In this document: positions 1 to 64,000 of the stretch, in pieces
Layout of the letters: each line of letters opens with the position of its first letter
Numbering within the stretch: the first letter of the stretch is position 1
Origin: Alphaproteobacteria bacterium
GTDB taxonomy: Bacteria > Pseudomonadota > Alphaproteobacteria > UBA2966
Length of the DNA stretch: 64,000 nt
NCBI GenBank assembly: GCA_021296255.1
Contig: JAGWAU010000010.1
Coordinates: 2,880-66,879 of the forward strand
Direction of reading: 5' to 3'
Translations under genes and position numbers: made by a program
Notes under the pieces: generated by a model
Database searches by the model: none
Seen by the model: the letters and a program-made list of their open reading frames with translations, nothing else
Told to the model about the DNA's origin: nothing

Positions 1-250
1 GCATTTGTTGAAAGACTGCCGGGTCCTTGCCGAGCTGCGCCCCCGGGAAGATCCTGACCTCGAAATCGCCGTCGGTGTAGCGGTGCATCCGTTCCGCAAA
101 CTGGGTCGCGTAGATGTAGTGGTAGGAGTTCTCCGTCGCCGGTTGATTGACGTGCATCTTGACGGTGTACTCGGCGGCGGCGGCCGCCATCGTCAGCATG
201 ACGACAAGACCGGCTGCCAGTGAAAATACGTGGAGTGCTCTGCGTGTCAT
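1..250 (-). CDS. TRAP transporter substrate-binding protein (DctP family), N-terminal part
   Basis: This is the first 83 codons of a periplasmic solute receptor; the rest lies beyond the window edge. The ATG at 250 is preceded by a GGAGG site. The product opens with a Sec signal peptide (MTRRALHVFSLAAGL, then an AAAAEY cleavage region). The mature start (YTVKMHVNQPATENSYH, then FAERM and FPGAQLGKDP) is typical of DctP receptors, which hand carboxylates or similar acids to a TRAP permease. It is transcribed away from the hydantoinase genes at 510, so it may supply their substrate. The ligand is unknown. Confidence 0.85.
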   Translation of the reverse strand, partial: MTRRALHVFSLAAGLVVMLTMAAAAAEYTVKMHVNQPATENSYHYIYATQFAERMHRYTDGDFEVRIFPGAQLGKDPAVFQQM

Positions 251-509
251 CGTGGCCTCCCTGGCTCGTTCGAGACGCTTGGCGGGCCGGGATCCGTGCC
301 CATTGTGTTTTCCCGGCAGCGACGACTGTTGCCTGACGGAAATCGTATTCGTGGCCCGATACCTTGTCAAAGCTTCATCCTGTTTCAGGACAGGGGATGG
401 CGGCTCGTACGCCGGCCGGCTACGATCTCCGGGACTGTCTGAAGGAGGCAATTTCGGCTCGCCGGACACCGCCGCTTGGGGATTGGCACGCACCGACAGC
501 TTCGCCCGC

Positions 510-2612
510 ATGAACGCCACACGCGACTCCGAATACCAATACCGGTTCGGCTTCGACATCGGGGGAACGTTCACCGATGTCGTCGTGTCCGACGCCGGCG
601 GCGACCTATACGCCGGCAAATGCCTGTCGCGGCCGGATGCGATCACACGGGCCGTCGTCGACGGCCTCACGGGTCTCATCGAGCGCGAATCGATCCCGCG
701 CGACAGAATTCGAGAGGTGATCTCGGGCGCCACGACCGTCGTGACCAACCTGATCATCGAAGGCAAAGGCGCCCGCACGGGCCTGCTGACGACCGAAGGC
801 TTCCCCGACCTCATCGAGATTGCGCGGGAAGTGCGCTACGACATCTACGACATCACCGCGAGGCTGCCCGCGCCCGTCGTCCCCCGGCCCTGGCGCAAGG
901 AAGTCCCGGAGCGGATCGACAAGGACGGCAACGTCGTTGTTCCCCTCGACGAGAATGCCACAAGGCGTGCCGTCGAGGACCTCGCCGCCGGGGGCGTGAC
1001 GTCGATCGCCGTCTGCTTCCTGCACGCCTACCGCTACCCCGCCCACGAACGACGTGTCCGCGAGATCGCCTCGGAGATCGCGCCGGACCTGTTCGTCTCG
1101 CTGTCATCGGAGGTGTTGCCGGAAATCCGGGAGTACGAACGTACCGTCGCCACGGCGCTCAACGCCTATGTCCGTCCATACATCGGCCGGTACCTTCAGG
1201 AGCTGGAGCGCGACCTGGGAGCGATCGGCGTCAGGGCGACGCTGAACATCATGCAGTCGAACGGCGGCGTGATCTCGCGCGAGTTCGCCGAGACGACGCC
1301 GTTGCGCATGCTGGAGTCCGGCCCCGCCGCGGGCGCCCTGGCGGCCTCGCACGCCGCCGGCCTCGCGGGCCTGGAGAACGTGCTGTCCTTCGACATGGGA
1401 GGAACGACGGCCAAGTCCTGCCTCGTCACCCGCGGGCGCCCGGAGACAACTCTGGAATTCGAGACGGCGCGGGTTCAGCGCTTCAAGAAGGGTAGCGGGC
1501 TGCCGGTCAAGCTGCCGATCATCGACATGATGGAGATCGGCGCGGGAGGTGGTTCGATTGCCCGCGTCGCCGACACGGGCCTCCTGAAAGTGGGGCCGGA
1601 CAGCGCCGGAGCCGTGCCCGGTCCCGCCTGCTATGGCCTCGGAGGCGAAGAGCCGACGGTGACGGATGCCGCCCTGGTGCTGGGATACCTGGACCCGGCC
1701 GCAAAACTCGGCGGCACGGTTCCGCTTCATACGGGGCGCGCGGAAACGGCCATCATGGAATTCATCGCCGAACCGCTCGGCATGACGCTGATCGAGGCGG
1801 CAAGCGGCATCTATCGAATCGTGTGCGAGAGCATGGCCTCGTCGGCCGAGGTTCACGCCGTCGAAAAAGGGAAGGATATCCGGCGCTACACCCTCGTAGC
1901 ATTCGGCGGCGCCGGCCCCATGCATGCGCGGGAAATCGCCAACCGTCTGGGGTGCGGCAGGATTCTGGTGCCGCCCAACGCGGGCGTATTCTCCGCCGTC
2001 GGCCTCCTCGTGGCGCCCGTCATGACCGACGCCGTGCGGACCCACTACACCCCGATCGCCGGGGCCGACTGGGCCGCCGTCGATCGTATTTACGCGGATC
2101 TGGCAGAGTCCGCGTCGGCGGCCCTGATCCGAACCGGAATCCCGGTCGAGTCGATCGAATTCGAGCGAAGCGCCGACCTACGTTACGTGGGCCAGGGATT
2201 CGAGGTGACCACGCCCCTCCCCGACTCCTTCGGTCCGAACGCCTCCGGCGAGGCGGTGGAGTCCTTCTACCGGACGTACGACGAGCTGTTCGGCCACCAT
2301 CTGACGAACGTCGGCGTCGAGGCGCTGACCTGGCGCTTGCGTGCCGCGGCGCCGCCGCCCGCGCCTCCCGTCGCCCGCCGAAAGAACGGGTCGGACCCGG
2401 ATCGGGCAAGGGGACGTATGCGCCGGGTCTACTACCCCGACATCGGAGAGTTCCACGACGTGCCGGTACTGGACGATTCCGGGTTGCCGGTCGGCCGGAA
2501 CTTCGAAGGACCGGCGTTGATCGAGCAATCCGGATGCACGGCGGTGGTCGGACCGCGTGAGCGGTTCTCCGCGGACGACAACGGCAATCTTCTGATTTCA
2601 CTTCCGCGATGA
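510..2612 (+). CDS. hyuA: Hydantoinase/oxoprolinase subunit A (HyuA)
   Basis: This 700-residue protein is the size of N-methylhydantoinase A and the N-terminal half of 5-oxoprolinase, which hydrolyse cyclic amides with ATP. The ASKHA phosphate motif FDIGGTFTDVVV lies at about residues 15-26. A second nucleotide motif, SFDMGGTTAK, lies near residue 295, and the GAGGGS loop follows. The frame is open further upstream, but the ATG at 510 is chosen because family homology begins about ten residues later; its ribosome site is weak. It lies 12 bp before hyuB, so the two form one operon. The actual substrate (hydantoin, oxoproline or another imide) cannot be decided. Confidence 0.9.
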   Translation: MNATRDSEYQYRFGFDIGGTFTDVVVSDAGGDLYAGKCLSRPDAITRAVVDGLTGLIERESIPRDRIREVISGATTVVTNLIIEGKGARTGLLTTEGFPDLIEIAREVRYDIYDITARLPAPVVPRPWRKEVPERIDKDGNVVVPLDENATRRAVEDLAAGGVTSIAVCFLHAYRYPAHERRVREIASEIAPDLFVSLSSEVLPEIREYERTVATALNAYVRPYIGRYLQELERDLGAIGVRATLNIMQSNGGVISREFAETTPLRMLESGPAAGALAASHAAGLAGLENVLSFDMGGTTAKSCLVTRGRPETTLEFETARVQRFKKGSGLPVKLPIIDMMEIGAGGGSIARVADTGLLKVGPDSAGAVPGPACYGLGGEEPTVTDAALVLGYLDPAAKLGGTVPLHTGRAETAIMEFIAEPLGMTLIEAASGIYRIVCESMASSAEVHAVEKGKDIRRYTLVAFGGAGPMHAREIANRLGCGRILVPPNAGVFSAVGLLVAPVMTDAVRTHYTPIAGADWAAVDRIYADLAESASAALIRTGIPVESIEFERSADLRYVGQGFEVTTPLPDSFGPNASGEAVESFYRTYDELFGHHLTNVGVEALTWRLRAAAPPPAPPVARRKNGSDPDRARGRMRRVYYPDIGEFHDVPVLDDSGLPVGRNFEGPALIEQSGCTAVVGPRERFSADDNGNLLISLPR

Positions 2613-2624
2613 GATGCTTCGGCG

Positions 2625-4205
2625 ATGGATAGCGCGACCCGACGGATCAACCCGATCGATCTGGAGATCTACTGGAATCGCCTGATCGGCATCGTCGACG
2701 AGGCCGGCGCGGCCATGAAGCGGACGTCGTTCTCCACGGTGGTCCGGGAATCCAACGACTATACCTGCGTCATGCTCGACGCCGACGGCGCCCTGTTGGC
2801 CCAGTCGTCGTGGAGCGTTCCCGGGTTCATCGGAACGACTCCCCATTCGCTGCGGCACTTCCTTGCCGTCTATCCACGGGAGACGCTCTCCGACGGCGAC
2901 ATCATCCTCTCCAACAACCCATGGATCGGCTCGGGTCACCTCAACGACCTGACGATGGCGGCGCCCGTCTTCCACGGAGGCCGTCTCGTCGCCTTCGTCG
3001 TGACGGTGGCGCACCTTTCGGACATCGGCGGGCGGCAGTGGTCCGCGAGCTCGACCGAACTCTTCGAGGAAGGGCTGCACATGCCCGTTCTCAAGCTCTA
3101 TGAGGCGGGGATCAGGAACGAAGCGCTCATCAAGATCTTCGAGGCCAACGTCCGCCTGCCCGGCCAGGTGGTGGGCGACATCGAAGCCCAGGTGGTGGCG
3201 ATCAACGTGGTGAGGCGGCGCCTGCTCGAATTCATGGCGGAGTACGGCCTGAAGGACATCGGCGACATCGCTCGGGCCGTCTACGACGTCACGGAATCCG
3301 CGGTCCGAAAGCAGCTCCGCGACATCCCGGAAGGGACGTATTCCGCCGAAGTGGAGGGCGACGGCTGGAACGAGAGCATTCGCATCAAGGCCACGGTCAC
3401 CGTCGAGGACGGCCGGATTCGCGTCGACTACACGGGAAGCTCGCCCCAGGTCCGCTACGGCGTCAACGAGTCGTACAACCACACCCACGCGTATACGGTG
3501 TATCCCTTCAAGTGCATGCTGGCACCGGGGCTGCCCAACAACGACGGGTTCATCCGCCTGTTCGACGTGGTCGCGCCCGAGGGCCTGATCGTGAACGCCA
3601 AGTTCCCCGCTGCCGTCGGCGCCCGCCAGCTCATCGGGCACATGCTGCAGGGCGCCATCTTCGAAGCCATGGCCGGCGTCATGCCCGACAAGGTCCAGGC
3701 GGACAGCGGCACGCCGTTGACCGTGTTGGTCTTCAAGGGCCTCGACATCGAATCGGGCGAGTCGTTCCAGCAGATCACGTTCTTGAACGGCGGGATCGGC
3801 GCCACCAGGGGCCGGCACGGCGAGCCCTGCTCCAGCTTCCCGGCCAACATCTCGAACACGCCGGTCGAGATCCTCGAGAACCTGGCTCCCGTCCGTTACC
3901 GGCAGAAGCGGATTCACGAAGGATCCGGCGGCGGCGGCGAGTTTCGCGGCGGCGACGGTCAGATCGTCCAGATCGAGTCCTGCTGGCACCAGACGATGAC
4001 CGTGGCCCTGCTGACGGAGCGAACGCGAAAGGCGCCGCGCGGCGTGCTCGGCGGAGAGTCGGGGGCGTGCGGGTTCGTCCGGAAGAACGGAGAGCCCGTC
4101 GTCGAGACCAAGGGCGTCGTGGAGCTGGCGCCCGGAGACGTGCTGGAGGTCGCGCTGCCGGGCGGCGGCGGTCTCGGCACACCCGACGCATCCGGGACGC
4201 CCTGA
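2625..4205 (+). CDS. hyuB: Hydantoinase/oxoprolinase subunit B (HyuB)
   Basis: A 526-residue protein of the HyuB/acetone-carboxylase-alpha family, the partner of HyuA. The N-terminal half carries the family signature around SNNPWIGSGHLNDLT (about residues 92-106), whose His/Asp residues are thought to bind metal. The C-terminal part has the GGGEFRGGDGQ stretch and ends in the glycine-rich GGGGLGTP typical of the family. Length is close to the usual 510-590. It follows hyuA by 12 bp and should be co-transcribed and form a complex with it. Confidence 0.9.
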   Translation: MDSATRRINPIDLEIYWNRLIGIVDEAGAAMKRTSFSTVVRESNDYTCVMLDADGALLAQSSWSVPGFIGTTPHSLRHFLAVYPRETLSDGDIILSNNPWIGSGHLNDLTMAAPVFHGGRLVAFVVTVAHLSDIGGRQWSASSTELFEEGLHMPVLKLYEAGIRNEALIKIFEANVRLPGQVVGDIEAQVVAINVVRRRLLEFMAEYGLKDIGDIARAVYDVTESAVRKQLRDIPEGTYSAEVEGDGWNESIRIKATVTVEDGRIRVDYTGSSPQVRYGVNESYNHTHAYTVYPFKCMLAPGLPNNDGFIRLFDVVAPEGLIVNAKFPAAVGARQLIGHMLQGAIFEAMAGVMPDKVQADSGTPLTVLVFKGLDIESGESFQQITFLNGGIGATRGRHGEPCSSFPANISNTPVEILENLAPVRYRQKRIHEGSGGGGEFRGGDGQIVQIESCWHQTMTVALLTERTRKAPRGVLGGESGACGFVRKNGEPVVETKGVVELAPGDVLEVALPGGGGLGTPDASGTP

Positions 4206-4622
4206 GCGAGACTTCCCCGGCCCGGTGCGACGAGCAGCTTCCCCAATCGTGACAATCCGTTAGGCTCGGATGGCCTTTCACCGCGTTTACCCACGCGGGC
4301 TGTACCCTTCCCCGAACCGCCGCCGACGTTCCCTCCGAACAACACGGCGACCGAGGGAACACACGGGAGACAGCCCCATGCGCATCTACGCCAACGTCAA
4401 CGAACGAACGCTCCGCCGCAGGTTCAACGAGCCCAAGCATCACAAACGTCCGCCGAGCCTCGCATACCCGCGGAGAGTCATTGATCAAGGCCGACCATGA
4501 AGCGACACGGGTCTCGGCGGCCCCACGAACCGATCTGCCTGACACCCATTCCCTTGGCGCGGACCGGCGGTCCGCTGTCGTGAACGACAAGGAATTGGGA
4601 TAGGGACGGTCCGCGCGGCTCT
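4206..4622. other. Intergenic region between convergent genes, with inverted repeats
   Basis: No convincing gene lies in these 417 bases. A short frame from an ATG at 4379 (about 40 residues, Arg-rich) has a GGGAGA upstream but no recognisable similarity. Near the end, GCGGACCG and CGGTCCGC form a perfect 8-bp inverted repeat around one base (4559-4575). It sits inside a longer imperfect stem (CCCATTCCCTTG against CAAGGAATTGGG, about 4547-4602). The position between convergent genes suits a two-way terminator or a dispersed repeat unit. Confidence 0.4.
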
Positions 4623-5378
4623 CTACACCCCGCCCGTCAGAAAATCTCCGACCACCTGATTGAAGAGCTCCGACCTCTCCAGGTGCAGGTTGTGCGCGGC
4701 GCCCGGCAGGATGGCCAGGCGCGCGTTGGGCAGACCTTCGAACAGCCGCATGGACCGTTGCGGCGGCGTTCCTCGATCCCCGTCGCCGCAAATCACCAGG
4801 GCGGGCGTCGTGATCTCATGGAGCCGGTCGTCCGAACTCCAATTCTTTACCGCGGTCAACGCGCTGGTCGCGCCGTCCACGGTCGCGCCGCGGCCGGCCT
4901 GAAGACAGAAGTCGAAGGCCGGCGCATCGTCCCCGTGGAGAAACCATGATTTCGCGAAGCGGACCGCCGTCTTTTCGATGCCGTCCTCTTGCAGCTTTTC
5001 GACGCTGTCGGCGATGGTTTCGAACCGGCCCGGGATCTCGCCGATTGACGAGGCCCCGTAGAACACGACCCGCTCCAAACGGTCCGGGTGGTCGAGGGCC
5101 GTCTGTTGAGCGATCGACCCGCCCATCGAATGCCCCACGAGGGAGAACGTCCCGACCCCCAATTCGTCGAGCAGTCCGATCAGGGCGCCGACGAATCCAT
5201 CGATCGAATCGGGTGCGGCCATTCTTGCGCTGCTGGCGAAGCCCGGAAGGTCCGGCGCGATCACGTCGAACCTCGGGCACAGATACTGGATCTGGGGAAG
5301 CCAGTAGCCCGACCCCCCGAGGAACCCGTGCTGCAGGACCACGGTGGGCCCCGTTCCCGCGCGCCGGTAGTTCTGCAT
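4623..5378 (-). CDS. Alpha/beta-fold hydrolase
   Basis: A 251-residue alpha/beta hydrolase. The nucleophile elbow GHSMGGS is present, the acid lies in VICGDGDRGTP, the catalytic His is in GAAHNLHLE, and the oxyanion HGFLGG motif sits near residue 16. The ATG at 5378 is chosen over an upstream in-frame start because the fold begins there, AGGGG precedes it, and it avoids overlap with the MaoC gene upstream. It is the last gene of the minus-strand operon that starts with the carboxyltransferase at 9812. It could hydrolyse a C-C bond, ester or thioester of the pathway. Confidence 0.85.
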   Translation of the reverse strand: MQNYRRAGTGPTVVLQHGFLGGSGYWLPQIQYLCPRFDVIAPDLPGFASSARMAAPDSIDGFVGALIGLLDELGVGTFSLVGHSMGGSIAQQTALDHPDRLERVVFYGASSIGEIPGRFETIADSVEKLQEDGIEKTAVRFAKSWFLHGDDAPAFDFCLQAGRGATVDGATSALTAVKNWSSDDRLHEITTPALVICGDGDRGTPPQRSMRLFEGLPNARLAILPGAAHNLHLERSELFNQVVGDFLTGGV

Positions 5379-5428
5379 CCGATCGATCCCCTGTCCCTGT
5401 GGTTCCGCTTCGCGGAAGTCCGCGGCGC

Positions 5429-5854
5429 TCAATCGAACGCCGTCAGCGGAATATCGGCCGTCCCGTCGATCAGGCGCCGGCCGTCCGGCCCTTCGCACCA
5501 GACCTCGTAGGTCACGGCTTCGCCGTCGCCCTCGCGCCGGCGACCCGCCCGCACGGCCCGCATCGTCAGCCGGTCACCCGGACGAGCGGGCGCACGGAAG
5601 CGGACGTCGAGAACGCCGTCCGACAGCCAGGGCTCCGGGCGGTCGAGGCCGCGGGAGATCTGTTCCGCCATCACGGCGAACAGGAGGAAACCCTGACCGA
5701 TGGTCCCGCCGAGGGGCGTCCCCTTGGCGAATTCCGGATCCACGTGGATGGGGTCGCTCGCCCCGGCCACTTCGGCGTAGGCGTCGATCTGTTCCTGGGT
5801 CAGCGTCCAGGAGAGCGGCGGCAGTTCCCGCGGAGCCGCGACGCCGGCCGTCAT
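5429..5854 (-). CDS. MaoC-type hotdog dehydratase
   Basis: A 141-residue single-hotdog protein of the MaoC/enoyl-CoA hydratase 2 family. The motif region reads VAGASDPIHVDPEFA (about residues 29-43). The His is kept, but the Asp of the usual S-G-D-x-N-P-x-H is replaced by Ala and the Asn by Asp, so hydratase activity is uncertain. Its ATG overlaps the stop of the upstream MaoC gene (ATGA, four bases), which points to translational coupling. Two single hotdogs encoded this way often form a heterodimer equal to one double-hotdog enzyme. Confidence 0.85.
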   Translation of the reverse strand: MTAGVAAPRELPPLSWTLTQEQIDAYAEVAGASDPIHVDPEFAKGTPLGGTIGQGFLLFAVMAEQISRGLDRPEPWLSDGVLDVRFRAPARPGDRLTMRAVRAGRRREGDGEAVTYEVWCEGPDGRRLIDGTADIPLTAFD

Positions 5855-6273
5855 GCCGGCCACACGATCGTCATTTCGCCGCTCGCCACTTCCCCACCCT
5901 CGAGGTCCCAGAGCTTCGATTCGAAGACGACCCAGGGCCTGTCCCTGCGGATGTATTTCTCCTTGAGGCGGATGCGAACCCGCAGGGTCGATCCGGCGGG
6001 AATGCGCCGGGCGCACCGCCAGCGCTGGCCCGCGTGAATGCCGCCGACCGGGACGTTCCATTCGCCGAACATGACCCGCGGGACGGTCCACATGGCCGCC
6101 ATCGTCGGCGGCGCATAACCTTCGCCCGAACCGTCGTCGCTCCCGGAGCCGGGAGAGGTGGCCCGACGGAACTCCGCGATCGATTCGGCCGTGACGGTGA
6201 CCGTCGACTCGACGAGAACGTCCCCTACGGTCATGCCGTCGTAGGTCAGGTCGGGCGCTTCCGGATTTGACAT
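5851..6273 (-). CDS. MaoC-like hotdog domain protein
   Basis: A 140-residue protein predicted to be a hotdog fold related to the FAS1-like dehydratase N-terminal domain. It opens SNPEAPDLTYDGMTVGD, and residues such as PVGGIHAGQRW and LKEKYIRRDRPWV match the substrate-entry half of such proteins. No clear Asp/His hydratase pair is visible, so it may be the non-catalytic half. The ATG at 6273 is chosen; the open frame further upstream does not look coding. It overlaps the next MaoC gene by four bases. Confidence 0.75.
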   Translation of the reverse strand: MSNPEAPDLTYDGMTVGDVLVESTVTVTAESIAEFRRATSPGSGSDDGSGEGYAPPTMAAMWTVPRVMFGEWNVPVGGIHAGQRWRCARRIPAGSTLRVRIRLKEKYIRRDRPWVVFESKLWDLEGGEVASGEMTIVWPA

Positions 6274-6365
6274 CGCGGCCGGAAGTGTAGGGCGCCGGGA
6301 CGGGCGCCGCCAAGGCACGCCCGACGCGCATCCGCCCGTGCGGTCCGCCAAGCGGTGCGTCTCGC

Positions 6366-7418
6366 TCAATCCTCCAGAACGCGATAGCCCATGACTTGGC
6401 GCTCGGTGATCAGTGCCCGGCCCGAGGTGGTGCCGTAGCGGTTGAGCGTATCGACCATGACCGACGGCCCGACGGCGTGGTCCGAATTGAAGGCCGCTCC
6501 CGCGAGAACGCATTCCGCGGTGAGCGTATCCCCGGGGCGGGCAAGGGAGTGAATCTCAACGAAATTTCCGCCATTGAAGATGCCTCCGGGAGGCACTCCC
6601 AGTCGCACGGGATCGAGGCGGCCGATGTCGGTGACGCCCTCCCGGCCCAGCGTCGCCGGGTCGGGATCGAACGGCTTGGCGTCGGGCCACGACTCCAGAC
6701 CGTGCAACGGATAGAGCGGCATCGCCACCACGCCCCCAAAGGGACCTTCCGCCGCCTTCTCCGGGTGATAGTGCCAAGGGTTCACGTTCATGACCGCGTC
6801 GGCCATCAGCCGCAGGCGACTCAGATCGACCGGGATGACCGATTCGACCACGTCCATCCGCTTTCCGACCATCCCGCGGATCCGGTCCGGTACGCCGTCG
6901 CCCGCCTCCCGGATCCCGGTGTCCACGCGCCATTCGTCCGGCAAGTCCCGGTCATCGACCTCGACGACGCAGTTGCCTTCGGGATCGAGCAGGACGATGG
7001 CATCCCCTTGGGTCGTGTCCGCGCCTTGGTCGGGATTGTGGATGCGAAAACCGACCCGCGCGGCCACGTAGCGCCCCGCCTCGACGACATCTTCGATCGA
7101 CCCGTGAATGACGAGATGTTCTTCGGCGAAATCCATGCCGCGGAAATCCGTGTTCACGCGCCACACCCAGCCCCGATGGTCGAAAGACGCGCCCAGGAAC
7201 TGGACGATGGACTGTCCCTTGATCGCGCCGTTGATGTACACATCCTTCAGCTTGCCGTGCTCCCGCGCGTAGTCCTGGTTGTAATGGACCTTGTCCCAGT
7301 TCTGCTGGGCGGCACACCACCGGGTGAGATGCTTGTAGCCGATCAGGCCCTTGTCCGACGGGGGCAGTTCCGTGCCCGCCCGCAGCGGCAGATCCAGTCC
7401 TGGAATGTCGATCGTCAT
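6366..7418 (-). CDS. Double-hotdog MaoC/FAS1-like dehydratase
   Basis: A 350-residue protein with two hotdog halves. The first has the region GYKHLTRWCAAQQNWDKVHYN. The second carries MNVNPWHYHPEKAA around residue 215, where N-P-x-H of the hydratase motif is kept and Asn stands at the usual Asp. The ATG at 7418 has GAGGAG upstream. Such proteins hydrate or dehydrate acyl-CoA or related thioesters. It lies downstream of the FAH-type hydratase and upstream of two smaller MaoC genes on the same strand, so one operon holds three hotdog proteins. Confidence 0.8.
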   Translation of the reverse strand: MTIDIPGLDLPLRAGTELPPSDKGLIGYKHLTRWCAAQQNWDKVHYNQDYAREHGKLKDVYINGAIKGQSIVQFLGASFDHRGWVWRVNTDFRGMDFAEEHLVIHGSIEDVVEAGRYVAARVGFRIHNPDQGADTTQGDAIVLLDPEGNCVVEVDDRDLPDEWRVDTGIREAGDGVPDRIRGMVGKRMDVVESVIPVDLSRLRLMADAVMNVNPWHYHPEKAAEGPFGGVVAMPLYPLHGLESWPDAKPFDPDPATLGREGVTDIGRLDPVRLGVPPGGIFNGGNFVEIHSLARPGDTLTAECVLAGAAFNSDHAVGPSVMVDTLNRYGTTSGRALITERQVMGYRVLED

Positions 7419-7528
7419 CCGTGTGGTCTCCTCAGATGTCTTGTGTCTTGAGCGTGCCGGCGCCGCTGGACGTCTTCGCCCCAGTCGCCCACGTTCATCG
7501 TCCGTCCGGGTTCGGCACCGTTCTTCAC

Positions 7529-8314
7529 CTATCCGAATCGGACGGTGGCCTCTCCCAGGCCTTCCATTCGAACCGTGACTTCGTCCCCCGGTTCGGGCCA
7601 CTTCGTGCCGACGACGCTTCCGGTCATGACGATCATGTCCCGGCGCAACGGGCGGCCCTGCTCGACGAGGCCGTTCGCCACGAAGGCGAGCGCATCGAAC
7701 GGATGGCCCATGACATCGACGCCTTTGCCGGTCTCGATATCCGCCCCGTTGATGGCGAGCGTTCCAGCGACTTCACGGAGGTCGAGTTCCCGCCAGCCGG
7801 CTTGCGGCGCCGAGAGCACGCATCCGCCGTTCCACGCGCCCGAGGCGATGAGCGCGTGGGCATCGATGGCGTCGTAGTCCGCGTTCTGATCATCGACGAT
7901 CTCGATCGCCGCCATGCACGCGGCAACCGCCTCGCCGATCGACTCGCGGCGGTAAGGCCCGCCGTCCAGATCGGCACCGAGACGCACGGCGATCTCACAT
8001 TCGACCCCCGGACGTCCGTACGCATCGAATCGAACGTCGGCAGGCGAGGCGTGGATGCCCTTCTCGAAGACCGGTCCGATGCAAGGCTGATCGAACCCCA
8101 GGAGGCGCTGCATCACCGGCGTCGTGAGAGCGATCTTGTAGCCGGCCAACCCGCCGCGACTGCCGTCGTCGAAGGTTGCGACCCAGGACTTCTGGACGTC
8201 GTATGCGTCTTTCAGGGTATCCGGCCGACACCGCTTGGGCGGAGACAGCGGCCCTCGGGTATCGAACACCTGCCGGTAATACTTCGCCGCGGCGGCGAGA
8301 TCCTCTGGCGACAC
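7529..8314 (-). CDS. 2-keto-4-pentenoate hydratase-like protein (FAH family)
   Basis: A 261-residue member of the FAH/MhpD family, which adds water to 2-oxopent-4-enoate-type acids after meta-cleavage of aromatic rings. The metal-binding pattern is visible as E-x-E in PGVECEIAVRLG and the acidic EIVDDQNADYDA. The C-terminal GSVVGTKWPEPGDEV is family-typical. The start is GTG at 8314 with GGAGAGAGAA directly upstream. It follows the carboxyltransferase gene by 16 bp. The exact oxo-acid is not known. Confidence 0.85.
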   Translation of the reverse strand: MSPEDLAAAAKYYRQVFDTRGPLSPPKRCRPDTLKDAYDVQKSWVATFDDGSRGGLAGYKIALTTPVMQRLLGFDQPCIGPVFEKGIHASPADVRFDAYGRPGVECEIAVRLGADLDGGPYRRESIGEAVAACMAAIEIVDDQNADYDAIDAHALIASGAWNGGCVLSAPQAGWRELDLREVAGTLAINGADIETGKGVDVMGHPFDALAFVANGLVEQGRPLRRDMIVMTGSVVGTKWPEPGDEVTVRMEGLGEATVRFG

Positions 8315-8330
8315 TTCTCTCTCCGGCGCG

Positions 8331-9812
8331 CTATCCGGCCGCGTTGGCGACGTGGAACGACCTGATGCTGCCGCGCTCGGAAAGCTCTTTCATCAGGGCC
8401 ACCAAAGGGGTCGACCCCATGGAATATTCGGTGTCGATGGGCCCCGCGGCCTTCAGGGCGCCGTACTCCTTGTCGGCGTAATACGCCGCCAGCAAGAGGT
8501 CGTCGTCACTGGCGAAGGGTCCCCGCTCTTCCCGGATCCCGGGCAGCGCAGGCGGCACCAGGGCACCGGGACGCTCCTTCACGGGTTCTTCGCCGCGCGT
8601 GATCTTGTCGTAGAGGTTCGGTTCGATCGGTCCCGCGATTTCGCCGTAATAGCCGAGGACGTATTTCCTGACCTCGTCGGGCACGGTGTCGTACCGGTCC
8701 TTGCCCTGCAGCTCTCCCATCACGTTGAGCACGGCTTGCGTCATGACGTACTGCGCGAAAGGACTCACGATGATGGGATAGCCGAGCTCGCGGCGGACGT
8801 GCCCGGCCTCCTCCATCACCTCGTCCAACCTGTCGACGATGCCCAACGGCTCGAGCTGCGATTTCAGGTTCGAGATCATCCCGCCCGGAACCTGGTGGTG
8901 ATAGTGGAACTCATCGTACTCCACGGGCTCGCCGGTGGGCTTGTCCTCCCGCGCCGCGATATAGCGCAATTTGTCGGCTACCTGGCCGATCAGGTCGAGA
9001 TCGAGATCCACGGCATGGCCCCGGCGGCGGACGTTCCGCACGAATCGTTCCGTCGGCGGATGGGAGGCGGCGTTGGCCAGGGTCGACGTGGCCGTATGCA
9101 CCACGTCGACGCCGTGGTCGACGGCGAGGACCGCGACGTACGGCGACAGACCCGAAAGACAATGACTGTGGAGCTGGAGCGGGATATCGCGGCAAACGTC
9201 CTTCAGGGCGGGCACCAGGGTCGGGACGCGTTCCGGCCGCAACAGACCGCTGGGGTCCTTGATGAAAATTCCGTCCACGTCGAGCTTCAAGAGCTCTCGG
9301 GCCTTGGAGACGTAGTAGGCGTCCGTGTGCACCGGCGTCTCGGTGTAGACCAGTCCGCCGACCGTGTGCATCCCGAGACGCTTGGCGGCGCGGATGCACA
9401 CTTCCAGATTGCGGATGTCGTTCAGGGCGTCATAGGTCGTGTGATACCGCATGCCGTTCGCGATCATGCGCTCGGCCGTAAGCTCCACGACGTCGTCCGC
9501 GAACAATTCGAAGGTGAACAGGCTTTGCCCGCGGTGGTGCAGGATGAGGGGCGTTTCCGTCACCCAACTCGACAGGATACGCATGCGTTCCCAAGGATCT
9601 TCGAGGAGGTAGCGCACGCAGACGTCGAACACCGCCCCGCCGACGAGATCGATGGCCTCGAACCCGGCGCGATCCAGCAGCGGAGCCGTCTCCCGCATCA
9701 TCGCGGTGGTCATGCGCGTGGCCCACAGGCATTGGTGAGCGTCCCGCAGCGTCACGTCGATCAGATTTATGGCTCGCCCGCCTTCACGCGGCGGCGCACC
9801 CGCGGCCGTCAT
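8331..9812 (-). CDS. Biotin-dependent carboxyltransferase subunit (oxaloacetate decarboxylase alpha / transcarboxylase 5S type)
   Basis: A 493-residue HMGL-fold carboxyltransferase. The opening LIDVTLRDAHQCLWATRM matches the metal and substrate site of pyruvate carboxylase CT, oxaloacetate decarboxylase alpha and transcarboxylase 5S. The KDPSG motif contains the lysine that is normally carbamylated, and LQLHSHCLSG holds the metal-binding H-x-H. There is no fused biotin domain; the C terminus is a conserved helical part. The ATG at 9812 has AGGGG upstream; a GTG at 9830 is an alternative. A separate biotin carrier is encoded divergently at 9930. No biotin carboxylase is in the window, so it may decarboxylate, transcarboxylate, or use a carboxylase encoded elsewhere. 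Confidence 0.85.
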   Translation of the reverse strand: MTAAGAPPREGGRAINLIDVTLRDAHQCLWATRMTTAMMRETAPLLDRAGFEAIDLVGGAVFDVCVRYLLEDPWERMRILSSWVTETPLILHHRGQSLFTFELFADDVVELTAERMIANGMRYHTTYDALNDIRNLEVCIRAAKRLGMHTVGGLVYTETPVHTDAYYVSKARELLKLDVDGIFIKDPSGLLRPERVPTLVPALKDVCRDIPLQLHSHCLSGLSPYVAVLAVDHGVDVVHTATSTLANAASHPPTERFVRNVRRRGHAVDLDLDLIGQVADKLRYIAAREDKPTGEPVEYDEFHYHHQVPGGMISNLKSQLEPLGIVDRLDEVMEEAGHVRRELGYPIIVSPFAQYVMTQAVLNVMGELQGKDRYDTVPDEVRKYVLGYYGEIAGPIEPNLYDKITRGEEPVKERPGALVPPALPGIREERGPFASDDDLLLAAYYADKEYGALKAAGPIDTEYSMGSTPLVALMKELSERGSIRSFHVANAAG

Positions 9813-9929
9813 CCCGTTACCCCTCGACACTCGTGGTCCCTGTGCTAAAACGCGGTTGTCGCGGCATTATATCGTCGCGGCCGTCTCGCGCCATTCGCCG
9901 CCGGACTCCCGTTTCGAATCGGCTTCCGC

Positions 9930-10442
9930 ATGACCCTGACCTACGCCGAAATCGCCGAGATCATCAAGCTCATCGACGCCAGCTCCTGCGAGGAGATCAC
10001 GCTCGACCTCGGCGAGATCAAACTCTCCATGCGCCGCAAGGGCGACGGCGGGCCGTCCGCGACGACGGCCGCCCCAACGGCCGCCGAGGAGTCCCATGAA
10101 GCCAGCATGGAGCCAAGCCCGCCGACGGGCCCGCCCGCCGGGGACGAAGATCCGCCGGCAACCGGGCCTTCCCGAACCGAAGCCTCCGCGACGGCCGACG
10201 GCATGTCGGAAATCCGCTCGCCCATGGTCGGGACGTTCTATCGGGCGCCGTCACCCACGTCGCCTCCGTTCGTCGAGGTCGGCAGCGAAGTCGACGAGGA
10301 TGATCCGTTGTGCTTGATCGAGGTGATGAAGCTCTACACCACGATCTCCGCGAAGGGTCCCGGCCGCGTTGCGGAAATCTGCGCCGAGAATGGTGCCATG
10401 GTGGGAGCCGACGAGATTCTGTTCCGCATCGAGCCTGTATAG
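9930..10442 (+). CDS. Biotin carboxyl carrier protein
   Basis: A 170-residue AccB-like protein. Residues 1-32 resemble the AccB N-terminal helix-strand (TYAEIAEIIKLIDASSCEEI). A Pro/Ala/Glu-rich linker follows (about 35-90), then a lipoyl/biotinyl domain that starts at SPMVGTFYRAPSP. The biotin lysine lies in IEVMKLY, with Val instead of the common Ala before Met. It is divergent from the carboxyltransferase at 9812 with 117 bp between them, which must hold promoters for both. It is the likely carrier partner of that enzyme. Confidence 0.9.
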   Translation: MTLTYAEIAEIIKLIDASSCEEITLDLGEIKLSMRRKGDGGPSATTAAPTAAEESHEASMEPSPPTGPPAGDEDPPATGPSRTEASATADGMSEIRSPMVGTFYRAPSPTSPPFVEVGSEVDEDDPLCLIEVMKLYTTISAKGPGRVAEICAENGAMVGADEILFRIEPV

Positions 10443-10514
10443 GCGGAGCCGCGCCGGTCTACGGCTCGTCGAACCGGTTCACGGATTCTACGAAGAGACC
10501 GCCGCGCAAGGCGT

Positions 10515-11897
10515 TCAAGCGTCCCGCTCCATCGCTCGATAACGCTCGCGTACGAAGGCACGGCGCTCATCCCCGAAGAATCGCGCGCTCTCCATCACCG
10601 TCTCGAACACCTTCCGCCCGACCTCGCGCAGCAAGGTGCGGTCCGTATCGCCCTCGGCGGGCGGAATTTCCAATACCGCATCCTGGGTGAAGGTATTGAT
10701 GTGGGGACCGCCGGTTCCGCGCTGCGACCGGGCGACCGCGTCCGGGATCTCGCCGCGCGCCGCCGCGCGCAGTAGCCTCCGCAGCATCGTCACGCCCCGG
10801 TCGTGCACGCCGAGATGTTCGAGCGCATGCACCGCGATGGGCCGCTGGCCGGTCAGCACTTCCCAATCTCCGGGCTCGCGCTGCCGTTGCTCGTAGCTGC
10901 GATTGCCGTCCTGACCGAACAGGTCGATCGAGTTCGGTCCGCACAACTCCTCCCGCCCCTCGCCGCGGGGATCGACGAGGTCGCTGAAGTGGCGCCAGCC
11001 GATCAGGTTGCATTCGCCGTTGTCGATCGGGACGCACCACCGCGTGTTGCCGACACGCGCGAAGTGGGTCGACGTGTGGGTGCGCGGGAAAATCGGGGCG
11101 ATCTGCAGGAAGTTGGGCAGCAAGGCATGATTGGTCCGCACCCAGATGCGCTCTCCGACGCGGCGGGACGTCACGAACAGCATGCCGCTGCCGCCTTCGG
11201 TCTCGTGGAATTCAAGCTCCGGAAAGCCGCCGAAGTCCCCGGAAAGCTGGAGACCTGTCATGTTGACGTGAAGGAAGCAGGCATGGATCGGATCCATGAT
11301 GTTCTCCTGCACCTGCAGCCAATTGCAGCCATGCCAGACCGAATACGGGACCATGCGGTCATCGGGTTCGTCATAGGTATCGAACAGGGGAAACCCCGGT
11401 TCCTCTCCGGGCGGCCCCATATAGGCGAACACCAGCCCACGATGCTCCCGCGCGGGGTAGGCGCCATGCCGGAACGAGTCCTTCAAGCGCGAGCCCGGAG
11501 GCTCGCCCGGCGTATCCAGAATCGTACCGTCCGGCGCGAACAGCCAACCGTGATAGCAGCATCGCAGTCCGTGCTCCGAAACGATCCCGTATTCGAGCGA
11601 GGTGCCGCGATGGCTGCAGTGGCGGTGCAAGACCCCGACGTCGCCCGACTTGTCGCGGAAGGCGACCAGATCCTCGTTGAGAACCCGGATGGCCTTGGGC
11701 AAATCCGACAATTCCTCGCTCAGGCAAACCGGCTGCCAGAAACGGCGCATGAGCTCGCCCATCGGCGATCCCGTATCCGTATGCGTGAGTTCCGCTTCCT
11801 CTCGGGGCACGTCCCGAAGCAGATATCCCGAATAGGGCTCGGTCACCGCTCCGAGGTCGGCGCTGTCCGAACCAGAATTTCGAATGATCACCCCCAT
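10515..11897 (-). CDS. Rieske non-heme iron oxygenase alpha subunit (copy 1)
   Basis: A 460-residue aromatic-ring oxygenase of the phthalate-dioxygenase type. The Rieske 2Fe-2S ligands are C94-x-H96 and C113-x2-H116. The mononuclear iron site is D202-P-I-H205-x4-H210, after the NWLQVQEN bridge segment. The start is ATG at 11897; GTG at 11891 is also possible because AAGGGAG sits better before it. It lies 19 bp downstream of a PEP-mutase-type gene. No ferredoxin or reductase gene is near. It is closely similar to the copy at 37276. Confidence 0.92.
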   Translation of the reverse strand: MGVIIRNSGSDSADLGAVTEPYSGYLLRDVPREEAELTHTDTGSPMGELMRRFWQPVCLSEELSDLPKAIRVLNEDLVAFRDKSGDVGVLHRHCSHRGTSLEYGIVSEHGLRCCYHGWLFAPDGTILDTPGEPPGSRLKDSFRHGAYPAREHRGLVFAYMGPPGEEPGFPLFDTYDEPDDRMVPYSVWHGCNWLQVQENIMDPIHACFLHVNMTGLQLSGDFGGFPELEFHETEGGSGMLFVTSRRVGERIWVRTNHALLPNFLQIAPIFPRTHTSTHFARVGNTRWCVPIDNGECNLIGWRHFSDLVDPRGEGREELCGPNSIDLFGQDGNRSYEQRQREPGDWEVLTGQRPIAVHALEHLGVHDRGVTMLRRLLRAAARGEIPDAVARSQRGTGGPHINTFTQDAVLEIPPAEGDTDRTLLREVGRKVFETVMESARFFGDERRAFVRERYRAMERDA

Positions 11898-11916
11898 CTC
11901 CCTTCTCGCTACCGCC

Positions 11917-12783
11917 TTATTCGAGGCTCAGATATTCCGACTCCCGCGCCCGCCACCACTCGGTGTTGACCGCCACCTCACGGTCCATCCACGACGCCAT
12001 CCGATCCTCGTAGCGCTCGGTGTCACCATCCTCCTTGAGAACCTGGAGCACTTCCTTCGCCGCGAAGATGGCGGCCCGGTGGGTCTGGTTCGGATAGATG
12101 CCGATCCGGTAACCCATCTCGGCGAACTCCGCCTTTGGAAGAACAGGCGTCTTGCCGCCCTTGAAGACGTTCACGAGCGCGGGCCCGTCGATCTTCGAGG
12201 GAATGGACTCGAGCTGCTCGCGGTTCCGGGGCGCTTCCACGAAGCCGACGTCTGCCCCCGACTCGATGTACAGGTTCATGCGATCGATGGCGGCGTCGAA
12301 CCCTTCCACCGCGATCGCGTCGGTGCGCGCGATAATGACGAAGTCGTCATCTTTCCGCGCGTCGACGGCAGCCTTGATCTTCCCGGCCATCTCCCGCGAC
12401 GGCACGATTTCCTTACCCTCGTAGTGTCCGCACTTCTTGGGCGCGACCTGGTCCTCGAGGTGGATGCCTGAGACGCCGGTCTTCTCGAACTCTCGCACCG
12501 TGCGCACCACGTTGACGGCGTTGCCGTAGCCGGAATCCGCGTCGGCGATGACGGGAATGCTCACGGCATCGCAGACGAGACCGACCCAGTGGGTGACCTC
12601 GAGCATCGTCATCAATCCCATGTCAGGGTAGCCGTTGGCACGCGAGAACCCGCCGCCCGTCAGGTAAAGCGCCTCGAACCCGGCGATCTCGACGAGGCGG
12701 GCGGTCAGGGCGTCGAAGGCGCCGGGAACGACCAGATATCTATCCTCGGAAATATGCTTGCGAAGCTGTTCGCGGGGTTCCAT
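11917..12783 (-). CDS. Isocitrate lyase/PEP mutase family protein (copy 1)
   Basis: A 288-residue TIM-barrel lyase or mutase. The metal-binding DADSGYGN lies near residue 83, and the catalytic loop KKCGHYEGK follows. The family includes methylisocitrate lyase, carboxyPEP mutase, oxaloacetate hydrolase and 2,3-dimethylmalate lyase, and the sequence does not choose between them. It starts at ATG 12783 and is first in a two-gene unit with the Rieske oxygenase. It is a paralogue of the gene at 57079. Confidence 0.88.
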   Translation of the reverse strand: MEPREQLRKHISEDRYLVVPGAFDALTARLVEIAGFEALYLTGGGFSRANGYPDMGLMTMLEVTHWVGLVCDAVSIPVIADADSGYGNAVNVVRTVREFEKTGVSGIHLEDQVAPKKCGHYEGKEIVPSREMAGKIKAAVDARKDDDFVIIARTDAIAVEGFDAAIDRMNLYIESGADVGFVEAPRNREQLESIPSKIDGPALVNVFKGGKTPVLPKAEFAEMGYRIGIYPNQTHRAAIFAAKEVLQVLKEDGDTERYEDRMASWMDREVAVNTEWWRARESEYLSLE

Positions 12784-12951
12784 GTCGAGAAATCCTTCCT
12801 GTGGGTCAAGGCGAATTTTCAGGGCGCATACCCGTCTGTCAACCAGCCGCTGCGGGAAATCCGGTGCCCGAAAGGCGGACGACGGGCGAAAGGTCTATAA
12901 TTCCAGTGAATTCCGCCCGAGGAGCCGCAGCGAATCCGCTCGGAGGACTCT

Positions 12952-13836
12952 TTGCTTGACAACACCTTCAAGAGATCGCTGCTGCTCCTGTGCGTCGGGT
13001 CGAGCGTCATGTGCGCCGCCATGGGCGCCTGGTACTGGACGACGCCGGGCTTGGTCGGGCCGGAGGTGCCGGCGGCCGACCTGACCATCGTTCTGACCAT
13101 CGACCTGTCGGAGTACTGGCGGCCCCAGTTCGCTTACGCCCTCGTGGTGGCCGCCGCGGGCGGCATGCTTCAGGGGTTCACCGGCTTCGGCGCGACCCTC
13201 GTCATGGTGCCCCTGCTCACGTTCATCTACGGGCCCGCGGAGTCCGTCGCCGTCGGCATCGGTCTCTCCGCCCTCGGGTCCGTTCTGCTGCTGCCAGAGG
13301 CATCTCGCGACGCGGACTGGCCGGACGTCATTCCCGCCTGCCTCATGGGGTTCGTCATGGCACCCGCCGGGGTCATCCTGCTGCTCACCCTCGACCCGGG
13401 CATCACGCGCCGGCTGATGGGCGGGATCGTCATTCTGGTCGCCCTGATCATGATCCGGGGCTGGAACTACAACGGACCGCGCAACATTCTGACCAGCGCG
13501 GTGGCGGGCTCGTTCAGCGGCTTCACCGCCGGCTTCTTCGGCATGGCTGCCCCGGGGGCGACCATCTACTACCTCTCGGGAGCCATCCGGGCCGCCGTTC
13601 AGCGCGCCAACATCCTCATCGTTCTCGGGGTGGTGTCGGCGGTTACCATGACGGGAGTCGCCGTCGGCGGCGGTGCGGATCTGGGTTCCCTCGTCCTGGG
13701 TATCCTCCTGATCTTGCCCTTCTCGCTCCCCATGTGGGTGGGTGCCCACTACTTCCGCCGCGCGTCCAACGAGGTTTACCGGCAGGTCTGCCTGTGGCTG
13801 CTGATCGTCATGGGCATCGCGGTCATCGTGCTGTAG
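12952..13836 (+). CDS. TauE/SafE family membrane transporter (copy 1)
   Basis: A 294-residue inner-membrane protein of the TauE/SafE (sulfite exporter / anion permease) family. The N-terminal hydrophobic segment (about residues 7-25) is additional to the core. The core has two pseudo-repeats, one starting GFTGFGATLVMVPLL and the other GFTAGFFGMAAPG. The start is TTG at 12952, supported by CGGAGGA five bases upstream. It is followed 34 bp later by a paralogue. A TATAAT-like box lies at 12896-12901, but no clear -35 was found. Confidence 0.85.
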   Translation: MLDNTFKRSLLLLCVGSSVMCAAMGAWYWTTPGLVGPEVPAADLTIVLTIDLSEYWRPQFAYALVVAAAGGMLQGFTGFGATLVMVPLLTFIYGPAESVAVGIGLSALGSVLLLPEASRDADWPDVIPACLMGFVMAPAGVILLLTLDPGITRRLMGGIVILVALIMIRGWNYNGPRNILTSAVAGSFSGFTAGFFGMAAPGATIYYLSGAIRAAVQRANILIVLGVVSAVTMTGVAVGGGADLGSLVLGILLILPFSLPMWVGAHYFRRASNEVYRQVCLWLLIVMGIAVIVL

Positions 13837-13870
13837 TTCCGCACCCCCGCCCGACTCCGACGCCTCCCGG

Positions 13871-14611
13871 ATGATCGAACTCTCGCAGTTCCCGACTCTC
13901 TCGTTCGCCTTCGCCGGAGCCGCCGCCGTGCTGGGCGGGATTCTCATGGGGTTCACGGGTTTCGGTTCGACGCTCGTGATGGTCCCGCTGCTCACCATCG
14001 TCTACGGCCCCGCCGAGGCGGTGGTCGTGGGCGTCTCCATCTCCGCCGCGGGGTTGGCCCAGATGGTGCCGCAGGCATCCCGCGACGCGGTATGGAGGGA
14101 CGTGATCCCGACCTGCATCGGCGCCATGGCGCTGATCCCGGCGGGAACCGCGCTCCTCTTGCTCACGGATCCCGAACTGACTCGGCGGCTGATCGGTGCG
14201 GTGGTTCTCCTGGTGGCGATCGTGATGCTGCGCGGCTGGTCGTACTCTGGGCCGCGCAATCGCTGGACCGCGGCCCTTTGCGGGGCCGTCGGCGGGTTCA
14301 CCAACGGATACTTCGGGATCGGTGCCCCCGCAGTCACGTTCTATTTCCTCGGGCCGAGCGTCAGCGCCGCGGTGGCGCGGGCCAACATCCTGTTGATCAT
14401 CGGCGCCTTTTCCGTGGCGACCGTCATCGCGATCGCGATCGGAGGCGGCATCGGCGCCGAAACAGGGTTGCGCGCCGTCGTCCTGTTCGTGCCCTATTCT
14501 CTGTCGCTCTGGATCGGATCGCGGCTGTTCCGGCGCGCCTCGGACGACCTCTACCGCAACATCGCCCTCTGGCTGCTGATGGCCATGGGCGTGACCGTGC
14601 TCGTGTTCTAG
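13871..14611 (+). CDS. TauE/SafE family membrane transporter (copy 2)
   Basis: A 246-residue paralogue of the upstream gene without its extra N-terminal segment. GFTGFGSTLVMVPLLTIVYGPAEAV and the later GGFTNGYFGIGAP line up almost residue for residue with copy 1, so a tandem duplication is likely. It probably exports or imports an organic or sulfur anion. Its TAG stop lies in a CTAG that also forms the stop of the convergent Rieske gene. Confidence 0.85.
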   Translation: MIELSQFPTLSFAFAGAAAVLGGILMGFTGFGSTLVMVPLLTIVYGPAEAVVVGVSISAAGLAQMVPQASRDAVWRDVIPTCIGAMALIPAGTALLLLTDPELTRRLIGAVVLLVAIVMLRGWSYSGPRNRWTAALCGAVGGFTNGYFGIGAPAVTFYFLGPSVSAAVARANILLIIGAFSVATVIAIAIGGGIGAETGLRAVVLFVPYSLSLWIGSRLFRRASDDLYRNIALWLLMAMGVTVLVF

Positions 14612-15999
14612 CCGGCCAGCCTCGTCCTCGCGAACTCGGGCCGATCCTTGATCCCGGCAAGCTCGGCTTCGATGTAAGCCACCCGCTCCCCGCGCGACAT
14701 ACCGTCCGCCGAACGGAGAACCTCGATGACGGCGTCGGACACGCGCCGCCGCAGCTCCTCGTCGTCCCCGCCCGGCACCTCCGGTATCGGGATGATCGTG
14801 TCGCTGCAGTAGGACGGCACTTCCTCCCCGTTCTGCGGCGGCCGGGCGGGCGGCTCCCCGTTCCGCACCCGCTCGATGCCGGCGCGGAGGTTCTTGCGCA
14901 GGATAGCGACGCCCCGGTCGGTGTGGCCGAGGTTCTCGGTGCCGTGCACGGCGACAAGTCCCTGTCCTACCTGCGCCTCGTAGTCGCTCGGGATGCGCTG
15001 GCGCTCCTCGTAGGGCCGGTCCGCGGTCTGGCCCAGGAAGTCGACGGTATCCTTGCCCACCAGCTCACGGCGTCCCTGGTTGTCCGGGTCGATGGCCGCC
15101 CCGAAGTGCCGCCAAGCCGTGATCTTGGTCGTCGTGTCGTCGACCGGCACCGTCCACTTGGTAATTGCGGCACGCTGGAAATACTTCTGGGCTTCCGCAG
15201 TCTCGAAGAACGATCCGACCTGGCTGAAGCTCGGAAAGAACGTCTCGTAGACCCGCACCCAGACATTGTCCTTCCAGCGGAAGGTGCAGACGTTGCAGCT
15301 GTGCCGGCCGTTTTCATGCTCGTACCAATCGATGACCGGCATCTCGCCCCAGCTCTCCTCGAAGTGATCGACGGAGTGGTTCGCATGCAGGAACACCGTG
15401 TGGTACGGATCCGTGGTGTTCTCGGCGATCTGCAGCCAGTTCGCCGGATACGAGATCGAATACGGCACCAACTCGTCGTCGGCCAGGTTGAAGGTGTCGT
15501 AGACCGGGAACTCCGGCATCCAATCCTGCGGCCCCATGTACACGAACAGCAGGCCCTTGAACTCGATCACGGGATAAGCGCCGTGGAACACCCTTTCCTT
15601 GATCCTGCTATTGGCGGGCTCGCCCGGCGTGTCGAGGATGGTTCCGTCGACGGCGTACTCCCAGCCGTGGTAGCAGCACCGGATACCGCATTCCGTCACG
15701 TGCCCGAACTCGAGGGACGTGTTGCGATGGCTGCAGTTCAAATGAAGGCAGCCGTACTCGCCCCGGCGGGTCTTGAACACCACCAGGTCCTCGCCGAGGA
15801 GTCTGGTCCTGAAGGGGAGATCGCCAGGAACCTCCTCCGTCATCCCGATCGGCCACCAGAAAGTCCGCAAATACTCCCCGCACGGCGTGCCAGGGCCCGT
15901 CTCGGTCAGCAGCGGATCGGGCGGCGGACGGTTGGCCTTCTGCGCGCCACGGAAGTTACCCTTCGGCAGATCAGGCCGGACGAATTCTGCAACGCTCAT
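14608..15999 (-). CDS. Rieske non-heme iron oxygenase alpha subunit (copy 2)
   Basis: A 463-residue ring-oxygenase subunit, clearly diverged from the other two in the window. The Rieske ligands are C89-x-H91 and C108-x2-H111. The iron ligands are D197, H200 and H205 in TDPYHTVFLH. The ATG at 15999 is chosen for the GGGAGAG before it; the upstream in-frame stretch is not family-like. It converges on the TauE/SafE pair, and the two stop codons share the palindrome CTAG. No electron-transfer partner is adjacent. Confidence 0.92.
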   Translation of the reverse strand: MSVAEFVRPDLPKGNFRGAQKANRPPPDPLLTETGPGTPCGEYLRTFWWPIGMTEEVPGDLPFRTRLLGEDLVVFKTRRGEYGCLHLNCSHRNTSLEFGHVTECGIRCCYHGWEYAVDGTILDTPGEPANSRIKERVFHGAYPVIEFKGLLFVYMGPQDWMPEFPVYDTFNLADDELVPYSISYPANWLQIAENTTDPYHTVFLHANHSVDHFEESWGEMPVIDWYEHENGRHSCNVCTFRWKDNVWVRVYETFFPSFSQVGSFFETAEAQKYFQRAAITKWTVPVDDTTTKITAWRHFGAAIDPDNQGRRELVGKDTVDFLGQTADRPYEERQRIPSDYEAQVGQGLVAVHGTENLGHTDRGVAILRKNLRAGIERVRNGEPPARPPQNGEEVPSYCSDTIIPIPEVPGGDDEELRRRVSDAVIEVLRSADGMSRGERVAYIEAELAGIKDRPEFARTRLAG

Positions 16000-16214
16000 C
16001 GAAGCTCTCCCGTCCCGTCGCTTCCGCGATGTGCCGATGGTCGCGCCGGGGCACATGCGGGAATTTCCCGGCGGCAACTATGCCCCAGGCGAACGCGCCC
16101 CTTCAACCGGCGAACTCCTGCAACTCCGACTCCCGCGGGCACTTCGTGTAGATTGGTCCCGCTCCCCGGCGACGGGGAGACGCGGATCGAGGGGTCGCCC
16201 GGTCCGCGAACGAC

Positions 16215-16360
16215 GATCGGAACCCGATGAGCGCGCTTCGCCTTGATGCGGCTCCCCGGGACCGTCCATGTCTCCGACTTCAGATCCACCTCGTCCCATG
16301 TGGCGAGTGAGATGACAGCATCCGCTCGTAGGCCTCGGAGGTACGCTCCTCGTTCTCAAG
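16215..16360 (-). pseudogene. Tyrosine recombinase (integrase) remnant
   Basis: A short relic read from the minus strand. One frame gives LATWDEVDLKSETWTVPG then SRIKAKRAHRVP (about 16223-16308), which closely matches the strand region of phage-type integrases before the catalytic core. Just upstream, ERTSEA appears in a different frame, where an intact protein would have RTSE directly before the ATW motif. The integrase-like sequence breaks off after HRVP. So at least one frameshift and large deletions are present and no catalytic R-H-R-Y set survives. It lies 22 bp from the 92-bp repeat at 16382. The rest of 16000-16381 shows no gene. Confidence 0.6.
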
Positions 16361-16381
16361 CTGCATGAGTATTGCCCTCAA

Positions 16382-16473
16382 TGTTGTTCGGCGCCCAACC
16401 TTGACCCCACCCGTTCCAATTAAATCAAAGAGTTACCGTGCAAATCGGCGTCCAATTTAGACGCCGATCAACA
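16382..16473 (-). repeat. 92-bp terminal-inverted-repeat element (copy A)
   Basis: Read on the minus strand the unit begins TGTTGATCGGCG and ends CGCCGAACAACA, so its ends are imperfect inverted repeats with TG...CA tips. An inner palindrome (ATCGGCGTC, then GACGCCGAT) lies at the first end. Hand alignment to copy B at 25184 gives the same length and about 69 of 92 identical bases without gaps. The two copies are in opposite orientation. The TTGACCC motif and end style recall IS21-family termini, but no transposase is present. No clear target duplication was found. Confidence 0.75.
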
Positions 16474-16773
16474 GGAGGACTCGCAACGCAATAGATCGTT
16501 TACAAAGTGCCGGTAGTCCCCGCCCCAACCGTCCATGAGGTTTCGCATGTCTCGGATCACATTGATGACGTACCAGGTCTTCTGGTCATACTGGCATTCA
16601 TCCCAGTCGTCCTCTCCGCCACTGAAGAGGTTCTCTTCTTCGTCGTAAGAGCGGATGCACTCCTCGACAAAAAAGCTCAGACCAGAAGAAAGAGCTCTTT
16701 GAGCTAAGCTCCAACCTGGGTTGATAAAGAGAACGCCAGCGAACACAAGCATTATCAATTTCGTCTTCATCAT
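16468..16773 (-). CDS. Small secreted Cys-containing protein of unknown function
   Basis: A 101-residue protein not recognised as any family. It begins with a clear signal peptide (MMKTKLIMLVFAGVLFINP, likely cleavage after SLA). The mature part is acidic, rich in Trp/Tyr, and has four Cys, ending RCESSC. The ATG at 16773 (or the next codon) is preceded by GAGGGG. The last Cys codon and TGA stop are formed by the TGTTGA tip of repeat copy A, so the original C terminus may have been replaced when the element inserted. Confidence 0.55.
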   Translation of the reverse strand: MMKTKLIMLVFAGVLFINPGWSLAQRALSSGLSFFVEECIRSYDEEENLFSGGEDDWDECQYDQKTWYVINVIRDMRNLMDGWGGDYRHFVNDLLRCESSC

Positions 16774-16780
16774 CGTCCCC

Positions 16781-17077
16781 TCATCTGCTCGGGAGATTAT
16801 CGGTTTCGGCAGGCGCCTGGCGCATCTCCTGAGCCTCCGTACTACCAATGCCGACCCCAACAGCTATAGGTGAAGGCGCGGCCTCTCCCGGTTCGACAAT
16901 GAGACGCCCTCTCCCGCGCCTGACCAGAAATCCGCCGCGCCTGATCGGGAGCTTGCCTTCCTGAATGAGCGGCCGGAGGGCGTCGACGATTGTCTCGAGA
17001 TTCTTGTCCACCTTTTCCGCCTTTGCCTGCGAGGAGAACCACTCGGCGAACGCCCGCCCTCCGATATCGGGTCCCAC
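16781..17077 (-). CDS. Hypothetical protein
   Basis: A possible 98-residue protein from GTG 17077, ending eight bases before the small secreted-protein gene. The middle (KVDKNLETIVDALRPLIQEG, then KLPIRRGGFLVRRGRGRLIVEP) looks like genuine coding sequence with a helix followed by basic strands. No family was recognised. Its 5' end lies against porin-like remnant sequence on the other strand, so it may be a fragment of a longer gene truncated on that side. Confidence 0.35.
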   Translation of the reverse strand: MGPDIGGRAFAEWFSSQAKAEKVDKNLETIVDALRPLIQEGKLPIRRGGFLVRRGRGRLIVEPGEAAPSPIAVGVGIGSTEAQEMRQAPAETDNLPSR

Positions 17078-17485
17078 AGCCTACATCTCCGCCGACGGAA
17101 CCCGGCAGTTCGATTCCATCGCCGTCGCCGGCGTAGGCGAAGTCGTCTATGGCAGAGCACCAAGTTCGACGTCGGTGTGGGCTAGGAAGACCTCTCGTCG
17201 AGCAGCCTGGATGCCAGCCGCTGGTACGTCTCGGCGGGGGTTCGCAGGAAGACCGGCGTCGTGAGCCTGTCTCTCGAGGGACATCCGGGCCGCATCGAGG
17301 GCGAGGACGAGAGATCGGGCGCGCCTGGCGCCCGGTACGATCTGGCCCGCGGCATGTCCGTCAATCTCGGGATCAACTATGCCGAGGCCTTGATCGATCT
17401 CGGCGGCGGAAGCTTCGTCAACACCGAGGACACGAAGGCCGTCGTTTCGCTTCGGTACAGCTTCTGGGTGAACCCGGGATGTTGA
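17040..17485 (+). pseudogene. Degenerate outer-membrane porin
   Basis: Fragments in more than one frame resemble an alphaproteobacterial porin. Upstream pieces read SADGTRQFDSIAVAG and STKFDVGVG before an in-frame TAG at 17183. After the stop the same frame continues as ASRWYVSAGV, GMSVNLGINYAEALIDLGGG and ends in VVSLRYSFWVNPGC (17485). Alternating strands and a near-terminal aromatic Phe are what a beta-barrel C terminus shows. No intact start or signal peptide was found. It is best read as a dead remnant next to the repeat-bounded island edge. Confidence 0.5.
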
Positions 17486-17590
17486 TCCGGACTATTCGAG
17501 AAGTATGGTAAACCTCCTACTGCATAAGCGAGGCTTGGATCTTGGCACTTGGTGTTTGGATATCGGTGAAACTGGAAGGCAGGATTTCCA

Positions 17591-19192
17591 GTGCCCAATA
17601 GCAATACGGATCGCCCCAACTTCGTCCTCTTCATCACGGACCAACACCGGGCCGATTACCTGGGGTGCTACGGTCATACGGTCCTGAACACGCCGCATAT
17701 CGACCGAATTGCGCGTAACGGCATCCGCTTTGACCGCTTCTATGTGTCGAGTCCTCAGTGCATGCCGAACCGCGCCACGATGATGACGGGACGCATGCCG
17801 TCCGTTCACGGCGTGCGGACCTCGGGCATTCCGCTGCCGCTGCGGGCCAACACGTTCGTCGACTTGATGTGGGCCGACGGCTACCAGACCGCACTCGTGG
17901 GCAAGTGCCACCTCCAGAATATTCACGACTGGCCGCCGGAAATCCTGCCTTCCGGTTTCATCGAACGGCGGGATGGCCCTCTTGCCGAGTTCGGCGAAGC
18001 ACTTAAGCCGGTCCCGGGGGAGGACTACGAGCGGGAGCGCGGCTCGCTCTGGCGTTACCACAGCGTCTATCGCCCGCTGAAGAACCATTACGGGTTCGAG
18101 CATGTCGATCTGATCACACAGCACGGTGATTTGGGAGAAGCAGGCTACTACACCTGGCTGCGAAGCAAGGGTTGCTCGCCGGAGAGGCTTCGCGGTCCCG
18201 AAAACGCCCTGCCGCATGACTATGTCTGTCCCGAGGCTTGGCGCACGGCCGTCCCTGAAGAGCTGTATCCGACATCCTTCGTCGAACGGAAGAGTGTCGA
18301 GTATCTCGAGAACTACGTGCGGCAATGGGACCCAAAACCCTTTTTCCTTCAGGTCTCGTTCCCTGATCCGCATCATCCCTTCACGCCGCCCGGGCGTTAC
18401 TGGGGCATGCACGACCCGCGAGACATGCCGCTGCCCCCGTCCTTCGACATGGAAGACGACGCGCCGCCGCATCTGCAGTGGTCGCGCAACTACACACGCA
18501 CGCAGGGCAATTCCTACCACGCCTATCCCGCGACCCGCCGCGAAGCGCAGGAAGCCATCGCGCTCACCTGTGACATGATCGCGATGATCGACGATGCCGT
18601 TGGTTCCGTGCTGGACGTCCTGGAGCGCCTGGGTTTGAGCGACAATACGATCCTGATGTTCACCAGCGATCATGCGGACCTGCTTGGGGATCACGGCATG
18701 ATGTTGAAGGGTCCGTTCCACTTCCAAGGACTGATCCGTGTCCCGTTCATCTGGTCGGATCCCCGGGTCAGGCACGCGCCCGAAAGCTGTGATCGGGTCT
18801 GCGGTACGATCGATATGGGTCCCACGATCCTCGACCGTGCCGGCATCGACCCGTTCAACGGCATGCAAGGCCGCAGCATGCTGCCCCTGGTGTCGAACCC
18901 GAACGGGGAATGGCGTCACGGCATCCTCATAGAGGAAGAGCAGCACCACGGCGTGCTGGGCTTCGACGAACCCTTACGCCTCAATTCGTTCGTCACCGAA
19001 CGTCACCGAATGACGATCTATCATGGCGTGGAGTGGGGAGAGCTGTACGATCTGGAAGAAGACCCGCACGAGTGCACGAATCTCTGGGACAGTCACAATG
19101 CTCGCGAGCTACGGCGCGAGATGATGGAGGCAGTTGCGTACGAACGCATGGCGCTGGTCGACCGGAGCCCGTTTCCGACGCGCCTAGCCTAG
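17591..19192 (+). CDS. Sulfatase family hydrolase
   Basis: A 533-residue sulfatase/phosphonate-monoester-hydrolase-type enzyme. Metal-binding ITDQHRADYLG lies at residues 15-25. The formylglycine signature is C57-M-P-N-R61, with Asn where Ser is most common but with the essential Cys and Arg kept. The TSDHADLLGDHG metal motif lies around residue 356. There is no signal peptide, so it should act in the cytoplasm. The start is GTG at 17591; an inverted repeat CTGGAA/TTCCAG (17572-17591) overlaps it and could fold at the ribosome site. No formylglycine-generating enzyme is in the window. Confidence 0.88.
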   Translation: MPNSNTDRPNFVLFITDQHRADYLGCYGHTVLNTPHIDRIARNGIRFDRFYVSSPQCMPNRATMMTGRMPSVHGVRTSGIPLPLRANTFVDLMWADGYQTALVGKCHLQNIHDWPPEILPSGFIERRDGPLAEFGEALKPVPGEDYERERGSLWRYHSVYRPLKNHYGFEHVDLITQHGDLGEAGYYTWLRSKGCSPERLRGPENALPHDYVCPEAWRTAVPEELYPTSFVERKSVEYLENYVRQWDPKPFFLQVSFPDPHHPFTPPGRYWGMHDPRDMPLPPSFDMEDDAPPHLQWSRNYTRTQGNSYHAYPATRREAQEAIALTCDMIAMIDDAVGSVLDVLERLGLSDNTILMFTSDHADLLGDHGMMLKGPFHFQGLIRVPFIWSDPRVRHAPESCDRVCGTIDMGPTILDRAGIDPFNGMQGRSMLPLVSNPNGEWRHGILIEEEQHHGVLGFDEPLRLNSFVTERHRMTIYHGVEWGELYDLEEDPHECTNLWDSHNARELRREMMEAVAYERMALVDRSPFPTRLA

Positions 19193-19393
19193 AGACCGAG
19201 CGTGATTTGCAATTGGCAAGAGTTAAGCGACCTCCTTCGAAGCCTGTAGTCTGAGCGTGGGAATTGTCGCGGCCGAAGGGGATGTGTTCCCACGTGTGTT
19301 GGGTTGGCGGTTTGCAATTCTGGTTTGTCAGCGTGGCTGAGCACACTTAGCCGTGCTTGAAGCGCTTGCGCACTGCTGACAATGGAGATCGAC

Positions 19394-20677
19394 ATGGCCG
19401 ACATTCTCTTTTCCAACGTCCGTATCCTCGATGGATCCGGTGAGCAGCCCTACGAAGGCGCAGTCCTGATCCAGGGAAACCGTATCAAGAGAGTCGAGCG
19501 CGATAGCGAAACCACTGGCGACGGTAGCATGGCGGTGATCGACGGTGCCGGCGCGACGCTTATGCCTGGGATGGTGGAGGCCCACACGCATCTATCGTGG
19601 AACGATCAGCCCACCCTCGAGGCTATCGCTCTGCTGCCGCCCGAAGAGCATACGTTGTTCACCGCGCAGATGGCGAAGCGCTATATCGATATGGGGTTCA
19701 CGTCCTGCGTCGGTGCCGCCGCGGCCAAGCCCCGCCTCGACGTCGTCATTCGCAACGCGATCAACTCAGGACAAATTCCCGGGCCCCGCTATCTTGCCAA
19801 CGGACAGGAGATCGCCACCCGTGGCGGCCTCGGCGACACGTCACCGCCGCATCTCGAGTTCCCGGAGCTTTCTTTCGGCTACGTTGTGTCAGGCCCTGAG
19901 GAGATCCGTGCCGCCGTGCGAAGGTTCATCAAGTACGGCGTGGATCTCATCAAACTGAACCTGTCGGGCGAGGAGATCGCCGGTGTCGCCGCCGAAGAAA
20001 CGCCGATGACCGACGAGGAGGTGGCGGTCGCGGTCGAGGAGGCCAAGCGGCGCGGTAAGCGGGTCTGTGCCCACGCCCGGTCGTCCGAATCCGTTCGGAT
20101 GTGCATCCGGCACGGTATCGAGATCATCTACCACGCATCCTACGCTGACGAGCAAACGCTCGATATGCTCGCGGCGGCCAAGGACAAGCACTTCGTTGCG
20201 CCGGGCCTCGCCTGGCTCGTACGCACCTCGGAGGACGCGGCAGGCTTTGGCATCAGCCCGGATTCTCCGCTCGGCCTCCAGTATGCCCGTGAGCGTGATA
20301 TTGCCATCGAGACCATGGCAAAGATGCACCGTCGCGGCATTCGAGTACTACCCGGCGGCGATTACGGCTTCGCCTGGATTCCCCACGGCCAGAACGCGAG
20401 AGACCTGGAATACTTCGTCAACCTGGTTGGCATGTCGCCGATGGAAGCCGTCCTGTCGGCGACCAAGTTGGGCGGCGCGATCATGGGGCGGCCGGAGGAA
20501 CTGGGCCAGATCAGGGAAGGGTACCTCGCCGACATCATCCTGGTGGACGGCGATCCCCTCGCCGATATCCGCATTCTGCAGGATCGTGAACGAATCCTTG
20601 CGGTGATGAAGGACGGCACGTTCCACCGTGCTCCCGATGTGGCGGCCGACGAACGCTCTCTGCGGTGGGCGGTCTAA
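19394..20677 (+). CDS. Amidohydrolase family protein
   Basis: A 427-residue metal-dependent amidohydrolase (imidazolonepropionase/prolidase-like subgroup). H64-x-H66 opens the metal site, [10 protein letters not shown] probably holds the bridging lysine, further ligands lie in CAHARSSE and IYHASYAD, and the catalytic Asp is in GGDYGF. The ATG at 19394 is chosen over 19382 because GGAG is correctly spaced before it. It lies 200 bp downstream of the sulfatase. The substrate is probably a cyclic amide, peptide or lactam, not identified. Confidence 0.88.
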
Positions 20678-20711
20678 CGGTTTCATTCCCGGCAACAGCT
20701 TGGCCACGGAG

Positions 20712-22253
20712 ATGACCGACAGTCAGGGAAATGCGGACCGGGTCGGTAGAAGACTGCCTTCCGACACTGCGAGCGGCACCGTGTTTCGGGTTCGCCGTCC
20801 CAGCTTGCAAGACGAGGCCGAGTCACAGTCAGTGCCGGTTGCAACGCCGCCAGAGGACCCCGAACTCTCCAGTGGCGACTTTCCCCGGAATGAGGATGTG
20901 CCTTCCGAACAATTCGATGTCAGGGGGCCTCGCTCAGCGCCTCGGGAAGCGGCGACGAGGCCGCCGGCACTCTCGCCGCTCGCGGAGCGTCCGGAATTGC
21001 GGATTCAAGAAGCGGCGCGCGCATCCATCGCGCGCAATTTGGACCGGGCGGCTTATGTGGTCGGGACTTTCGACACCAAGGGCAGGGAACTGAACTTCGT
21101 CAGAAGCCGCTTAAGTGCGGCTGGTTTGCGCACGGTTACGGTGGACCTCGGCACGAGTGAACGTCCGTCGGGCGCCGACATCGGTCCGCGTGAAGTCGCA
21201 CGATGTCATCCGCAAGGCCCGGATGCCGTCTTCACGGGGGACCGGGGGACCGCCGTTGCAGCCATGGCTGAAGCGTTCTCCCGGTTTCTTGTCGAACGAC
21301 GCGATCTGGGCGGGGTCATTTCGGCAGGCGGTTCCGGCGCCACCGCACTCGCCACACCGGCGATGCAGCGGCTCGATGTGGGCATTCCAAAGGTTATGGT
21401 ATCAACCGTCGCATCCGGCGACGTTAAGCCTTATGTCGGACCGACCGACATCTGCATGATGTATGCGGTGACCGACGTCCAGGGTCTCAACCGGATATCG
21501 AGGCGGGTCCTGACGAACGCGGCGAATGCGCTCGCCGGCATGATCGCCCAGACTCCTGACCAGAGGGCCGATGATCAGGAAAAACCGGCAATCGGCCTGA
21601 CGATGTTCGGCGTCACGACGCCGTGCGTCCAGGCCGTCACCTACGCGCTCCAGGATCGTTACGATTGTCTGGTCTTTCACGCGACCGGCACCGGCGGGCA
21701 GTCGATGGAGAAACTCGTGGACTCGGGTCTCCTGACAGGCGTGATCGACGCCACAACGACGGAAATCGCCGATTTCCACCTGGGTGGTGTCATGAGCGCC
21801 GGCGAAGACCGGCTCGGAGCCATCATCCGTGCCAAAATCCCCTATGTCGGATCTTGTGGCGCCCTCGACATGGTGAACTGGGGCGCCATGGACACGGTTC
21901 CGGAGAAATTCCGGGAACGGAAGTTGTATGCGCATAACCCCCAGGTCACCCTGATGCGGACGACGGCCAGGGAGAACGACGCCATGGGCCGCTGGATCGC
22001 GCGGAAGCTGAATCAGTGCGAGGGACCCGTTCGCTTCCTCATCCCCGAGGGCGGCGTTTCCCTGCTCGACGCACCAGATGCCGACTTCTGGGATCCCGAC
22101 GCCGACAGGGCATTGTTTGCGGCCATTGAAGAGGAATTCATGTCCTCGGCGAACCGCCGCCTCGTGCATGTATCGCACAACATCAATGAGCCCGAGTTCG
22201 CCCGCGTGCTGGTGGACAACTTCCTCGAGATCGTGGGCGGCAGTGACCGGTAG
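20712..22253 (+). CDS. Tm-1-like ATP-binding (UPF0261) protein with N-terminal extension
   Basis: The UPF0261 domain begins at about residue 113 ([17 protein letters not shown]) and runs to the end. It contains the TGDRG and [15 protein letters not shown] stretches and the [11 protein letters not shown] region typical of the family. The first 112 residues are Pro/Glu/Arg-rich and unlike the family, whose members usually start right at the GTFDTKG strand. No good start is visible closer to the domain, so ATG 20712 is tentative. It is followed by a PEP-hydrolase-type TIM-barrel gene. In the plant Tm-1 protein these two parts are fused. Confidence 0.8.
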
Positions 22254-22264
22254 GGTGGCGGGTG

Positions 22265-23098
22265 ATGCCTAGATTCGAAAGGCGCGAGCTCGTGGAGCGT
22301 TTCCGACACATGATCGCGCGAGGCGAACCGATCATCGGTGGCGGTGCCGGAACCGGCCTGTCCGCCAAAAGCGAGGAGGCCGGCGGGATCGACCTGATCG
22401 TCATCTACAACTCCGGTCGTTACCGCATGGCGGGCCGGGGTTCGCTGGCCGGACTGCTTGCCTTTGGGAATGCCAATGACATCGTGGTGGAAATGGCGGC
22501 CGAGGTTCTGCCCGTTGTCCGAAAGACGCCGGTTCTGGCGGGCGTGAACGGCACGGATCCGTTCATGTTGCTGGAACCGTTCCTGCGGCGGCTGATCGAT
22601 CTCGGCTTTTCGGGCGTGCAGAACTTTCCGACGGTGGGTCTCATCGACGGCATTTTCCGCGTCAACCTGGAGGAGACCGGCATGGGCTTCGGTCTTGAGA
22701 TCGACATGATTCGCGCCGCCCATGAACTCGACATGCTGACGACGCCTTATGTCTTCGGCGAGGAGGGCGCACGAGCAATGACGGAGGCCGGCGCCGATAT
22801 CATCGTCTGCCATCTCGGCCTGACCACAGGCGGCACGATCGGAGCGGAAACGGCTCTCACGCTCGACGACTGCGCCAAACGTATCGATGCCTGGTCGGCA
22901 GCGGCCCGCCGCGTGCGCGAGGACGTCATCGTGTTGTGCCACGGCGGGCCCATTTCGATGCCGGAGGACGCCGATTATATTTTGTCGACCTGTTCCGCCT
23001 GCGATGGGTTCTACGGCGCGTCGAGCATGGAGCGATTGCCGACAGAGCAGGCGCTCGTCGAGCAGACGCGCAGGTTCAAGGAAGTCGGACGGGGCTGA
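22265..23098 (+). CDS. PEP-hydrolase family TIM-barrel protein (Tm-1 C-terminal domain type)
   Basis: A 277-residue TIM-barrel protein. [20 protein letters not shown] near the N terminus, the GVNGTDPF strand, [13 protein letters not shown] and [15 protein letters not shown] are the conserved loops of the family. The ATG at 22265 follows a GTG one codon earlier; either could be used. It begins 11 bp after the UPF0261 gene. The family is found paired with or fused to UPF0261; the reaction is not established from sequence. Confidence 0.85.
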
Positions 23099-23153
23099 CG
23101 CAAGCCTCGGGGCGGATGCACATGCAGAACTTTGGTCAGGATGGAGGAGGAAA

Positions 23154-24980
23154 ATGACCGTCCAACATCTCAACGTTCTTTTCGCGGGGATCGTCATCAC
23201 TGCGGTCGTGATCACGGTAGCCGCGTATCTCATGCATGCGTTCTATCGGCGGGCGTCCGCGGTACGCGCGTTTGTCCGCACTGGTTTCGGCGGGCGCAAG
23301 GTGGTGTTGGACGGTGGCGCCCTCGTGATCCCCGTCTTCCATGAAGTTGTCTCCATCAACATGAACACGCTGCGCTTGGAAGTTCGACGGGTTCGTGACG
23401 CGGCACTGATCACCAAGGACCGCATGCGCGTGGACGTGGTGGCGGCGTTCTACGTGCGGGTGCAGCCGACGCGCGAGGCCATTATCCGGGTGGCACAGAC
23501 CCTCGGTCAGCGCACCAATCAGATAACCGAACTCACCGAACTCCTGGAAGGCAAGTTCGTCGACGCGCTACGCGCTGTCGCTGCCGAAATGACGATGGAG
23601 GAAATGCACGAGAAGCGCGGTGAATTCGCCGTGCAGGTGAAGGCCCTCGTATCGGTGGATCTGGAAACGGACGGTCTGGAGCTGGAGGCCGTGTCGCTCA
23701 CCGATATGGACCAGACTGGTATGGAGTTTTTCGATCCCTCCAATGCTTTCGACGCGGAGGGCCTTACACGGCTGACCGAGGAAATCGAGCTTCGGAAAAA
23801 GGCGCGAAACGATATCGAACAGGACACGATGATCCAGATCCGCACGAAGAATCTGGAGACGGAGCGCCGGACCCTGGATATCGACCGGGAGACGGAATAC
23901 GCCCGGCTCGAGCAACAGCGGGAAGTGGAAATCCGCCGGGCCTCGCAACAGGCGGAAATCTCGCGCGAGAAAGCGGCGAGCGAGCGCAACTCTGAGGAAG
24001 CCCGGATCCAATCTCATCTTGAGATCGAAAAAGCACGCATCTCCGAGCAAAGGGAGCTCGACGAACAGCGTATCGTGAGTGAACGGGACATCCGGCGCCT
24101 GGAAATAGGCCGGCAACAGGCTCTGGACGAAGCTGAGATGGCTGCTCGAGAGGAGGTCGAGCGGGCCCGGGTTGTCATGGAGCGGGCAATCGACGAAGCG
24201 CAGATCCTTCGAGAACGGGATAGGGAGCGTCTAGAAATCGAGCGTCGGCGAGATGTGGAAATTGCAGAGCATGAACGGACGATTGCCGTCGCAGAGAAAT
24301 CAAAGGAGGTCTCTGAAGCGCAGGCCGCTGCCGACTCCTCCAGGGCTCGCGCGGTGACCTCGGAGGAAAAAGTCTTGTCCGCTCGGGAGGTCGAAGTAGC
24401 CGAACGACGACGTCAGATCGACGTGATTCAGGCTCGACAGGCAGCCGAACGTGAGGGAGTGCGCATGCGCATGACTGCGGAAGCCGAAAAGGAAACGGCT
24501 GCCGACCGCGCGGAGGCCATCCGCATGACGGCGGAAGGCGAGGCCGAAGCGGACAAGGTCCGGGCGCTCGCAGCGAAACTGCGATACGAGATCGATGCCG
24601 AGGGCAACCGCCTGATGAACGAGGCTCAGAACACGCTGACCGATCAAGGGAGCCGGACCGAACTGCGACGGCGTCTCATCGATAAGATCGAAGGGATTGT
24701 TCGTGAATCCGCGAGGCCCCTCGAACGTATCGAAGGGATCAAGATCCTGCAGGTTGATGGCTTGGGCGGCACGGCCGCGGGTACTGATGGTACCGACGCC
24801 CGCCAGGACTCATTTGCTGACAACGTCGTCAACAGTGCTTTGCGTTATCGGGCGCAGGCGCCGCTGGTCGACACCCTGCTGCGGGAGATCGGCATCACGG
24901 GCAACGACTTGCAGGGTGTCTCGGATATTCTTGACTCCGCCGGCTCCGGGGAAGGTTCTTCCAGTTCAGAGGAGGGGTGA
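23154..24980 (+). CDS. Flotillin family membrane scaffold protein
   Basis: A 608-residue flotillin. One N-terminal membrane segment (about residues 5-30) is followed by the SPFH/PHB domain (about 30-220, beginning RTGFGGRKVVLDGGALVIP). A very long charged coiled coil follows (about 225-500, rich in Glu/Arg/Ala with EIxRE-type repeats), then a C-terminal flotillin region. The ATG at 23154 has a strong GGAGGAGG site. Flotillins organise membrane microdomains. Its place at the end of the sulfatase/amidohydrolase/Tm-1 run suggests co-inheritance. Confidence 0.9.
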   Translation: MTVQHLNVLFAGIVITAVVITVAAYLMHAFYRRASAVRAFVRTGFGGRKVVLDGGALVIPVFHEVVSINMNTLRLEVRRVRDAALITKDRMRVDVVAAFYVRVQPTREAIIRVAQTLGQRTNQITELTELLEGKFVDALRAVAAEMTMEEMHEKRGEFAVQVKALVSVDLETDGLELEAVSLTDMDQTGMEFFDPSNAFDAEGLTRLTEEIELRKKARNDIEQDTMIQIRTKNLETERRTLDIDRETEYARLEQQREVEIRRASQQAEISREKAASERNSEEARIQSHLEIEKARISEQRELDEQRIVSERDIRRLEIGRQQALDEAEMAAREEVERARVVMERAIDEAQILRERDRERLEIERRRDVEIAEHERTIAVAEKSKEVSEAQAAADSSRARAVTSEEKVLSAREVEVAERRRQIDVIQARQAAEREGVRMRMTAEAEKETAADRAEAIRMTAEGEAEADKVRALAAKLRYEIDAEGNRLMNEAQNTLTDQGSRTELRRRLIDKIEGIVRESARPLERIEGIKILQVDGLGGTAAGTDGTDARQDSFADNVVNSALRYRAQAPLVDTLLREIGITGNDLQGVSDILDSAGSGEGSSSSEEG

Positions 24981-25086
24981 ACGCATCGGGGGCGCTGATA
25001 CCAATCATCGCGGATATGGCGCGGGACGACAGGCGCCGCGCCTTCGCTATTACGGACACCCATGGGTTCACAGGGAGGAACGGCAC

Positions 25087-25200
25087 ATGTGCATCAACTC
25101 ATTCAGACTTCTGCCGCTGGCCATGACGGCCGCGGCGTTCTTAATCGCGGCGCCGGGTCAGGCGCAGCCTTTACGCCATAGACTGTTGATCGGCGCGTGA
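25087..25200 (+). pseudogene. Secreted protein truncated by repeat copy B
   Basis: An ATG at 25087 with a strong GGGAGGAAC site begins a Sec signal peptide (MCINSFRLLPLAMTA, then AAFLIAAPGQAQ). The frame enters the 92-bp repeat at 25184 after about 32 residues and stops at a TGA inside it. Only the signal and a few mature residues are left, so the original secreted protein is lost. The good ribosome site shows it was once a real gene. Confidence 0.6.
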
Positions 25201-25275
25201 ATTGGATGCCGATCAGCACGCCAACTGTTTGATTTTACTTGACCCAGGGCGGTCATATTTGAACGCCGATCAACA
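25184..25275 (+). repeat. 92-bp terminal-inverted-repeat element (copy B)
   Basis: The unit begins TGTTGATCGGCG and ends CGCCGATCAACA. These perfect 12-bp terminal inverted repeats extend one more base on each side (C...G). It aligns without gaps to the reverse complement of copy A over 92 bases. TTGACCC is present in the interior. It carries no gene. With copy A it encloses about 8.7 kb. Confidence 0.8.
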
Positions 25276-25532
25276 GATTGCGCCGTGCATCGGCGAACCA
25301 TCCACGACAGCCGCTGGCTCGGACGCCACGACGATCGCCGTGCCGAATATTGCCGCGGCGGCACCTCTGTCGGGATCGCTCGGCTGCGTCTTCCTGGCAC
25401 AATCGACTCCTGCCGAGCGGTTACTTTCCCCATAGCCCGGCATCACCGCCGTGCCGCGCGGCCCAGCTCAATGATCTTATCGGTCTTGCTGCACACGACC
25501 GATAAGAGCCTGTTCATTATGTTAAGGTCTTT
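25276..25532. other. Non-coding stretch with a perfect hairpin
   Basis: No credible gene is seen between repeat B and the broken desaturase. At 25475-25507 an 11-bp perfect inverted repeat (TCTTATCGGTC and its complement) surrounds an 11-base loop. There is no run of T after it, so a standard terminator is unlikely. It could be a terminal or internal repeat of another lost mobile element. Confidence 0.45.
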
Positions 25533-26080
25533 TCAGAGCCTCCAGCGGGGGAGTTCCGCGCCCGCCGGGCGAGAAAACCCAGCCGGCAGCCTGGACGCCT
25601 GAAGGCGCATCAGACCGAATCCGGAGACTTCCGCCAGCCAGCCGCCCAGCGTCATCGGCGTGTTGAACGGCATCTGGCTGTCCTTGCCAACATGCCAGGT
25701 GAAAGTGTGGTGGTTGGTGTGGGTGTAACGCCGATGCAGCGGCTCTTCCATGTAGATCAGCGAGCCGGTCCAGAGCACCGTTTCATTCAGCCAATGACTG
25801 CGAAAGGCCGTACCGTGCGCCGTTTCGTGGCTGATGGCATAGGCTGGAACGCTCAGCAGCACACCTGCACGAACATCGCCGGCCACAGCCACCAGGTGCC
25901 GAGAGACAGCCACACGAAGGCGCCCGTTACGAGCAGTCCAGCGCCCCACCGGGCCAGATAGACGAGGCCCGGGCCGTCGCTTCGCCGCGTGAGCGACTTC
26001 AGGGTCTTACTGTCGAGCGTCACATCGCTCGAGGCGGCGTTGGTCGGTGCATGCTCCGGCATCGTGACCTTAGCTTGCAT
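25533..26080 (-). pseudogene. Fatty acid desaturase-like protein, frameshifted and truncated
   Basis: The ATG at 26080 starts a protein with a hydrophobic segment (GLLVTGAFVWLSLGTWWLWP) that reaches MFVQVCC and a stop near 25857. The adjacent frame continues directly as GVLLSVPAYAISHETAHGT, with the histidine boxes HETAH and HTNHH and then TWHVGKD. One extra base in the CAGG at about 25864 would restore FVQGVLLS. The end (after FGLMRLQA) is far shorter than the usual membrane desaturase/hydroxylase and lacks the last His box. So the gene is dead. Confidence 0.7.
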
Positions 26081-26813
26081 AGCTGGAGCCTTCCTCATCG
26101 AGGAGGGCCTTGATTTCGGCGAAGTGACGTTCGGCCTGGCCCGGATACCGTTCCACTTCGGACGCGACCCTTTCGGCCAGGTCGGCGGACATGAGCCGCA
26201 GCGGCTTGCCGGTCTGCGCGGCGCGCTCGAAGTGGTACAGACGGTTGAAGGTATCGGCCACGCTGTCGCCGATTGCGAGGACACCGTGGTTGCCCATGAC
26301 CATGATCCTGATCCTGGGGTCGGTCAGCATGGCGGCACAGCGCTTGCCTTCCGCCTCGAAGGCGAGGCCTTCGAGGGCCTCGTCGACGGTCATCCGGTTG
26401 AAGAACGTGGCGGTATTGAGGTCGATCGGCGGCAGGATGCTCTCTTCGAAGCTCGCCAGCACGGTTGCGAAGGGGGAGTGAAGGTGCATGACACAGCGCG
26501 CGTGCCGGTAGCGGCGATGGAGCGGTGCGTGCAACCCCCAGGCGGTTGCATCCGGCGCTTCGGGCCGGCTCAACGCGTCCGTGTCGTCGGCGTCCAGCTC
26601 GAGCAGGTCCGAAGCCCGAATCCTGGAGAAATGCATCTGGTTCGGATTGATCAGGAACCGGATCCCCTCCAAATCCACTGCCAAGCTGAAATGATTGGCA
26701 ACTGCTTCGTGCATGTTGAGGCGCGCCGTCCAGCGGAACGCGGCGGCAAGGTCGACGCGGGCTTCCCAGTGGTCAAGGCCCGGCCGTTCCAGAACTCGGG
26801 GTCGGACAGTCAT
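26070..26813 (-). CDS. Class II aldolase/adducin family protein
   Basis: A 247-residue class II aldolase-fold protein. Zinc-binding His residues are visible in VMHLHSPFA and the later GNHGVLAIG; NHFSLAVD and a conserved LINPNQMHFS lie near the N terminus. The family includes fuculose-phosphate aldolase and ribulose-phosphate epimerases. The gene is transcribed divergently from a LysR regulator with a palindrome between them, so the regulator probably controls it. Its stop overlaps the start of the broken desaturase gene by 11 bases. Confidence 0.88.
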   Translation of the reverse strand: MTVRPRVLERPGLDHWEARVDLAAAFRWTARLNMHEAVANHFSLAVDLEGIRFLINPNQMHFSRIRASDLLELDADDTDALSRPEAPDATAWGLHAPLHRRYRHARCVMHLHSPFATVLASFEESILPPIDLNTATFFNRMTVDEALEGLAFEAEGKRCAAMLTDPRIRIMVMGNHGVLAIGDSVADTFNRLYHFERAAQTGKPLRLMSADLAERVASEVERYPGQAERHFAEIKALLDEEGSSYAS

Positions 26814-26895
26814 CGCAATCGACCGGCAATGGGGACGTGCAGAAGATGTTGGGCAGCCGGTCCGGCATTAACAAACGTTAGATCTTCGGGCGTAG

Positions 26896-26912
26896 CATTA
26901 ATAATATTAATG
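26896..26912. promoter_or_regulatory. Candidate LysR operator
   Basis: A perfect AT-rich palindrome, CATTAAT-AAT-ATTAATG, lies between the divergent aldolase and LysR genes, 28 bp before the LysR start. The core fits the T-N11-A pattern of LysR-type binding sites, and the composition contrasts strongly with the GC-rich surroundings. Confidence 0.55.
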
Positions 26913-26940
26913 TATTCGTTGTGCATGGAGTTTTCTTTCC

Positions 26941-27810
26941 ATGACAAACCTGCCCCCACTCACCTGGTTGCGCGCGTTCGAGGCCGCCGCACGGCACCTT
27001 TCCTTCACCCAGGCGGCGGCCGAGTTGAACCTCACGCAGTCGGCGGTGTCCCAGCATGTGCGTAGTCTCGAATCCGCGCTTGGCCTGACCCTGTTCGTCC
27101 GCAGGACCCGAGCGCTTCAATTGACCGAAGGCGGATCGAACTACCTCCCCGTCGTCCAGGAGGCGTTCGAGGTCCTAACCGCCGGAACCCGTGCACTTGT
27201 CGGCGACCGGGGACGGCAGTTGAGGGTGAGGTCCAATCTTTCCTTCTCGACCTTCTGGCTCGCCCCGCGGCTCGGCGCCCTGCTGCAAGCCCATCCCTGG
27301 CTGTCTCTCAATCTGACGACACCGATCTGGAATCCGCAGAGCGTCGAGGGCATACCGGAAGTGGAAATCCGATTCGGACGTCCGGTACTGATGCCGGACA
27401 CCGCAAAGCGGCTCGCGGCCGAAAGGGCTTATCCGGTCTGCACACCGGATGTGGAGCCGGCGTTGCGCGACTGGAGAACCGCGCCGCTTTTCGACTGCGT
27501 GGGCGTGACGACCAATTGGGAAGCTTGGCTCGCGAGCCGGGGTCATGCTCTGCCGCCGGACCGGAATGTCAACCTCGCGTCGACCTACGTGGTCGTGATG
27601 ACCGCGGCCATGAACGGCGTCGGCCTCTCGATGGCGCACGACACGTTGGCAAGCGGGTTGCTCGGGGATGGCCGGCTCGAACGCGCCTACGATCACAGCG
27701 TTGCGATGCCCGAAGGCTATTTCCTGCTGCCACCGGCCAGTCATCAAGAGACGCCGGCGGCGCGAACCTTCGTCGATTGGCTCGAAGAGCATTTTGCACG
27801 CCGCGAGTAG
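26941..27810 (+). CDS. LysR family transcriptional regulator (GcvA-like)
   Basis: A 289-residue LysR regulator. The winged-helix DNA-binding domain covers residues 5-65 (LTWLRAFEAAARHLSFTQAA, then QSAVSQHVRSLE), followed by a periplasmic-binding-protein-like sensor domain. The N terminus resembles the GcvA subgroup. It is divergent from the class II aldolase gene, its likely target, with a T-N11-A palindrome between them. The inducer is unknown. Confidence 0.92.
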   Translation: MTNLPPLTWLRAFEAAARHLSFTQAAAELNLTQSAVSQHVRSLESALGLTLFVRRTRALQLTEGGSNYLPVVQEAFEVLTAGTRALVGDRGRQLRVRSNLSFSTFWLAPRLGALLQAHPWLSLNLTTPIWNPQSVEGIPEVEIRFGRPVLMPDTAKRLAAERAYPVCTPDVEPALRDWRTAPLFDCVGVTTNWEAWLASRGHALPPDRNVNLASTYVVVMTAAMNGVGLSMAHDTLASGLLGDGRLERAYDHSVAMPEGYFLLPPASHQETPAARTFVDWLEEHFARRE

Positions 27811-27942
27811 CGCCCGGCGCCTCGGATCGGAAGTCAAGGCGCAGCGCTTGCCGGACGGGAAGTTCCTGCCTCGTCTTGTCCCTCGCCCGGAAAAGATTCG
27901 TGTACGTCGGGATACCATTGAGTCTCGCGTTGCTCCGCATGT

Positions 27943-27977
27943 TGTTGTTCGGCGTCCAATTTAGACGCCGAACAACA
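27943..27977. repeat. 35-bp palindromic relic of the 92-bp element (copy C)
   Basis: TGTTGTTCGGCGTC and its exact reverse complement flank a 7-base centre (CAATTTA). This equals one end of copies A and B folded onto the opposite end, with the 57-base interior missing. It lies between the LysR and MFS genes, which converge here, so it may also act as a two-way transcription stop. Confidence 0.7.
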
Positions 27978-28008
27978 TTATTGGCCTCTGCCCCATCCCG
28001 CGCCGCCG

Positions 28009-29325
28009 TCAGCACACCAACCCGGGCGGTCGCGACGCTTGGACTCGTCCCCAATCCAGGACCTCGGGTTCCATGATCTCGGGCTCCGGCTCGCCTTCCT
28101 CAGGCTCGGACCGGGGATCGAGCTCTGCGATCACCGGCGTCGTCGTGGGCATCGGCGAGAATGGAGTCTGATCCTCCACGGGAAGCGGCTCGCGCCGCGT
28201 CATGCGATACATGACGAACAACGCCAGGATCGCCGTTGCGGCCCCGGTAAAGACGAAGAGACCGAAGGGTCCCGCCAGGACCATGATCGCCGATGCGGCA
28301 ATCGGGCCGATGACCGCGCCGACACCGTACGCGAACAGGAGGCCCGCGCTGACGGATACGAGCTGGGAGGTATCGGCGAAGTCGTTGGCATGAGTCACGC
28401 CCTGGCCATAGAGGGTGAAAGCAAGGCCGCCATAGACCGCGACCAAGGAAAGCAGCACGAGGAATGGAAGGTCGCCGACGATGACGATGGCAACACTGGC
28501 CGCGGCGGCGCCCGCCAGGACCCACATCACGACTCTGCGGCGGTCGAAGCGGTCCGAGAACCATCCGACAGGCCATTGCATGACAAGGCCGGCGAAAATG
28601 GCCGTGGCCATGAAGGTCGACACTTGACCCGTGTCGAAACCGCTCTGTTGGGCGAACAAGGGACCCATGTTGAAGAACGCGGCATTGACCGCCCCGGCCG
28701 AGAAACACAGCGCGACGCCGAGGGGAGAGATTCGAGCCAGCGCTAGGATGCCGAGCCGCCCGCTCGGATCGGGCACGGGCGCCTCCATCCGCGTCAGCGC
28801 CACGGGGACGAGGCAGACCGCGAACAGCATGGCGACGACGCTGAATAGAACGAACGTCTCTGGACCGCCGAGGTTCAGCATCAGCTGCCCCGCGCTCAAG
28901 GCGAGAAACGAGGTCACCATGTAGAGGGAGAGAATCCGCCCACGAACCTCGTTGGGGACCTTGGCGTTGATCCACGACTCGGCGATCGTGTAGAGCCCCG
29001 CCGTGCAGTATCCGGTAAGAACCCGCAGAGCGCCCCAAGTGATCTCCGAAATGAACACCGGGTGCAGGAGCGCCGAGCACGCGGCAAGCGCCGCGAGCGC
29101 CGCGAACGAACGGATGTGGCCGACGCGGTCCACGAACCAGCGGCACGTCTGCGCACCGAGTATGAAGCCCACCGAGAAGCAGGAAAGCACAATGCCGACC
29201 GACAGAGCCGGCATGTCCTCGATCCCCATGCGGACGGCCAGCAACGTCGTTAACAAACCGTTTCCGGTAATGAGCAGTCCCGCGCCAAGGAACAGCGCTC
29301 CGAGGATCGGCAACAACTGAACCAT
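28009..29325 (-). CDS. MFS transporter (YcaD-like)
   Basis: A 438-residue major facilitator protein with about 12 hydrophobic segments. The loop between segments 2 and 3 reads CRWFVDRVGHIRSFA, and the equivalent in the second half is WFSDRFDRRRVVM. Residues from about 390 form an acidic cytoplasmic tail rich in Glu/Pro. It resembles the YcaD/UMF2 group of putative permeases. The start is ATG 29325. The substrate is unknown. Confidence 0.88.
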   Translation of the reverse strand: MVQLLPILGALFLGAGLLITGNGLLTTLLAVRMGIEDMPALSVGIVLSCFSVGFILGAQTCRWFVDRVGHIRSFAALAALAACSALLHPVFISEITWGALRVLTGYCTAGLYTIAESWINAKVPNEVRGRILSLYMVTSFLALSAGQLMLNLGGPETFVLFSVVAMLFAVCLVPVALTRMEAPVPDPSGRLGILALARISPLGVALCFSAGAVNAAFFNMGPLFAQQSGFDTGQVSTFMATAIFAGLVMQWPVGWFSDRFDRRRVVMWVLAGAAAASVAIVIVGDLPFLVLLSLVAVYGGLAFTLYGQGVTHANDFADTSQLVSVSAGLLFAYGVGAVIGPIAASAIMVLAGPFGLFVFTGAATAILALFVMYRMTRREPLPVEDQTPFSPMPTTTPVIAELDPRSEPEEGEPEPEIMEPEVLDWGRVQASRPPGLVC

Positions 29326-29477
29326 CCGCTATCCCCGATTCATCATTCCATGAGAGTTTTCCGCCGCTACGTGTTGCGGACGACGCTGCGTCAAATGGGA
29401 ATTCCCGCCCTGAGACGCAAGATCATTCGCGAAATTCGGTTGGGACCGGACGGGTGTTGGAACGGGAACGCTACCGC

Positions 29478-31598
29478 TCACATATTGCGCCGGTACTGGC
29501 CACCTACCTCGAACAGGGCATCGGTGATCTGCCCGAGCGAGCAGACGCGGACGGCATCCATCAGCACCACAAAGACGTTGCCGTTTGTCGCCGCCGCCGT
29601 CTTGAGGCGTTCGAGCATGGCTGGCGCCTCCGCCGCATGACGCTCGTGGAAGCCGCGCAGTCGCTTGAGCTGGCTCTTCTTCTCCCTATCCGTCGACCGG
29701 GCCAATGCCACGGTCGTCGTCTTCGGCACGTCGGCGTCGGGATCGATGAAGGTATTGACGCCGACGAGGGGATAGCTGCCGTCGTGCTTGTGGGTCTCGT
29801 AGTAAAGCGACTCGTCCTGGATCTTGCCGCGCTGGTAACCGGTTTCCATGGCACCGAGCACTCCTCCGCGCTCGGAGATGCGCTCGAACTCCTTTAGGAC
29901 CGCCTCTTCCACGAGGTCGGTGAGCTCGTCAATGATGAAGGATCCCTGGTTCGGGTTTTCGTTACCGGCCAGACCCCACTCCTTGTTGATGATGAGTTGA
30001 ATGGCCACGGCCCGGCGCACCGACTCTTCCGACGGCGTAGTGATCGCCTCGTCGTACGCGTTGGTGTGCAGGCTGTTGGTGCCATCGTAGGTGGCAACCA
30101 GCGCCTGCAGAGTGGTCCGGATATCGTTGAAGGCGTATTCCTGGGCGTGCAGGGAACGTCCCGACGTCTGCGTGTGATACTTGAGCTTCTGGCTCCGTTC
30201 CGAAGCTCCGTATTTCTCGCGCATGGTCACGGCCCAGATCCGCCGAGCCACCCGGCCAAGCACCGTGTATTCCGGGTCCATGCCCGCCGAGAAGAAGAAC
30301 GACAAGTTGGGGGCGAAGTCGTCGACATCCATGCCCCGAGCGAGGTACGCCTCCACATACGTGAATCCGTTCGCCAGCGTGAAGGCGAGCTGACTGATCG
30401 GATTCGCCCCCGCCTCGGCGATGTGGTAGCCGGAGATCGATACCGAATAGAAGTTCTTCACGTCGTGTTCGACGAAATACTCCTGGATGTCGCCCATCAC
30501 CTTGAGCGAGAACTCGGTCGAGAACAGGCAGGTGTTCTGGCCCTGGTCCTCCTTGAGGATGTCGGCCTGCACGGTTCCGCGGACGTTTTCGTGCACCCAT
30601 TGCCGGACCTTCGCGGCCTCGGCTTTCTTCGGGTCGCGTCCGTGGTCGGTCCTGAACTTGTCGAGCCGCTGATCGATGGCGGTGTTGAGGAACATCGCCA
30701 TAATCGTGGGTGCCGGCCCGTTGATGGTCATGGAGACGGACGTCGAGGGGTCGCACAAGTCGAAACCGTCGTACGTCGCCTTCATGTCATCGAGCGTCGC
30801 GATCGACACGCCCGAGTTGCCGACCTTTCCATAGATATCCGGCCGCAGGTCGGGATCGTTTCCATAGAGCGTCACCGAGTCGAAAGCCGTCGACAGGCGC
30901 TTGGCGTCGGAGTGCTCGGACAGGAGCTTGAAGCGCTTGTTGGTGCGGAACGGATCACCCTCGCCCGCGAACATCCGCGTGGGGTCTTCGCCCCGGCGCT
31001 TGAAGGGGAATACGCCCGCGGTGAACGGGAAGTATCCCGGCAGGTTCTCCCGCCGGCGCCACCTCAACAGTTCGCCCTCGTCTTCGTATTCCGGCAACGC
31101 GACGCGCGACAGCTCGTTGCCGCAGATCGTCGTCGCGGTCAGCGGCGTACGGACCTCCCGCCCCCGCACCCGATAGGTATACTCCTTACCGGAATAGGCC
31201 TTCTTCACCTCCGGCCAGTCGGCCAGCAACCGTCGCGATTCTTCATCGAGGGCGGCTTCCTTCCCCTCCGCGAGTTGGTCCAGGTCATCCGTCCCGCCGC
31301 CGACGCCTTTTACCATCGCCGCGGCTGCGCGAAGCTGCTGACGTTCGCGCGCGATCCGTACCTGGGCTTCCGTAGTTCGGTGGTATTTCCGCACCGTGTC
31401 CGCGATTTCGGCGAGGTACCGCGTCCGATCGGCCGGCACGATCAGATCACGGTCCGAAGAAGTCCTGGTCCGGACCGGAGGGAGATCGCCGGTCCAATCG
31501 GCGAAACCGCGTTCCGCGAGCAACCCCACGACCGCCTGATACAAGGCCGTGACGCCGTCGTCGTTGAACTTCGAGGCGATGGTCCCGAACACCGGCAT
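29478..31598 (-). CDS. icmF: Fused isobutyryl-CoA mutase IcmF, C-terminal part (mutase large domain)
   Basis: This 706-residue frame holds the substrate-binding TIM barrel of the coenzyme-B12 mutase. [36 protein letters not shown] and [13 protein letters not shown] match IcmF rather than methylmalonyl-CoA mutase (which has QTSGWSLT). The ATG at 31598 is internal: the same frame is homologous for 12 more codons upstream ([12 protein letters not shown]). The first part of the protein lies in another frame (31442-32809). Intact IcmF is one polypeptide of about 1,090 residues that interconverts isobutyryl- and butyryl-CoA. Confidence 0.85.
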
Positions 31599-32809
31599 CC
31601 GGTCCGGCGGTGTTCCGAACAGTTCGTGGTTACGTCGCGCAGTGCGTCGTCGGCTCCCTTCCGATCGAACTTGTTGATCGCCACGAGGTCGGCGAAATCC
31701 AACATGTCGATCTTCTCGAGCTGACTCGCAGCGCCGTAGTCCGGCGTCATTGCGTAGATCGCAACGTCGACGAAGGGCACGATTTCCGCATCCCCCTGCC
31801 CGATGCCCGACGTCTCGACGATGACGAGGTCATGACCCGCCGCCTGGCACGCCGTGACCGCATCGGGGAGACAGCCCGCAAGCTCCGTGCCCGAGCCGCG
31901 CGTCGCCAGAGAGCGCACGTAGACGTTCGAACCGTGAATCGCGTTCATGCGGATGCGATCGCCGAGAAGCGCGCCGCCCGTCCGGCGCTTCGATGGATCG
32001 ACGGCGATGACCGCAACCGTGAGCTCGGGTCGATGCTGGCGGAACCGCCGGACGATTTCGTCCGTGAGGGAGGATTTCCCGGCGCCGCCGGTTCCGGTCA
32101 GGCCGATGACGGGGCACCTGCCGCGTGCCTTTGCACGCTTTTCGATGTCCTTGCGGAACCGCGCCCCGGGCTTGCCAAGCTCGAGCGCCGTGATGACGCG
32201 CGCCAGCGTGCCGTGGTCGCCCGTGTCGAGCCCGTCCAGACTTCTGGGCTGCGAACCGGCAAGGTCGAAGTCGGCCCGCCGGAGCATGTCGTCGATCATG
32301 CCCTGCAGGCCTAGCTTTTGGCCGTCTTCGGGCGAGTAGACGCGCGCGACGCCGTAATCGTGGAGTTCCCTAATTTCCTCCGGCACGATGACGCCGCCGC
32401 CGCCGCCGAAGACCTTGATGTGCGACGCCCCTCGCTCCGCGAGAAGATCGATCACGTACTTGAAGAACTCGACATGCCCGCCCTGGTAGGAGCTGACCGC
32501 GATGCCGTGGGCATCCTCCTGAACGGCCGCCGTTACCACCTCGTCGACCGAGCGGTTGTGGCCGAGGTGGACGACTTCGGCGCCCGCCGCCTGAAGGATT
32601 CGCCGCATGACGTTGATCGAGGCATCGTGGCCATCGAACAGGCTGGTGGCCGTCACGAAACGCAGCGTGCGCTTCGGCACGTAGCGCCTGCCGGCCGCCC
32701 TCTCCGCCTTCGCCGGCGGCGGACGGCGCTTCGCCCGGGACTTCGACGGCCCGTTCCCGTTCCGGCCCTTGGCCTCCAATTTCTTGGCCGACCCCGCGTT
32801 TTCCGGCAA
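31442..32809 (-). CDS. icmF: Fused isobutyryl-CoA mutase IcmF, N-terminal part (B12-binding and GTPase domains)
   Basis: After a basic linker of about 40 residues comes the cobalamin-binding domain ([14 protein letters not shown], with the D-x-H of the B12 motif) and the MeaI-type GTPase (Walker [17 protein letters not shown] specificity motif). Homology stops at ALRDV (about 31631). Beyond that point the frame is out of register and runs to a meaningless end at 31442. The TTG start at 32809 is chosen because GGAGGAGAG lies just upstream. It is either a true frameshift mutation or a sequencing error. Confidence 0.82.
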
Positions 32810-32851
32810 CGACTCTCCTCCGCAACGGCGTTTGAAGCCGGGTGTTCTTAG

Positions 32852-33970
<1,119 letters not shown>

Positions 33971-34200
33971 GGACGCACGACGCCCCGGAGGTTCAGTTAG
34001 AGCTCAAAGTCTTGGCGGGCGCGCTTAGCCTTGGCCCTGTGTTTGGGCACTCACGCACATAAGTCCCATTTCATTGCCCGTTGCCTCGGAAGGGCCAGAA
34101 ACCGCAGTTTCCAGTGCGTCTCGCCTCATCACGCATAGTCACGGCACTTCACGCCATGTGGGGACTCCAGAATTCTGCCTCCGTGTCCCCTGCCGGATTG

Positions 34201-35457
34201 CTACCGGTGCGCCCTGAACGGCGTCAGATCGATGCCCGGGTCGCGACCCGCGACGAGATCGGAGATCAGCCGCCCTGTGAGCGGCCCGAGCGACAGGCCG
34301 TAGTGCTGATGCCCGAAAGCGAAATACACGTCCGGAAACATGGGCGACGGCCCGATTACCGGCCGGGAATCCGGAAGCGTCGGGCGGAATCCGAGCCACG
34401 CGCTCAGTTCCCGCGTTTCCAGACCGGGAAGCATGCGTTTGGCGTGCGGGAGCAGGCGGCGAACCCAACCGTAGTCGGGAGAGGCCGAGAGACTGGCGAG
34501 TTCGACGCCATGCGCGAGCCGCAATCCGTCCTCCATGGGCGTGATGGCAAAGCCGTAATCCCCATGGAGGAGAGGGCGCGTGGGTCCCGGCGTCATCGCG
34601 GGCAACATGAAATGGTAACCCCGCTCGGTATCGAGCGGCACGTCGCCGCCCAATTGCCGGGCCAAGCCCCGCGACCAGGCCCCGGCCGCAAGCACGATCC
34701 CGTCGGCCTCAACGTTGTCGCCTCCAACCCGGACCACTCGGGGCCGCCCCACTAGGTCAAAACCGGTCACCTCCCCGGTCCTGAGTTGACCGCCTCTACC
34801 CACGAAATCCGCGGCGAAAGCCTGGACCACGCGCAGGGGATTGGTGAGTGAATCGAACTCCGGGAAATACAGTCCCCGACCGAAGACGGGTGCGACCGTC
34901 GGCTCCATCTGGCGGATCTCATCGGCGTCGAGAATTTCGTACCGGCCGCCGTGGTGATCGTAGAGCGCGCGTACGTCCGCCGTGGCATCGAATGCCGCGT
35001 CGCTCTCGTACACCTTGAGCCAGCCTTTCTGGATGACGAAATTCTGCGCCCCCGTCTGTTCCACCAGATCGCGCCACGCCGGCTTGACGTGCCGGGCGAG
35101 CGTCGCCAGGGCGGCGGCGTTGGCGTTGACCCGCGACGTGCGGGTTTGGCTCAATAGCCGCACCAGCCAGGGCGTCAGTCGCGGCAGACAGGACCAGCGC
35201 ATCGTGAAATAGGGCTGGATGCCCGATAGGAATTTCGGGAGGTCCCGCCACATGCCCGGCATACCCACGGGAACGGACGCGCCGTGGACGATGATGCCGG
35301 CGTTGCCATAGGACGTTCCCCGTCCGGGTTCGCCGCGGTCAATCAACGTGACGTTATGGCCGTCCCGCTGAAGGTAGAGCGCGCACGAAACACCAACGAT
35401 GCCGGCGCCGATCACGACGATGTCGCGCGGCACCGGGCGATGGTCGCGTCTGGGCAT
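34201..35457 (-). CDS. FAD-dependent D-amino acid dehydrogenase-like oxidoreductase
   Basis: A 418-residue DAO/DadA-family flavoprotein. The Rossmann motif VVIGAGIVGVSCALYL lies at residues 13-28, GTSYGNAG follows the ribose-binding acid, and the C-terminal FGHQHYGLSLGPLTGRL matches DadA. The likely reaction is deamination of a D-amino acid to a 2-oxo acid with electrons passed to quinone. The ATG at 35457 is chosen; a longer in-frame start exists at 35514. It stands alone, divergent from the AdoMet-decarboxylase-like gene. The 230 bases before it (33971-34200) show no gene. Confidence 0.88.
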   Translation of the reverse strand: MPRRDHRPVPRDIVVIGAGIVGVSCALYLQRDGHNVTLIDRGEPGRGTSYGNAGIIVHGASVPVGMPGMWRDLPKFLSGIQPYFTMRWSCLPRLTPWLVRLLSQTRTSRVNANAAALATLARHVKPAWRDLVEQTGAQNFVIQKGWLKVYESDAAFDATADVRALYDHHGGRYEILDADEIRQMEPTVAPVFGRGLYFPEFDSLTNPLRVVQAFAADFVGRGGQLRTGEVTGFDLVGRPRVVRVGGDNVEADGIVLAAGAWSRGLARQLGGDVPLDTERGYHFMLPAMTPGPTRPLLHGDYGFAITPMEDGLRLAHGVELASLSASPDYGWVRRLLPHAKRMLPGLETRELSAWLGFRPTLPDSRPVIGPSPMFPDVYFAFGHQHYGLSLGPLTGRLISDLVAGRDPGIDLTPFRAHR

Positions 35458-35647
35458 TCGCGCGCGTTCCGGCACGGGCAGATTGTTGCCGTTTTCTCCG
35501 GGGCTTCCCACCACAATATGTCACCCGCCCGTGCGCAGTACTTGCGCCGGGAATTGCGAATCTATATACGTCCGCCCTCCGAGGCCTTGGCCGTGCGGGT
35601 TCCGGAACCTCCGTGAGTGAATTGACGTTGCGTGGGTGAGAAGACAC

Positions 35648-36028
35648 ATGTGGGGCCAGCACCTCATTCTCGACATGTGCGATTGCGACCGCGGGGCCAT
35701 CGGCAATCCCGATACGATCCGGGCGTTCACCGCCGAGCTTGTCGAGGCCATCGGGATGAGGGCTTATGGAGAGCCCGTCCTCGAACACTTCGCGACTCAC
35801 GATCCCGCCGCGAGCGGCTACACGCTGGTCCAGCTCATCGAGACGTCGAACGTCACGGCGCACTTCGCCGAGCGATCCGGTGACGTCTATCTCGACGTAT
35901 TCTCGTGCAAGGCGTTCTCGGAAGAGAACGCAATCGGCGTATGCCGGAAGTACTTCGCGCCACGCGACGTCAGGCGCACGTCGCTCAAGCGTGGCGTGAA
36001 ACCCCCGGACGTCAGCGACGCCGCTTAG
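35648..36028 (+). CDS. AdoMet decarboxylase-like pyruvoyl enzyme with altered cleavage site
   Basis: A 126-residue protein of the prokaryotic SpeD/SpeH family. GQHLILDM at residues 3-10 is the family opening. The pyruvoyl-forming Ser is S67, with H72 and C87 (FSCK) at exactly the spacing of Ser63/His68/Cys83 in the Thermotoga enzyme. The cleavage motif is T-S-N (residues 66-68) instead of the usual E-S-H. The ATG at 35648 follows GAGAAG; a GTG at 35636 is possible. It could decarboxylate AdoMet for polyamine synthesis or have another substrate, as some SpeD homologues act on ornithine or arginine. No spermidine synthase is nearby. Confidence 0.78.
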   Translation: MWGQHLILDMCDCDRGAIGNPDTIRAFTAELVEAIGMRAYGEPVLEHFATHDPAASGYTLVQLIETSNVTAHFAERSGDVYLDVFSCKAFSEENAIGVCRKYFAPRDVRRTSLKRGVKPPDVSDAA

Positions 36029-36054
36029 CGCCCCGCGCGGCCGGAAGACCGCTC

Positions 36055-36369
36055 ATGTCACACGTACTCAGGTTCGACCGCTTCCGGATGGCCGTCGCCG
36101 CGTACCTGACCAACCGCTCACCGCTCGCCCTTGTCGAGTGCCTGGATGTGGTGGACTCACATTGGCTCCATGTGCGGACGGCTTGGGAACTGGGCAAGCG
36201 ATTTCAAGACTGTGCGAGTCCGTTGATCGCCGTAATGAGAAAGTCGATGGGAGGTATGACTTCCGAGGCGGTGCCTCGTCAGCTCGCCCTGCCCTTCGGG
36301 CCGTTGCAGCAGAGGTTCCAGTTTTCAGGCCCGGTCGCGCTGACGCCCTACGCCCTCGCCCACTCGTAG
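36055..36369 (+). CDS. Hypothetical protein
   Basis: A possible 104-residue protein from ATG 36055 with GGAAG upstream, 26 bp after the AdoMet-decarboxylase-like gene and on the same strand. It has a hydrophobic-helical first half (MAVAAYLTNRSPLALVECLDVV) and a C-terminal part rich in Pro/Leu/Phe. No family was recognised. Same-strand position and spacing are the main support. Confidence 0.35.
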   Translation: MSHVLRFDRFRMAVAAYLTNRSPLALVECLDVVDSHWLHVRTAWELGKRFQDCASPLIAVMRKSMGGMTSEAVPRQLALPFGPLQQRFQFSGPVALTPYALAHS

Positions 36370-36405
36370 GCCGACGGCTGGGTGGCGGCCCGCGAATTCA
36401 AACGC

Positions 36406-36948
36406 TCAGCTTTTCAGCAGCCTGTTCGACTCCTCGAAAACGCGCTTGGTGTGCTCGACGTCGTAAGGGTGCTCATGATGCGTCTCAGGGTTCCACTCTC
36501 TGCGCGGCGTGTTGAAGAAGTCGCCACCGTAAACGTGGATGGCCGCCGTGATCTTGTCCAACGGGTTGTGCACCGAGTGGATGACAGGCACCCCCAACGG
36601 CGCAGCGTCCCTGGTCACCAGCCGTTTCGTCGACGTGATCTCGAGACCATCGGTCGCGCGCTTGTAGAAGGTGTTGTCTTCCTGTCCGCCATAGATGCCG
36701 ATGATCGCCCACATGAGATGGTTGTGGGGATGCATGGTCATGCGCGGACCCCACAGCACGTTGAGGATCGTCAGATCCTCCCCTTGGTAAATCGTGTCGA
36801 CCCCCGCCCGCGTGGGCTCACCGAGCCCTCGCAACACATCGTCCGGATGCGCCACGGCACGCTCGACGACTCCCCGGACGGCACCGTGGGTATCGTCCTC
36901 GCGTAACGCTTCCTTGCAATCCTCGATGAATCGGCCGACCTCGAACAA
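36406..36948 (-). CDS. Cupin protein, cysteine-dioxygenase-like
   Basis: A 180-residue cupin. The first metal motif is visible in RMTMHPHNHLMWAIIGIYGGQEDNTFYKR (His-x-His-x and a distal Glu) and the second in PVIHSVHNP. The fold and size resemble the cysteine dioxygenase/3-mercaptopropionate dioxygenase group, but the substrate is not clear. It starts one base after the stop of the small conserved gene upstream, which signals tight coupling. Confidence 0.78.
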   Translation of the reverse strand: MFEVGRFIEDCKEALREDDTHGAVRGVVERAVAHPDDVLRGLGEPTRAGVDTIYQGEDLTILNVLWGPRMTMHPHNHLMWAIIGIYGGQEDNTFYKRATDGLEITSTKRLVTRDAAPLGVPVIHSVHNPLDKITAAIHVYGGDFFNTPRREWNPETHHEHPYDVEHTKRVFEESNRLLKS

Positions 36949-36949
36949 T

Positions 36950-37249
36950 CTACGGCGACTCCTTCTTCAACAACTGGATGGCGATGGCGTCCCACTCCGT
37001 CGCCAGCAGCGCGGTCGGGTATTCCTTTCCGGCGCGGCGATACCAACCACTCGCGTTGGACTCGTCGCCTTCCATCCGATGCAAATAAGCGTGCACCCAG
37101 GAACCGTCTTCGTCCTTCTGGGACTGGGCGAGTTCGTGGGCACGGCGCCAATCACCCTTGGCCTCCCACCACAACGCCTGGAGCGCGGCGCTCAGCCCTT
37201 CGGCCGGGGACTCATCTCGCAGAGAGGCCTTGAAGTCCGTCAGGTCCAT
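36950..37249 (-). CDS. Conserved hypothetical protein
   Basis: A 99-residue protein, MDLTDFKASLRDESPAEGLS with a W-W-E-A-K-G-D-W-x-x-A-H-E core and WVHAYLHRMEGDESNA later. Helical hairpins with small residues suggest a TPR-like or Sel1-like repeat fold. I recall it as a recurrent bacterial family of unknown function. The ATG at 37249 is used. It lies between a Rieske oxygenase gene (27 bp upstream) and a cupin gene (one base downstream), all on the minus strand. Confidence 0.7.
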   Translation of the reverse strand: MDLTDFKASLRDESPAEGLSAALQALWWEAKGDWRRAHELAQSQKDEDGSWVHAYLHRMEGDESNASGWYRRAGKEYPTALLATEWDAIAIQLLKKESP

Positions 37250-37275
37250 GGCGAACGAGCTCCCTTTGGCGGCTC

Positions 37276-38652
37276 TCACGGTCCGGAACCGAGCTCGGCT
37301 TCGACCTCGGCCAGCCGCCGTTCGACGAAGATTTGCCGATCCTCGCCCCGGAGATGATCGGCCGCGGCGATGGCATCGTTGATGCGCCGGCCGACCTCTC
37401 CCAGGAGCGCCCAGTCCTCGTTCCGGTCCGGACGCCTGGGGATCCGCAGCGTCGTGTCCTGGGAGAAAGTCCTGATCGGTCGGGACTCGCCATCGGCCGG
37501 CGGCGGCAGGAGGTCGCCGCGCTCGCCGTTCAGCACCTGCCGCAGCATACGCCGCCGGGCCTGCACGCCGACATCCGTCGACCCGAGGTTCTCCGCGGCA
37601 TGGACGGCGATGGGCCGCTGCGCCGTCAAAGCCTCCCAGTCTCCAGGATCCCGCTGGCCGGCCTCGTAGGTAGGACGGGCGACCTGGGCGTCGAAGTCCA
37701 CCATGTTCTTGCCGATCCCACCTTCGTCGGCCTTGCTCCAGGGATCGACAAAATCGTTGAGGTGACGCCAACCGAACATGACCGTGTTCATGTCATCGAT
37801 TGGGACCGACCATCGCGTGGCATAGACGCGCCGGAACAGGGCCGGCTCGAGACCCTCCTCCCACGGCGAGCCGAGCTCTCCGATATTCGGGGTCACGGCA
37901 TGATTCATGCGGTTCCACACGAGCTCGCCCGTCGTGCGCCGCGTCGTGCTGTGCGTGATGCCGGACCCACCGGGGGTCTCGAAGAAGTGACAGTAGGGCC
38001 TGAGAAGGAAACTCTCCGTAAGCTGGGTGGAGGCGTACGAGCTGTGGAGGAACATCGAGTGGATCGGATCGACGTAATTGTCCGTCACCTGCAGCCAGTT
38101 GCAGGGGAAGGTCACCTCGAAACTCTTCATCCTGGTGTCCCAGAGGTCGTATCCATCGAAGACAGGGAAGTCGGGCTGCAGCTCCGTTGGCCCCATGTAG
38201 GCGAATATCAGACCGCCCTCCTCGCGAGCCGGATAGGCACCATGTCTGAAGCTGTCCTTCAGCTTCGAGTTCGGCGGCTCACCCGGCGTGTCCAGGATGG
38301 TTCCGTCGGCGTCGAACAACCAACCGTGGTAGCAACACCGCAAACCCCGCTCGGAGACGATACCGTATTCCAAGGACGTGCCCCGATGGCTGCAATGGCG
38401 ATGCAGCACGCCGATCTGGTCAGACTTGTCGCGAAACGCGACCAGATCCTCGCCCATGATCCGGATTGCTTTGGGCAGATCCGCCAGATCTTCCGACATG
38501 CAGACCGGCTGCCAGAAACGCCTCAAGTATTCTCCCATGGCCGTTCCCGAACCGACGTGGGTCAATTCGGGATCCTCGCGTGGCACGTCCCGTTTGAAAT
38601 AGCCCTGATAGGCCCCCGCACCAACGGATGTGATCTGATCCTGAACGGCCAT
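37276..38652 (-). CDS. Rieske non-heme iron oxygenase alpha subunit (copy 3)
   Basis: A 458-residue ring-oxygenase subunit. The Rieske ligands are C87-x-H89 and C106-x2-H109. The iron ligands are D195, H198 and H203 in VDPIHSMFLH. Large blocks (VLHRHCSHRGTSLEYGIVSE, CCYHGWLF, GTILDTPGEPP) are identical to copy 1 at 10515, so these two are recent paralogues. It is first in a run with a small conserved gene and a cupin. No reductase is nearby. Confidence 0.92.
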   Translation of the reverse strand: MAVQDQITSVGAGAYQGYFKRDVPREDPELTHVGSGTAMGEYLRRFWQPVCMSEDLADLPKAIRIMGEDLVAFRDKSDQIGVLHRHCSHRGTSLEYGIVSERGLRCCYHGWLFDADGTILDTPGEPPNSKLKDSFRHGAYPAREEGGLIFAYMGPTELQPDFPVFDGYDLWDTRMKSFEVTFPCNWLQVTDNYVDPIHSMFLHSSYASTQLTESFLLRPYCHFFETPGGSGITHSTTRRTTGELVWNRMNHAVTPNIGELGSPWEEGLEPALFRRVYATRWSVPIDDMNTVMFGWRHLNDFVDPWSKADEGGIGKNMVDFDAQVARPTYEAGQRDPGDWEALTAQRPIAVHAAENLGSTDVGVQARRRMLRQVLNGERGDLLPPPADGESRPIRTFSQDTTLRIPRRPDRNEDWALLGEVGRRINDAIAAADHLRGEDRQIFVERRLAEVEAELGSGP

Positions 38653-38730
38653 CGATATCTCTATGCCTCTCGCGCTGCCCCGGCGGTACCGCTTCGATAC
38701 GGCTGGATCATGATTTTACCGGCCACGGGA

Positions 38731-39891
38731 CTACGCGCCAAAATACGCGATGCTTTCGTCCGGGATGATTGTCGCCTTGACGCACTTCATGGCGTTGGCA
38801 TCGCTGATCGCCGCGGCGATACCTTCTTCGCTGAAGGGGTACTTGGTCTGCATGTCACCGAACGGATAACGATCGCGCGCACGGTCCAACATGGCGATAC
38901 CGAGCGCGATGTCATCGGCCGTGAAGGCCCAGCTTCCCAGAATGTTGATGTCCTTGACGCAGAACCGGTGCCAATTCGTCTCGACGGAACCGGCGTCGGT
39001 GAACTGCCCCATTTCGATATAAGTCCCGCCGTCGCGCAACATCTCGATGCCTTCGGGGCCAGCGGAGGGATGCCCACTACAGTCGACGACCAAGTCAGCG
39101 CCAAACCCGCCGACAATGTCCCGCGTCGCGGCGATACGCGCCTCGGGCGTGGTCAATTCCTCAATATTCATCGTCGCCTCGGCACCAAACTCGCGGCACA
39201 ATGCAAGGCGAGGCTCTTCGGGGGCGCCGACCACGATCACCCGACCGGCCCCCATCTCCTTAGCTGATACGATCGCCAAGACACCGATCGGGCCGGAGCC
39301 TTGGATGACCACGGTATCACCGACCCGAAACGAGCCGATTTCCTGAGCCCGCCTGAACGCGCGGACGCTCGACGTCAATGGCTCCGCCAGCGTGCCGATC
39401 ATCAGAGGCAGGTCGTCCGGCAGCCGGTAGACCTTGGTCCCGGGCAGCATATCGAGATCGAGATAAATCGCTTCGGCCCAGCCGCCCCATAGGTGCGGCG
39501 CCTCGTCGAAGCCCAGGTAACGTCCGTAGTAGACCGGCGTCAGGCACCTGTTGGCCTTTTCAGGATAGTGGACGCAGTAATAGCACTTCCCGCAGGGCAT
39601 GAAGGGCGGGATCATGATCTTGCAGCCTATCTCGATGGGGCGCCCCATGTAGTCATGGGTAAGGCCGGGTCCCTTCTCCACGACGATGCCCGCCACCTCG
39701 TGCCCCAACGTAAAGGGCCACGGCAACGGCTTCGGCCAATGGCCCTTGAGGATGTGAAGGTCAGTGCCACAGACGCCGCAGGCCGCGATCTTCATCAATG
39801 CTGCCTTGTCCGGAATCACAGGACGATCGACGGTTCGTATCACGGGATTTGAGCCCGGACCGTCAAACGTCGCCACCCTGACACTGTCCAT
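38731..39891 (-). CDS. Zinc-dependent alcohol dehydrogenase (MDR family)
   Basis: A 386-residue medium-chain dehydrogenase. Catalytic zinc ligands are in CGVCGTDLH and the GHE motif (TLGHEVAGIV). A structural-zinc lobe is visible at PCGKCYYCVHYPEKANRC. The NAD-binding GSGPIGVLA lies near residue 200. The ATG at 39891 (or GTG 39894) has GGAGGGGGA upstream. It is divergent from the CoA-transferase gene, and 178 bp between them hold the promoters. The alcohol substrate is not known. Confidence 0.9.
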   Translation of the reverse strand: MDSVRVATFDGPGSNPVIRTVDRPVIPDKAALMKIAACGVCGTDLHILKGHWPKPLPWPFTLGHEVAGIVVEKGPGLTHDYMGRPIEIGCKIMIPPFMPCGKCYYCVHYPEKANRCLTPVYYGRYLGFDEAPHLWGGWAEAIYLDLDMLPGTKVYRLPDDLPLMIGTLAEPLTSSVRAFRRAQEIGSFRVGDTVVIQGSGPIGVLAIVSAKEMGAGRVIVVGAPEEPRLALCREFGAEATMNIEELTTPEARIAATRDIVGGFGADLVVDCSGHPSAGPEGIEMLRDGGTYIEMGQFTDAGSVETNWHRFCVKDINILGSWAFTADDIALGIAMLDRARDRYPFGDMQTKYPFSEEGIAAAISDANAMKCVKATIIPDESIAYFGA

Positions 39892-40072
39892 CACATCCCC
39901 CTCCGGCGTCGCGGTTCTGAGCCCGGGTAACCTTGCCTCGTCGCGCGACGCCGAACGATACCGTACCGTCGCCGCGTGACCGAGAGGTGCAACGCGTTGT
40001 CGTGGCCGTCATCCTGACGTATGAAACACCTCAACTCAATTCGGCCACACGATTCAAAACCGAGGCAGTCAC

Positions 40073-41239
40073 ATGGCGCTTGCACCGTCGACCGTCGAAG
40101 GCCCGCTTAACGGAACACTCGTCGTCGATCTCACCAGAGTCCTCGCCGGACCCTATTGCACGATGGTGCTCGCCGACCTCGGCGCCCGAGTCATCAAGGT
40201 TGAGGTTCCCGGCCGCGGCGACGACGCCCGTCAGATCGGTCCGTGGCTGAACAATCGGTCGGCCTATTTCATGTCGCTCAACCGGGGCAAGGAAAGCATC
40301 GCTCTCGATCTGAAATCCCAAATCGACCGCGGCACATTCGAGCGGCTGCTGGAGGAGGCCGACGTTCTGATTGAAAACTATCGGCCCGGAACCATGGAGC
40401 GGCTGGGGTATTCTTGGGAACGGCTTCACGACACATACCCGCGACTGGTCTACGCGGCGGTATCCGGATTTGGCCAAACCGGGCCTTACTCGCCGCGGCC
40501 CGCCTACGACATGGTCGTTCAGGGCATGGGCGGTATCGTGAGCCTGACTGGGCATCCCGAATCGCCCCCGACACGAGTGGGTACGTCCGTCGGCGACATC
40601 ACGGCGGGCCTGTTCGCAAGCATAGGGATCTGTGCGGCCCTCAAGGAGCGCGAGCAAACCGGTGCCGGTCGCATGGTCGACGTCGGCATGCTCGATTGCC
40701 AAGTCGCGATCCTGGAGAATGCGATCGCCCGGTACGTGGCGACGGGAGACGTTCCCAGCCCCTTGGGCGCGCGCCATCCGACGATCACGCCGTTCGACTC
40801 GTTTGCCACCGCGGATGGCCATATCATCATCGCCGCAGGAAATGATGGCCTGTTTCAGCGCCTTTGCGAAGCCATCGGCAGAACGGATCTGTTGGAGGAC
40901 GACAAATTCATATCCAACCCGGAACGAACCACGCACGTGGCTGATCTCAAAATAGAGCTTGAATCGACCCTGCACGGGCAAGAGACGCAACACTGGCTCT
41001 CGATACTCGAGGCCGCAGGCGTACCGTGCGGGCCCATCAACAACGTTGCCGAAGTCGTGCGGGATCCGCACGTGCTCGCCCGAAACATGATCGTCGAGGT
41101 CGAGGACACGGACGGCTTTCGAGTGGCCGGAAACCCGATCAAGTTTTCCGGATTGTCCGATCCCCGGCAACGGGGGGCGGTGCCGGATCTCGATTCAGGA
41201 CGAGGAGACATTTTGCGTGAGCTTGGGCTCGAGACATAA
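40073..41239 (+). CDS. CaiB/BaiF family (class III) CoA-transferase
   Basis: A 388-residue class III CoA-transferase, which moves CoA between carboxylic acids through an aspartyl-CoA intermediate. The N-terminal VLAGPYCTMVLADLGARVIKVE is family-typical. The catalytic Asp is probably D175 in VGTSVGDITAGLFAS, and the C-terminal GPINNVAEVVRDPHV is also conserved. It converges on the hydroxyisobutyrate-dehydrogenase-like gene, six bp away. The donor and acceptor acids are unknown. Confidence 0.9.
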   Translation: MALAPSTVEGPLNGTLVVDLTRVLAGPYCTMVLADLGARVIKVEVPGRGDDARQIGPWLNNRSAYFMSLNRGKESIALDLKSQIDRGTFERLLEEADVLIENYRPGTMERLGYSWERLHDTYPRLVYAAVSGFGQTGPYSPRPAYDMVVQGMGGIVSLTGHPESPPTRVGTSVGDITAGLFASIGICAALKEREQTGAGRMVDVGMLDCQVAILENAIARYVATGDVPSPLGARHPTITPFDSFATADGHIIIAAGNDGLFQRLCEAIGRTDLLEDDKFISNPERTTHVADLKIELESTLHGQETQHWLSILEAAGVPCGPINNVAEVVRDPHVLARNMIVEVEDTDGFRVAGNPIKFSGLSDPRQRGAVPDLDSGRGDILRELGLET

Positions 41240-41244
41240 GCGCC

Positions 41245-42126
41245 TTAGTCGTATCGACGATCCCACAGCGTGATCAGACTGGTGCTTTCCCACCTGTCCC
41301 GCCCTCGAGCCTTCGCCGCAACATAAAACTGGGCGATCAGTGACGTGATCGGCAGTGATATCCCGTGGCGACGGGCCTCGTTGAGGCAAATGCCCAGGTC
41401 CTTCGTCATGTTGGAGGTGCCACCATCGGAGTCGTCCAGTGTGGCGGTCGCCATCCGCGCCCCACGATTGTCGAGCCACCAGGACTGTGCCGACCCCTGA
41501 CCGAGCAGTCTGAGCACCTTCTCCATGTCGAGACCCGTTTCCTGGCCCATGACGATACCTTCCGCCAACCCCTGCATGTTGGCGGAGATCATGATCTGAT
41601 TAACCATCTTGGTCAGCTGTCCATGGCCGTTCGGCCCCATCAGTTCCGCCGCCTTGGCATACGCGTCCAGGAACGGTTCGGCTTTCTGGAATCCCTCCTC
41701 GGCCCCCCCGATCATCACCGTCAACTGACCGGCTTTGGAAGCCTCCTCGGCACCGGCCACCGGGGCATCCAGATAGAAGAAACCGCGCTTGTCGGCTTCT
41801 GATCCCAGCAGCTCGGCCGTCTCCGCGCTCGCCGTCGTATGATCGGCCAATACGGCACCCGGCGTCATGGCTTCAAACGCTCCATCATCCCCGAGTGAAA
41901 TCTCCCTGACGTCGTCGTCGCCGAAGACGCAAACCCCAACGTAGGCGGCGCCCGTGACGGCGTCTGCCGGGCTGGTTGCCACGCGACCACCGTATTGCGA
42001 GACAAACGCCTCGGCTTTGGAACGCGTGCGGTTGTAGACCGATACGTCGTGACCCGCCTTGGCGAGATGCATGGCCATGGGGCCGCCCATGTGCCCCAAT
42101 CCAATGTAGCCGACCTTGCTGCTCAA
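41245..42126 (-). CDS. NAD(P)-dependent 3-hydroxyisobutyrate-dehydrogenase-type oxidoreductase
   Basis: A 293-residue beta-hydroxyacid dehydrogenase. GYIGLGHMGGPMAMHLAKAG at the N terminus is the dinucleotide site, DAPVAGAEEASKAG the substrate loop, and the catalytic Lys lies in GQLTKMVNQIM. Relatives reduce or oxidise 3-hydroxyisobutyrate, tartronate semialdehyde or glyoxylate/succinic semialdehyde. It lies 94 bp downstream of fbiC on the same strand. An isobutyryl-CoA mutase lies 10 kb away, but a shared pathway is only a guess. Confidence 0.88.
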   Translation of the reverse strand: MSSKVGYIGLGHMGGPMAMHLAKAGHDVSVYNRTRSKAEAFVSQYGGRVATSPADAVTGAAYVGVCVFGDDDVREISLGDDGAFEAMTPGAVLADHTTASAETAELLGSEADKRGFFYLDAPVAGAEEASKAGQLTVMIGGAEEGFQKAEPFLDAYAKAAELMGPNGHGQLTKMVNQIMISANMQGLAEGIVMGQETGLDMEKVLRLLGQGSAQSWWLDNRGARMATATLDDSDGGTSNMTKDLGICLNEARRHGISLPITSLIAQFYVAAKARGRDRWESTSLITLWDRRYD

Positions 42127-42220
42127 GAGTTTGCCCTCCGTCCCTTGATCGTCCTTCCGGGCGGTCGCGCGTTCCAGGCGTAGATCCGCCGTTTCCGTAC
42201 CGTCGCGCCCGCGCAGTCCG

Positions 42221-44644
42221 CTACCGTTCGAAGGCCTTGGCTGGGGTAAACCGTGATTCGGTCAGGGGCAACGCGCCGAACGATGTCGAAACTCGCTCCT
42301 CGGCCGCCGCCGTGTACAACGTCGTTCTCTGGGCAGGGGTCCGCCCCAGGTCACGAATCAGTGCTTCCATCCGCTCGGGCGGCATCTCTTGGCCATGGGA
42401 TGCTCCAGCCGCCCGGCTGATGCTCTCATTCATGAGCGTGCCCCCGAGATCGTTGGCGCCGGCCTCGAGACAGGCTTTGGCCCCTCGAGGCCCCAACTTC
42501 ACCCACGAAGCCTGAATGTTGACGATGTGAGGGTTGAGCGCGAGACGCGCGACCGCATGCATCAGAATCGCCTCTCTCGAGGTGGGACCGCGCCTAGCCC
42601 GCCCTTTGAGATAGATAGGCGCTTCCATGTGCACGAACGGGAGTGGAACGAATTCGGTGAATCCGCCGCTCTCAGCTTGCAGCGACCGGAGGCGTATCAG
42701 GTGACGCGCCCAGTGCCGGTAACCCTCGACATGTCCGAACATGATCGTCGAGGTCGAACGCAGCCCGAGCCGGTGGGCCGTCCGCATGACATCCAGCCAC
42801 TCCCCTGTCGTGACCTTATCGGGGCAGATAACGTCCCGAACCTCGTCGTCGAGGATCTCCGCCGCCGTACCCGGCAACGTCCCCAACCCCGCCTCGATCA
42901 ACCGCTCAAGATATTCGGGAACCCGGGTTTCCAACGTGCTCGCCCCCTGCACGATCTCCAGGGGCGTGAAGGCGTGCACGTGGATCCCCGGCGCGGCGTC
43001 CTTGGCGGTCTTGCAAATGTCAAGGTAGGTCCGGCCGGTGTAGCTTGGGTGAATGCCGCCCTGCATGCAGACCTCGGTGGCGCCGCGATCCCACGCCTCG
43101 GCCGTGCGCCGCGCTATCTCATCGAGGTCGACGACGTAGGGCCGGCCACGCAGGCTCTCGCTGAGCTTACCCTTCGAGAATGCGCAGAACTGGCAGCGGA
43201 AAGAACACACGTTCGTGTAGTTGATGTTTCGATTTACCGCGTACGTCACGGTATCACCCACGGTCTCCCGTCGAAGGGAGTCCGCCGACCGACAGACCGC
43301 CTCGAACTCGGCTCCGCGAGTGCCGAACAGCCGCACGATTTCGTCTTCGGTCAACCCGTCCCCGCGTTTGCCGCGCGCCAGTATCCGGTCGATCCCGGAC
43401 GTGATTCGGGCCGTCACGGGACCCGTGCTCCCGCATCGGATATCGATTCGCAGCGGCTCCGTCGTCCCGGGCGACCACGGATCCGTTCTGGCGAGACCCG
43501 CCGCATCGATGGAGCGGGTGACAGCCGGCCGGAACTTCGGCGCCAGCCACCGGTCGGCGTTCACCGCGTAGGCCGGGTAGATCGCCAACCGCTCGACAAG
43601 CTCCTTACCGCAAGCGCGCGTCCATCCGGCCAACCGGTCGAGGTGCGGCCACGGCGCTTCGGGGTTCACGAAATCAGGGGTTACGGGCGAAACGCCCCCC
43701 CAATCGTTGATGCCGGCCGCGATGAGGCGCGACGTGACGCCGGGACTCAGGTTGGGCGGTGCCTGGATGTTGGCATGCGGCCCCAAGATCAACCGGGCCA
43801 TGGCCACGGTCCAGAGGAGTTCCTCCGCAACGGGTTCGGGCGCGTCCGCCATGCGCGTATCCGGCTTGGCGCGGAAATTCTGGACGATGACTTCCTGGAT
43901 GTGATCGAACGAGTCGTGCAGATCACGGATCGCCAACAGCGTGTCGATGCGTTCCTCGCGAGTCTCGCCGATCCCAATCAGGATTCCCGTTGTCATCGGC
44001 ACCGATGCTTCCCCCGCCATTCTCAACGTTTCGAGCCGCACGGCTGGCTTCTTGTCGGGTGAACCATGGTGCGGCCCACCTTTCTCGCAAAGCCGTTCCG
44101 ACGCACTTTCCAGCATCAAGCCTTGAGAAACGGACACTTCGCGCAAGGCCACGATGTCGTCGTGGCTCATGACGCCGGGATTGACGTGGGGCAACAAGCC
44201 CGTCTCGTCGAAGACGAGCTTCGCGACTTCCGCCAGATACGACAGCGTCGTCGCGTGTCCCAACTCGTCGAGGGCGCGGCGAGCCGCGCCGTACCGCAAC
44301 TCCGGCTTGTCACCGAGCGTGAACAACGCCTCCTTGCAGCCCGCCTCGACGCCCTTTCGCGCGACCGCCAGCACCTCGTCCCGGGACATGTAAACGACGG
44401 CACCTTTTCGCGGCGGCTCGGCGAACGTGCAGTAATGGCAGACGTCCCGGCAGAGATGGGTCAACGGTATGAAGACCTTGCGCGAATACGAGACGATTCC
44501 GCCGTGGCCCTCATCGCGCAAGCCGGCAGCGACTCCCATGAGCTCGGGAAGAGGCACGCTCGCACCGGCAGCGAGCGCGCCGTCGCGATCGAGAGCCGTT
44601 CCCAGCCGCGACCGATCCAAGAGATGGCGGGAATGCGGAGTCAC
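42221..44644 (-). CDS. fbiC: FO synthase FbiC (CofG/CofH fusion)
   Basis: An 807-residue bifunctional radical-SAM protein that makes the F420 chromophore FO from tyrosine and the flavin precursor. It contains two complete C-x3-C-x2-C clusters: C65/C69/C72 (CRDVCHYC, CofG half) and C480/C484/C487 (CSFRCQFC, CofH half). The GTG at 44644 is chosen because it overlaps the cofC stop as GTGA. The fused form is typical of actinobacteria and of proteobacteria that carry F420. It is the last F420 gene of the operon. Confidence 0.95.
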   Translation of the reverse strand: MTPHSRHLLDRSRLGTALDRDGALAAGASVPLPELMGVAAGLRDEGHGGIVSYSRKVFIPLTHLCRDVCHYCTFAEPPRKGAVVYMSRDEVLAVARKGVEAGCKEALFTLGDKPELRYGAARRALDELGHATTLSYLAEVAKLVFDETGLLPHVNPGVMSHDDIVALREVSVSQGLMLESASERLCEKGGPHHGSPDKKPAVRLETLRMAGEASVPMTTGILIGIGETREERIDTLLAIRDLHDSFDHIQEVIVQNFRAKPDTRMADAPEPVAEELLWTVAMARLILGPHANIQAPPNLSPGVTSRLIAAGINDWGGVSPVTPDFVNPEAPWPHLDRLAGWTRACGKELVERLAIYPAYAVNADRWLAPKFRPAVTRSIDAAGLARTDPWSPGTTEPLRIDIRCGSTGPVTARITSGIDRILARGKRGDGLTEDEIVRLFGTRGAEFEAVCRSADSLRRETVGDTVTYAVNRNINYTNVCSFRCQFCAFSKGKLSESLRGRPYVVDLDEIARRTAEAWDRGATEVCMQGGIHPSYTGRTYLDICKTAKDAAPGIHVHAFTPLEIVQGASTLETRVPEYLERLIEAGLGTLPGTAAEILDDEVRDVICPDKVTTGEWLDVMRTAHRLGLRSTSTIMFGHVEGYRHWARHLIRLRSLQAESGGFTEFVPLPFVHMEAPIYLKGRARRGPTSREAILMHAVARLALNPHIVNIQASWVKLGPRGAKACLEAGANDLGGTLMNESISRAAGASHGQEMPPERMEALIRDLGRTPAQRTTLYTAAAEERVSTSFGALPLTESRFTPAKAFER

Positions 44645-45351
44645 TTCGTCGCCCCGACAGCCACGGCGCTCCCTTGCGGCCGCGCGGCGGTACCGCCGAG
44701 CCATCGGTGGAAACGGCCCGGCACACCGGCGTCCGTCAGGAATTCCTGCGCGCAGGTACGGGTGGGTTCACGCATCAAGAGATCAAGGTCATCCGACGTA
44801 TCGACATCAAGGGCGAGATTGGGCAGCTCGATCATGAGCGGCGAGATTCCGGCCTCGCGCGCGGCATCGAGGTGCGGATAGAAGCTATTCCTACCGAATC
44901 TCAAGGTCACGCATCCCGGGGGCGACAGAACGACGCAATTCGAGCCCCGATGGTCTCGCGCCGGGACGATCGTCATCGCAGGCGCGTCGCCATGTGCCGC
45001 TACCACGGACCGAACGTCGCGCGGCAGAACCAGGGGCACGTCACCGGGGACGGTCAGGACATCCTTTACGCCCTCGTCCTTCAAGACTCGGTTCGCCGAC
45101 ACGACGGCAACCGTTTGCCCTTCGTTCCGCGGCTCCGTGAAGATCCGTGCTCCGAGGCCGGTGCACAACTCCTGGGCTTCCGCATCGCGCGTGATCACCG
45201 CGACTCCTTCGAGTTCCGAAACCGCGAGGAGGGTTCGCAGCACGTCCTCGGCCATGATCCTCGCCAGAGCGCGACGTTCGGACGGACTCAGGATGCGTGA
45301 CAGGCGCTCCTTGGCATTCGTGAAGTCCTTGATGGGAACTACAGCCCACAT
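44641..45351 (-). CDS. cofC: Phospholactate/phosphoenolpyruvate guanylyltransferase (CofC/FbiD)
   Basis: A 236-residue nucleotidyltransferase. The N-terminal MWAVVPIKDFTNAKERLS and GDVPLVLPRD metal motif mark CofC/FbiD, which activates phospholactate, PEP or 3-phosphoglycerate with GTP for F420 synthesis. DHRGSNCVVLSPP and the RFGRNSF loop agree. Which three-carbon substrate is used cannot be told. It lies nine bp after cofD and overlaps fbiC by four bases. Confidence 0.92.
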   Translation of the reverse strand: MWAVVPIKDFTNAKERLSRILSPSERRALARIMAEDVLRTLLAVSELEGVAVITRDAEAQELCTGLGARIFTEPRNEGQTVAVVSANRVLKDEGVKDVLTVPGDVPLVLPRDVRSVVAAHGDAPAMTIVPARDHRGSNCVVLSPPGCVTLRFGRNSFYPHLDAAREAGISPLMIELPNLALDVDTSDDLDLLMREPTRTCAQEFLTDAGVPGRFHRWLGGTAARPQGSAVAVGATK

Positions 45352-45360
45352 GATCGAACG

Positions 45361-46377
45361 CTATCGGGAAGCACGGCCACCGCCACTCGGCCTTGGTATT
45401 TGATCACAGAATTCAAGCACGTCGCGGGCGAGCATAACCCGATCATCGAGAGAGTCCATCATCGTGTTCGTGGTCAACGCGTCGATTCCCAATGCCTTCA
45501 CCCGCGAGGTCAATTCCGCGTCCGCCGTGTCGAGAACGAAACCGTCGACGAAGTCCTCATAATGGAGTGCGATGGCCACCGGCGAGACTTCGACATCCAA
45601 TTCGCGCATCATTTTTGCCGTGGGGCCCTTGATCGAGTCCCCCCCGACGATTGGGGTCACCGCGACAACGGGCGCGCGGCACATGCGCAACGCCCCGCGA
45701 ATTCCCGGAACGGCGAGTATAGGATCAATGCTGACGAACGGGTTGGACGGTGCCACGATCACCGCACGCAACCCTTCGACGGCAAGGGCATCCAAAAGCT
45801 CGGCACTAGCTGCCGCGGTCTCCGCGCCGTCATACTCGAACCTCCGGACTACGGGTTGGCAGCGGTCACGCACGAAGTAGTGCTGGAAAGGCAGCCGGCT
45901 TTCGATCGTCTCGACAACCGTAGAGACCGGATCGTCGCTCATGGGCAGAATCCGCGCCGCCACACCGAGGCGCCGGCAGACGTCGCGTGTGATGGAGCTC
46001 AAGCGCTCGCCAGCGGCGAGACGCCGCGTCCGCGCCACATGCATGGCGAGATCCTTGTCGCCCAGGAAAAACCAAGTGTCCTCGCCGAAAGCCTCGATCG
46101 CCTCCATGAAGCTCCCCGACTCCCCTGCCCGGCCCCATCCGGTGTCGGGGTTGTCGAGGCCCGAAAGTGTGTAGACGAGCGTGTCGATGTCCGGACATAC
46201 CCGGAGGCCCAGATAATCGAAATCGTCACCGGTGTTTGCCACGATCGTGAGAGCCTCAGAATTCACGAAATGTGACAGGCCGAGCACGAGTTTGGCCCCT
46301 CCGACGCCGCCAGAGAGGACGACGACCGGCGCGGAGTCCGGCGGACGATTCCGGGCGGGCGTCCGTCCAGCCGTCAC
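45361..46377 (-). CDS. cofD: 2-phospho-L-lactate transferase (CofD/FbiA)
   Basis: A 338-residue CofD. VVVLSGGVGGAKLVLGL is the nucleotide loop near the N terminus, followed by VANTGDDFDYLGLRVCPDIDT and the later APSNPFVSIDPILAV. It joins the activated three-carbon unit to FO to give F420-0 or dehydro-F420-0. The GTG at 46377 overlaps the cofE stop as GTGA; the open frame further upstream is inside cofE and is not coding. Confidence 0.94.
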   Translation of the reverse strand: MTAGRTPARNRPPDSAPVVVLSGGVGGAKLVLGLSHFVNSEALTIVANTGDDFDYLGLRVCPDIDTLVYTLSGLDNPDTGWGRAGESGSFMEAIEAFGEDTWFFLGDKDLAMHVARTRRLAAGERLSSITRDVCRRLGVAARILPMSDDPVSTVVETIESRLPFQHYFVRDRCQPVVRRFEYDGAETAAASAELLDALAVEGLRAVIVAPSNPFVSIDPILAVPGIRGALRMCRAPVVAVTPIVGGDSIKGPTAKMMRELDVEVSPVAIALHYEDFVDGFVLDTADAELTSRVKALGIDALTTNTMMDSLDDRVMLARDVLEFCDQIPRPSGGGRASR

Positions 46378-47144
46378 CGGAACAGGTCTTCCTGGGAATC
46401 CCGAATGAGCGCGCCGGCATCCGTCGGCGAGCCGGAAAAGGTCATTCCGCGGACGACGACAAATGGCGTTCCCTCGTCGGCCTGCCCTTGCAGAAGGGAG
46501 GCTGCAGAGGCGATTTCGTCCGCCAAGCCAATCTGCGTCACCTCCAAGGGACGTCCGAAGAGATCTTCCCGACCACGGATGTCCATCAGGGCTGGCAGCC
46601 CAGAGGACCCGAGAGCCACGCCCGTCGTGCCATTTCGCCACGCGCGGCCGAGACTGTCGTTCATGACGACCGCGACGGTCGCTCCACCGAGATCATGCAG
46701 CCCCTGCCGGATGCGTTCGCAACTCGCGTTGGGATCCTCGGGCAGGAGGAGGACCCTTTCGCCCTCCTTCTCCGGTCCCACGTTGGAGCGGTCGATGCCA
46801 GCGTTGGCGAGGACAAATCCCAATCGATGCACGACGATCAGGACCCCTTGGCGATAACGCAAAACACGATCGCTCTCCGACAGGATCAGCTCTACGAGTC
46901 GGGCGTCCTTGTCGGTTTCCCGTGCCAGCCCGAGCGCCTTTTCCGAGGGCGTCACTTCGTCAAGCACGAAAAACCGGTTCTCGGATTTGGAGACGACTTT
47001 CTGAGCGATAACGACGACATCGCCGTCCCGCAAGGCCTCGTTCGCGTGTGCAATACCTTCCGCGATCAGAGCAGCGATGTCGTCGCCGGGCTCCACAAGG
47101 GGAATGCCCGGCAAAGCGAACAGACTGAGAGAGAGTGGCGCCAC
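46374..47144 (-). CDS. cofE: Coenzyme F420-0:L-glutamate ligase (CofE)
   Basis: A 256-residue CofE, which adds the glutamate tail to F420-0 with GTP. ALPGIPLVEPGDD at the start, VVIAQKVVSKSENR, and NDSLGRAWRNGTTGVALGSSG are conserved. The nitroreductase-like C-terminal domain of mycobacterial FbiB is absent. GTG 47144 is preferred; a TTG at 47162 directly after the npdG stop is the alternative. It overlaps cofD by four bases. Confidence 0.92.
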   Translation of the reverse strand: MAPLSLSLFALPGIPLVEPGDDIAALIAEGIAHANEALRDGDVVVIAQKVVSKSENRFFVLDEVTPSEKALGLARETDKDARLVELILSESDRVLRYRQGVLIVVHRLGFVLANAGIDRSNVGPEKEGERVLLLPEDPNASCERIRQGLHDLGGATVAVVMNDSLGRAWRNGTTGVALGSSGLPALMDIRGREDLFGRPLEVTQIGLADEIASAASLLQGQADEGTPFVVVRGMTFSGSPTDAGALIRDSQEDLFR

Positions 47145-47162
47145 GTGGCTGCGACCCCGCAA

Positions 47163-47846
47163 CTATTGATCGGCGTCGCCACGGGACTCGCCGGTAATCC
47201 GAATTCCGGCACCGTCGATCTCGTAGGTTCTGTTCAGGAAGATCAGCACCGATGTCAGGGCCTCGGCCACCGCCGAGTTGTCCACGGGGCCCGCGTGCCA
47301 GCCCTTCATGCCGGCGGCTTCGACGAGTTCGAGCACCGTTTCACGTGCCGCCTCGTCGTTGCCGCTGACCAGGACGTCGCAATCGATATCGTGCTCAATA
47401 TTGGCCAAGTGGCCGGCCGCGACATTTTGAAAGGCAGAGACCACGCGTACATCCTCGCCGAGAAACTCCTGCGATCTGACCGCCGCAGACCCTTCGGGCG
47501 GCAACTGCACCCGGCTCACCTTGGGCGGCACGAGAGGTACCGTGACATCCACGAAAATCTTGCCTTGAACCGCGTCCTTGATGGTCTTGAGCATGACATG
47601 GTGATTGGCGAATGGAACCGTGAGGACGACGATATCGGCCGCCGTCGCCGCCTCTACGTTTTCCAGTCCGCGCACCGTACCCGAGAACCCAAACTCCGTC
47701 AGTTTGTTGGCCGCGTCCTCCGCCTTCTCCCTGGCACGAGAACCGATGGTAATGTCGTAACCTGCGTCGAGCCAACGGACGGCGAGACCCCATCCGAGGT
47801 CGCCAGTGCCGCCGAGAATCGCGAGGGTGGGTCCGGTATCAGTCAT
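47163..47846 (-). CDS. npdG: NADPH-dependent F420 reductase (NpdG/Fno)
   Basis: A 227-residue F420H2:NADP+ oxidoreductase. The NADP site is LAILGGTGDLGWGLAVRW followed by GSRAREKAED. VVLTVPFANHHVM and the SAFQNVAAGHL stretch are family-typical. It should reduce F420 with NADPH for the nearby LLM and PPOX enzymes. The ATG at 47846 has GGAGACGA just upstream. It is first in the F420 operon and divergent from the LLM gene at 48048, with about 200 bp of regulatory DNA between. Confidence 0.92.
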   Translation of the reverse strand: MTDTGPTLAILGGTGDLGWGLAVRWLDAGYDITIGSRAREKAEDAANKLTEFGFSGTVRGLENVEAATAADIVVLTVPFANHHVMLKTIKDAVQGKIFVDVTVPLVPPKVSRVQLPPEGSAAVRSQEFLGEDVRVVSAFQNVAAGHLANIEHDIDCDVLVSGNDEAARETVLELVEAAGMKGWHAGPVDNSAVAEALTSVLIFLNRTYEIDGAGIRITGESRGDADQ

Positions 47847-48047
47847 TTCGTCTCCATGCCCAGTCAGCGGGGTGCCGATTTCTACCATCCCGGCACGGTC
47901 TGGAATACACCGGCGACACCCCCCGATTCATCGGGGTCGGACTTGGAGTCCAACCCCATGTTACAGTCATGGCCAATGGGGCGTGACCTTCCTTTAACTA
48001 ATGGGGGACGGACGATTCGGAATGCTCACGGTTTGAAGGACAACGAC

Positions 48048-49031
48048 ATGGAATTCGGCTTTTACCTCCCGACGCGTGGACCACTCAGCACACCCGAGCA
48101 CATGACGGCGCTGGCCGCCAAGGGCGAGGAGCTGGGCTACGGCTACGTCGCCGTGACTGATCACGTCGTCGTGCCGCGCAGTGTGGAGTCCAAATATCCT
48201 TATACCGACCAGGGCGACTGGCCCGCGGCACGGTTCGGTGATTTCCACGACCAATTGACGGTTCTCGCCTATCTCGCCGGACAAACCAGCACTGCCCGCC
48301 TCCTGACTTCGGTCATGGTCGCGCCACACCGGGCACCGGTGCTCACGGCAAAGATGTTGTCCACGATCGATGTCTTGTCGCATGGCCGTCTTACGGTTGG
48401 CGTCGGCGCGGGTTGGTGCAAGGAGGAGTTCGAGGCAGTGGGGGCGCCACCGCATGCCGAGCGCGGCAAGGTCACCGACGAATATGTCCGCGTGTTCAGG
48501 GAACTCTGGAGCGCCGATAACCCGGAATTCCACGGCGATTACGCGGACTTCGCCGATATCACGTGCCTCCCCCGTCCCATCCAGCGGCCGGGTCCGCCGA
48601 TCTGGGTGGGAGGCGAAAGCAAGCCCGCCCTGCGTCGTGTCGTCCGGGTCGGCGACGGCTGGTTTCCCATCGCTCACAATCCGAACTTCCCCCTCGACAC
48701 CCGTGAACGCTACGAGACGGCCCTGGGCGATTTGGGACGTCTCGCCGAAGATGCGGGAAGGAGCATAGACGGTATCGAACTCGCCTTTTTCATCATGCGG
48801 TGGGGATCGGAACCCGGCGATCCCTTGCCGCCGATGGGCACGAATGATCCGGCGACGGACGGGAACCGCCGCCTCATGACGGGGTCGGCGGAGCAGATGG
48901 CGGCGGACGTCAAGGCGTTGGAACGACTCGGCGTCAAGGCGCTCACGCTGAGCTTCGAACGCTCGGGCCTTTCCGAAACCATGGATTGCATGGAAGCGTT
49001 CACCCGCGACATCATCCCGCTTGCAGCCTAG
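48048..49031 (+). CDS. LLM-class F420-dependent oxidoreductase (TIGR03619-like, copy 1)
   Basis: A 327-residue luciferase-like TIM-barrel oxidoreductase. MEFGFYLPTRGPLSTPEHM, TDHVVVP and VGVGAGWCKEEFEAVG are shared with the copies at 49078 and 52636. The RGPL opening and TDH are typical of F420-binding LLM proteins. The ATG at 48048 has GAAGGA upstream. Divergent placement from npdG supports use of F420H2. The substrate is unknown. Confidence 0.88.
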   Translation: MEFGFYLPTRGPLSTPEHMTALAAKGEELGYGYVAVTDHVVVPRSVESKYPYTDQGDWPAARFGDFHDQLTVLAYLAGQTSTARLLTSVMVAPHRAPVLTAKMLSTIDVLSHGRLTVGVGAGWCKEEFEAVGAPPHAERGKVTDEYVRVFRELWSADNPEFHGDYADFADITCLPRPIQRPGPPIWVGGESKPALRRVVRVGDGWFPIAHNPNFPLDTRERYETALGDLGRLAEDAGRSIDGIELAFFIMRWGSEPGDPLPPMGTNDPATDGNRRLMTGSAEQMAADVKALERLGVKALTLSFERSGLSETMDCMEAFTRDIIPLAA

Positions 49032-49077
49032 ACGGCAGGCGCTCAAGGCCGCCGAAGCGCAGGACGGAGAGACCTGC

Positions 49078-50061
49078 ATGAAGATCGGGTTCTATGTTCC
49101 CACGCGGGGACCATTGAGCACGCCAGAGAATATGTCGGCCCTAGCGAGGAAGGGCGAGTCGCTTGGATTCGATTTCCTTTCCATGACGGATCATCTGGTC
49201 GTGCCGCGAAGCCGAATCTCGGACTATCCCTACACGAGAGACGGTAACTGGCTGCCGGGACGCTTCGGGGATTTCGTCGATCAACTCACGGCCATGGCGT
49301 TCGTCGCCGGCCAGACGGAAACCGTCCGGCTGCTGACCTCGGTGCTCGTGCTGCCGCACCGGTCGCCTGTTCCGACCGCGAAAGCCCTCGCGAGTCTCGA
49401 CTATCTGTCCGGAGGGCGTCTCTCCGTCGGTTGCGGAGCCGGATGGATGAAGGAGGAATTCGAGGCGGTGGGCGCCCCGCCACACCCCGAGCGCGGGAGG
49501 GTCGCAGACGAATACATCCTAGTCTTCAAAGAGCTCTGGACCAACGACGATCCGGAATTTCACGGAGACTACGCGGATTTTTCCAACATTACGTTCGAGC
49601 CGAAACCCGTTCAGAAACCACATCCGCCGATCCTGATCGGCGGCGAGAGCCCGCCGGCCATGCGCCGTGCCGCGACACTGGGCGATGGCTGGATCCCCAT
49701 GGCCCATAACACCAGGGTCCCCCTCGATACGTTCGAGCGATTGAAGACGTATGTAAGCAAACTCCATGGACTCGCCGAAGATGCCGATCGCGACTCGACG
49801 TCGCTCCGGGTCACATGGTTCGTGCTGTGGTGGGGGACGGAACCGGGCGAGCCACTCCAACCGATGGAAGCCGACGAACCGTTCCCGGGTGGAGACCGGC
49901 GGCTCCTGAGCGGCAGCGCGCGGCAGATGAAGGACGACATGGCGGCAATGGAAGAAATCGGTGTCCAGTCCATCATCGTCAACTTCGAGCGGGAGACCAT
50001 CGAGGCCTCGCTCGAAGGCATGGAGGCGTACGCGGCGGAGTTCATCCGGAAAGGCACCTGA
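49078..50061 (+). CDS. LLM-class F420-dependent oxidoreductase (copy 2)
   Basis: A 327-residue paralogue of the upstream gene. It has nearly the same N terminus (MKIGFYVPTRGPLSTPENM), SMTDHLVVPRS, and the GCGAGWMKEEFEAVGAPPHPERG loop. The ATG at 49078 has GGAGAG upstream and lies 46 bp after copy 1. The two are best seen as a tandem duplication with separate substrates. Confidence 0.88.
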   Translation: MKIGFYVPTRGPLSTPENMSALARKGESLGFDFLSMTDHLVVPRSRISDYPYTRDGNWLPGRFGDFVDQLTAMAFVAGQTETVRLLTSVLVLPHRSPVPTAKALASLDYLSGGRLSVGCGAGWMKEEFEAVGAPPHPERGRVADEYILVFKELWTNDDPEFHGDYADFSNITFEPKPVQKPHPPILIGGESPPAMRRAATLGDGWIPMAHNTRVPLDTFERLKTYVSKLHGLAEDADRDSTSLRVTWFVLWWGTEPGEPLQPMEADEPFPGGDRRLLSGSARQMKDDMAAMEEIGVQSIIVNFERETIEASLEGMEAYAAEFIRKGT

Positions 50062-50190
50062 AGATCGAATCGGCGTAGAGCCGGTTGAAACCGAACCGCA
50101 GCGGCGCTACGTGGAGGGGAAAGCGGGCCCGCCCTACGGCACCGAACTCCCGCCGCGGGACGACCGCGAGGTCATGAAACTGGAAACCCG

Positions 50191-51006
50191 ATGAACGAAG
50201 TCTCCAAAGAGCCGATTCACGCTTACCACAACGAAGGATTCCTCGGCAGCAAGGACGCCCGGGCACTGCGAATCCTTTCCGAGTATCTCGAACCCAACAG
50301 CCGGTTTCAGTACCATCATGTGGGCGACACGATCGTTCTCATGGGTTCCGCACGGATCCTGCCGCGTGATGAAGCGCAAGCACGCCTGAAGCGCGCCGAG
50401 GCCGGTGACGGCGACTTGGGACGAGCGCGTATCGATCTGGAGATGTCCCGCTACTACGAGGCCTCTCGCACTCTGGCATCTCGGCTCACCGAATGGTCGA
50501 AGACGCTCGACGAGAGCGAACGCCGCTTCGTCATCTGCACGGGCGGCGGCCCGGGCATCATGGAAGCGGGCAACCGGGGGGCCTCCGAAGCGGGTGGCAT
50601 GAACGTCGGGCTCACCATCTCGATCCCCAGGGAGGAATTCAGGAACGAATACGTCACGCGGGAACTGGGATTCCATTTTCACTACTTCTTCATGCGCAAG
50701 TTCTGGTTCACCTATCTCGCCAAGGCCGTCGTGGTCTTTCCCGGGGGCTATGGAACCCTCGATGAGCTGTTCGAGATCCTCACGCTGCTGCAAACAGGTA
50801 AGATCCGGAAACACCTGCCCGTGGTCTTGTTCGGGACCGGGTACTGGAACGAGGTGATCGATTTCGAGGCGCTGGCCAAGTACGGCTGTATCGACCGGGA
50901 GGACATCGACTTGGTCTTCCGGACGGACTCCGTCGACGAGGCCCAGGACTTCATCGTACGCGAACTGACCGAGCACGCGATCGGAGAACCCGGCGCCACG
51001 CTGTAG
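50191..51006 (+). CDS. LOG family protein (TIGR00730-like, extended)
   Basis: A 271-residue Rossmann-fold protein. GGGPGIMEAGNRGA and VVFPGGYGTLDELFE are the lysine-decarboxylase-like/LOG signatures. LOG proteins release cytokinin-like adenine from nucleotide monophosphates or act as nucleotide 5'-monophosphate glycosidases. It carries about 70 residues before the core that the shortest members lack. The 129 bases before the ATG at 50191 have no recognised gene. Its role next to the F420 locus is not clear. Confidence 0.85.
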   Translation: MNEVSKEPIHAYHNEGFLGSKDARALRILSEYLEPNSRFQYHHVGDTIVLMGSARILPRDEAQARLKRAEAGDGDLGRARIDLEMSRYYEASRTLASRLTEWSKTLDESERRFVICTGGGPGIMEAGNRGASEAGGMNVGLTISIPREEFRNEYVTRELGFHFHYFFMRKFWFTYLAKAVVVFPGGYGTLDELFEILTLLQTGKIRKHLPVVLFGTGYWNEVIDFEALAKYGCIDREDIDLVFRTDSVDEAQDFIVRELTEHAIGEPGATL

Positions 51007-51058
51007 TAAGTACCGGTGCCGCCAGCGGAGGCTGTCCAATTCTCACCGGAAATCGAAC

Positions 51059-51628
51059 ATGAACCACGACCTCAAGCCATGGAAGCTTTTGGAATCACGG
51101 GAAGTCTTCGTGGTTCCACGGCGCCTGAGCGTGTCGGCGCATGCGGTGGAATTGCCCGACGGCCGGCGCTATGAGCCGTATTACCGCGTGGACCTTGCCG
51201 ACCAAGCCTGGGTCGCGGCCGTGACGAATGACGGTCGGTACATCTGCCAGCGCCAGTACAAGCACGGTCCAGGCCGCATTTCGTTAACCCTTCCCGGCGG
51301 GATCGTCGATCCGGGAGAGGAACCCCTTGCCGCGGCCCGGAGGGAACTTCTGGAGGAAACGGGATACGCGTGCCAACATTGGCAACATCTCGGTACGTTC
51401 TGCCGCAACAACAACCAGTATTGCGGAGAAGAACACTTCTTCTGGGCAACCGGGGCCGAGTGGAAACAGGAACCGGATCCAACGCCCAATCTCGAGGAAA
51501 TCGAGACCGTGCTTCTGACGCGCGATGAGCTCACCGCCGCCGTGGCTGAAGGAGAAGCGCCGGTTCTCGGGCATCTGGCCGGCATATTAATGGCACTCAA
51601 CCGGTCGGTGCCGGGTCCGGACGCGTGA
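51059..51628 (+). CDS. Nudix hydrolase
   Basis: A 189-residue Nudix enzyme of the ADP-ribose pyrophosphatase type. The Nudix box is GGIVDPGEEPLAAARRELLE then ETGY, with all key Glu/Arg residues. The region before it (QRQYKHGPGRISLTLP) is typical of ADP-ribose/sugar-nucleotide hydrolases. It follows the LOG gene by 52 bp. It probably cleans up nucleotide-diphosphate compounds. Confidence 0.9.
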   Translation: MNHDLKPWKLLESREVFVVPRRLSVSAHAVELPDGRRYEPYYRVDLADQAWVAAVTNDGRYICQRQYKHGPGRISLTLPGGIVDPGEEPLAAARRELLEETGYACQHWQHLGTFCRNNNQYCGEEHFFWATGAEWKQEPDPTPNLEEIETVLLTRDELTAAVAEGEAPVLGHLAGILMALNRSVPGPDA

Positions 51629-51664
51629 CGCCGCGTCCGGATCGTCCGTCCCGGAGTCGCGATC

Positions 51665-52111
51665 ATGCGCGAAAGGCCGCGGCGACGGCGTTCCGCCCGG
51701 TATTTTGCATACGGCTCCAACATGCATATGCCAAGCATGCGCATCCGTTGCCCACGAGCACGCCTCCTCGGCGCGGCATCGTTGCGGGATTGGGAGTTTT
51801 TCATCAACGCCCAGGGATATGCGTCGATCAGGCAGGTTCCAAACTCGACGGTGCATGGCGCGCTTTGGGCCATCGGACCGAGGGAAGAAACCGCCCTGGA
51901 TCTCTATGAGGACATCTCGGATCGCCTGTACGAGAGAATCTCGGTCGACGTCATGGCATCGGACTTCTGGCACGATGATGTCCTGACTTACGCGGCCACC
52001 GATCGACGGCTAGGCCGGCCCCGCGCTGGATACATGCGGATCGTCTACGAAGCAGCCACCAACCTCGGCCTGCCAAAGGACTATCGAGCGTTCCTTCGCA
52101 CCTATGGTTAA
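51665..52111 (+). CDS. Gamma-glutamylcyclotransferase-like protein
   Basis: A 148-residue GGCT-fold protein. RYFAYGSNMHM (residues 12-22) is the substrate loop, and E82 in ALDLYEDI is the likely catalytic Glu. Such enzymes turn gamma-glutamyl amines or amino acids into 5-oxoproline, which a HyuA/B-type oxoprolinase could open, though that pair is 48 kb away. The end (TTAA) is shared with the stop of the convergent PPOX gene. Confidence 0.85.
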   Translation: MRERPRRRRSARYFAYGSNMHMPSMRIRCPRARLLGAASLRDWEFFINAQGYASIRQVPNSTVHGALWAIGPREETALDLYEDISDRLYERISVDVMASDFWHDDVLTYAATDRRLGRPRAGYMRIVYEAATNLGLPKDYRAFLRTYG

Positions 52112-52533
52112 GCGCCGGGTTCCAAATTTCCCCAACTCGTCACCTGCGCGACGCGGATGGCGATCACGGGAAGGCTTCGCAAGGACATATCGCGCAGCTG
52201 CTGATATCGATCGCGGAGGATCTCCTGCGCGCGATCATGCTCGGTTCCGTCCTCGAGTATGTCGGCGGCCCCCCGCACCATCACCCAACCGAGCCACTCC
52301 CAGTTCTCGTCGTATCGATCGACGACCAGAGCCACCGCGGGATTTTCCTCGATATTCCTGATACGCTTCAGAGGCTGTCCCGTCTTCGGTTTTTCGTCGA
52401 TCGTGATGTATACGTTGCCCTTTTCCACCGCGTAGCACACGGGCACGACGTGCGGCTGACCGGCGGCTTCGGCAGTCGCTAGCCGGCCGACGCGATGACT
52501 TTCCAGGAATCCGCTTTGCAGCTCGTTGAACAT
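52108..52533 (-). CDS. PPOX-class F420-dependent oxidoreductase (TIGR03668-like)
   Basis: A 141-residue split-barrel flavin/deazaflavin-binding protein. The start LESHRVGRLATAEAAGQPHVVPVCYAV and IDEKPKTGQPLKRIRNIEENP match small pyridoxamine-oxidase-like proteins that use F420. The ATG at 52533 is used. It is divergent from the LLM gene at 52636 with 102 bp between and lies close to the F420 operon, both of which favour F420 over FMN. Confidence 0.82.
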   Translation of the reverse strand: MFNELQSGFLESHRVGRLATAEAAGQPHVVPVCYAVEKGNVYITIDEKPKTGQPLKRIRNIEENPAVALVVDRYDENWEWLGWVMVRGAADILEDGTEHDRAQEILRDRYQQLRDMSLRSLPVIAIRVAQVTSWGNLEPGA

Positions 52534-52635
52534 GGGTAGTACCGTACCACGGTCGGCGATTCCCAAGGCTTCGGAAGTTTGCCCGGGCGGTACCCGCGGT
52601 GGCAAAGTACTCGGAAGCCCACCAAGGAGACCGCG

Positions 52636-53583
52636 ATGCAGTTTGGTTTCGGACTTCCGACTCGGGGCCCACTCGCCAACCTCGACGGCGTGCGCACCAT
52701 GGCGACGCGGGGTGAAGAGCTGGGCTACGGCTATTTGACCGTTCCGGATCATCTCGTCATTCCGCGGACGTACGACCATGAGTATCCCTATTCCGACTCC
52801 GGCGAAATGCCGGGTGGAGGCTCGGGGGATTGTCTCGACCAACTGACCGTCATGACCTTCGCGGCGGCGATTACGACCAAACCACGGCTTCTCACTTCGG
52901 TGCTGGTCGTTCCCCACCGGCCAGCGGTCTTGACGGCGAAGATGCTCTCGACCATCGACGTCCTGTCGAACGGACGTATCAGCGTCGGCGTCGGTGCCGG
53001 CTGGATGCGCGAGGAATTCGAGGCGCTCGGTGCGCCGCCCCATGCCGAACGGGGCAAGGTCACCAACGAATACATCCGGGCGTTCAAGGAACTGTGGACC
53101 GAGGACAGTCCGTCCATGCAGGGAGATTACGTCAATTTCTCGGATGTCATCTTCGAACCCAAGCCCGTCCAGAAGCCGCACCCGCCGATCTTCGTCGGGG
53201 GCGAGAGCGGCCGGGCCCTGCACCGCACGGTCGAGTTGGGTGACGCCTGGTACCCCATCGGGGCGAACCCCAGGAACCGCATGGACACGCGCGGGCGCTA
53301 CAAGGCCAACGTCGAAAGGCTCCATGCGCTCGCGGCTGAGAAGGGTCGTGATCCATCCGCCATCACGCTGGCTTTCTGGGCCAATTGGGCCGGCGTGACC
53401 GAAACCGAGACCGACGACGGCAGCCGTCGCTTGTTCATGGGCTCGCCGGAGGAAATCGCCAGCGACATCGAATTCTTCCGCGAGATGAACGTCAGCGTGC
53501 TCAACTTCAATTTTCTCAGCCCGAGCCTGAGCGAAACGCTCGAGAAGATGGACCAATACGCGAAGGACATCCTCGCCCTGTAA
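52636..53583 (+). CDS. LLM-class F420-dependent oxidoreductase (copy 3)
   Basis: A 315-residue paralogue of the genes at 48048 and 49078. MQFGFGLPTRGPLANLDGVR, TVPDHLVIPRT and GVGAGWMREEFEALG are conserved. The ATG at 52636 has AAGGAGA upstream. It is divergent from the PPOX gene. The C terminus is slightly shorter than in the other two. Confidence 0.88.
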   Translation: MQFGFGLPTRGPLANLDGVRTMATRGEELGYGYLTVPDHLVIPRTYDHEYPYSDSGEMPGGGSGDCLDQLTVMTFAAAITTKPRLLTSVLVVPHRPAVLTAKMLSTIDVLSNGRISVGVGAGWMREEFEALGAPPHAERGKVTNEYIRAFKELWTEDSPSMQGDYVNFSDVIFEPKPVQKPHPPIFVGGESGRALHRTVELGDAWYPIGANPRNRMDTRGRYKANVERLHALAAEKGRDPSAITLAFWANWAGVTETETDDGSRRLFMGSPEEIASDIEFFREMNVSVLNFNFLSPSLSETLEKMDQYAKDILAL

Positions 53584-53695
53584 CGCGCCGTTCCGGAGCC
53601 CTGTTAACCGCAAAGGGGACGCGGTACACGGACTTCGGTTTTTCGACTCCTATCCCGGGGCCGCGAATACCCAATGGCCCCCGTGGCAACTCCGA

Positions 53696-54373
53696 CTACT
53701 GGTTCGCGGGAACGTAGTCTTCGAGGTAGCCGACCACCTCGCTCGCGGGGACGACGTCGGCATACTTCTTGGCCATATCGTAAAGGTTCTGGAAATGCGG
53801 GCTCTCGTGCACATCTGCGACGCACTCCTCGGGCACGATGGTGCGGTAACCGTGCTGCACGCTGTCGAGCACGGTTGAGCGGATGCACCCGGAGGTCGAA
53901 CCGCCGGTGACGATCACCGTGTCGATGCCGTACCAGACGCAGAGCGACGGCAAGTGCGTCTGGAAGAACGCCGACGCCCCCACCTTTCGGTAGATCACGT
54001 CACGGCTCCCGTCGACGGTCAGGCGGGGATCGAGCTCGGCCATCTTCGAGCCGATCTTTATGTTCTGCAGGGCGGTTGGGCTGTCGCTACGGGTGCCCCG
54101 CACGCCGCAGGCGTGTCGGTTTTCCATGTCCGCCACATTCCACCACACGACCGGTAATCCCTTTGACCGCGCAATCCCGCAAATCTCGTTGATGTAGTCC
54201 ATCTGCTTGGGATCGGTGGAATAGGCGGAGTCGTATTCCTCTTCGAGCGTGAAGGCGCTCTGCACGTCGACGTTGACGATCATGGGCTTGCGGCCAAAGC
54301 CGAATCTGCGCCGTGGCGGCGCCGACTTCAGATCCTCATACATCTGCCGGGCTGTCTTATTGGAGAGTTCCAT
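53696..54373 (-). CDS. Isochorismatase-family cysteine hydrolase (copy 1)
   Basis: A 225-residue amidase-type protein. The triad D36-K130-C163 is visible (VNVDVQ, YRKVGAS, TSGCIRSTVLD). The relationship to N-carbamoylsarcosine amidase and maleamate amidase is by fold and motif; the N-terminal helical segment (about residues 1-25) is longer than in simple nicotinamidases. It is the outermost gene of a four-gene minus-strand block ordered amidase-deacetylase-deacetylase-amidase. Confidence 0.88.
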   Translation of the reverse strand: MELSNKTARQMYEDLKSAPPRRRFGFGRKPMIVNVDVQSAFTLEEEYDSAYSTDPKQMDYINEICGIARSKGLPVVWWNVADMENRHACGVRGTRSDSPTALQNIKIGSKMAELDPRLTVDGSRDVIYRKVGASAFFQTHLPSLCVWYGIDTVIVTGGSTSGCIRSTVLDSVQHGYRTIVPEECVADVHESPHFQNLYDMAKKYADVVPASEVVGYLEDYVPANQ

Positions 54374-54418
54374 GGCTCCGCCTTTCCTGGGAATCCGACG
54401 TTGTTCGTGAATGGTCGG

Positions 54419-55342
54419 CTATGCTTGTTCCTTGCAGGTGTCCAGAATTTCCGCCCCCGTGGCGGGCCAGACGCCGTCATGCCCGAGAATGTAGTCCAAG
54501 GCCTCTTTGAGATACCGGGTCCGGTAAGGGTGTCCCATCACCCACGGATGCAGGGTGATCGACAGAATCCGCCCGCCGTATTGCCCGGCCTCGGCGTAAA
54601 GCACGTCGAACTGATCCTTGATCTGCTGCACGAATTCCGCCTCACGGTGGTGGAAGCGGAGCAGCACCTCCCGGTCGTCGAGTTCCACCGTGTGAGGCAT
54701 GGCGAAGAGATTGCCGTCCTTCGTCCTGAAGGGGTACGGCATGTCGTCATTGCACCAATCGCACTGGTACTCGATGCCGTTTGCGGCCAGAAGGTCGGGG
54801 GTGTTGTCCGATTCGGACTTGCCGATCGACAACCAGCCCCGGATCGGCTGGCCCGTCGTCTTGCGCAACGAGTCGACGCAACCCTTGACCCACCCGGCCT
54901 CCAGCTTCTCGTCCATACCCCCGTAGTGCATACAGCCCATGTGCACGCCGTGGGCCATGACCTCCCACCCCCGCTTGTTGATCTCTTCGACGATGATGGG
55001 ATAGCGCTCGCCAACCGCCGAATTCACTGCCACTGAGGCCTTGATTCCGAATTCATCGAAAAGCTTGAAAAAACGGAAAATACCGACCCGCAAGCTGTAG
55101 TCGCGATGGGAGTAATTCCGGTAGTCGGGATAGGGCCTGTTGAAGCCGCCGGGCGGCGGCACGGGCCCTCTCTCCATGTCCATCGGGAACCATTGCAGCA
55201 GCGGCGTGACCCACAAGGCCACGCGCGCGTCGTTCGGCCATGTAACGGGCTTCTTGCGGAACAGGATTTCCCAGTCGTAGCGATCGTGGTCCATCCCGTA
55301 GCCGCGGATCGGGTACCTGAGATAATCGTCGGGCAGGCTCAT
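54419..55342 (-). CDS. Polysaccharide deacetylase/allantoinase-type hydrolase (copy 1)
   Basis: A 307-residue NodB-fold protein of the PuuE/peptidoglycan-deacetylase-like group. NYSHRDYSLRVGIFRFFKLF precedes the catalytic face; EVMAHGVHMG and GWLSIGKSESDNT follow; LHPWVMGHPYR is near the end. There is no signal peptide, so a cytoplasmic small-molecule substrate such as a cyclic ureide or imide is more likely than cell wall. The ATG at 55342 lies six bp after copy 2. Confidence 0.85.
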   Translation of the reverse strand: MSLPDDYLRYPIRGYGMDHDRYDWEILFRKKPVTWPNDARVALWVTPLLQWFPMDMERGPVPPPGGFNRPYPDYRNYSHRDYSLRVGIFRFFKLFDEFGIKASVAVNSAVGERYPIIVEEINKRGWEVMAHGVHMGCMHYGGMDEKLEAGWVKGCVDSLRKTTGQPIRGWLSIGKSESDNTPDLLAANGIEYQCDWCNDDMPYPFRTKDGNLFAMPHTVELDDREVLLRFHHREAEFVQQIKDQFDVLYAEAGQYGGRILSITLHPWVMGHPYRTRYLKEALDYILGHDGVWPATGAEILDTCKEQA

Positions 55343-55348
55343 GGGGCG

Positions 55349-56266
55349 TCACTCCGCGGTGGCGGCCGATTGCGCCGCGACGACGTTGTCGTAATGGTGT
55401 TCGAAGTAGTACTCGGCGATCTCGCGCCCCGTCGTCACCCAGACGTCGTCGTGACTGGTGACGTATTCGAGCGCCTCGGCGAACGGCCCGACACGGTGCG
55501 GCTGGCCGACAAGGAACGGATGCAGCGGAATACACATGACGGTGCCATTCTCCGCCCCTTCCTCGTAGAGCTGATCGAACTGCCGCTTGATCACCTCGGT
55601 GTACTGACGCGGCGGGCTTGAGTTGATCTGGTGGTAGACCACGATATCGTTCATCTCCAGCGAATAGGGAATACTGATCAGCCGGCCTCTCTTGACCTTG
55701 ACGGGCTGCGGCTGGTCGTCGTGGAAGAGGTCGCACGTGTAGAGGACTTCGTACTCGGCCAGCAGGTCGAGCGTCTGCTCGGTATTGCTCAGCGCTGGTG
55801 ACAGCCAGCCGGCCAGCTTCTGGCCGGACGCCTTCTTGATGGTCTCGATCACGTCCTCGATGAGTTCACGGTGCTGCGCCTCGCTCATGCCGTACTGGTA
55901 GCGGGTGTTGTAGACGCCGTGGGAGAACAGTTCCCAGTCGCGCTCGACGCAGGCCTCGATGATCTCGGGATGATGGTCGCAAACGGCCACGTTGAGGGAT
56001 ACGCTGCCGCGCACGCCGTAGCGGTCCATCGCCTCCATCATGCGCCATACGCCCGCCCGGTTTCCGTAATCGCGGTGGGAGTAGAAGACGACGTCCGGCG
56101 CCGGCCTCGACATGTCCTGACGCGTCGGATTGGGCGGTGGATAGGTTTCGTAGAACTCGATATTGGGCGCGACCCAGAAGGCGACGCGGGCGCCGTTCGG
56201 CCAAGTGATCTTCGGCCGGTTGTTGTACGGCGAATACTCGTAGATGCCGGGATCGCTGAGCGTCAC
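55349..56266 (-). CDS. Polysaccharide deacetylase/allantoinase-type hydrolase (copy 2)
   Basis: A 305-residue paralogue of the adjacent gene. SHRDYGNRAGVWRMMEAMDR, ELFSHGVYNTR and GWLSPALSNTEQT align with the copy-1 motifs, and PLHPFLVGQPHR ends the domain. The start is GTG at 56266 with GGGAGGAG upstream. It follows isochorismatase copy 2 by ten bp. No signal peptide is present. Confidence 0.85.
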   Translation of the reverse strand: MTLSDPGIYEYSPYNNRPKITWPNGARVAFWVAPNIEFYETYPPPNPTRQDMSRPAPDVVFYSHRDYGNRAGVWRMMEAMDRYGVRGSVSLNVAVCDHHPEIIEACVERDWELFSHGVYNTRYQYGMSEAQHRELIEDVIETIKKASGQKLAGWLSPALSNTEQTLDLLAEYEVLYTCDLFHDDQPQPVKVKRGRLISIPYSLEMNDIVVYHQINSSPPRQYTEVIKRQFDQLYEEGAENGTVMCIPLHPFLVGQPHRVGPFAEALEYVTSHDDVWVTTGREIAEYYFEHHYDNVVAAQSAATAE

Positions 56267-56276
56267 GGTCTCCTCC

Positions 56277-56951
56277 CTAGTCGTTCGCTGGAACGTATTC
56301 GTTGAGATGGTCGATCACCTCCCGGGCAGGTATCACGTCAGCATACTTTGCCGCCATATCGTAGAGGTTGGCGAAATGCGGGCTCTCGTGCCGGTCCGAG
56401 GTGCATTCCTCGGGAACCACGGTGCGATAGCCGCTCTGCAGACTGTCCACCACGGTCGCGCGCACGCAGCCGGAGGTCGACCCGCCGGTAACGATCATGG
56501 TGTCGGTCCGGTACCACACGCAGAGTGACGGCAAGTGCGTCTGGAAGAACGCCGACGCACCCCGTTTGTTGAAGACGATATCGTTGTCGCGGTCGACATG
56601 GCAGCGATCGTCGAGCTCCGCCTTGCGCGAGCCGACCTTAATGTTCTGCAAGGCATCGTCGTGCTGGTTCCGGGTCCCCCAGACGCCGCAGTCGTCGGCG
56701 TTCTCCATGTAGGCCACGTAGGTCCACACGACGGGCAGGCTCTTCGACCGGGCGATGTCGGAGATCTCGTTGATGTAGTCGATCTGCTTCGGGTGCGTCG
56801 AATAGGCGGACGTGTAGTCGTCCTCCAGCGTGAAGGACTTCTGAACGTCGACATTGACGACCATCGGCCGCCTGCCGAAACCGAAACGCGGCTTCGGGTT
56901 GGCCTTGAGCTCCTCCCACATCTGACGAGCGGTCTTGTCCGAGAGTTCCAT
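56277..56951 (-). CDS. Isochorismatase-family cysteine hydrolase (copy 2)
   Basis: A 224-residue protein strongly similar to copy 1, from MELSDKTARQMWEELK through GASAFFQTHLPSLCVWY to TGGSTSGCVRATVVDS. The triad is D35-K129-C162. The ATG at 56951 has GGAAGGGG upstream. It heads the four-gene block and is divergent from the PEP-mutase-type gene at 57079. Confidence 0.88.
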   Translation of the reverse strand: MELSDKTARQMWEELKANPKPRFGFGRRPMVVNVDVQKSFTLEDDYTSAYSTHPKQIDYINEISDIARSKSLPVVWTYVAYMENADDCGVWGTRNQHDDALQNIKVGSRKAELDDRCHVDRDNDIVFNKRGASAFFQTHLPSLCVWYRTDTMIVTGGSTSGCVRATVVDSLQSGYRTVVPEECTSDRHESPHFANLYDMAAKYADVIPAREVIDHLNEYVPAND

Positions 56952-57078
56952 GGTCGCCCCTTCCTGTTCGTACCGCACGTCGCGATCACGTTGCGCCTTG
57001 CGGTAACGTTACCGGGGCCAGACGGGGGTGGTAAAGTCGCTCCACGTTACCGGAACACGCTTTCAGGAGCCCTAGACC

Positions 57079-57969
57079 GTGACAGACAGCGCTACTGCGG
57101 CCTTCCGCCGGTTGCTGGCCGGACCCGACGTCATCATGGCGCCGGGCGCGCCGGACCCTTTTTACGCCAGACTCGTTGCCCGCACAGGGTTTCCGGCCGT
57201 CTACATGACTGGCGCGGGCACGACGGCCGTACGCCTCGGCATGCCGGATATCGGCCTCCTAACGATGACGGAAATGGTTGACAACGCGGCACGCATCGTG
57301 GATGCCTCGGGACTGCCCGTCATCGCCGATTGCGACAACGGCTACGGCGGACCGCTGAACGTCAGACGCGCGATTCAAAGCTATGAGCGGGCCGGGGTCG
57401 CCGCCGTTCACATGGAAGACCAGATCATTCCGAAGCGTTGCGGCCACTTCAGTGGAAAGCAGCTCGTTTCGGCGGAAGAGATGGTGACCAAGATCAAGGC
57501 GGCGGTCGACGCGAAGGCGGATTCCGATTTCGTCGTCATCGCCCGCACTGACGCCATCGCGGTGGAGGGGTTTGATGCGGCGATGGACCGCGCCGCCATG
57601 TATGAAGAGGCTGGCGCCGACATGCTCTTCGTCGAAGCACCGACGGACACCCGGCAACTGGCGAAGATAGGGAGCAACTTCAGCGTTCCGCACGTCGCCA
57701 ACCTGGCGTCGAGCCGCAGGACACCGCTGCTGCCCGCCGAGGAGCTTGGGGAGCTCGGGTTCAAGCTCGTGATCTATCCCGGCTTGCTCCTGCTTTCGAC
57801 GATCCGAGCGGCACTGAGTTGCCTCGATCATCTCAAGGAGAAGCGGACCTGGGCCGGCATGGAGGCGGACCTGCCCACCTTCGACGAGATGCTCACCCTC
57901 ATGGGGATGGAGGAGGTGGAATCACTCGAGGAACGTTATGCGCTCCCCGAACAAGGAGGAACGCGATGA
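57079..57969 (+). CDS. Isocitrate lyase/PEP mutase family protein (copy 2)
   Basis: A 296-residue TIM-barrel lyase or mutase. DCDNGYGGPLNVRRAI is the metal site and IIPKRCGHFSGK the catalytic loop with Cys. The start is GTG at 57079 after AGGAG. It overlaps the following LLM gene by four bases (ATGA), so the two work in one transcript. A C-C lyase at the end of a ring-opening pathway is plausible. Confidence 0.88.
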   Translation: MTDSATAAFRRLLAGPDVIMAPGAPDPFYARLVARTGFPAVYMTGAGTTAVRLGMPDIGLLTMTEMVDNAARIVDASGLPVIADCDNGYGGPLNVRRAIQSYERAGVAAVHMEDQIIPKRCGHFSGKQLVSAEEMVTKIKAAVDAKADSDFVVIARTDAIAVEGFDAAMDRAAMYEEAGADMLFVEAPTDTRQLAKIGSNFSVPHVANLASSRRTPLLPAEELGELGFKLVIYPGLLLLSTIRAALSCLDHLKEKRTWAGMEADLPTFDEMLTLMGMEEVESLEERYALPEQGGTR

Positions 57970-58967
57970 AAGTCGGCGTCTTCCTGGGCAGCCAGCACCC
58001 GCCCGAGGCGGACATCCGTCGGGAGTTCGAGCACATGGTCGAACAGACGCGCGCCATCCGCGACGCCGGTTTCGATTCGCTGTGGCTGGGACAGCACTAC
58101 CTCACCTATCCCAACCAGTTCCTGCAGACCACGCCCCTGCTCGCCCGCCTGGCGGCGGAGACCGGCGATATGGCCGTCGGCACCAACATGATCTTGCTGC
58201 CGCTGCACAACGTCGTCGATATCGCCGAACAGTATGCGACGATGGATGTCATCTCGGGGGGGCGCCTGATCCTGGGTGTCGGGCTCGGGTACCGCGACAT
58301 CGAATTCCAGGGGCTCGCTGCCGACCGCGAGACGCGGGTGCCGCGGTTCGAGGAGCAGATCACCGCCCTGAAGCTGCTCTGGGAAGAGGACGACGCCACT
58401 TTCGAGGGCGAGCACGTCACGTTCAAAAACCTCTCGATCCGCCCGAAGCCGCTGCAGAAGCCCAGGCCGGAGATCTGGATCGGCGCCACCGCGGATCCCG
58501 CCATCAAGCGTGCCGCGCGGATGGGCGACGCCTGGGCCGGGACCTCGGTCACGACGTTCGGCGAGATCAAGCGGCAGTTGCCCATCTACCGTCAGGCCCG
58601 CGAGGAGGCCGGCCTGCCGCCGCCCCAAGACATCGCCCGCAACGTCGAGGTCTTCGTCGCCGAGACTCGCGAGAAGGCCTGGGAAGAAGGCGGACAGTAC
58701 ATCGCCAGAAAATTCGAGACCTACTTTTCCTGGGGCATGGACAAGAACATCGGCGACGACGGGAACGCGGAGATGTCCCTCGAAGACCTTGCGGAAGACA
58801 GGTTCATCGTCGGCGATCCCGAGGACTGCATCCGCGGCTGCCTCGAACATCGGGATGCGGGCATCACCCATCTGCAGATCCGCCTCAACTTCCCCGGCAT
58901 CCCCAACGAGTCGGCGATCACGGCGATCGAGTTGTTCGGCAAGGAAGTCCTGCCGCACCTGAGATAG
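57966..58967 (+). CDS. LLM-class flavin-dependent oxidoreductase
   Basis: A 333-residue luciferase-like protein of a different subgroup from the F420-type copies. MKVGVFLGSQHPPEADIRRE, LWLGQHYLTYPNQFLQ and GVGLGYRDIEFQGL resemble alkane/pyrimidine-type monooxygenases (LadA/RutA-like). The ATG at 57966 overlaps the upstream stop and has AAGGAGG before it. FMNH2 or F420H2 could be the cofactor. Confidence 0.87.
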   Translation: MKVGVFLGSQHPPEADIRREFEHMVEQTRAIRDAGFDSLWLGQHYLTYPNQFLQTTPLLARLAAETGDMAVGTNMILLPLHNVVDIAEQYATMDVISGGRLILGVGLGYRDIEFQGLAADRETRVPRFEEQITALKLLWEEDDATFEGEHVTFKNLSIRPKPLQKPRPEIWIGATADPAIKRAARMGDAWAGTSVTTFGEIKRQLPIYRQAREEAGLPPPQDIARNVEVFVAETREKAWEEGGQYIARKFETYFSWGMDKNIGDDGNAEMSLEDLAEDRFIVGDPEDCIRGCLEHRDAGITHLQIRLNFPGIPNESAITAIELFGKEVLPHLR

Positions 58968-58973
58968 GAGACT

Positions 58974-59027
58974 CTCACCCGGCCCGGGATGTCGCCCTTT
59001 GGGCACCCGGGATAGAGCCAGGGTGAG
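58974..59027. repeat. REP-like hairpin between convergent genes
   Basis: CTCACCC (58974-58980) pairs with GGGTGAG (59021-59027), and inside this CCCGGG occurs on both arms. The sequence resembles dispersed extragenic palindromes found between genes in many proteobacteria. It lies exactly between two convergent stops and could end transcription from both sides. Confidence 0.55.
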
Positions 59028-59036
59028 GGCGCGCAC

Positions 59037-59798
59037 CTATCCCAGCCACTCCTTCCCAGCCTTGAGCATGGCGTGGATCATGTCCGGATACGGGTCGAGG
59101 GGCTTGGGATAGGCCTTGCGGCTGTGCGTGAGTTTGAGGTCGAGGACCGACTCGACGAGCTTGTAGGTGAGCGGACCCGGATTGACGACGGGGATCGGCA
59201 AGGTCTCGGCCAGATACTCGGCCGCCTGATGCATGGTCGTCGAACCCAGGCAAACTACGTCGGCGCCCGCCGCCATCGCCTCCTCGCAAGCGGCCCTCAT
59301 CTTCGGAAAGACCGTGTCCTCCTTGCCGTCGAGCAGGCTAGCGTAGTCCGGCGGCACGTCGAAGTTCACCACCGCGGCGCAGAAGTCCTCCAGCCCGAGC
59401 GCGCGGATCATCTTGGTGGTTCGCGCGACGGCGTAGTCCCACTGACAGATGATGGAGAACTTGTTGCCGAGCGTCAGGCAGAACAGCATCGCTGCCTTCC
59501 CCGGCGCGATGACCGGAATATCGAGCACCGACCTGAGGGCATCGAGACCCGAATCGCTCATGGTATCGATGCAAACGGCGTCGTAGCCCTCGTCCTGCGC
59601 GCTCATCCCGGCCTCGAAGATCGCCATGTCCATGAGCACGAAATCGTGGGGACTCATGTAGCTCTTCGGGCCCGCCGTGACACCGCGGAAGTCGAATTCG
59701 ACCTCCGGGCCCAGACGGACATGGTCGAGTTGGGCGCGCCGATTGGCGATGCCGCTTTCGTCGAGCGCAAACGGCACCAGAACCAAAGCCTTGGCCAT
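59037..59798 (-). CDS. Asp/Glu racemase-family-like protein (copy 1) without the usual cysteines
   Basis: A 253-residue protein with the two-lobed Asp/Glu/hydantoin-racemase fold signature (DSGLDALRSVLDIPVIAPG; GADVVCLGSTTM; VVNPGPLTYKL). At the two places where racemases have catalytic Cys, T79 and S186 stand, and a Cys is found three residues earlier in each lobe (C76, C183). The ATG at 59798 has GGAAAGGAG upstream. It forms a pair with the gene at 59841. Maleate isomerase and arylmalonate decarboxylase share the fold, so the reaction is open. Confidence 0.8.
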   Translation of the reverse strand: MAKALVLVPFALDESGIANRRAQLDHVRLGPEVEFDFRGVTAGPKSYMSPHDFVLMDMAIFEAGMSAQDEGYDAVCIDTMSDSGLDALRSVLDIPVIAPGKAAMLFCLTLGNKFSIICQWDYAVARTTKMIRALGLEDFCAAVVNFDVPPDYASLLDGKEDTVFPKMRAACEEAMAAGADVVCLGSTTMHQAAEYLAETLPIPVVNPGPLTYKLVESVLDLKLTHSRKAYPKPLDPYPDMIHAMLKAGKEWLG

Positions 59799-59840
59799 GG
59801 CTTTTCTCCTTTCCCGGAAGGCCGGCCCCGGAGGACGGTC

Positions 59841-60620
59841 CTATGGGTTCTTCTGTACCTCGACCGCGCCGTCCAGCATGGCGCGAAGCGTCTCGTCGAC
59901 CCGCACGATAGGCGGCTTATAGTACTGACGGCTATGCGAGAGACCCAACCCGAGCACGGCTTCGGCAAGCTTGTAGGACACCGGACCCGGATTGATGATC
60001 GGCACGGGTATCTTGCCGGATAGATGCACGTGAGCCTGGTGCATCGAGGTCGATCCGAGACAGATGACGTCGGCGCCACGGTCGTTGATCAGAGCCCAGC
60101 AGCCCTCCTCAAGCTGCCCGAAGGTCTCCTCCTCCTTGCCGCTGAGCAGGTTCCGGTTGTCCACACCCGCGTCGATGCTGTGCACGCCCACGAACTTGTG
60201 GCCGATACCAAGCTCTTCCAGAGTCTTTTTGTAGAGCCCCGACCAGCGGTCCCACATCGCCAACACGCCGAACTTGTCCCCGAGCAGCATGGCCAGCAGG
60301 AACGACGCCCGCCCCGGACCGATGACGGGAATATCGAGAATGGTCCGCAGCGCGGCAACGCCGGAGTCGCTGACGGTGTCGATGCACACCACGTCGTAAC
60401 CATCCTCCTGGGCGCTGAGGCCCGCTTCGAGAATGACGATGTCGCCGATGCTCCAGTCATAGGGGCTCACCAGGTTGCCGCCCGCCGCGCGGACCGGCCG
60501 GTAGTCGAATTCGATGTCGGGGCCGAAATCGAGCGAGGCGTGCTGCTGCTGCCGGAACCCGAGCTGTTCCTCCGTCATCGGGAACGGAACAATGACCAAG
60601 ACTCTCTTCTTTCTCGCCAC
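59841..60620 (-). CDS. Asp/Glu racemase-family-like protein (copy 2) without the usual cysteines
   Basis: A 259-residue paralogue of the adjacent gene. VVCIDTVSDSGVAALRTILD and GADVICLGSTSMHQA show the same Thr/Ser substitution and the same upstream shift of Cys in both lobes. The GTG at 60620 is chosen for the AGGGAGG before it; an ATG at 60641 lies seven codons further upstream. It is first in the two-gene unit and divergent from the FAD oxidoreductase at 60811. Confidence 0.8.
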   Translation of the reverse strand: MARKKRVLVIVPFPMTEEQLGFRQQQHASLDFGPDIEFDYRPVRAAGGNLVSPYDWSIGDIVILEAGLSAQEDGYDVVCIDTVSDSGVAALRTILDIPVIGPGRASFLLAMLLGDKFGVLAMWDRWSGLYKKTLEELGIGHKFVGVHSIDAGVDNRNLLSGKEEETFGQLEEGCWALINDRGADVICLGSTSMHQAHVHLSGKIPVPIINPGPVSYKLAEAVLGLGLSHSRQYYKPPIVRVDETLRAMLDGAVEVQKNP

Positions 60621-60810
60621 GGGGACCTCCCTGTCCTGCATCGCCACGCGTATAGCGCGTGGCGCCAGCACGGAATTACAGGGTACCCGGCCAAGGGAGT
60701 CAACGCGGCCACCATATCGGAGTCGGCCGGTGACTGGTTGGGTGGGAAACGTGCGCGTTATAGTGATCCTGGAATTCGACGTGCGACCAGCCGATGGAAA
60801 GGACACAGCG

Positions 60811-62208
60811 ATGGGAATCATCAGATCCGGTGACCGGTTGTTCGACATCTCCGTTCCCGTCGCCGTGATCGGAGCCGGCGCCTGCGGCTGCAGCGCGGCG
60901 CTGGCCGCGAACGAGCGCGGCGCCGGCGTTCTGATGATCGAGCGCGACGATCCGCCGGCGGGCAGCACTTCCCTGTCCGGCGGACAGATTCCCGCCTCCG
61001 GCACCAGACTCCAGAAGGCGGCGGGCATCGACGACACGCCGGAGGATTTCGCCGAGGAGATCCTCGAGAAGGCGCGGCATCAAACCGACGCCGAGATGGC
61101 GCTCGCCGTCTCCCGTGGCTCCACCGTGACCGTGGATTGGCTCGTCGACACCTACGGCGCGCCGCTGGAAGTCTTGACCGATTTCTTCTACCCCGGCCAC
61201 AAGAAGCACCGCATGCACGGCACGCCCAACCGAGATGGCGCCGAATTGCTGGCCTGCCTCCTCGAGGCGGTCTCGCGCGAAGGGATCGATATGCTGACGG
61301 CTGCGGTGGCCACCGACCTCTACGCCGACGAGGACGGCAAGGTCACGGGCGTGCGCATCCGGCGCCCGGACGGGAGCCGGGAGGACGTCGGTTGCGGTGC
61401 CCTGGTCTTGGCCTGTAACGGCTTCGGCGGTAATCCTGAGATGGTCAGGGAGTACATCCCGGAGATCGCCGATGCTCTCTACTTCGGTCACGCGGGCAAC
61501 AAGGGAGACGCGGTGAAGTGGGGTTTGGAGCTCGGTGCCGACATCGCCGACATGGGCAGCTACCAGGGCCACGGCGCCGTCGCGACGCCTCATAACACGC
61601 ACATCGGCTGGCCCTCGATCACCGAGGGCGGGATCATGGTCAACACGGATGGTAAGCGCTTCAGCCACGAGAACCGGGGCTATTCCGAACAAGCCATCGA
61701 GGTCATCCGCCAGCCCGGCAACTTCGCCTGGACGATCTTCAACGAGACCGCCCACAACGTCGCCATGCAGTTCAACCACCAGCGGGAGTCGGTGGAGGCC
61801 GGCGCGGTCCGCGTGGCGGAAACCCTCGACCAACTGGTAGAGATCACCGAGCTGCCCGAAGATGCGCTGGCCGAGACCATCGCCGAGGTCAACGATATCC
61901 TGGCGGGAAGGAAGACCGACCCCTTCGGCCGGGACTTCGGCGGCAAGGCGCCGTTGGAACCTCCGTACTACACGGTCAAGGTGACCGGAGCTCTCTTCCA
62001 CACCCAGGGCGGCCTGGCCATCGACCCCGAAGCACGGGTCCTGCGCAGGGGCACCAGGCAGCCGCTGCCCAATCTGTTCGCAGGGGGCGGCGCCGCACGC
62101 GGCCTCACCGGCCCGTCTTGCTGGGGCTACACCTCCGGTGCCGGCCTGATGACCGCGACCACGCTCGGCCGACTCGGCGGCGAAGGCGCCGCCGCGATCG
62201 TCTCCTGA
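60811..62208 (+). CDS. FAD-dependent oxidoreductase (fumarate-reductase/ketosteroid-dehydrogenase type, copy 1)
   Basis: A 465-residue FAD-binding-2 family flavoprotein. VAVIGAGACGCSAALAANER is the FAD site; SLSGGQIPASGTR follows it; HTQGGLAIDPEARV and GPSCWGYTSGAGLMTATTLG near the C terminus close the FAD site. It has no signal peptide, unlike periplasmic fumarate reductases. The ATG at 60811 has GGAAAGGA upstream. It probably oxidises or reduces a C=C bond of a pathway acid. Confidence 0.88.
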   Translation: MGIIRSGDRLFDISVPVAVIGAGACGCSAALAANERGAGVLMIERDDPPAGSTSLSGGQIPASGTRLQKAAGIDDTPEDFAEEILEKARHQTDAEMALAVSRGSTVTVDWLVDTYGAPLEVLTDFFYPGHKKHRMHGTPNRDGAELLACLLEAVSREGIDMLTAAVATDLYADEDGKVTGVRIRRPDGSREDVGCGALVLACNGFGGNPEMVREYIPEIADALYFGHAGNKGDAVKWGLELGADIADMGSYQGHGAVATPHNTHIGWPSITEGGIMVNTDGKRFSHENRGYSEQAIEVIRQPGNFAWTIFNETAHNVAMQFNHQRESVEAGAVRVAETLDQLVEITELPEDALAETIAEVNDILAGRKTDPFGRDFGGKAPLEPPYYTVKVTGALFHTQGGLAIDPEARVLRRGTRQPLPNLFAGGGAARGLTGPSCWGYTSGAGLMTATTLGRLGGEGAAAIVS

Positions 62209-62221
62209 CCCGGAGACCGCC

Positions 62222-63598
62222 ATGAGCTGGGACCTCGAAACGGACGTCGCCGTCGTCGGCGGTGGCGGCGCCGGCCTCATGGCAGCCTCTACCGCGGCGT
62301 CAGTGGACGACGGTGTCGACGTGATCCTGCTCGAAAAGGATTCCGACGACCCCTGCACGTCCGTCATCACCAGCAGTTTCATTCCGGCGGCGGGCACCCG
62401 GCTGCAGCGAGCCGCCGGCATCGAGGACTCACCGGAGGTCATGGCCGGCGATATCCTCAGAAAGAACGGCCACAAGAGTGATCAAGATGTGACGCTGGCG
62501 TTATGCCGCCGCTCCGCCGAGATGATCCACTGGTTCATCGACGGACTCGGTGTCGACCTCGAGTTCGCGCCCGAGGTCGCGTGGTTCGGACATACCAACA
62601 AGCGAATGCACAGCCATCCGACGCGCATCGGCGTGCCCATCGTCGACCGCATGCGCGAATACTTCACGTCGCTCGACAACGCCACCTATCACGATAAGAC
62701 ACCCGGAACGGGGTTGGTCGTTGATGACGCGGGTACGATCCTGGGCGTCACGGCGGAACGAAGCGGCACCGGGATTCGGATCGCGGCCAGGAAGGTCGTG
62801 CTCACCACCGGCGGGTTCAATGCCAACCGAGAGATGCTGGCCCAATACATCCCCGATATGGCCGACGCCCCCAACATCGGCTCGAAGTCCAATACAGGCG
62901 AAGGCATCCTCTGGGGCATGGAAGCCGGGGCCGCGACGGATCGGATGACGGGTTATCAGGGCCGCGACTGTATCTTCGAGGACGGCACCCGCCTGACACC
63001 CGGCGTCATCAATGAGGGCGGCATCGCCGTCAACAAGACGGGGCGGAGGTTCGTCAACGAGGAGCAGGACTACTCGCAACTCGCCGCCGTCTATCGAGGT
63101 CAGCCGGACGGCTTCGCGGTCTTTATCTGGGACGAGCGCATCCAGCGCATGACGGAGAACATGCACGTCATGAAGGAGTCCATGCGCAAGGGCGGTATCG
63201 AGGTCTGCGACAGCGTCGCGAAGATTGCCGGACGGTTCGACCTGCCGACCGAGGTTCTCGAAGCCACCGTCGAGTCCTACAACGATGGCGTGCGGGCGGG
63301 TCGGGACGCCTGGGACAGAAGGAAGCTCGCGGAACCCCTTTCCCCTCCCTACTATGCCTCACGCGTGACGGGCGCCATGGGACATACCCAAGGGGGGCTC
63401 AAAGTGGATACATCGTGCCGCGTCCTGCGCCCGGACGGATCGACGGTTCCCAACCTGTACGCCGGCGGCAACACGATGGTCGGCCTTTCCGGCGACACCG
63501 CCGGCGGCTATACGTCGGGAAACGGCCTGCTGGTCGCCTATACGTCGGGCATGATCATCGGCCGGGACGCCGTGGCGGCCATCAAGGCCGGTTTCTGA
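62222..63598 (+). CDS. FAD-dependent oxidoreductase (copy 2)
   Basis: A 458-residue paralogue of the preceding gene, 13 bp downstream. VAVVGGGGAGLMAASTAASV is the FAD site; SSFIPAAGTRLQRAAGIED matches copy 1; HTQGGLKVDTSCRV and GDTAGGYTSGNGLLVA end the protein. The two may form one enzyme or act on successive intermediates. Confidence 0.88.
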   Translation: MSWDLETDVAVVGGGGAGLMAASTAASVDDGVDVILLEKDSDDPCTSVITSSFIPAAGTRLQRAAGIEDSPEVMAGDILRKNGHKSDQDVTLALCRRSAEMIHWFIDGLGVDLEFAPEVAWFGHTNKRMHSHPTRIGVPIVDRMREYFTSLDNATYHDKTPGTGLVVDDAGTILGVTAERSGTGIRIAARKVVLTTGGFNANREMLAQYIPDMADAPNIGSKSNTGEGILWGMEAGAATDRMTGYQGRDCIFEDGTRLTPGVINEGGIAVNKTGRRFVNEEQDYSQLAAVYRGQPDGFAVFIWDERIQRMTENMHVMKESMRKGGIEVCDSVAKIAGRFDLPTEVLEATVESYNDGVRAGRDAWDRRKLAEPLSPPYYASRVTGAMGHTQGGLKVDTSCRVLRPDGSTVPNLYAGGNTMVGLSGDTAGGYTSGNGLLVAYTSGMIIGRDAVAAIKAGF

Positions 63599-63612
63599 GA
63601 AAGGTAGCTGAA

Positions 63613-64000
63613 ATGGCGGAACGCAAGCGGAACGTCGGAATCGTCGTCTTCGATCAGGTGGAGGTCCTCGACTTCGCAGGACCCTACGAAGTGTTCTCCG
63701 TGACCGGCGAAGTCATCGACCCGGACTCCTTCGATGTCTACATGGTCGCCGAGTCTGCGGACCCCGTCACCGGTCGCAACGGATTCACGGTGATTCCGCA
63801 CTACACGTTCGCCGATTGCCCCAAGCCCGACGTTTTGATCGTTCCAGGCGGACCCGGAACCCGGGTGGAAGAGAAAAGGCCGGAGATGCTCGACTGGGTG
63901 TCCGAGAAAGCCGGGCCCGCCGAACTGGTGCTGTCCGTCTGCACGGGCGCACGGATTCTCGCCAAGGCTGGCCTTCTCGACGGGCTCGAGGCCACGACCC
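63613..64000 (+). CDS. DJ-1/PfpI family protein, N-terminal part
   Basis: The first 129 codons of a DJ-1/PfpI protein that runs off the window. VGIVVFDQVEVLDFAGPYEVF at residues 8-28 holds the conserved Glu (E26), PDVLIVPGGPG follows, and the nucleophile elbow is VLSVCTGARILAKAG with C110. The motif set is closest to isonitrile hydratase and GlxA-type N domains. It lies 14 bp after the FAD gene and belongs to the same operon. Confidence 0.85.
   Translation, partial: MAERKRNVGIVVFDQVEVLDFAGPYEVFSVTGEVIDPDSFDVYMVAESADPVTGRNGFTVIPHYTFADCPKPDVLIVPGGPGTRVEEKRPEMLDWVSEKAGPAELVLSVCTGARILAKAGLLDGLEATT

Follow-up and report, generated by a model that had tools for sequence, protein, structure and literature searches.

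A dispersed 92-bp repeat with IS21-type ends and a predicted IHF site flanks a five-gene run in an alphaproteobacterial genome

The stretch of DNA analysed here (the window, 64,000 nucleotides) contains two 92-bp repeats, copies A and B, on either side of five genes encoding a sulfatase, an amidohydrolase, a UPF0261 (Tm-1-like) protein, a PEP_hydrolase protein and a flotillin (Table 1). These gene identities, given in the original prediction from sequence, were all confirmed by Pfam. As had also been predicted, A and B have the same length, lie in opposite orientation and align without gaps, with 69 of 92 positions identical; both ends of each copy carry the terminal inverted repeat TGTTG(A/T)TCGGCG. 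A third copy in the window had been overlooked. It is a 35-bp form with a 12-11-12 layout and adjoins the right-hand end of the conserved gene order. With up to two mismatches allowed, the 12-mer TGTTGATCGGCG was found 33 times in the window compared with 10.5 expected from shuffling. The exact 12-mer occurs 21 times in the whole genome, some of these not being units, compared with 0 for the reversed pattern.

Table 1 Coordinates of the repeat units and neighboring features in the window.
Feature	Position	Strand	Remark
Unit copy A, 92 bp	16382..16473	-	plus-strand order L1-IHF-L2-R1
A: L1 terminal motif TGTTGTTCGGCG	16382..16393	+	
A: L1 second half TTGACCCC, unit positions 20-27	16401..16408	+	offset equal to that of the C26 IS21 left end
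A: IHF consensus AATCAAAGAGTTA, unit positions 42-54	16423..16435	+	predicted, sequence match
A: L2, inner direct copy of end repeat	16439..16455	+	
A: R1 terminal motif TGTTGATCGGCG	16462..16473	-	
Five genes, sulfatase to flotillin	17591..24980	+	
Unit copy B, 92 bp	25184..25275	+	minus-strand order L1-IHF-L2-R1
B: R1 terminal motif TGTTGATCGGCG	25184..25195	+	
B: L2 inner repeat	25202..25218	-	
B: IHF consensus AATCAAACAGTTG	25222..25234	-	predicted, sequence match
B: L1 terminal motif TGTTGATCGGCG	25264..25275	-	
Third unit copy, 35-bp form	27943..27977	.	unit layout minus the 57 bp between L1 and L2 starts
Approximate stretch without homology beside the flanking blocks in either congener	16111..28001	.	

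Other predicted features of the locus fared less well. The frame read as a porin remnant holds stops, and tblastn (with X at the stops) found no match to it in six relative loci. An integrase relic had been placed just outside A; Pfam at E ≤ 1 returned no family for the open reading frame at 16078-16359 or for a 32-residue peptide, only one unrelated sub-threshold match for that at 15996-16289, and a DNA search of the relic against plasmids gave no match. What can still be read there is a motif on the minus strand at ~16.22-16.27 kb (ETWTVPGSRIKAKRAHRVP), which we take to be integrase-like. Homology to two congeners stops at 16052/16110 on the left and starts again at 28002/28072 on the right, with the flanking blocks apart in both, which bears out the prediction of a strain-variable segment. 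This segment runs from ~16.1 to 28.0 kb and reaches past B. On the proposed check of codon bias, GC3 was 0.70-0.78 in the five genes versus 0.84-0.91 in four genes of the left flank. In two same-family genomes where no unit was detected, the genes for UPF0261, PEP-hydrolase and flotillin are linked.

We analyzed the build of the unit in 33 full-length copies, a set without the more decayed copies L087, L119, L156, L160, and L162, which carry indels. The unit was found to consist of L1 (TGTTGWTCGGCG...TTGACCCC), an IHF consensus, L2 (GATCGGCGTCCAA) and R1 (an inverted TGTTGATCGGCG), in this order. The blocks are conserved (1.49, 1.50, 1.52/1.40 for the IHF letters, 1.43, and 1.62 bits per column) while the spacers are near random (0.49-0.78, with 0.49 at the N positions of the IHF consensus). 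Mean identity is 67%. The unit is 92 bp long in 27 copies, 91 in 4 and 90 in 2, where 9 of the 33 lengths were padded by 1-3 unmatched end positions. The conserved WATCAANNNNTTR is exact in 17 copies and has one mismatch in 12 (29 out of 33 at 0-1 mismatch), and the best window for the IHF consensus always lies at unit position 40-42; when columns 28-57 were permuted in 1000 runs, the best exact IHF count was 2. By this conserved predicted site, the unit fits an IHF-binding element. Several copies are truncated, four in the genome have the 35-bp form, and one (C23:28519) has an internal loss with its end not cut. All 23 distinct copies tested lie outside recognisable genes according to our own rough codon score. 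The unit is thus multicopy, short and non-coding and has terminal inverted repeats, as expected of a MITE.

The prediction had named a genome-wide search for the unit as a check, and this search showed that A and B are not a private pair. A model of the unit family found 24 matches (E ≤ 0.01) on 14 of the 136 contigs, and further matches were found in three other alphaproteobacterial genomes, 13 of them in G300; these four unit-carrying genomes are all drafts, at least two are MAGs, and the genome studied here has an estimated contamination of 4.22%. No unit was found by BLAST in 40 sampled relatives or by the search of two congeners and four same-family genomes. Copy A had no match in plasmids, and the exact unit pattern was absent from the viral contigs searched. 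Within the full-length set of 33, the nearest copy to A is on C60 (92%) and that to B on C105 (90%), both on other contigs, and the identity between A and B is lower (75%). Units are clustered, with 9 gaps of ≤10 kb compared with 1.3 expected, so a nearby pair such as A and B is not special. Adjacent 92-bp units ≤14 kb apart are inverted in seven cases and direct in five (hand count), and the inverted order of A and B therefore carries no weight. Among the matches listed, copies 91-94% identical to C60 occupy separate sites of a single genome and differ in their flanks, which implies recent movement. At one locus of G300 and G396, two oppositely oriented units lie close to the 3' end of one and the same gene; we take them to be independent insertions. 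A 15-kb stretch of C64 compared with the congeners gave scattered gene matches, none spanning a unit.

The repeats had been described as short, end-only elements, and this relation to an insertion sequence holds, the sequence being IS21. The genome has one clear istA/istB element, on C26, where the IstB match (257.5 bits, C26:202-903) is accompanied by istA and the left end reads TGTTGATCGGCG-N7-TTGACCCCC at C26:2466. A unit end matches this left end at equal spacing, with 86% identity over 28 bp (E 0.03). By eye, the first 71 bp of the C26 end contain neither L2 nor an IHF site, so this element is not the direct parent of the unit. Among the closest known elements are the ISMdi27-like IS21 relatives on plasmids of Methylorubrum, Pukyongiella, and Roseomonas, which have unit-type L1 and L2 repeats 34 bp apart at all three ends read, TTGACCCC of L1 at position 20 (2/3), L2 as GATCGGCGTCCAA, and an inverted R1. 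Unlike these, the unit lacks genes, its L1 and L2 are 57 bp apart (23 bp more than in the full IS21 relatives) with the IHF site in between, and R1 stands inverted directly behind L2; the first 71 bp of the three plasmid ends contain no IHF site. On these comparisons, the unit has IS21-type terminal repeats (L1, L2, and R1). With the pattern used, no unit-type end was found beside istA in the parts of G395, G396, and G006 that carry istB, and the stretches searched in these and in C26 contained no autonomous element with an L1-IHF-L2 end. G300 had no IstB at E ≤ 1e-30 despite its 13 unit matches.

We then looked at the insertion sites. Repeats of 7-8 bp flank two of the three IS21 relatives read, whereas unit copies have none: no perfect target-site duplication of 4-10 bp was found in any of the 33 copies, where match counts were near the shuffle or chance level, and no perfect flank repeat of ≥3 bp in any of the 23 distinct copies, the four 35-bp forms included. 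Among 35 copies, intramolecular exchange of duplications from one copy to another was not found beyond chance. Two pairs of equal 5-bp flanks occurred among the 35 copies in four genomes, compared with 0.7 expected in all. No clean empty site was found, the sole comparison being a paralogous site (C22/C130) where a truncated unit stands in place of ~60 bp. The IS21-family element ISPve1 is described as often inserting with deletions (PMC3281130).

The original prediction interpreted A and B as bounding a single composite transposon or island, now decayed, that carries the five genes as cargo. The variability of the region relative to two congeners, the lower GC3 of the five genes than of the left flank, and the inverted placement of A and B at the borders of the gene run are consistent with this. 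However, the unit is dispersed over 14 contigs, A and B are each closer to a copy elsewhere, the variable stretch stops at ~28.0 kb and not at B, and three of the cargo genes are linked where no unit was found. A composite transposon would be bounded by near-identical IS copies, which 75% identity does not provide, and neither congener shows an empty site joined at the repeats, since the flanks are not adjacent in 2 out of 2. We therefore consider the composite element highly improbable, and the original prediction as a whole is partly supported. Another possibility is that the unit spread long ago and has since been maintained in the chromosome as an IHF-dependent site with an architectural or regulatory role, comparable to the RIP/RIB elements of E. 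coli, in which selection keeps the blocks and the length while the flanks have decayed, so that no duplications remain. The near-fixed length, the conserved blocks at 67% mean identity, the position of the tested copies outside recognisable genes, and the missing duplications would all fit. This is nevertheless unlikely, given the lack of matches in the two congeners and four same-family genomes, the truncated copies, and the recent movement implied by the copies resembling C60 among the matches listed.

The unit could also be the site of an unknown tyrosine-type site-specific recombinase working with IHF, with the 35-bp form as its core site. The 12-11-12 layout of four copies, the IHF consensus, the lack of duplications, and the possible integrase motif near A would agree with such a site, but L1, L2, and TTGACCCC match IS21 ends in both sequence and spacing, the copies share little flank sequence beyond the two equal 5-bp pairs, and the integrase relic has no Pfam support, which makes this very unlikely. 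We rejected an integron attC site because attC core sites have RYYYAAC...GTTRRRY at their ends; those of the unit (TGTTGAT...ATCAACA) have, by eye, the opposite order and no RRRY match. There was no Rfam match in the window at the gathering score. A terminator or RNA hairpin was likewise rejected: when folded as single-strand DNA, A and B were only mildly better than shuffles (z -2.4 and -2.6), and 1 of the 22 pairs of the consensus fold had a compensatory change.

Our preferred reading of the unit is a MITE derived from IS21, with an end that IHF would bend, whose copies cluster in plastic regions. For the locus itself, A and B are probably independent copies of a short non-coding family derived from IS21 ends and carrying an IHF consensus, and the five genes between them are probably not cargo of the unit. 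Such a unit could move if IstA of an IS21 element bound L1, L2, and R1 in trans. IstA has been reported to require a complete end with two repeats (PMC10122671). By analogy with type I-F CRISPR-associated transposons, whose left end offers a precedent in its IHF site between the first two TnsB sites (PMC10201428), IHF would bend the 57-bp L1-L2 stretch and let the transposase subunits pair. The 35-bp forms may have arisen when the 57 bp from one direct repeat to the other were lost. Target DNA may have been removed by insertion, or by early loss of one side, leaving no duplication.

Similar designs are known elsewhere. The RIP/RIB elements of E. coli (REP-IHF-REP) are ~100 bp, intergenic, and have inverted repeats around an IHF site, like the unit, but consist of REP sequence and not IS21 ends. 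The Correia elements of Neisseria (CREE/NEMIS, 155 and 107 bp) are likewise short and non-coding with terminal inverted repeats; the long form is described as having an internal IHF site and being nearly always intergenic, and the short form as lacking the internal part, as in the unit (PMC2229807). Their termini differ from the IS21-type termini of the unit. According to the same account, most bacterial elements of this kind end in a 5'-TA-3' motif and have target duplications (PMC2229807), in contrast to the unit. The left end of the type I-F VchCAST, as described, has an IHF consensus between the terminal transposase sites L1 and L2 at one end only, like the unit (PMC10201428). It belongs, however, as a functional end to a large Tn7-like element, whereas the unit is complete at 92 bp and its repeats are of the IS21 type. 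MITEPsy1 of Pseudomonas syringae (100 bp) is a non-coding, multicopy element of similar size whose transposition has been shown; it differs in its IS5-like termini and 4-bp duplication, and the available part of the source mentions no IHF site (PMC3189936).

More broadly, we tentatively suggest, as a conjecture with perhaps a modest chance of being right, that IS21-type mini-elements with their own IHF-dependent L1-IHF-L2 end spread by target replacement or deletion without duplications and mark rearrangement-prone regions of several alphaproteobacterial genomes. For the window, the reading of the unit as an IS21-derived MITE does away with a composite element of 8.7 kb. The near-fixed length of 92 bp and the fixed position of the IHF site make the geometry testable, and the missing duplications call for an explanation that could bear on the way in which elements of the IS21 family cause deletions. 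If the MITE reading is right, IS21 would join the families with MITEs, and the design of transposase site, IHF, and transposase site would be common to IS21-type and CRISPR-associated Tn7-like transposons, the transposases of which are related.

The two inverted repeats on which the original prediction was built, A and B, were found in place, each 92 bp long, on opposite strands and identical at 69 of 92 positions without gaps, and this observation is itself real. All five genes noted between them, encoding a sulfatase, an amidohydrolase, a UPF0261 (Tm-1-like) protein, a PEP-hydrolase and a flotillin, were borne out by Pfam. GC content was 61.5% between the repeats, 65.8% to the left, 63.4% to the right and 62.4% at 38-57 kb. 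The GC3 of the five genes (0.70-0.78) differed mildly from that of four left-flank genes (0.84-0.91) and four right-hand genes (0.77-0.83, two of the four lying within the variable stretch described below), which is consistent with a variable or acquired stretch. For the integrase relic suspected outside A, an integrase-like motif, ETWTVPGSRIKAKRAHRVP, was visible by eye at window positions 16218-16274 (minus strand), but it found no Pfam support at E ≤ 1. A signal-peptide-like start, MCINSFRLLPLAMTAAAFLIAAPGQAQPLRHR, at 25088-25183 continues into B, and a small secreted-protein gene may be interrupted there; the longer ORF, 24697-25200, had no Pfam match.

Table. Locations of the repeat units and related short elements.
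Feature	Location	Strand	Context
Copy A, 92 bp	window 16382-16473	minus	
Copy B, 92 bp	window 25184-25275	plus	
35-bp near-palindromic unit form	window 27943-27977		flanked by convergent LysR and MFS genes; right-hand limit of the stretch unshared with congeners
58-bp mini-element	own genome, C62:11554 (L142 3555-3612)		IS21-type left end joined to right end

A search of the whole genome (4.25 Mb, 136 contigs) revealed a dispersed family rather than a repeat confined to the A/B pair. By BLAST, 17 places matched B at E ≤ 1. A sequence-only model trained on 11 unit copies gave 24 matches at E ≤ 0.01, spread over 14 contigs. Of these, 19 represent the 92-bp kind, in some cases truncated or partial; four are 35-bp forms, and one is a weak match. 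The units are clustered as a general property, with nine neighbor gaps ≤10 kb, counted by hand, against 1.3 expected for 24 random places; nine was reached in none of 20,000 randomizations that ignored contig ends. A 540-bp segment adjoining a unit was common to contigs C22 and C64 (87%; L026/L150 and L025), and the detected similarity stopped at or before the outer edge of the unit. Across the own genome and 40 relatives, only the own genome matched by BLAST at E ≤ 0.001. Two of 385 genomes in a class sample matched at E ≤ 1e-4, the own genome and G300, with at most two candidates scored per genome. An exact-pattern search, from which own-genome records were possibly omitted, matched two named contigs, from the Rhodospirillales MAGs RHO3_bin_58 and RHO3_bin_80. 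With the model at E ≤ 0.01, three of nine genomes were positive (G300, 13 matches; G395, 14; G396, 17; partial ones counted), and no match was found in the two congeners and four same-family genomes. In G300 and G396 (L147 8844, L148 9100), units lie in opposite orientations close to the 3' end of one and the same gene, with rearranged flanking segments.

We then considered the idea that A and B bound a decayed composite element carrying the five genes as cargo. The congeners, G001 and G002, showed that the segment is variable. The left block (window 11.9-16.1 kb) lies ~270 kb from the right block (28.1-31.7 kb) in G001, and the two are on different contigs with different neighbors in G002. 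Homology ends on the left at 16052/16110 and resumes on the right only at 28002/28072; the variable stretch therefore does not end at B, but passes it, and its right end adjoins a third unit copy, the 35-bp form. Among the 33 full-length copies, those nearest to A and B lie elsewhere, on C60 (92%) and C105 (90%), respectively. The UPF0261, PEP-hydrolase-like and flotillin genes (20628-24980) form a linked trio in G004 and G006 (L067, L068; the first two at 60-73% amino acid identity), genomes in which the model search found no unit. A functional link within this trio is possible. Together with the dispersal over 14 contigs, these results do not support a composite with a five-gene cargo. Part of the PEP-hydrolase gene matches G002 at another place (70% over 425 bp). 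The Rieske oxygenase gene at 14608-16077 had several dozen matching places in G001 and G002 and belongs to a large paralogous family.

To characterize the unit, we aligned 33 full-length copies (13 own and 20 from G300, G395 and G396; profile match from position ≤3 to ≥90, E < 1e-5), a set from which 35-bp forms and all truncated or more decayed copies were excluded. Mean pairwise identity was 67%, and length was 92 bp in 27 copies, 91 in four and 90 in two. Alignment was end to end in 24 copies (21 of 92 bp, three of 91), and the other nine were padded at 1-3 unmatched end positions. Indels occur in some excluded copies (L087, L119, L156, L160, L162); therefore, the length constraint applies to well-preserved copies. 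Information per column was 1.4-1.6 bits in the blocks, 0.5-0.8 bits in the spacers and 0.49 bits at the four N positions of the putative IHF site. This predicted binding site, spotted by eye and afterwards tested by permutation, matched the IHF consensus exactly in 17 copies and with one, two or three mismatches in 12, three and one (best window within positions 30-60); permuting columns 28-57 gave at most two exact matches in 1000 runs.

The ends of the unit resemble those of IS21. One clear IS21 element is present in the own genome, on C26 (istB 257.5 bits, one internal stop); a second PF01695 match, on C32, was weak (25.6 bits, within a 509-aa frame). The C26 left end, TGTTGATCGGCGTGGAATATTGACCCCC, shares its 12-mer with the unit, exactly or with one mismatch, and both have TTGACCCC at positions 20-27. 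In three plasmid-borne IS21 relatives, from Pukyongiella, Methylorubrum (ISMdi27) and Roseomonas, L1 is accompanied by an inner L2 containing GATCGGCGTCCAA, and two of the three have 7-8 bp duplications; a fourth, from Mesorhizobium, was excluded because its ends deviate from this pattern. L1 and L2 are 34 bp apart in these relatives but 57 bp apart in the unit, which also has the IHF consensus between them and an inverted R1 immediately after L2. No full-length parent with the L1-IHF-L2 end was found: by eye, L2 and an IHF site are both absent near the C26 end, and no unit-type end was seen in the istB stretches of G395, G396 or G006. A small G396 contig, C166, carries istB and an inverted pair, TGTTGATAGGC...GCTATCAACA, 64 bp end to end (L138 175-238).

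Without the 57 bp between the L1 and L2 starts, the unit would measure exactly 35 bp, as four own-genome copies do. These two forms resemble the Correia elements of Neisseria, which likewise come in a long and a short version, with the IHF site in the long version (PMC2229807). The 58-bp sequence on C62 would, from its ends, be another, simpler mini-element.

None of the 33 copies had a target duplication (perfect repeat of at least 4 bp). One had a perfect 3-bp flank repeat, against 1.2 expected, and total flank matches of lengths 3-10 deviated from shuffles by no more than ~1.3 standard deviations. A previously assembled set of 23 distinct copies (25 rows) likewise showed no duplication, with only length 6 elevated (p 0.016, one of 11 lengths). 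In a young group (C60, A, C22:14904, C22:12685 and C23:28519; 91-94% to C60 among the matches listed), the two intact members had no duplication; the remaining three comprise two copies truncated at one end and one that has lost ~15 bp internally. The C130 copy, which lacks its last bases, occupies a paralogous site at which C22 and G396 carry a different ~60-bp sequence. ISPve1, an IS21-family element of Paracoccus, makes simple insertions with 8-bp duplications (7% of clones) and, more commonly (16%), insertions with one-sided deletions of 0.5-4.5 kb, according to PMC3281130. Given this deletion-type mode, the paralogous replacement and the lack of duplications, we therefore prefer the interpretation that the units would have inserted with loss of target DNA.

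As described in PMC10122671, IstA requires a complete end with two repeats, and its tetramer synapses two ends. In type I-F CAST, an IHF site between the first two transposase sites stimulates transposition (PMC10201428); IHF between L1 and L2 of the unit would, by analogy, play the same role. The accessible portions of the literature examined (PMC3189936, PMC9208149, PMC3281130, PMC10969869, PMC2229807) describe no IS21-derived MITE; one may exist in print. Our preferred reading is that the units form a new family of IS21-derived MITE-like elements with a predicted IHF-bent end.

Follow-up and report, generated by a model that had tools for sequence, protein, structure and literature searches.

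A conserved pair of PuuE-like genes and an isochorismatase-family amidase in a bacterial cluster suggestive of cyclic imide catabolism

Several well described systems provide points of reference for the gene cluster considered here. The PuuE allantoinase, known from structures 3cl6 and 1z7a and built on a NodB-derived fold, is a single-gene tetrameric enzyme (PMC3084791). Its structural relatives, together with those of HpPgdA, include the cyclic imidases HxnM of Aspergillus nidulans and the imide hydrolase of Pseudomonas putida YZ-26; HxnM, a member of the polysaccharide-deacetylase family that is related to 3qbu and 64% identical to the YZ-26 enzyme, converts a cyclic imide to a half-amide, which is then processed by an amidase (PMC9304392). 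Both imidases are single-subunit as described, with HxnM acting on a six-membered ring. Among proteins of the isochorismatase fold, the maleamate amidohydrolase NicF (3uao, under this name in PMC5806882) produces maleate and ammonia from maleamate. The NicF/Ami enzymes use an Asp-Lys-Cys triad and are linked to catabolism of N-heterocycles. In the nicotinate fermentation of Eubacterium barkeri, a 2,3-dimethylmaleate hydratase, of the two-subunit aconitase type, is followed by a dimethylmalate lyase of the PEP-mutase/isocitrate-lyase (ICL) family.

The window analyzed here, a stretch of 64,000 nucleotides, lies on contig C53 of a 4.25-Mb assembly of 136 contigs, and ten genes across its 53.7-63.6 kb region make up the locus. 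The same-genus relatives of this genome are alphaproteobacterial MAGs. The genes are as follows.

IsoA, 53696-54373, minus strand: isochorismatase-family amidase (PF00857, 88 bits), a genus-specific duplicate of IsoB.
DeaA, 54419-55342, minus strand: PuuE-like protein of the NodB/CE4 fold with a degenerate active site (PF01522).
DeaB, 55349-56266, minus strand: PuuE-like putative cyclic amidohydrolase (PF01522; TIGR03212 at 141 bits, under the cut-off).
IsoB, 56277-56951, minus strand: isochorismatase-family amidase (PF00857, 95 bits) with the D-K-C triad intact.
Lyase, 57079-57969, plus strand: PEP-mutase/isocitrate-lyase superfamily protein of the C-C lyase type (PF13714, 170 bits) with a KRCGH motif.
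LLM2, 57966-58967, plus strand: LLM-class (F420/FMN) oxidoreductase (PF00296; TIGR03619 at 165 bits against a cut-off of 166.9).
RacA, 59037-59798, minus strand: Asp/Glu/hydantoin-racemase fold (PF01177), with Thr and Ser in place of the two catalytic Cys.
RacB, 59841-60626, minus strand: Asp/Glu/hydantoin-racemase fold (PF01177), T84 and S192 at the catalytic Cys positions.
FadA, 60811-62208, plus strand: FAD_binding_2 oxidoreductase resembling flavocytochrome c and ketosteroid dehydrogenase (PF00890).
FadB, 62222-63598, plus strand: another FAD_binding_2 oxidoreductase, branching apart from the FadA clade (PF00890).

The eight paired genes are all present where a first-pass annotation of this DNA had placed them; the unpaired Lyase and LLM2, absent from that account, lie between the pairs, with the start of LLM2 overlapping the stop codon of Lyase. 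On the minus strand the order of transcription is IsoB, DeaB, DeaA, IsoA, with short gaps between the genes.

Matches to 3cl6, 1z7a and 3qbu tie both Dea proteins to the PuuE/HpPgdA fold group. The closest PDB entries to DeaB are those of PuuE (1z7a/3cl6), an AlphaFold model of DeaA (pLDDT 86) has PuuE 3cl6 as its top fold match (TM 0.80), and 3qbu is matched by both. DeaB also retains the His of the SHG motif, the His of the LH motif and the DxxxD region of PuuE. They also differ from PuuE: in place of its single gene there are two paralogues, always adjacent and one of them degenerate, and scores of 141.3 bits for DeaB and 117.6 bits for DeaA fall below the TIGR03212 (PuuE) equivalog cut-off of 424.6 bits. 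With HxnM and the YZ-26 imidase, as described in print, the Dea proteins would have in common the opening of a cyclic imide by an enzyme of the polysaccharide-deacetylase family, with an amidase acting next. The Iso proteins share with NicF and Ami their fold and their Asp-Lys-Cys triad, found in all 90 Iso sequences, and have as best PDB matches 4l07/4l08, which we take to be the P. putida maleamate amidase Ami (4l07 from P. putida S16), and N-carbamoylsarcosine amidohydrolase, with 3uao matching as well. Scores against the RutB and biuret hydrolase equivalogs are far below their cut-offs (31.5 against 378 bits and 27-28 against 370 bits). Unlike NicF and Ami, the Iso proteins are linked to a ring-opening hydrolase pair rather than to genes for 2,5-dihydroxypyridine dioxygenase.

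The extent of this linkage became apparent from a scan for DeaB across 84,980 species, of which the best 80 loci were kept. Isochorismatase, DeaB and DeaA occur as a triad, always in this order, in about 75 loci from several phyla, with IsoB as its conserved first gene, in hosts that include Alpha-, Beta- and Gammaproteobacteria, Acidimicrobiales, Thermomicrobiales and SAR324. Outside the genus, 76 loci extend far enough to show the gene before DeaB, which is an isochorismatase in 75 of these, L090 being the exception. Wherever the contig reaches beyond DeaB, the next gene is DeaA (92 loci: 87 over the identity threshold, four more divergent, L137-L140, and one cut by a contig end). The two genes share 1-4 bases in the annotated copies on plasmids. 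Mirror-tree comparison did not clearly set the Dea pair apart, with a Spearman correlation of 0.56 for DeaA with DeaB against 0.64 for DeaA with Iso. The mirror order Iso-Dea-Dea-Iso noted previously is correct for the window but is found only in this genus, the arrangement elsewhere being Iso-DeaB-DeaA. In the open-access literature no paper was found that joins these families in one cluster. The cluster brings together ordinary enzyme families in an association that is widespread and apparently undescribed, and the triad genes, spread through soil, freshwater and marine bacteria, are annotated merely as "polysaccharide deacetylase" and "isochorismatase."

Comparison of the active sites reveals a pronounced asymmetry between the two Dea proteins, in which the PuuE-type positions are kept by DeaB and mostly not by DeaA. 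DeaB of the window retains E37, H116, H249, D179 and D183, and the combination E-H-H (E37, H116, H249) occurs in all 93 DeaB sequences; the two His positions are common to PuuE, the Glu position falling outside the parts of PuuE that were aligned. E-H-H is found in only 13 of 87 DeaA sequences, the remainder being chiefly E-N-H (29), Q-H-H (23) and Q-N-N (10), and the window DeaA has Q50 at the Glu position. Parsimony requires 7, 12 and 4 changes at the DeaA positions, so these changes have occurred repeatedly. The divergent relatives from Sphingomonas, Salipiger, Rhizobium, Terrarubrum and Arthrobacter likewise combine an E-H-H DeaB with a changed DeaA, the changes being of other kinds; Variovorax, unlike these, has a DeaA that retains E-H-H. 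As active-site loss is one-sided and adjacency constant, the pair probably represents one two-part enzyme, and the simplest reading of the sequences is a heteromer of one catalytic and one degenerate subunit. An earlier suggestion that the pairs of this locus may be heteromeric enzymes is thus supported for the Dea pair only, and indirectly, through strict adjacency, overlaps of 1-4 bases and the one-sided loss.

Alternatively, DeaA and DeaB could be separate enzymes for consecutive or parallel ring substrates, as their identity of 37% would permit different specificities. The E-H-H of 13 of the 87 DeaA sequences and of the Variovorax protein indicates that DeaA may act in some lineages. We nevertheless regard this alternative as unlikely, for most DeaA proteins have lost at least one position, several times independently, and yet adjoin DeaB in every locus where this could be tested.

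The genes that accompany the triad offer further clues to function. A census took in 57 loci that each span 12 kb or more, with 8 loci surrounding other PuuE-like genes as controls. Members of the lyase family are present in 32 of the wide loci, LeuC-type genes in 24, FadA-type genes in 18 and Rac genes in 11; at least one of these is present in 41 and none in 16, and all four types are missing from the 8 controls. On plasmids of Burkholderia plantarii, Sphingomonas JE1, Sphingobium TomTYG65 and Acidiphilium, the triad lies beside genes for a two-subunit isopropylmalate dehydratase, and most of these copies also have the lyase, an FAD enzyme or both nearby. The complete gene set is found in Rhizobium rhizoryzae, where a single stretch holds the triad, LeuC, LeuD, a branched-chain-type ABC transporter, the lyase, FadA, RacB, RacA, MmgE/PrpD and GntR. 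The lyase itself has methylisocitrate lyase and the petal death protein as closest PDB entries, with 2,3-dimethylmalate lyase also matching; it scores 283 bits against the TIGR02317 (methylisocitrate lyase PrpB) cut-off of 354, and its KxCGH catalytic loop is present as PKRCGH, with the motif Cys in 44 of 44 sequences. As in the E. barkeri branch, a two-subunit hydratase and a lyase of this family are thus adjacent in related clusters; the clusters differ from that branch in having a putative imide-hydrolase front end, and the hydratase is missing from the window genus.

Gene context supports a catabolic role for ring amides or imides, in keeping with the catabolic cluster seen at first pass. 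With middling confidence, we propose that the cluster serves to break down cyclic imides of small size, or ring amides close to them, and that DeaA and DeaB together are one heteromeric ring-opening hydrolase. The complex, the substrate class and each of the reactions are inferred from what the analysis established, namely family memberships, gene order, the ages of the pairs and the active-site patterns. DeaB would contribute the PuuE-type active site and DeaA, the degenerate paralogue, a structural or specificity subunit. Because the Dea proteins have imidases among their relatives and because of the family matches of Iso, the triad can be read as leading from imide to half-amide to dicarboxylate and ammonia: the Dea pair would hydrolyze the ring imide to a half-amide, from which the amidase would release a cis-dicarboxylate and ammonia, much as maleamate yields maleate. 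In related clusters the LeuCD-type hydratase would then add water to the cis-dicarboxylate, and the lyase, of methylisocitrate/dimethylmalate type, would cleave the hydrated product to pyruvate and a short acid; FadA may adjust saturation, and the Rac pair may be a conserved accessory, its chemistry unspecified. By analogy, the hydratase and lyase partners make a ureide a less likely substrate than a maleimide or succinimide with alkyl substituents, though they do not prove the point. The fullest version of the proposal, a new family of heteromeric cyclic-imide hydrolases with the degenerate paralogue as obligate partner, heading a widespread undescribed alkyl-imide pathway (for example, for heme or chlorophyll maleimides) that ends in methylisocitrate-lyase-type cleavage, is quite improbable when taken whole, and maleimides derived from heme or chlorophyll as the candidate substrate are a long shot. 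Riboflavin catabolism was considered as a source of substrate and rejected, as the route described in PMC12746152 runs differently. If true, the proposal would give a concrete reaction to many genomes, present a case in which a homotetrameric enzyme family has turned heteromer with a pseudo-subunit, and define a bacterial cyclic-imide route that could be tested in cultured Rhizobium rhizoryzae, Microvirga brassicacearum and Pusillimonas noertemannii.

A pathway for cyclic ureides of the hydantoin or allantoin kind would assign these proteins differently: the Rac proteins would epimerize the ring, the PuuE-like proteins open it to a carbamoyl acid and Iso serve as an N-carbamoyl amidohydrolase. 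This reading draws on PuuE allantoinase as the closest relative of DeaA and DeaB, on the match of Iso to N-carbamoylsarcosine amidohydrolase and on the fold of Rac, which in a model of RacB is nearest allantoin racemase (TM 0.80). It appears doubtful, however, in light of the distance from the PuuE equivalog cut-off, of a linked LeuCD hydratase and methylisocitrate-type lyase that suit a dicarboxylate rather than an amino acid, and of the Rac active sites. Although RacA and RacB share the fold of allantoin/hydantoin racemase (3qvk, 5lfd), both of its catalytic Cys are replaced, by Thr and Ser, in RacA (motifs CIDTMSDSG and LGSTTMH), in RacB and in 23 of 25 Rac sequences overall, with an invariant Cys three residues before the first catalytic position. 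Neither protein thus has the two cysteines that characterize Asp/Glu/hydantoin racemases, and as judged from sequence these are not ordinary two-Cys racemases. With the canonical Cys positions lost, roles as canonical maleate isomerase, hydantoin racemase or arylmalonate decarboxylase were rejected. RacB is more widespread than RacA, with orthologues beside triads.

The FAD enzymes have likewise departed from a familiar active site. A Tyr occupies the position of the fumarate-reductase acid Arg in FadA, FadB and all 25 sequences compared, a replacement that led us to reject a fumarate reductase role and that hints at a dehydrogenase akin to ketosteroid dehydrogenase; the pair score 252 and 241 bits against the TIGR01813 cut-off of 285. 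FadA is part of the wider cluster. Clusters of other lineages contain no FadB orthologue, the best relative outside the genus in these loci being 37% identical.

That DeaA and DeaB act on a lactam or a different N-heterocycle once a molybdenum hydroxylase has done its part, with LeuCD and lyase as one of several downstream routes, appears very unlikely. A plasmid of Arthrobacter crystallopoietes combines a Mo-hydroxylase with a Dea pair and an asparaginase, and a module of an FAD protein and a third PuuE-like gene lies on the window's own contig some 15 kb further along, next to a Mo-hydroxylase, but these copies are more distant (about 40% identity), and even then the hydrolase would act directly on an imide.

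The evolutionary histories of the four pairs proved to be quite different. All are paralogous far above chance, over at least 90% of their lengths, at identities of 70.5% (Iso), 43% (Rac), 37% (DeaA/DeaB) and 36% (FadA/FadB). The earlier description of the pairs as diverged applies unevenly, as IsoA and IsoB are much closer than the others. The Iso duplication is a genus-level event, the six copies of the genus forming a single clade (FastTree 0.964; IQ-TREE UFboot 100), with no second copy in any locus outside it. By contrast, the Dea split is older than all lineages sampled, yielding two clades that each span all of them (DeaA, n=87; DeaB, n=93). The Rac split predates divergence from Rhizobium, as one member of the tandem pair of R. 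rhizoryzae groups with RacA (support 1.0) and the other with RacB (0.68), and FadB falls outside the clade of all cluster FadAs (0.76). As these ages differ widely, co-duplication of all pairs, which similar depths would have indicated, is excluded. The first-pass account had named as contrary evidence both very different ages and nearest relatives from separate clusters; the ages do differ, but for Dea, Iso, Rac and FadA the closest relatives that were found come from clusters of this same type. Duplication of a single-copy ancestral cluster as one block, which four paralogous pairs among ten genes might evoke, has a negligible chance of being correct given these unequal ages and given other lineages with one Iso and usually one Fad, yet two Dea.

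Some features set the window genus apart. It has gained IsoA as an amidase duplicate, FadB and LLM enzymes; no LLM gene lies near the triad in the 57 other loci, and LLM2 is a genus-specific addition. The "parallel branches" envisaged earlier could apply only to such extras (IsoA, FadB and the LLM genes). LeuCD of the cluster type was not found in the genus, and elsewhere in the window genome there are one LeuC-like gene, 60% identical to a cluster LeuC, and aconitases. With no linked hydratase, the lower pathway in this genus would either take another course or rely on a hydratase encoded outside the cluster. The sister genome G001 has its FadA away from the triad, near the same FAD and PuuE-like module that occurs on the window's contig. 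Without cluster LeuCD, with added genes and with FadA apart in G001, the lower pathway is therefore uncertain in the window organism. The window genome also carries, on contig C107 and without an adjacent isochorismatase, a second DeaB-DeaA pair whose members are 60% and 47% identical, respectively.

The contig bearing the cluster (C53) likely carries a second N-heterocycle module past the right end of the window, and hydantoinase/oxoprolinase genes lie just beyond that end.

C53:69481-73225 (L010:7482-11226), genes for hydantoinase/oxoprolinase A and B
C53:77400-82381 (L010/L019), the second module: Mo-hydroxylase large subunit, FAD_binding_2 protein and third PuuE-like protein

DeaB, the proposed catalytic PuuE-like subunit, and DeaA, its degenerate paralogue, recur as a pair elsewhere in this genome and on an Arthrobacter crystallopoietes plasmid (pLDW-10).

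C107:6607-8474 (L021), second DeaB-DeaA pair of the genome
L149:6231-12824 (pLDW-10), Mo-hydroxylase genes, after which come the DeaB-DeaA pair and an asparaginase gene

The C107 pair has an MMPL protein on one side and a PadR-RND efflux set on the other, with no amidase or lyase nearby in L021. In the plasmid DeaA, R and G occupy two of the three active-site positions. Many Burkholderiales loci carry an additional PuuE-like gene, 46-51% identical to DeaB, directly after the amidase-DeaB-DeaA triad (L083, L098, L099, L111, L114, L116, L120, L126, L128, L130, L132 and L134).

To the left of the cluster in the window, several LLM/F420-type oxidoreductases adjoin the coenzyme F420 biosynthesis genes CofC and CofD in this alphaproteobacterial host.

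44641-46287, CofC and CofD
46488-49031, LLM/F420-type oxidoreductase, C-terminal part
49078-50061, LLM/F420-type oxidoreductase
52636-53583, LLM/F420-type oxidoreductase
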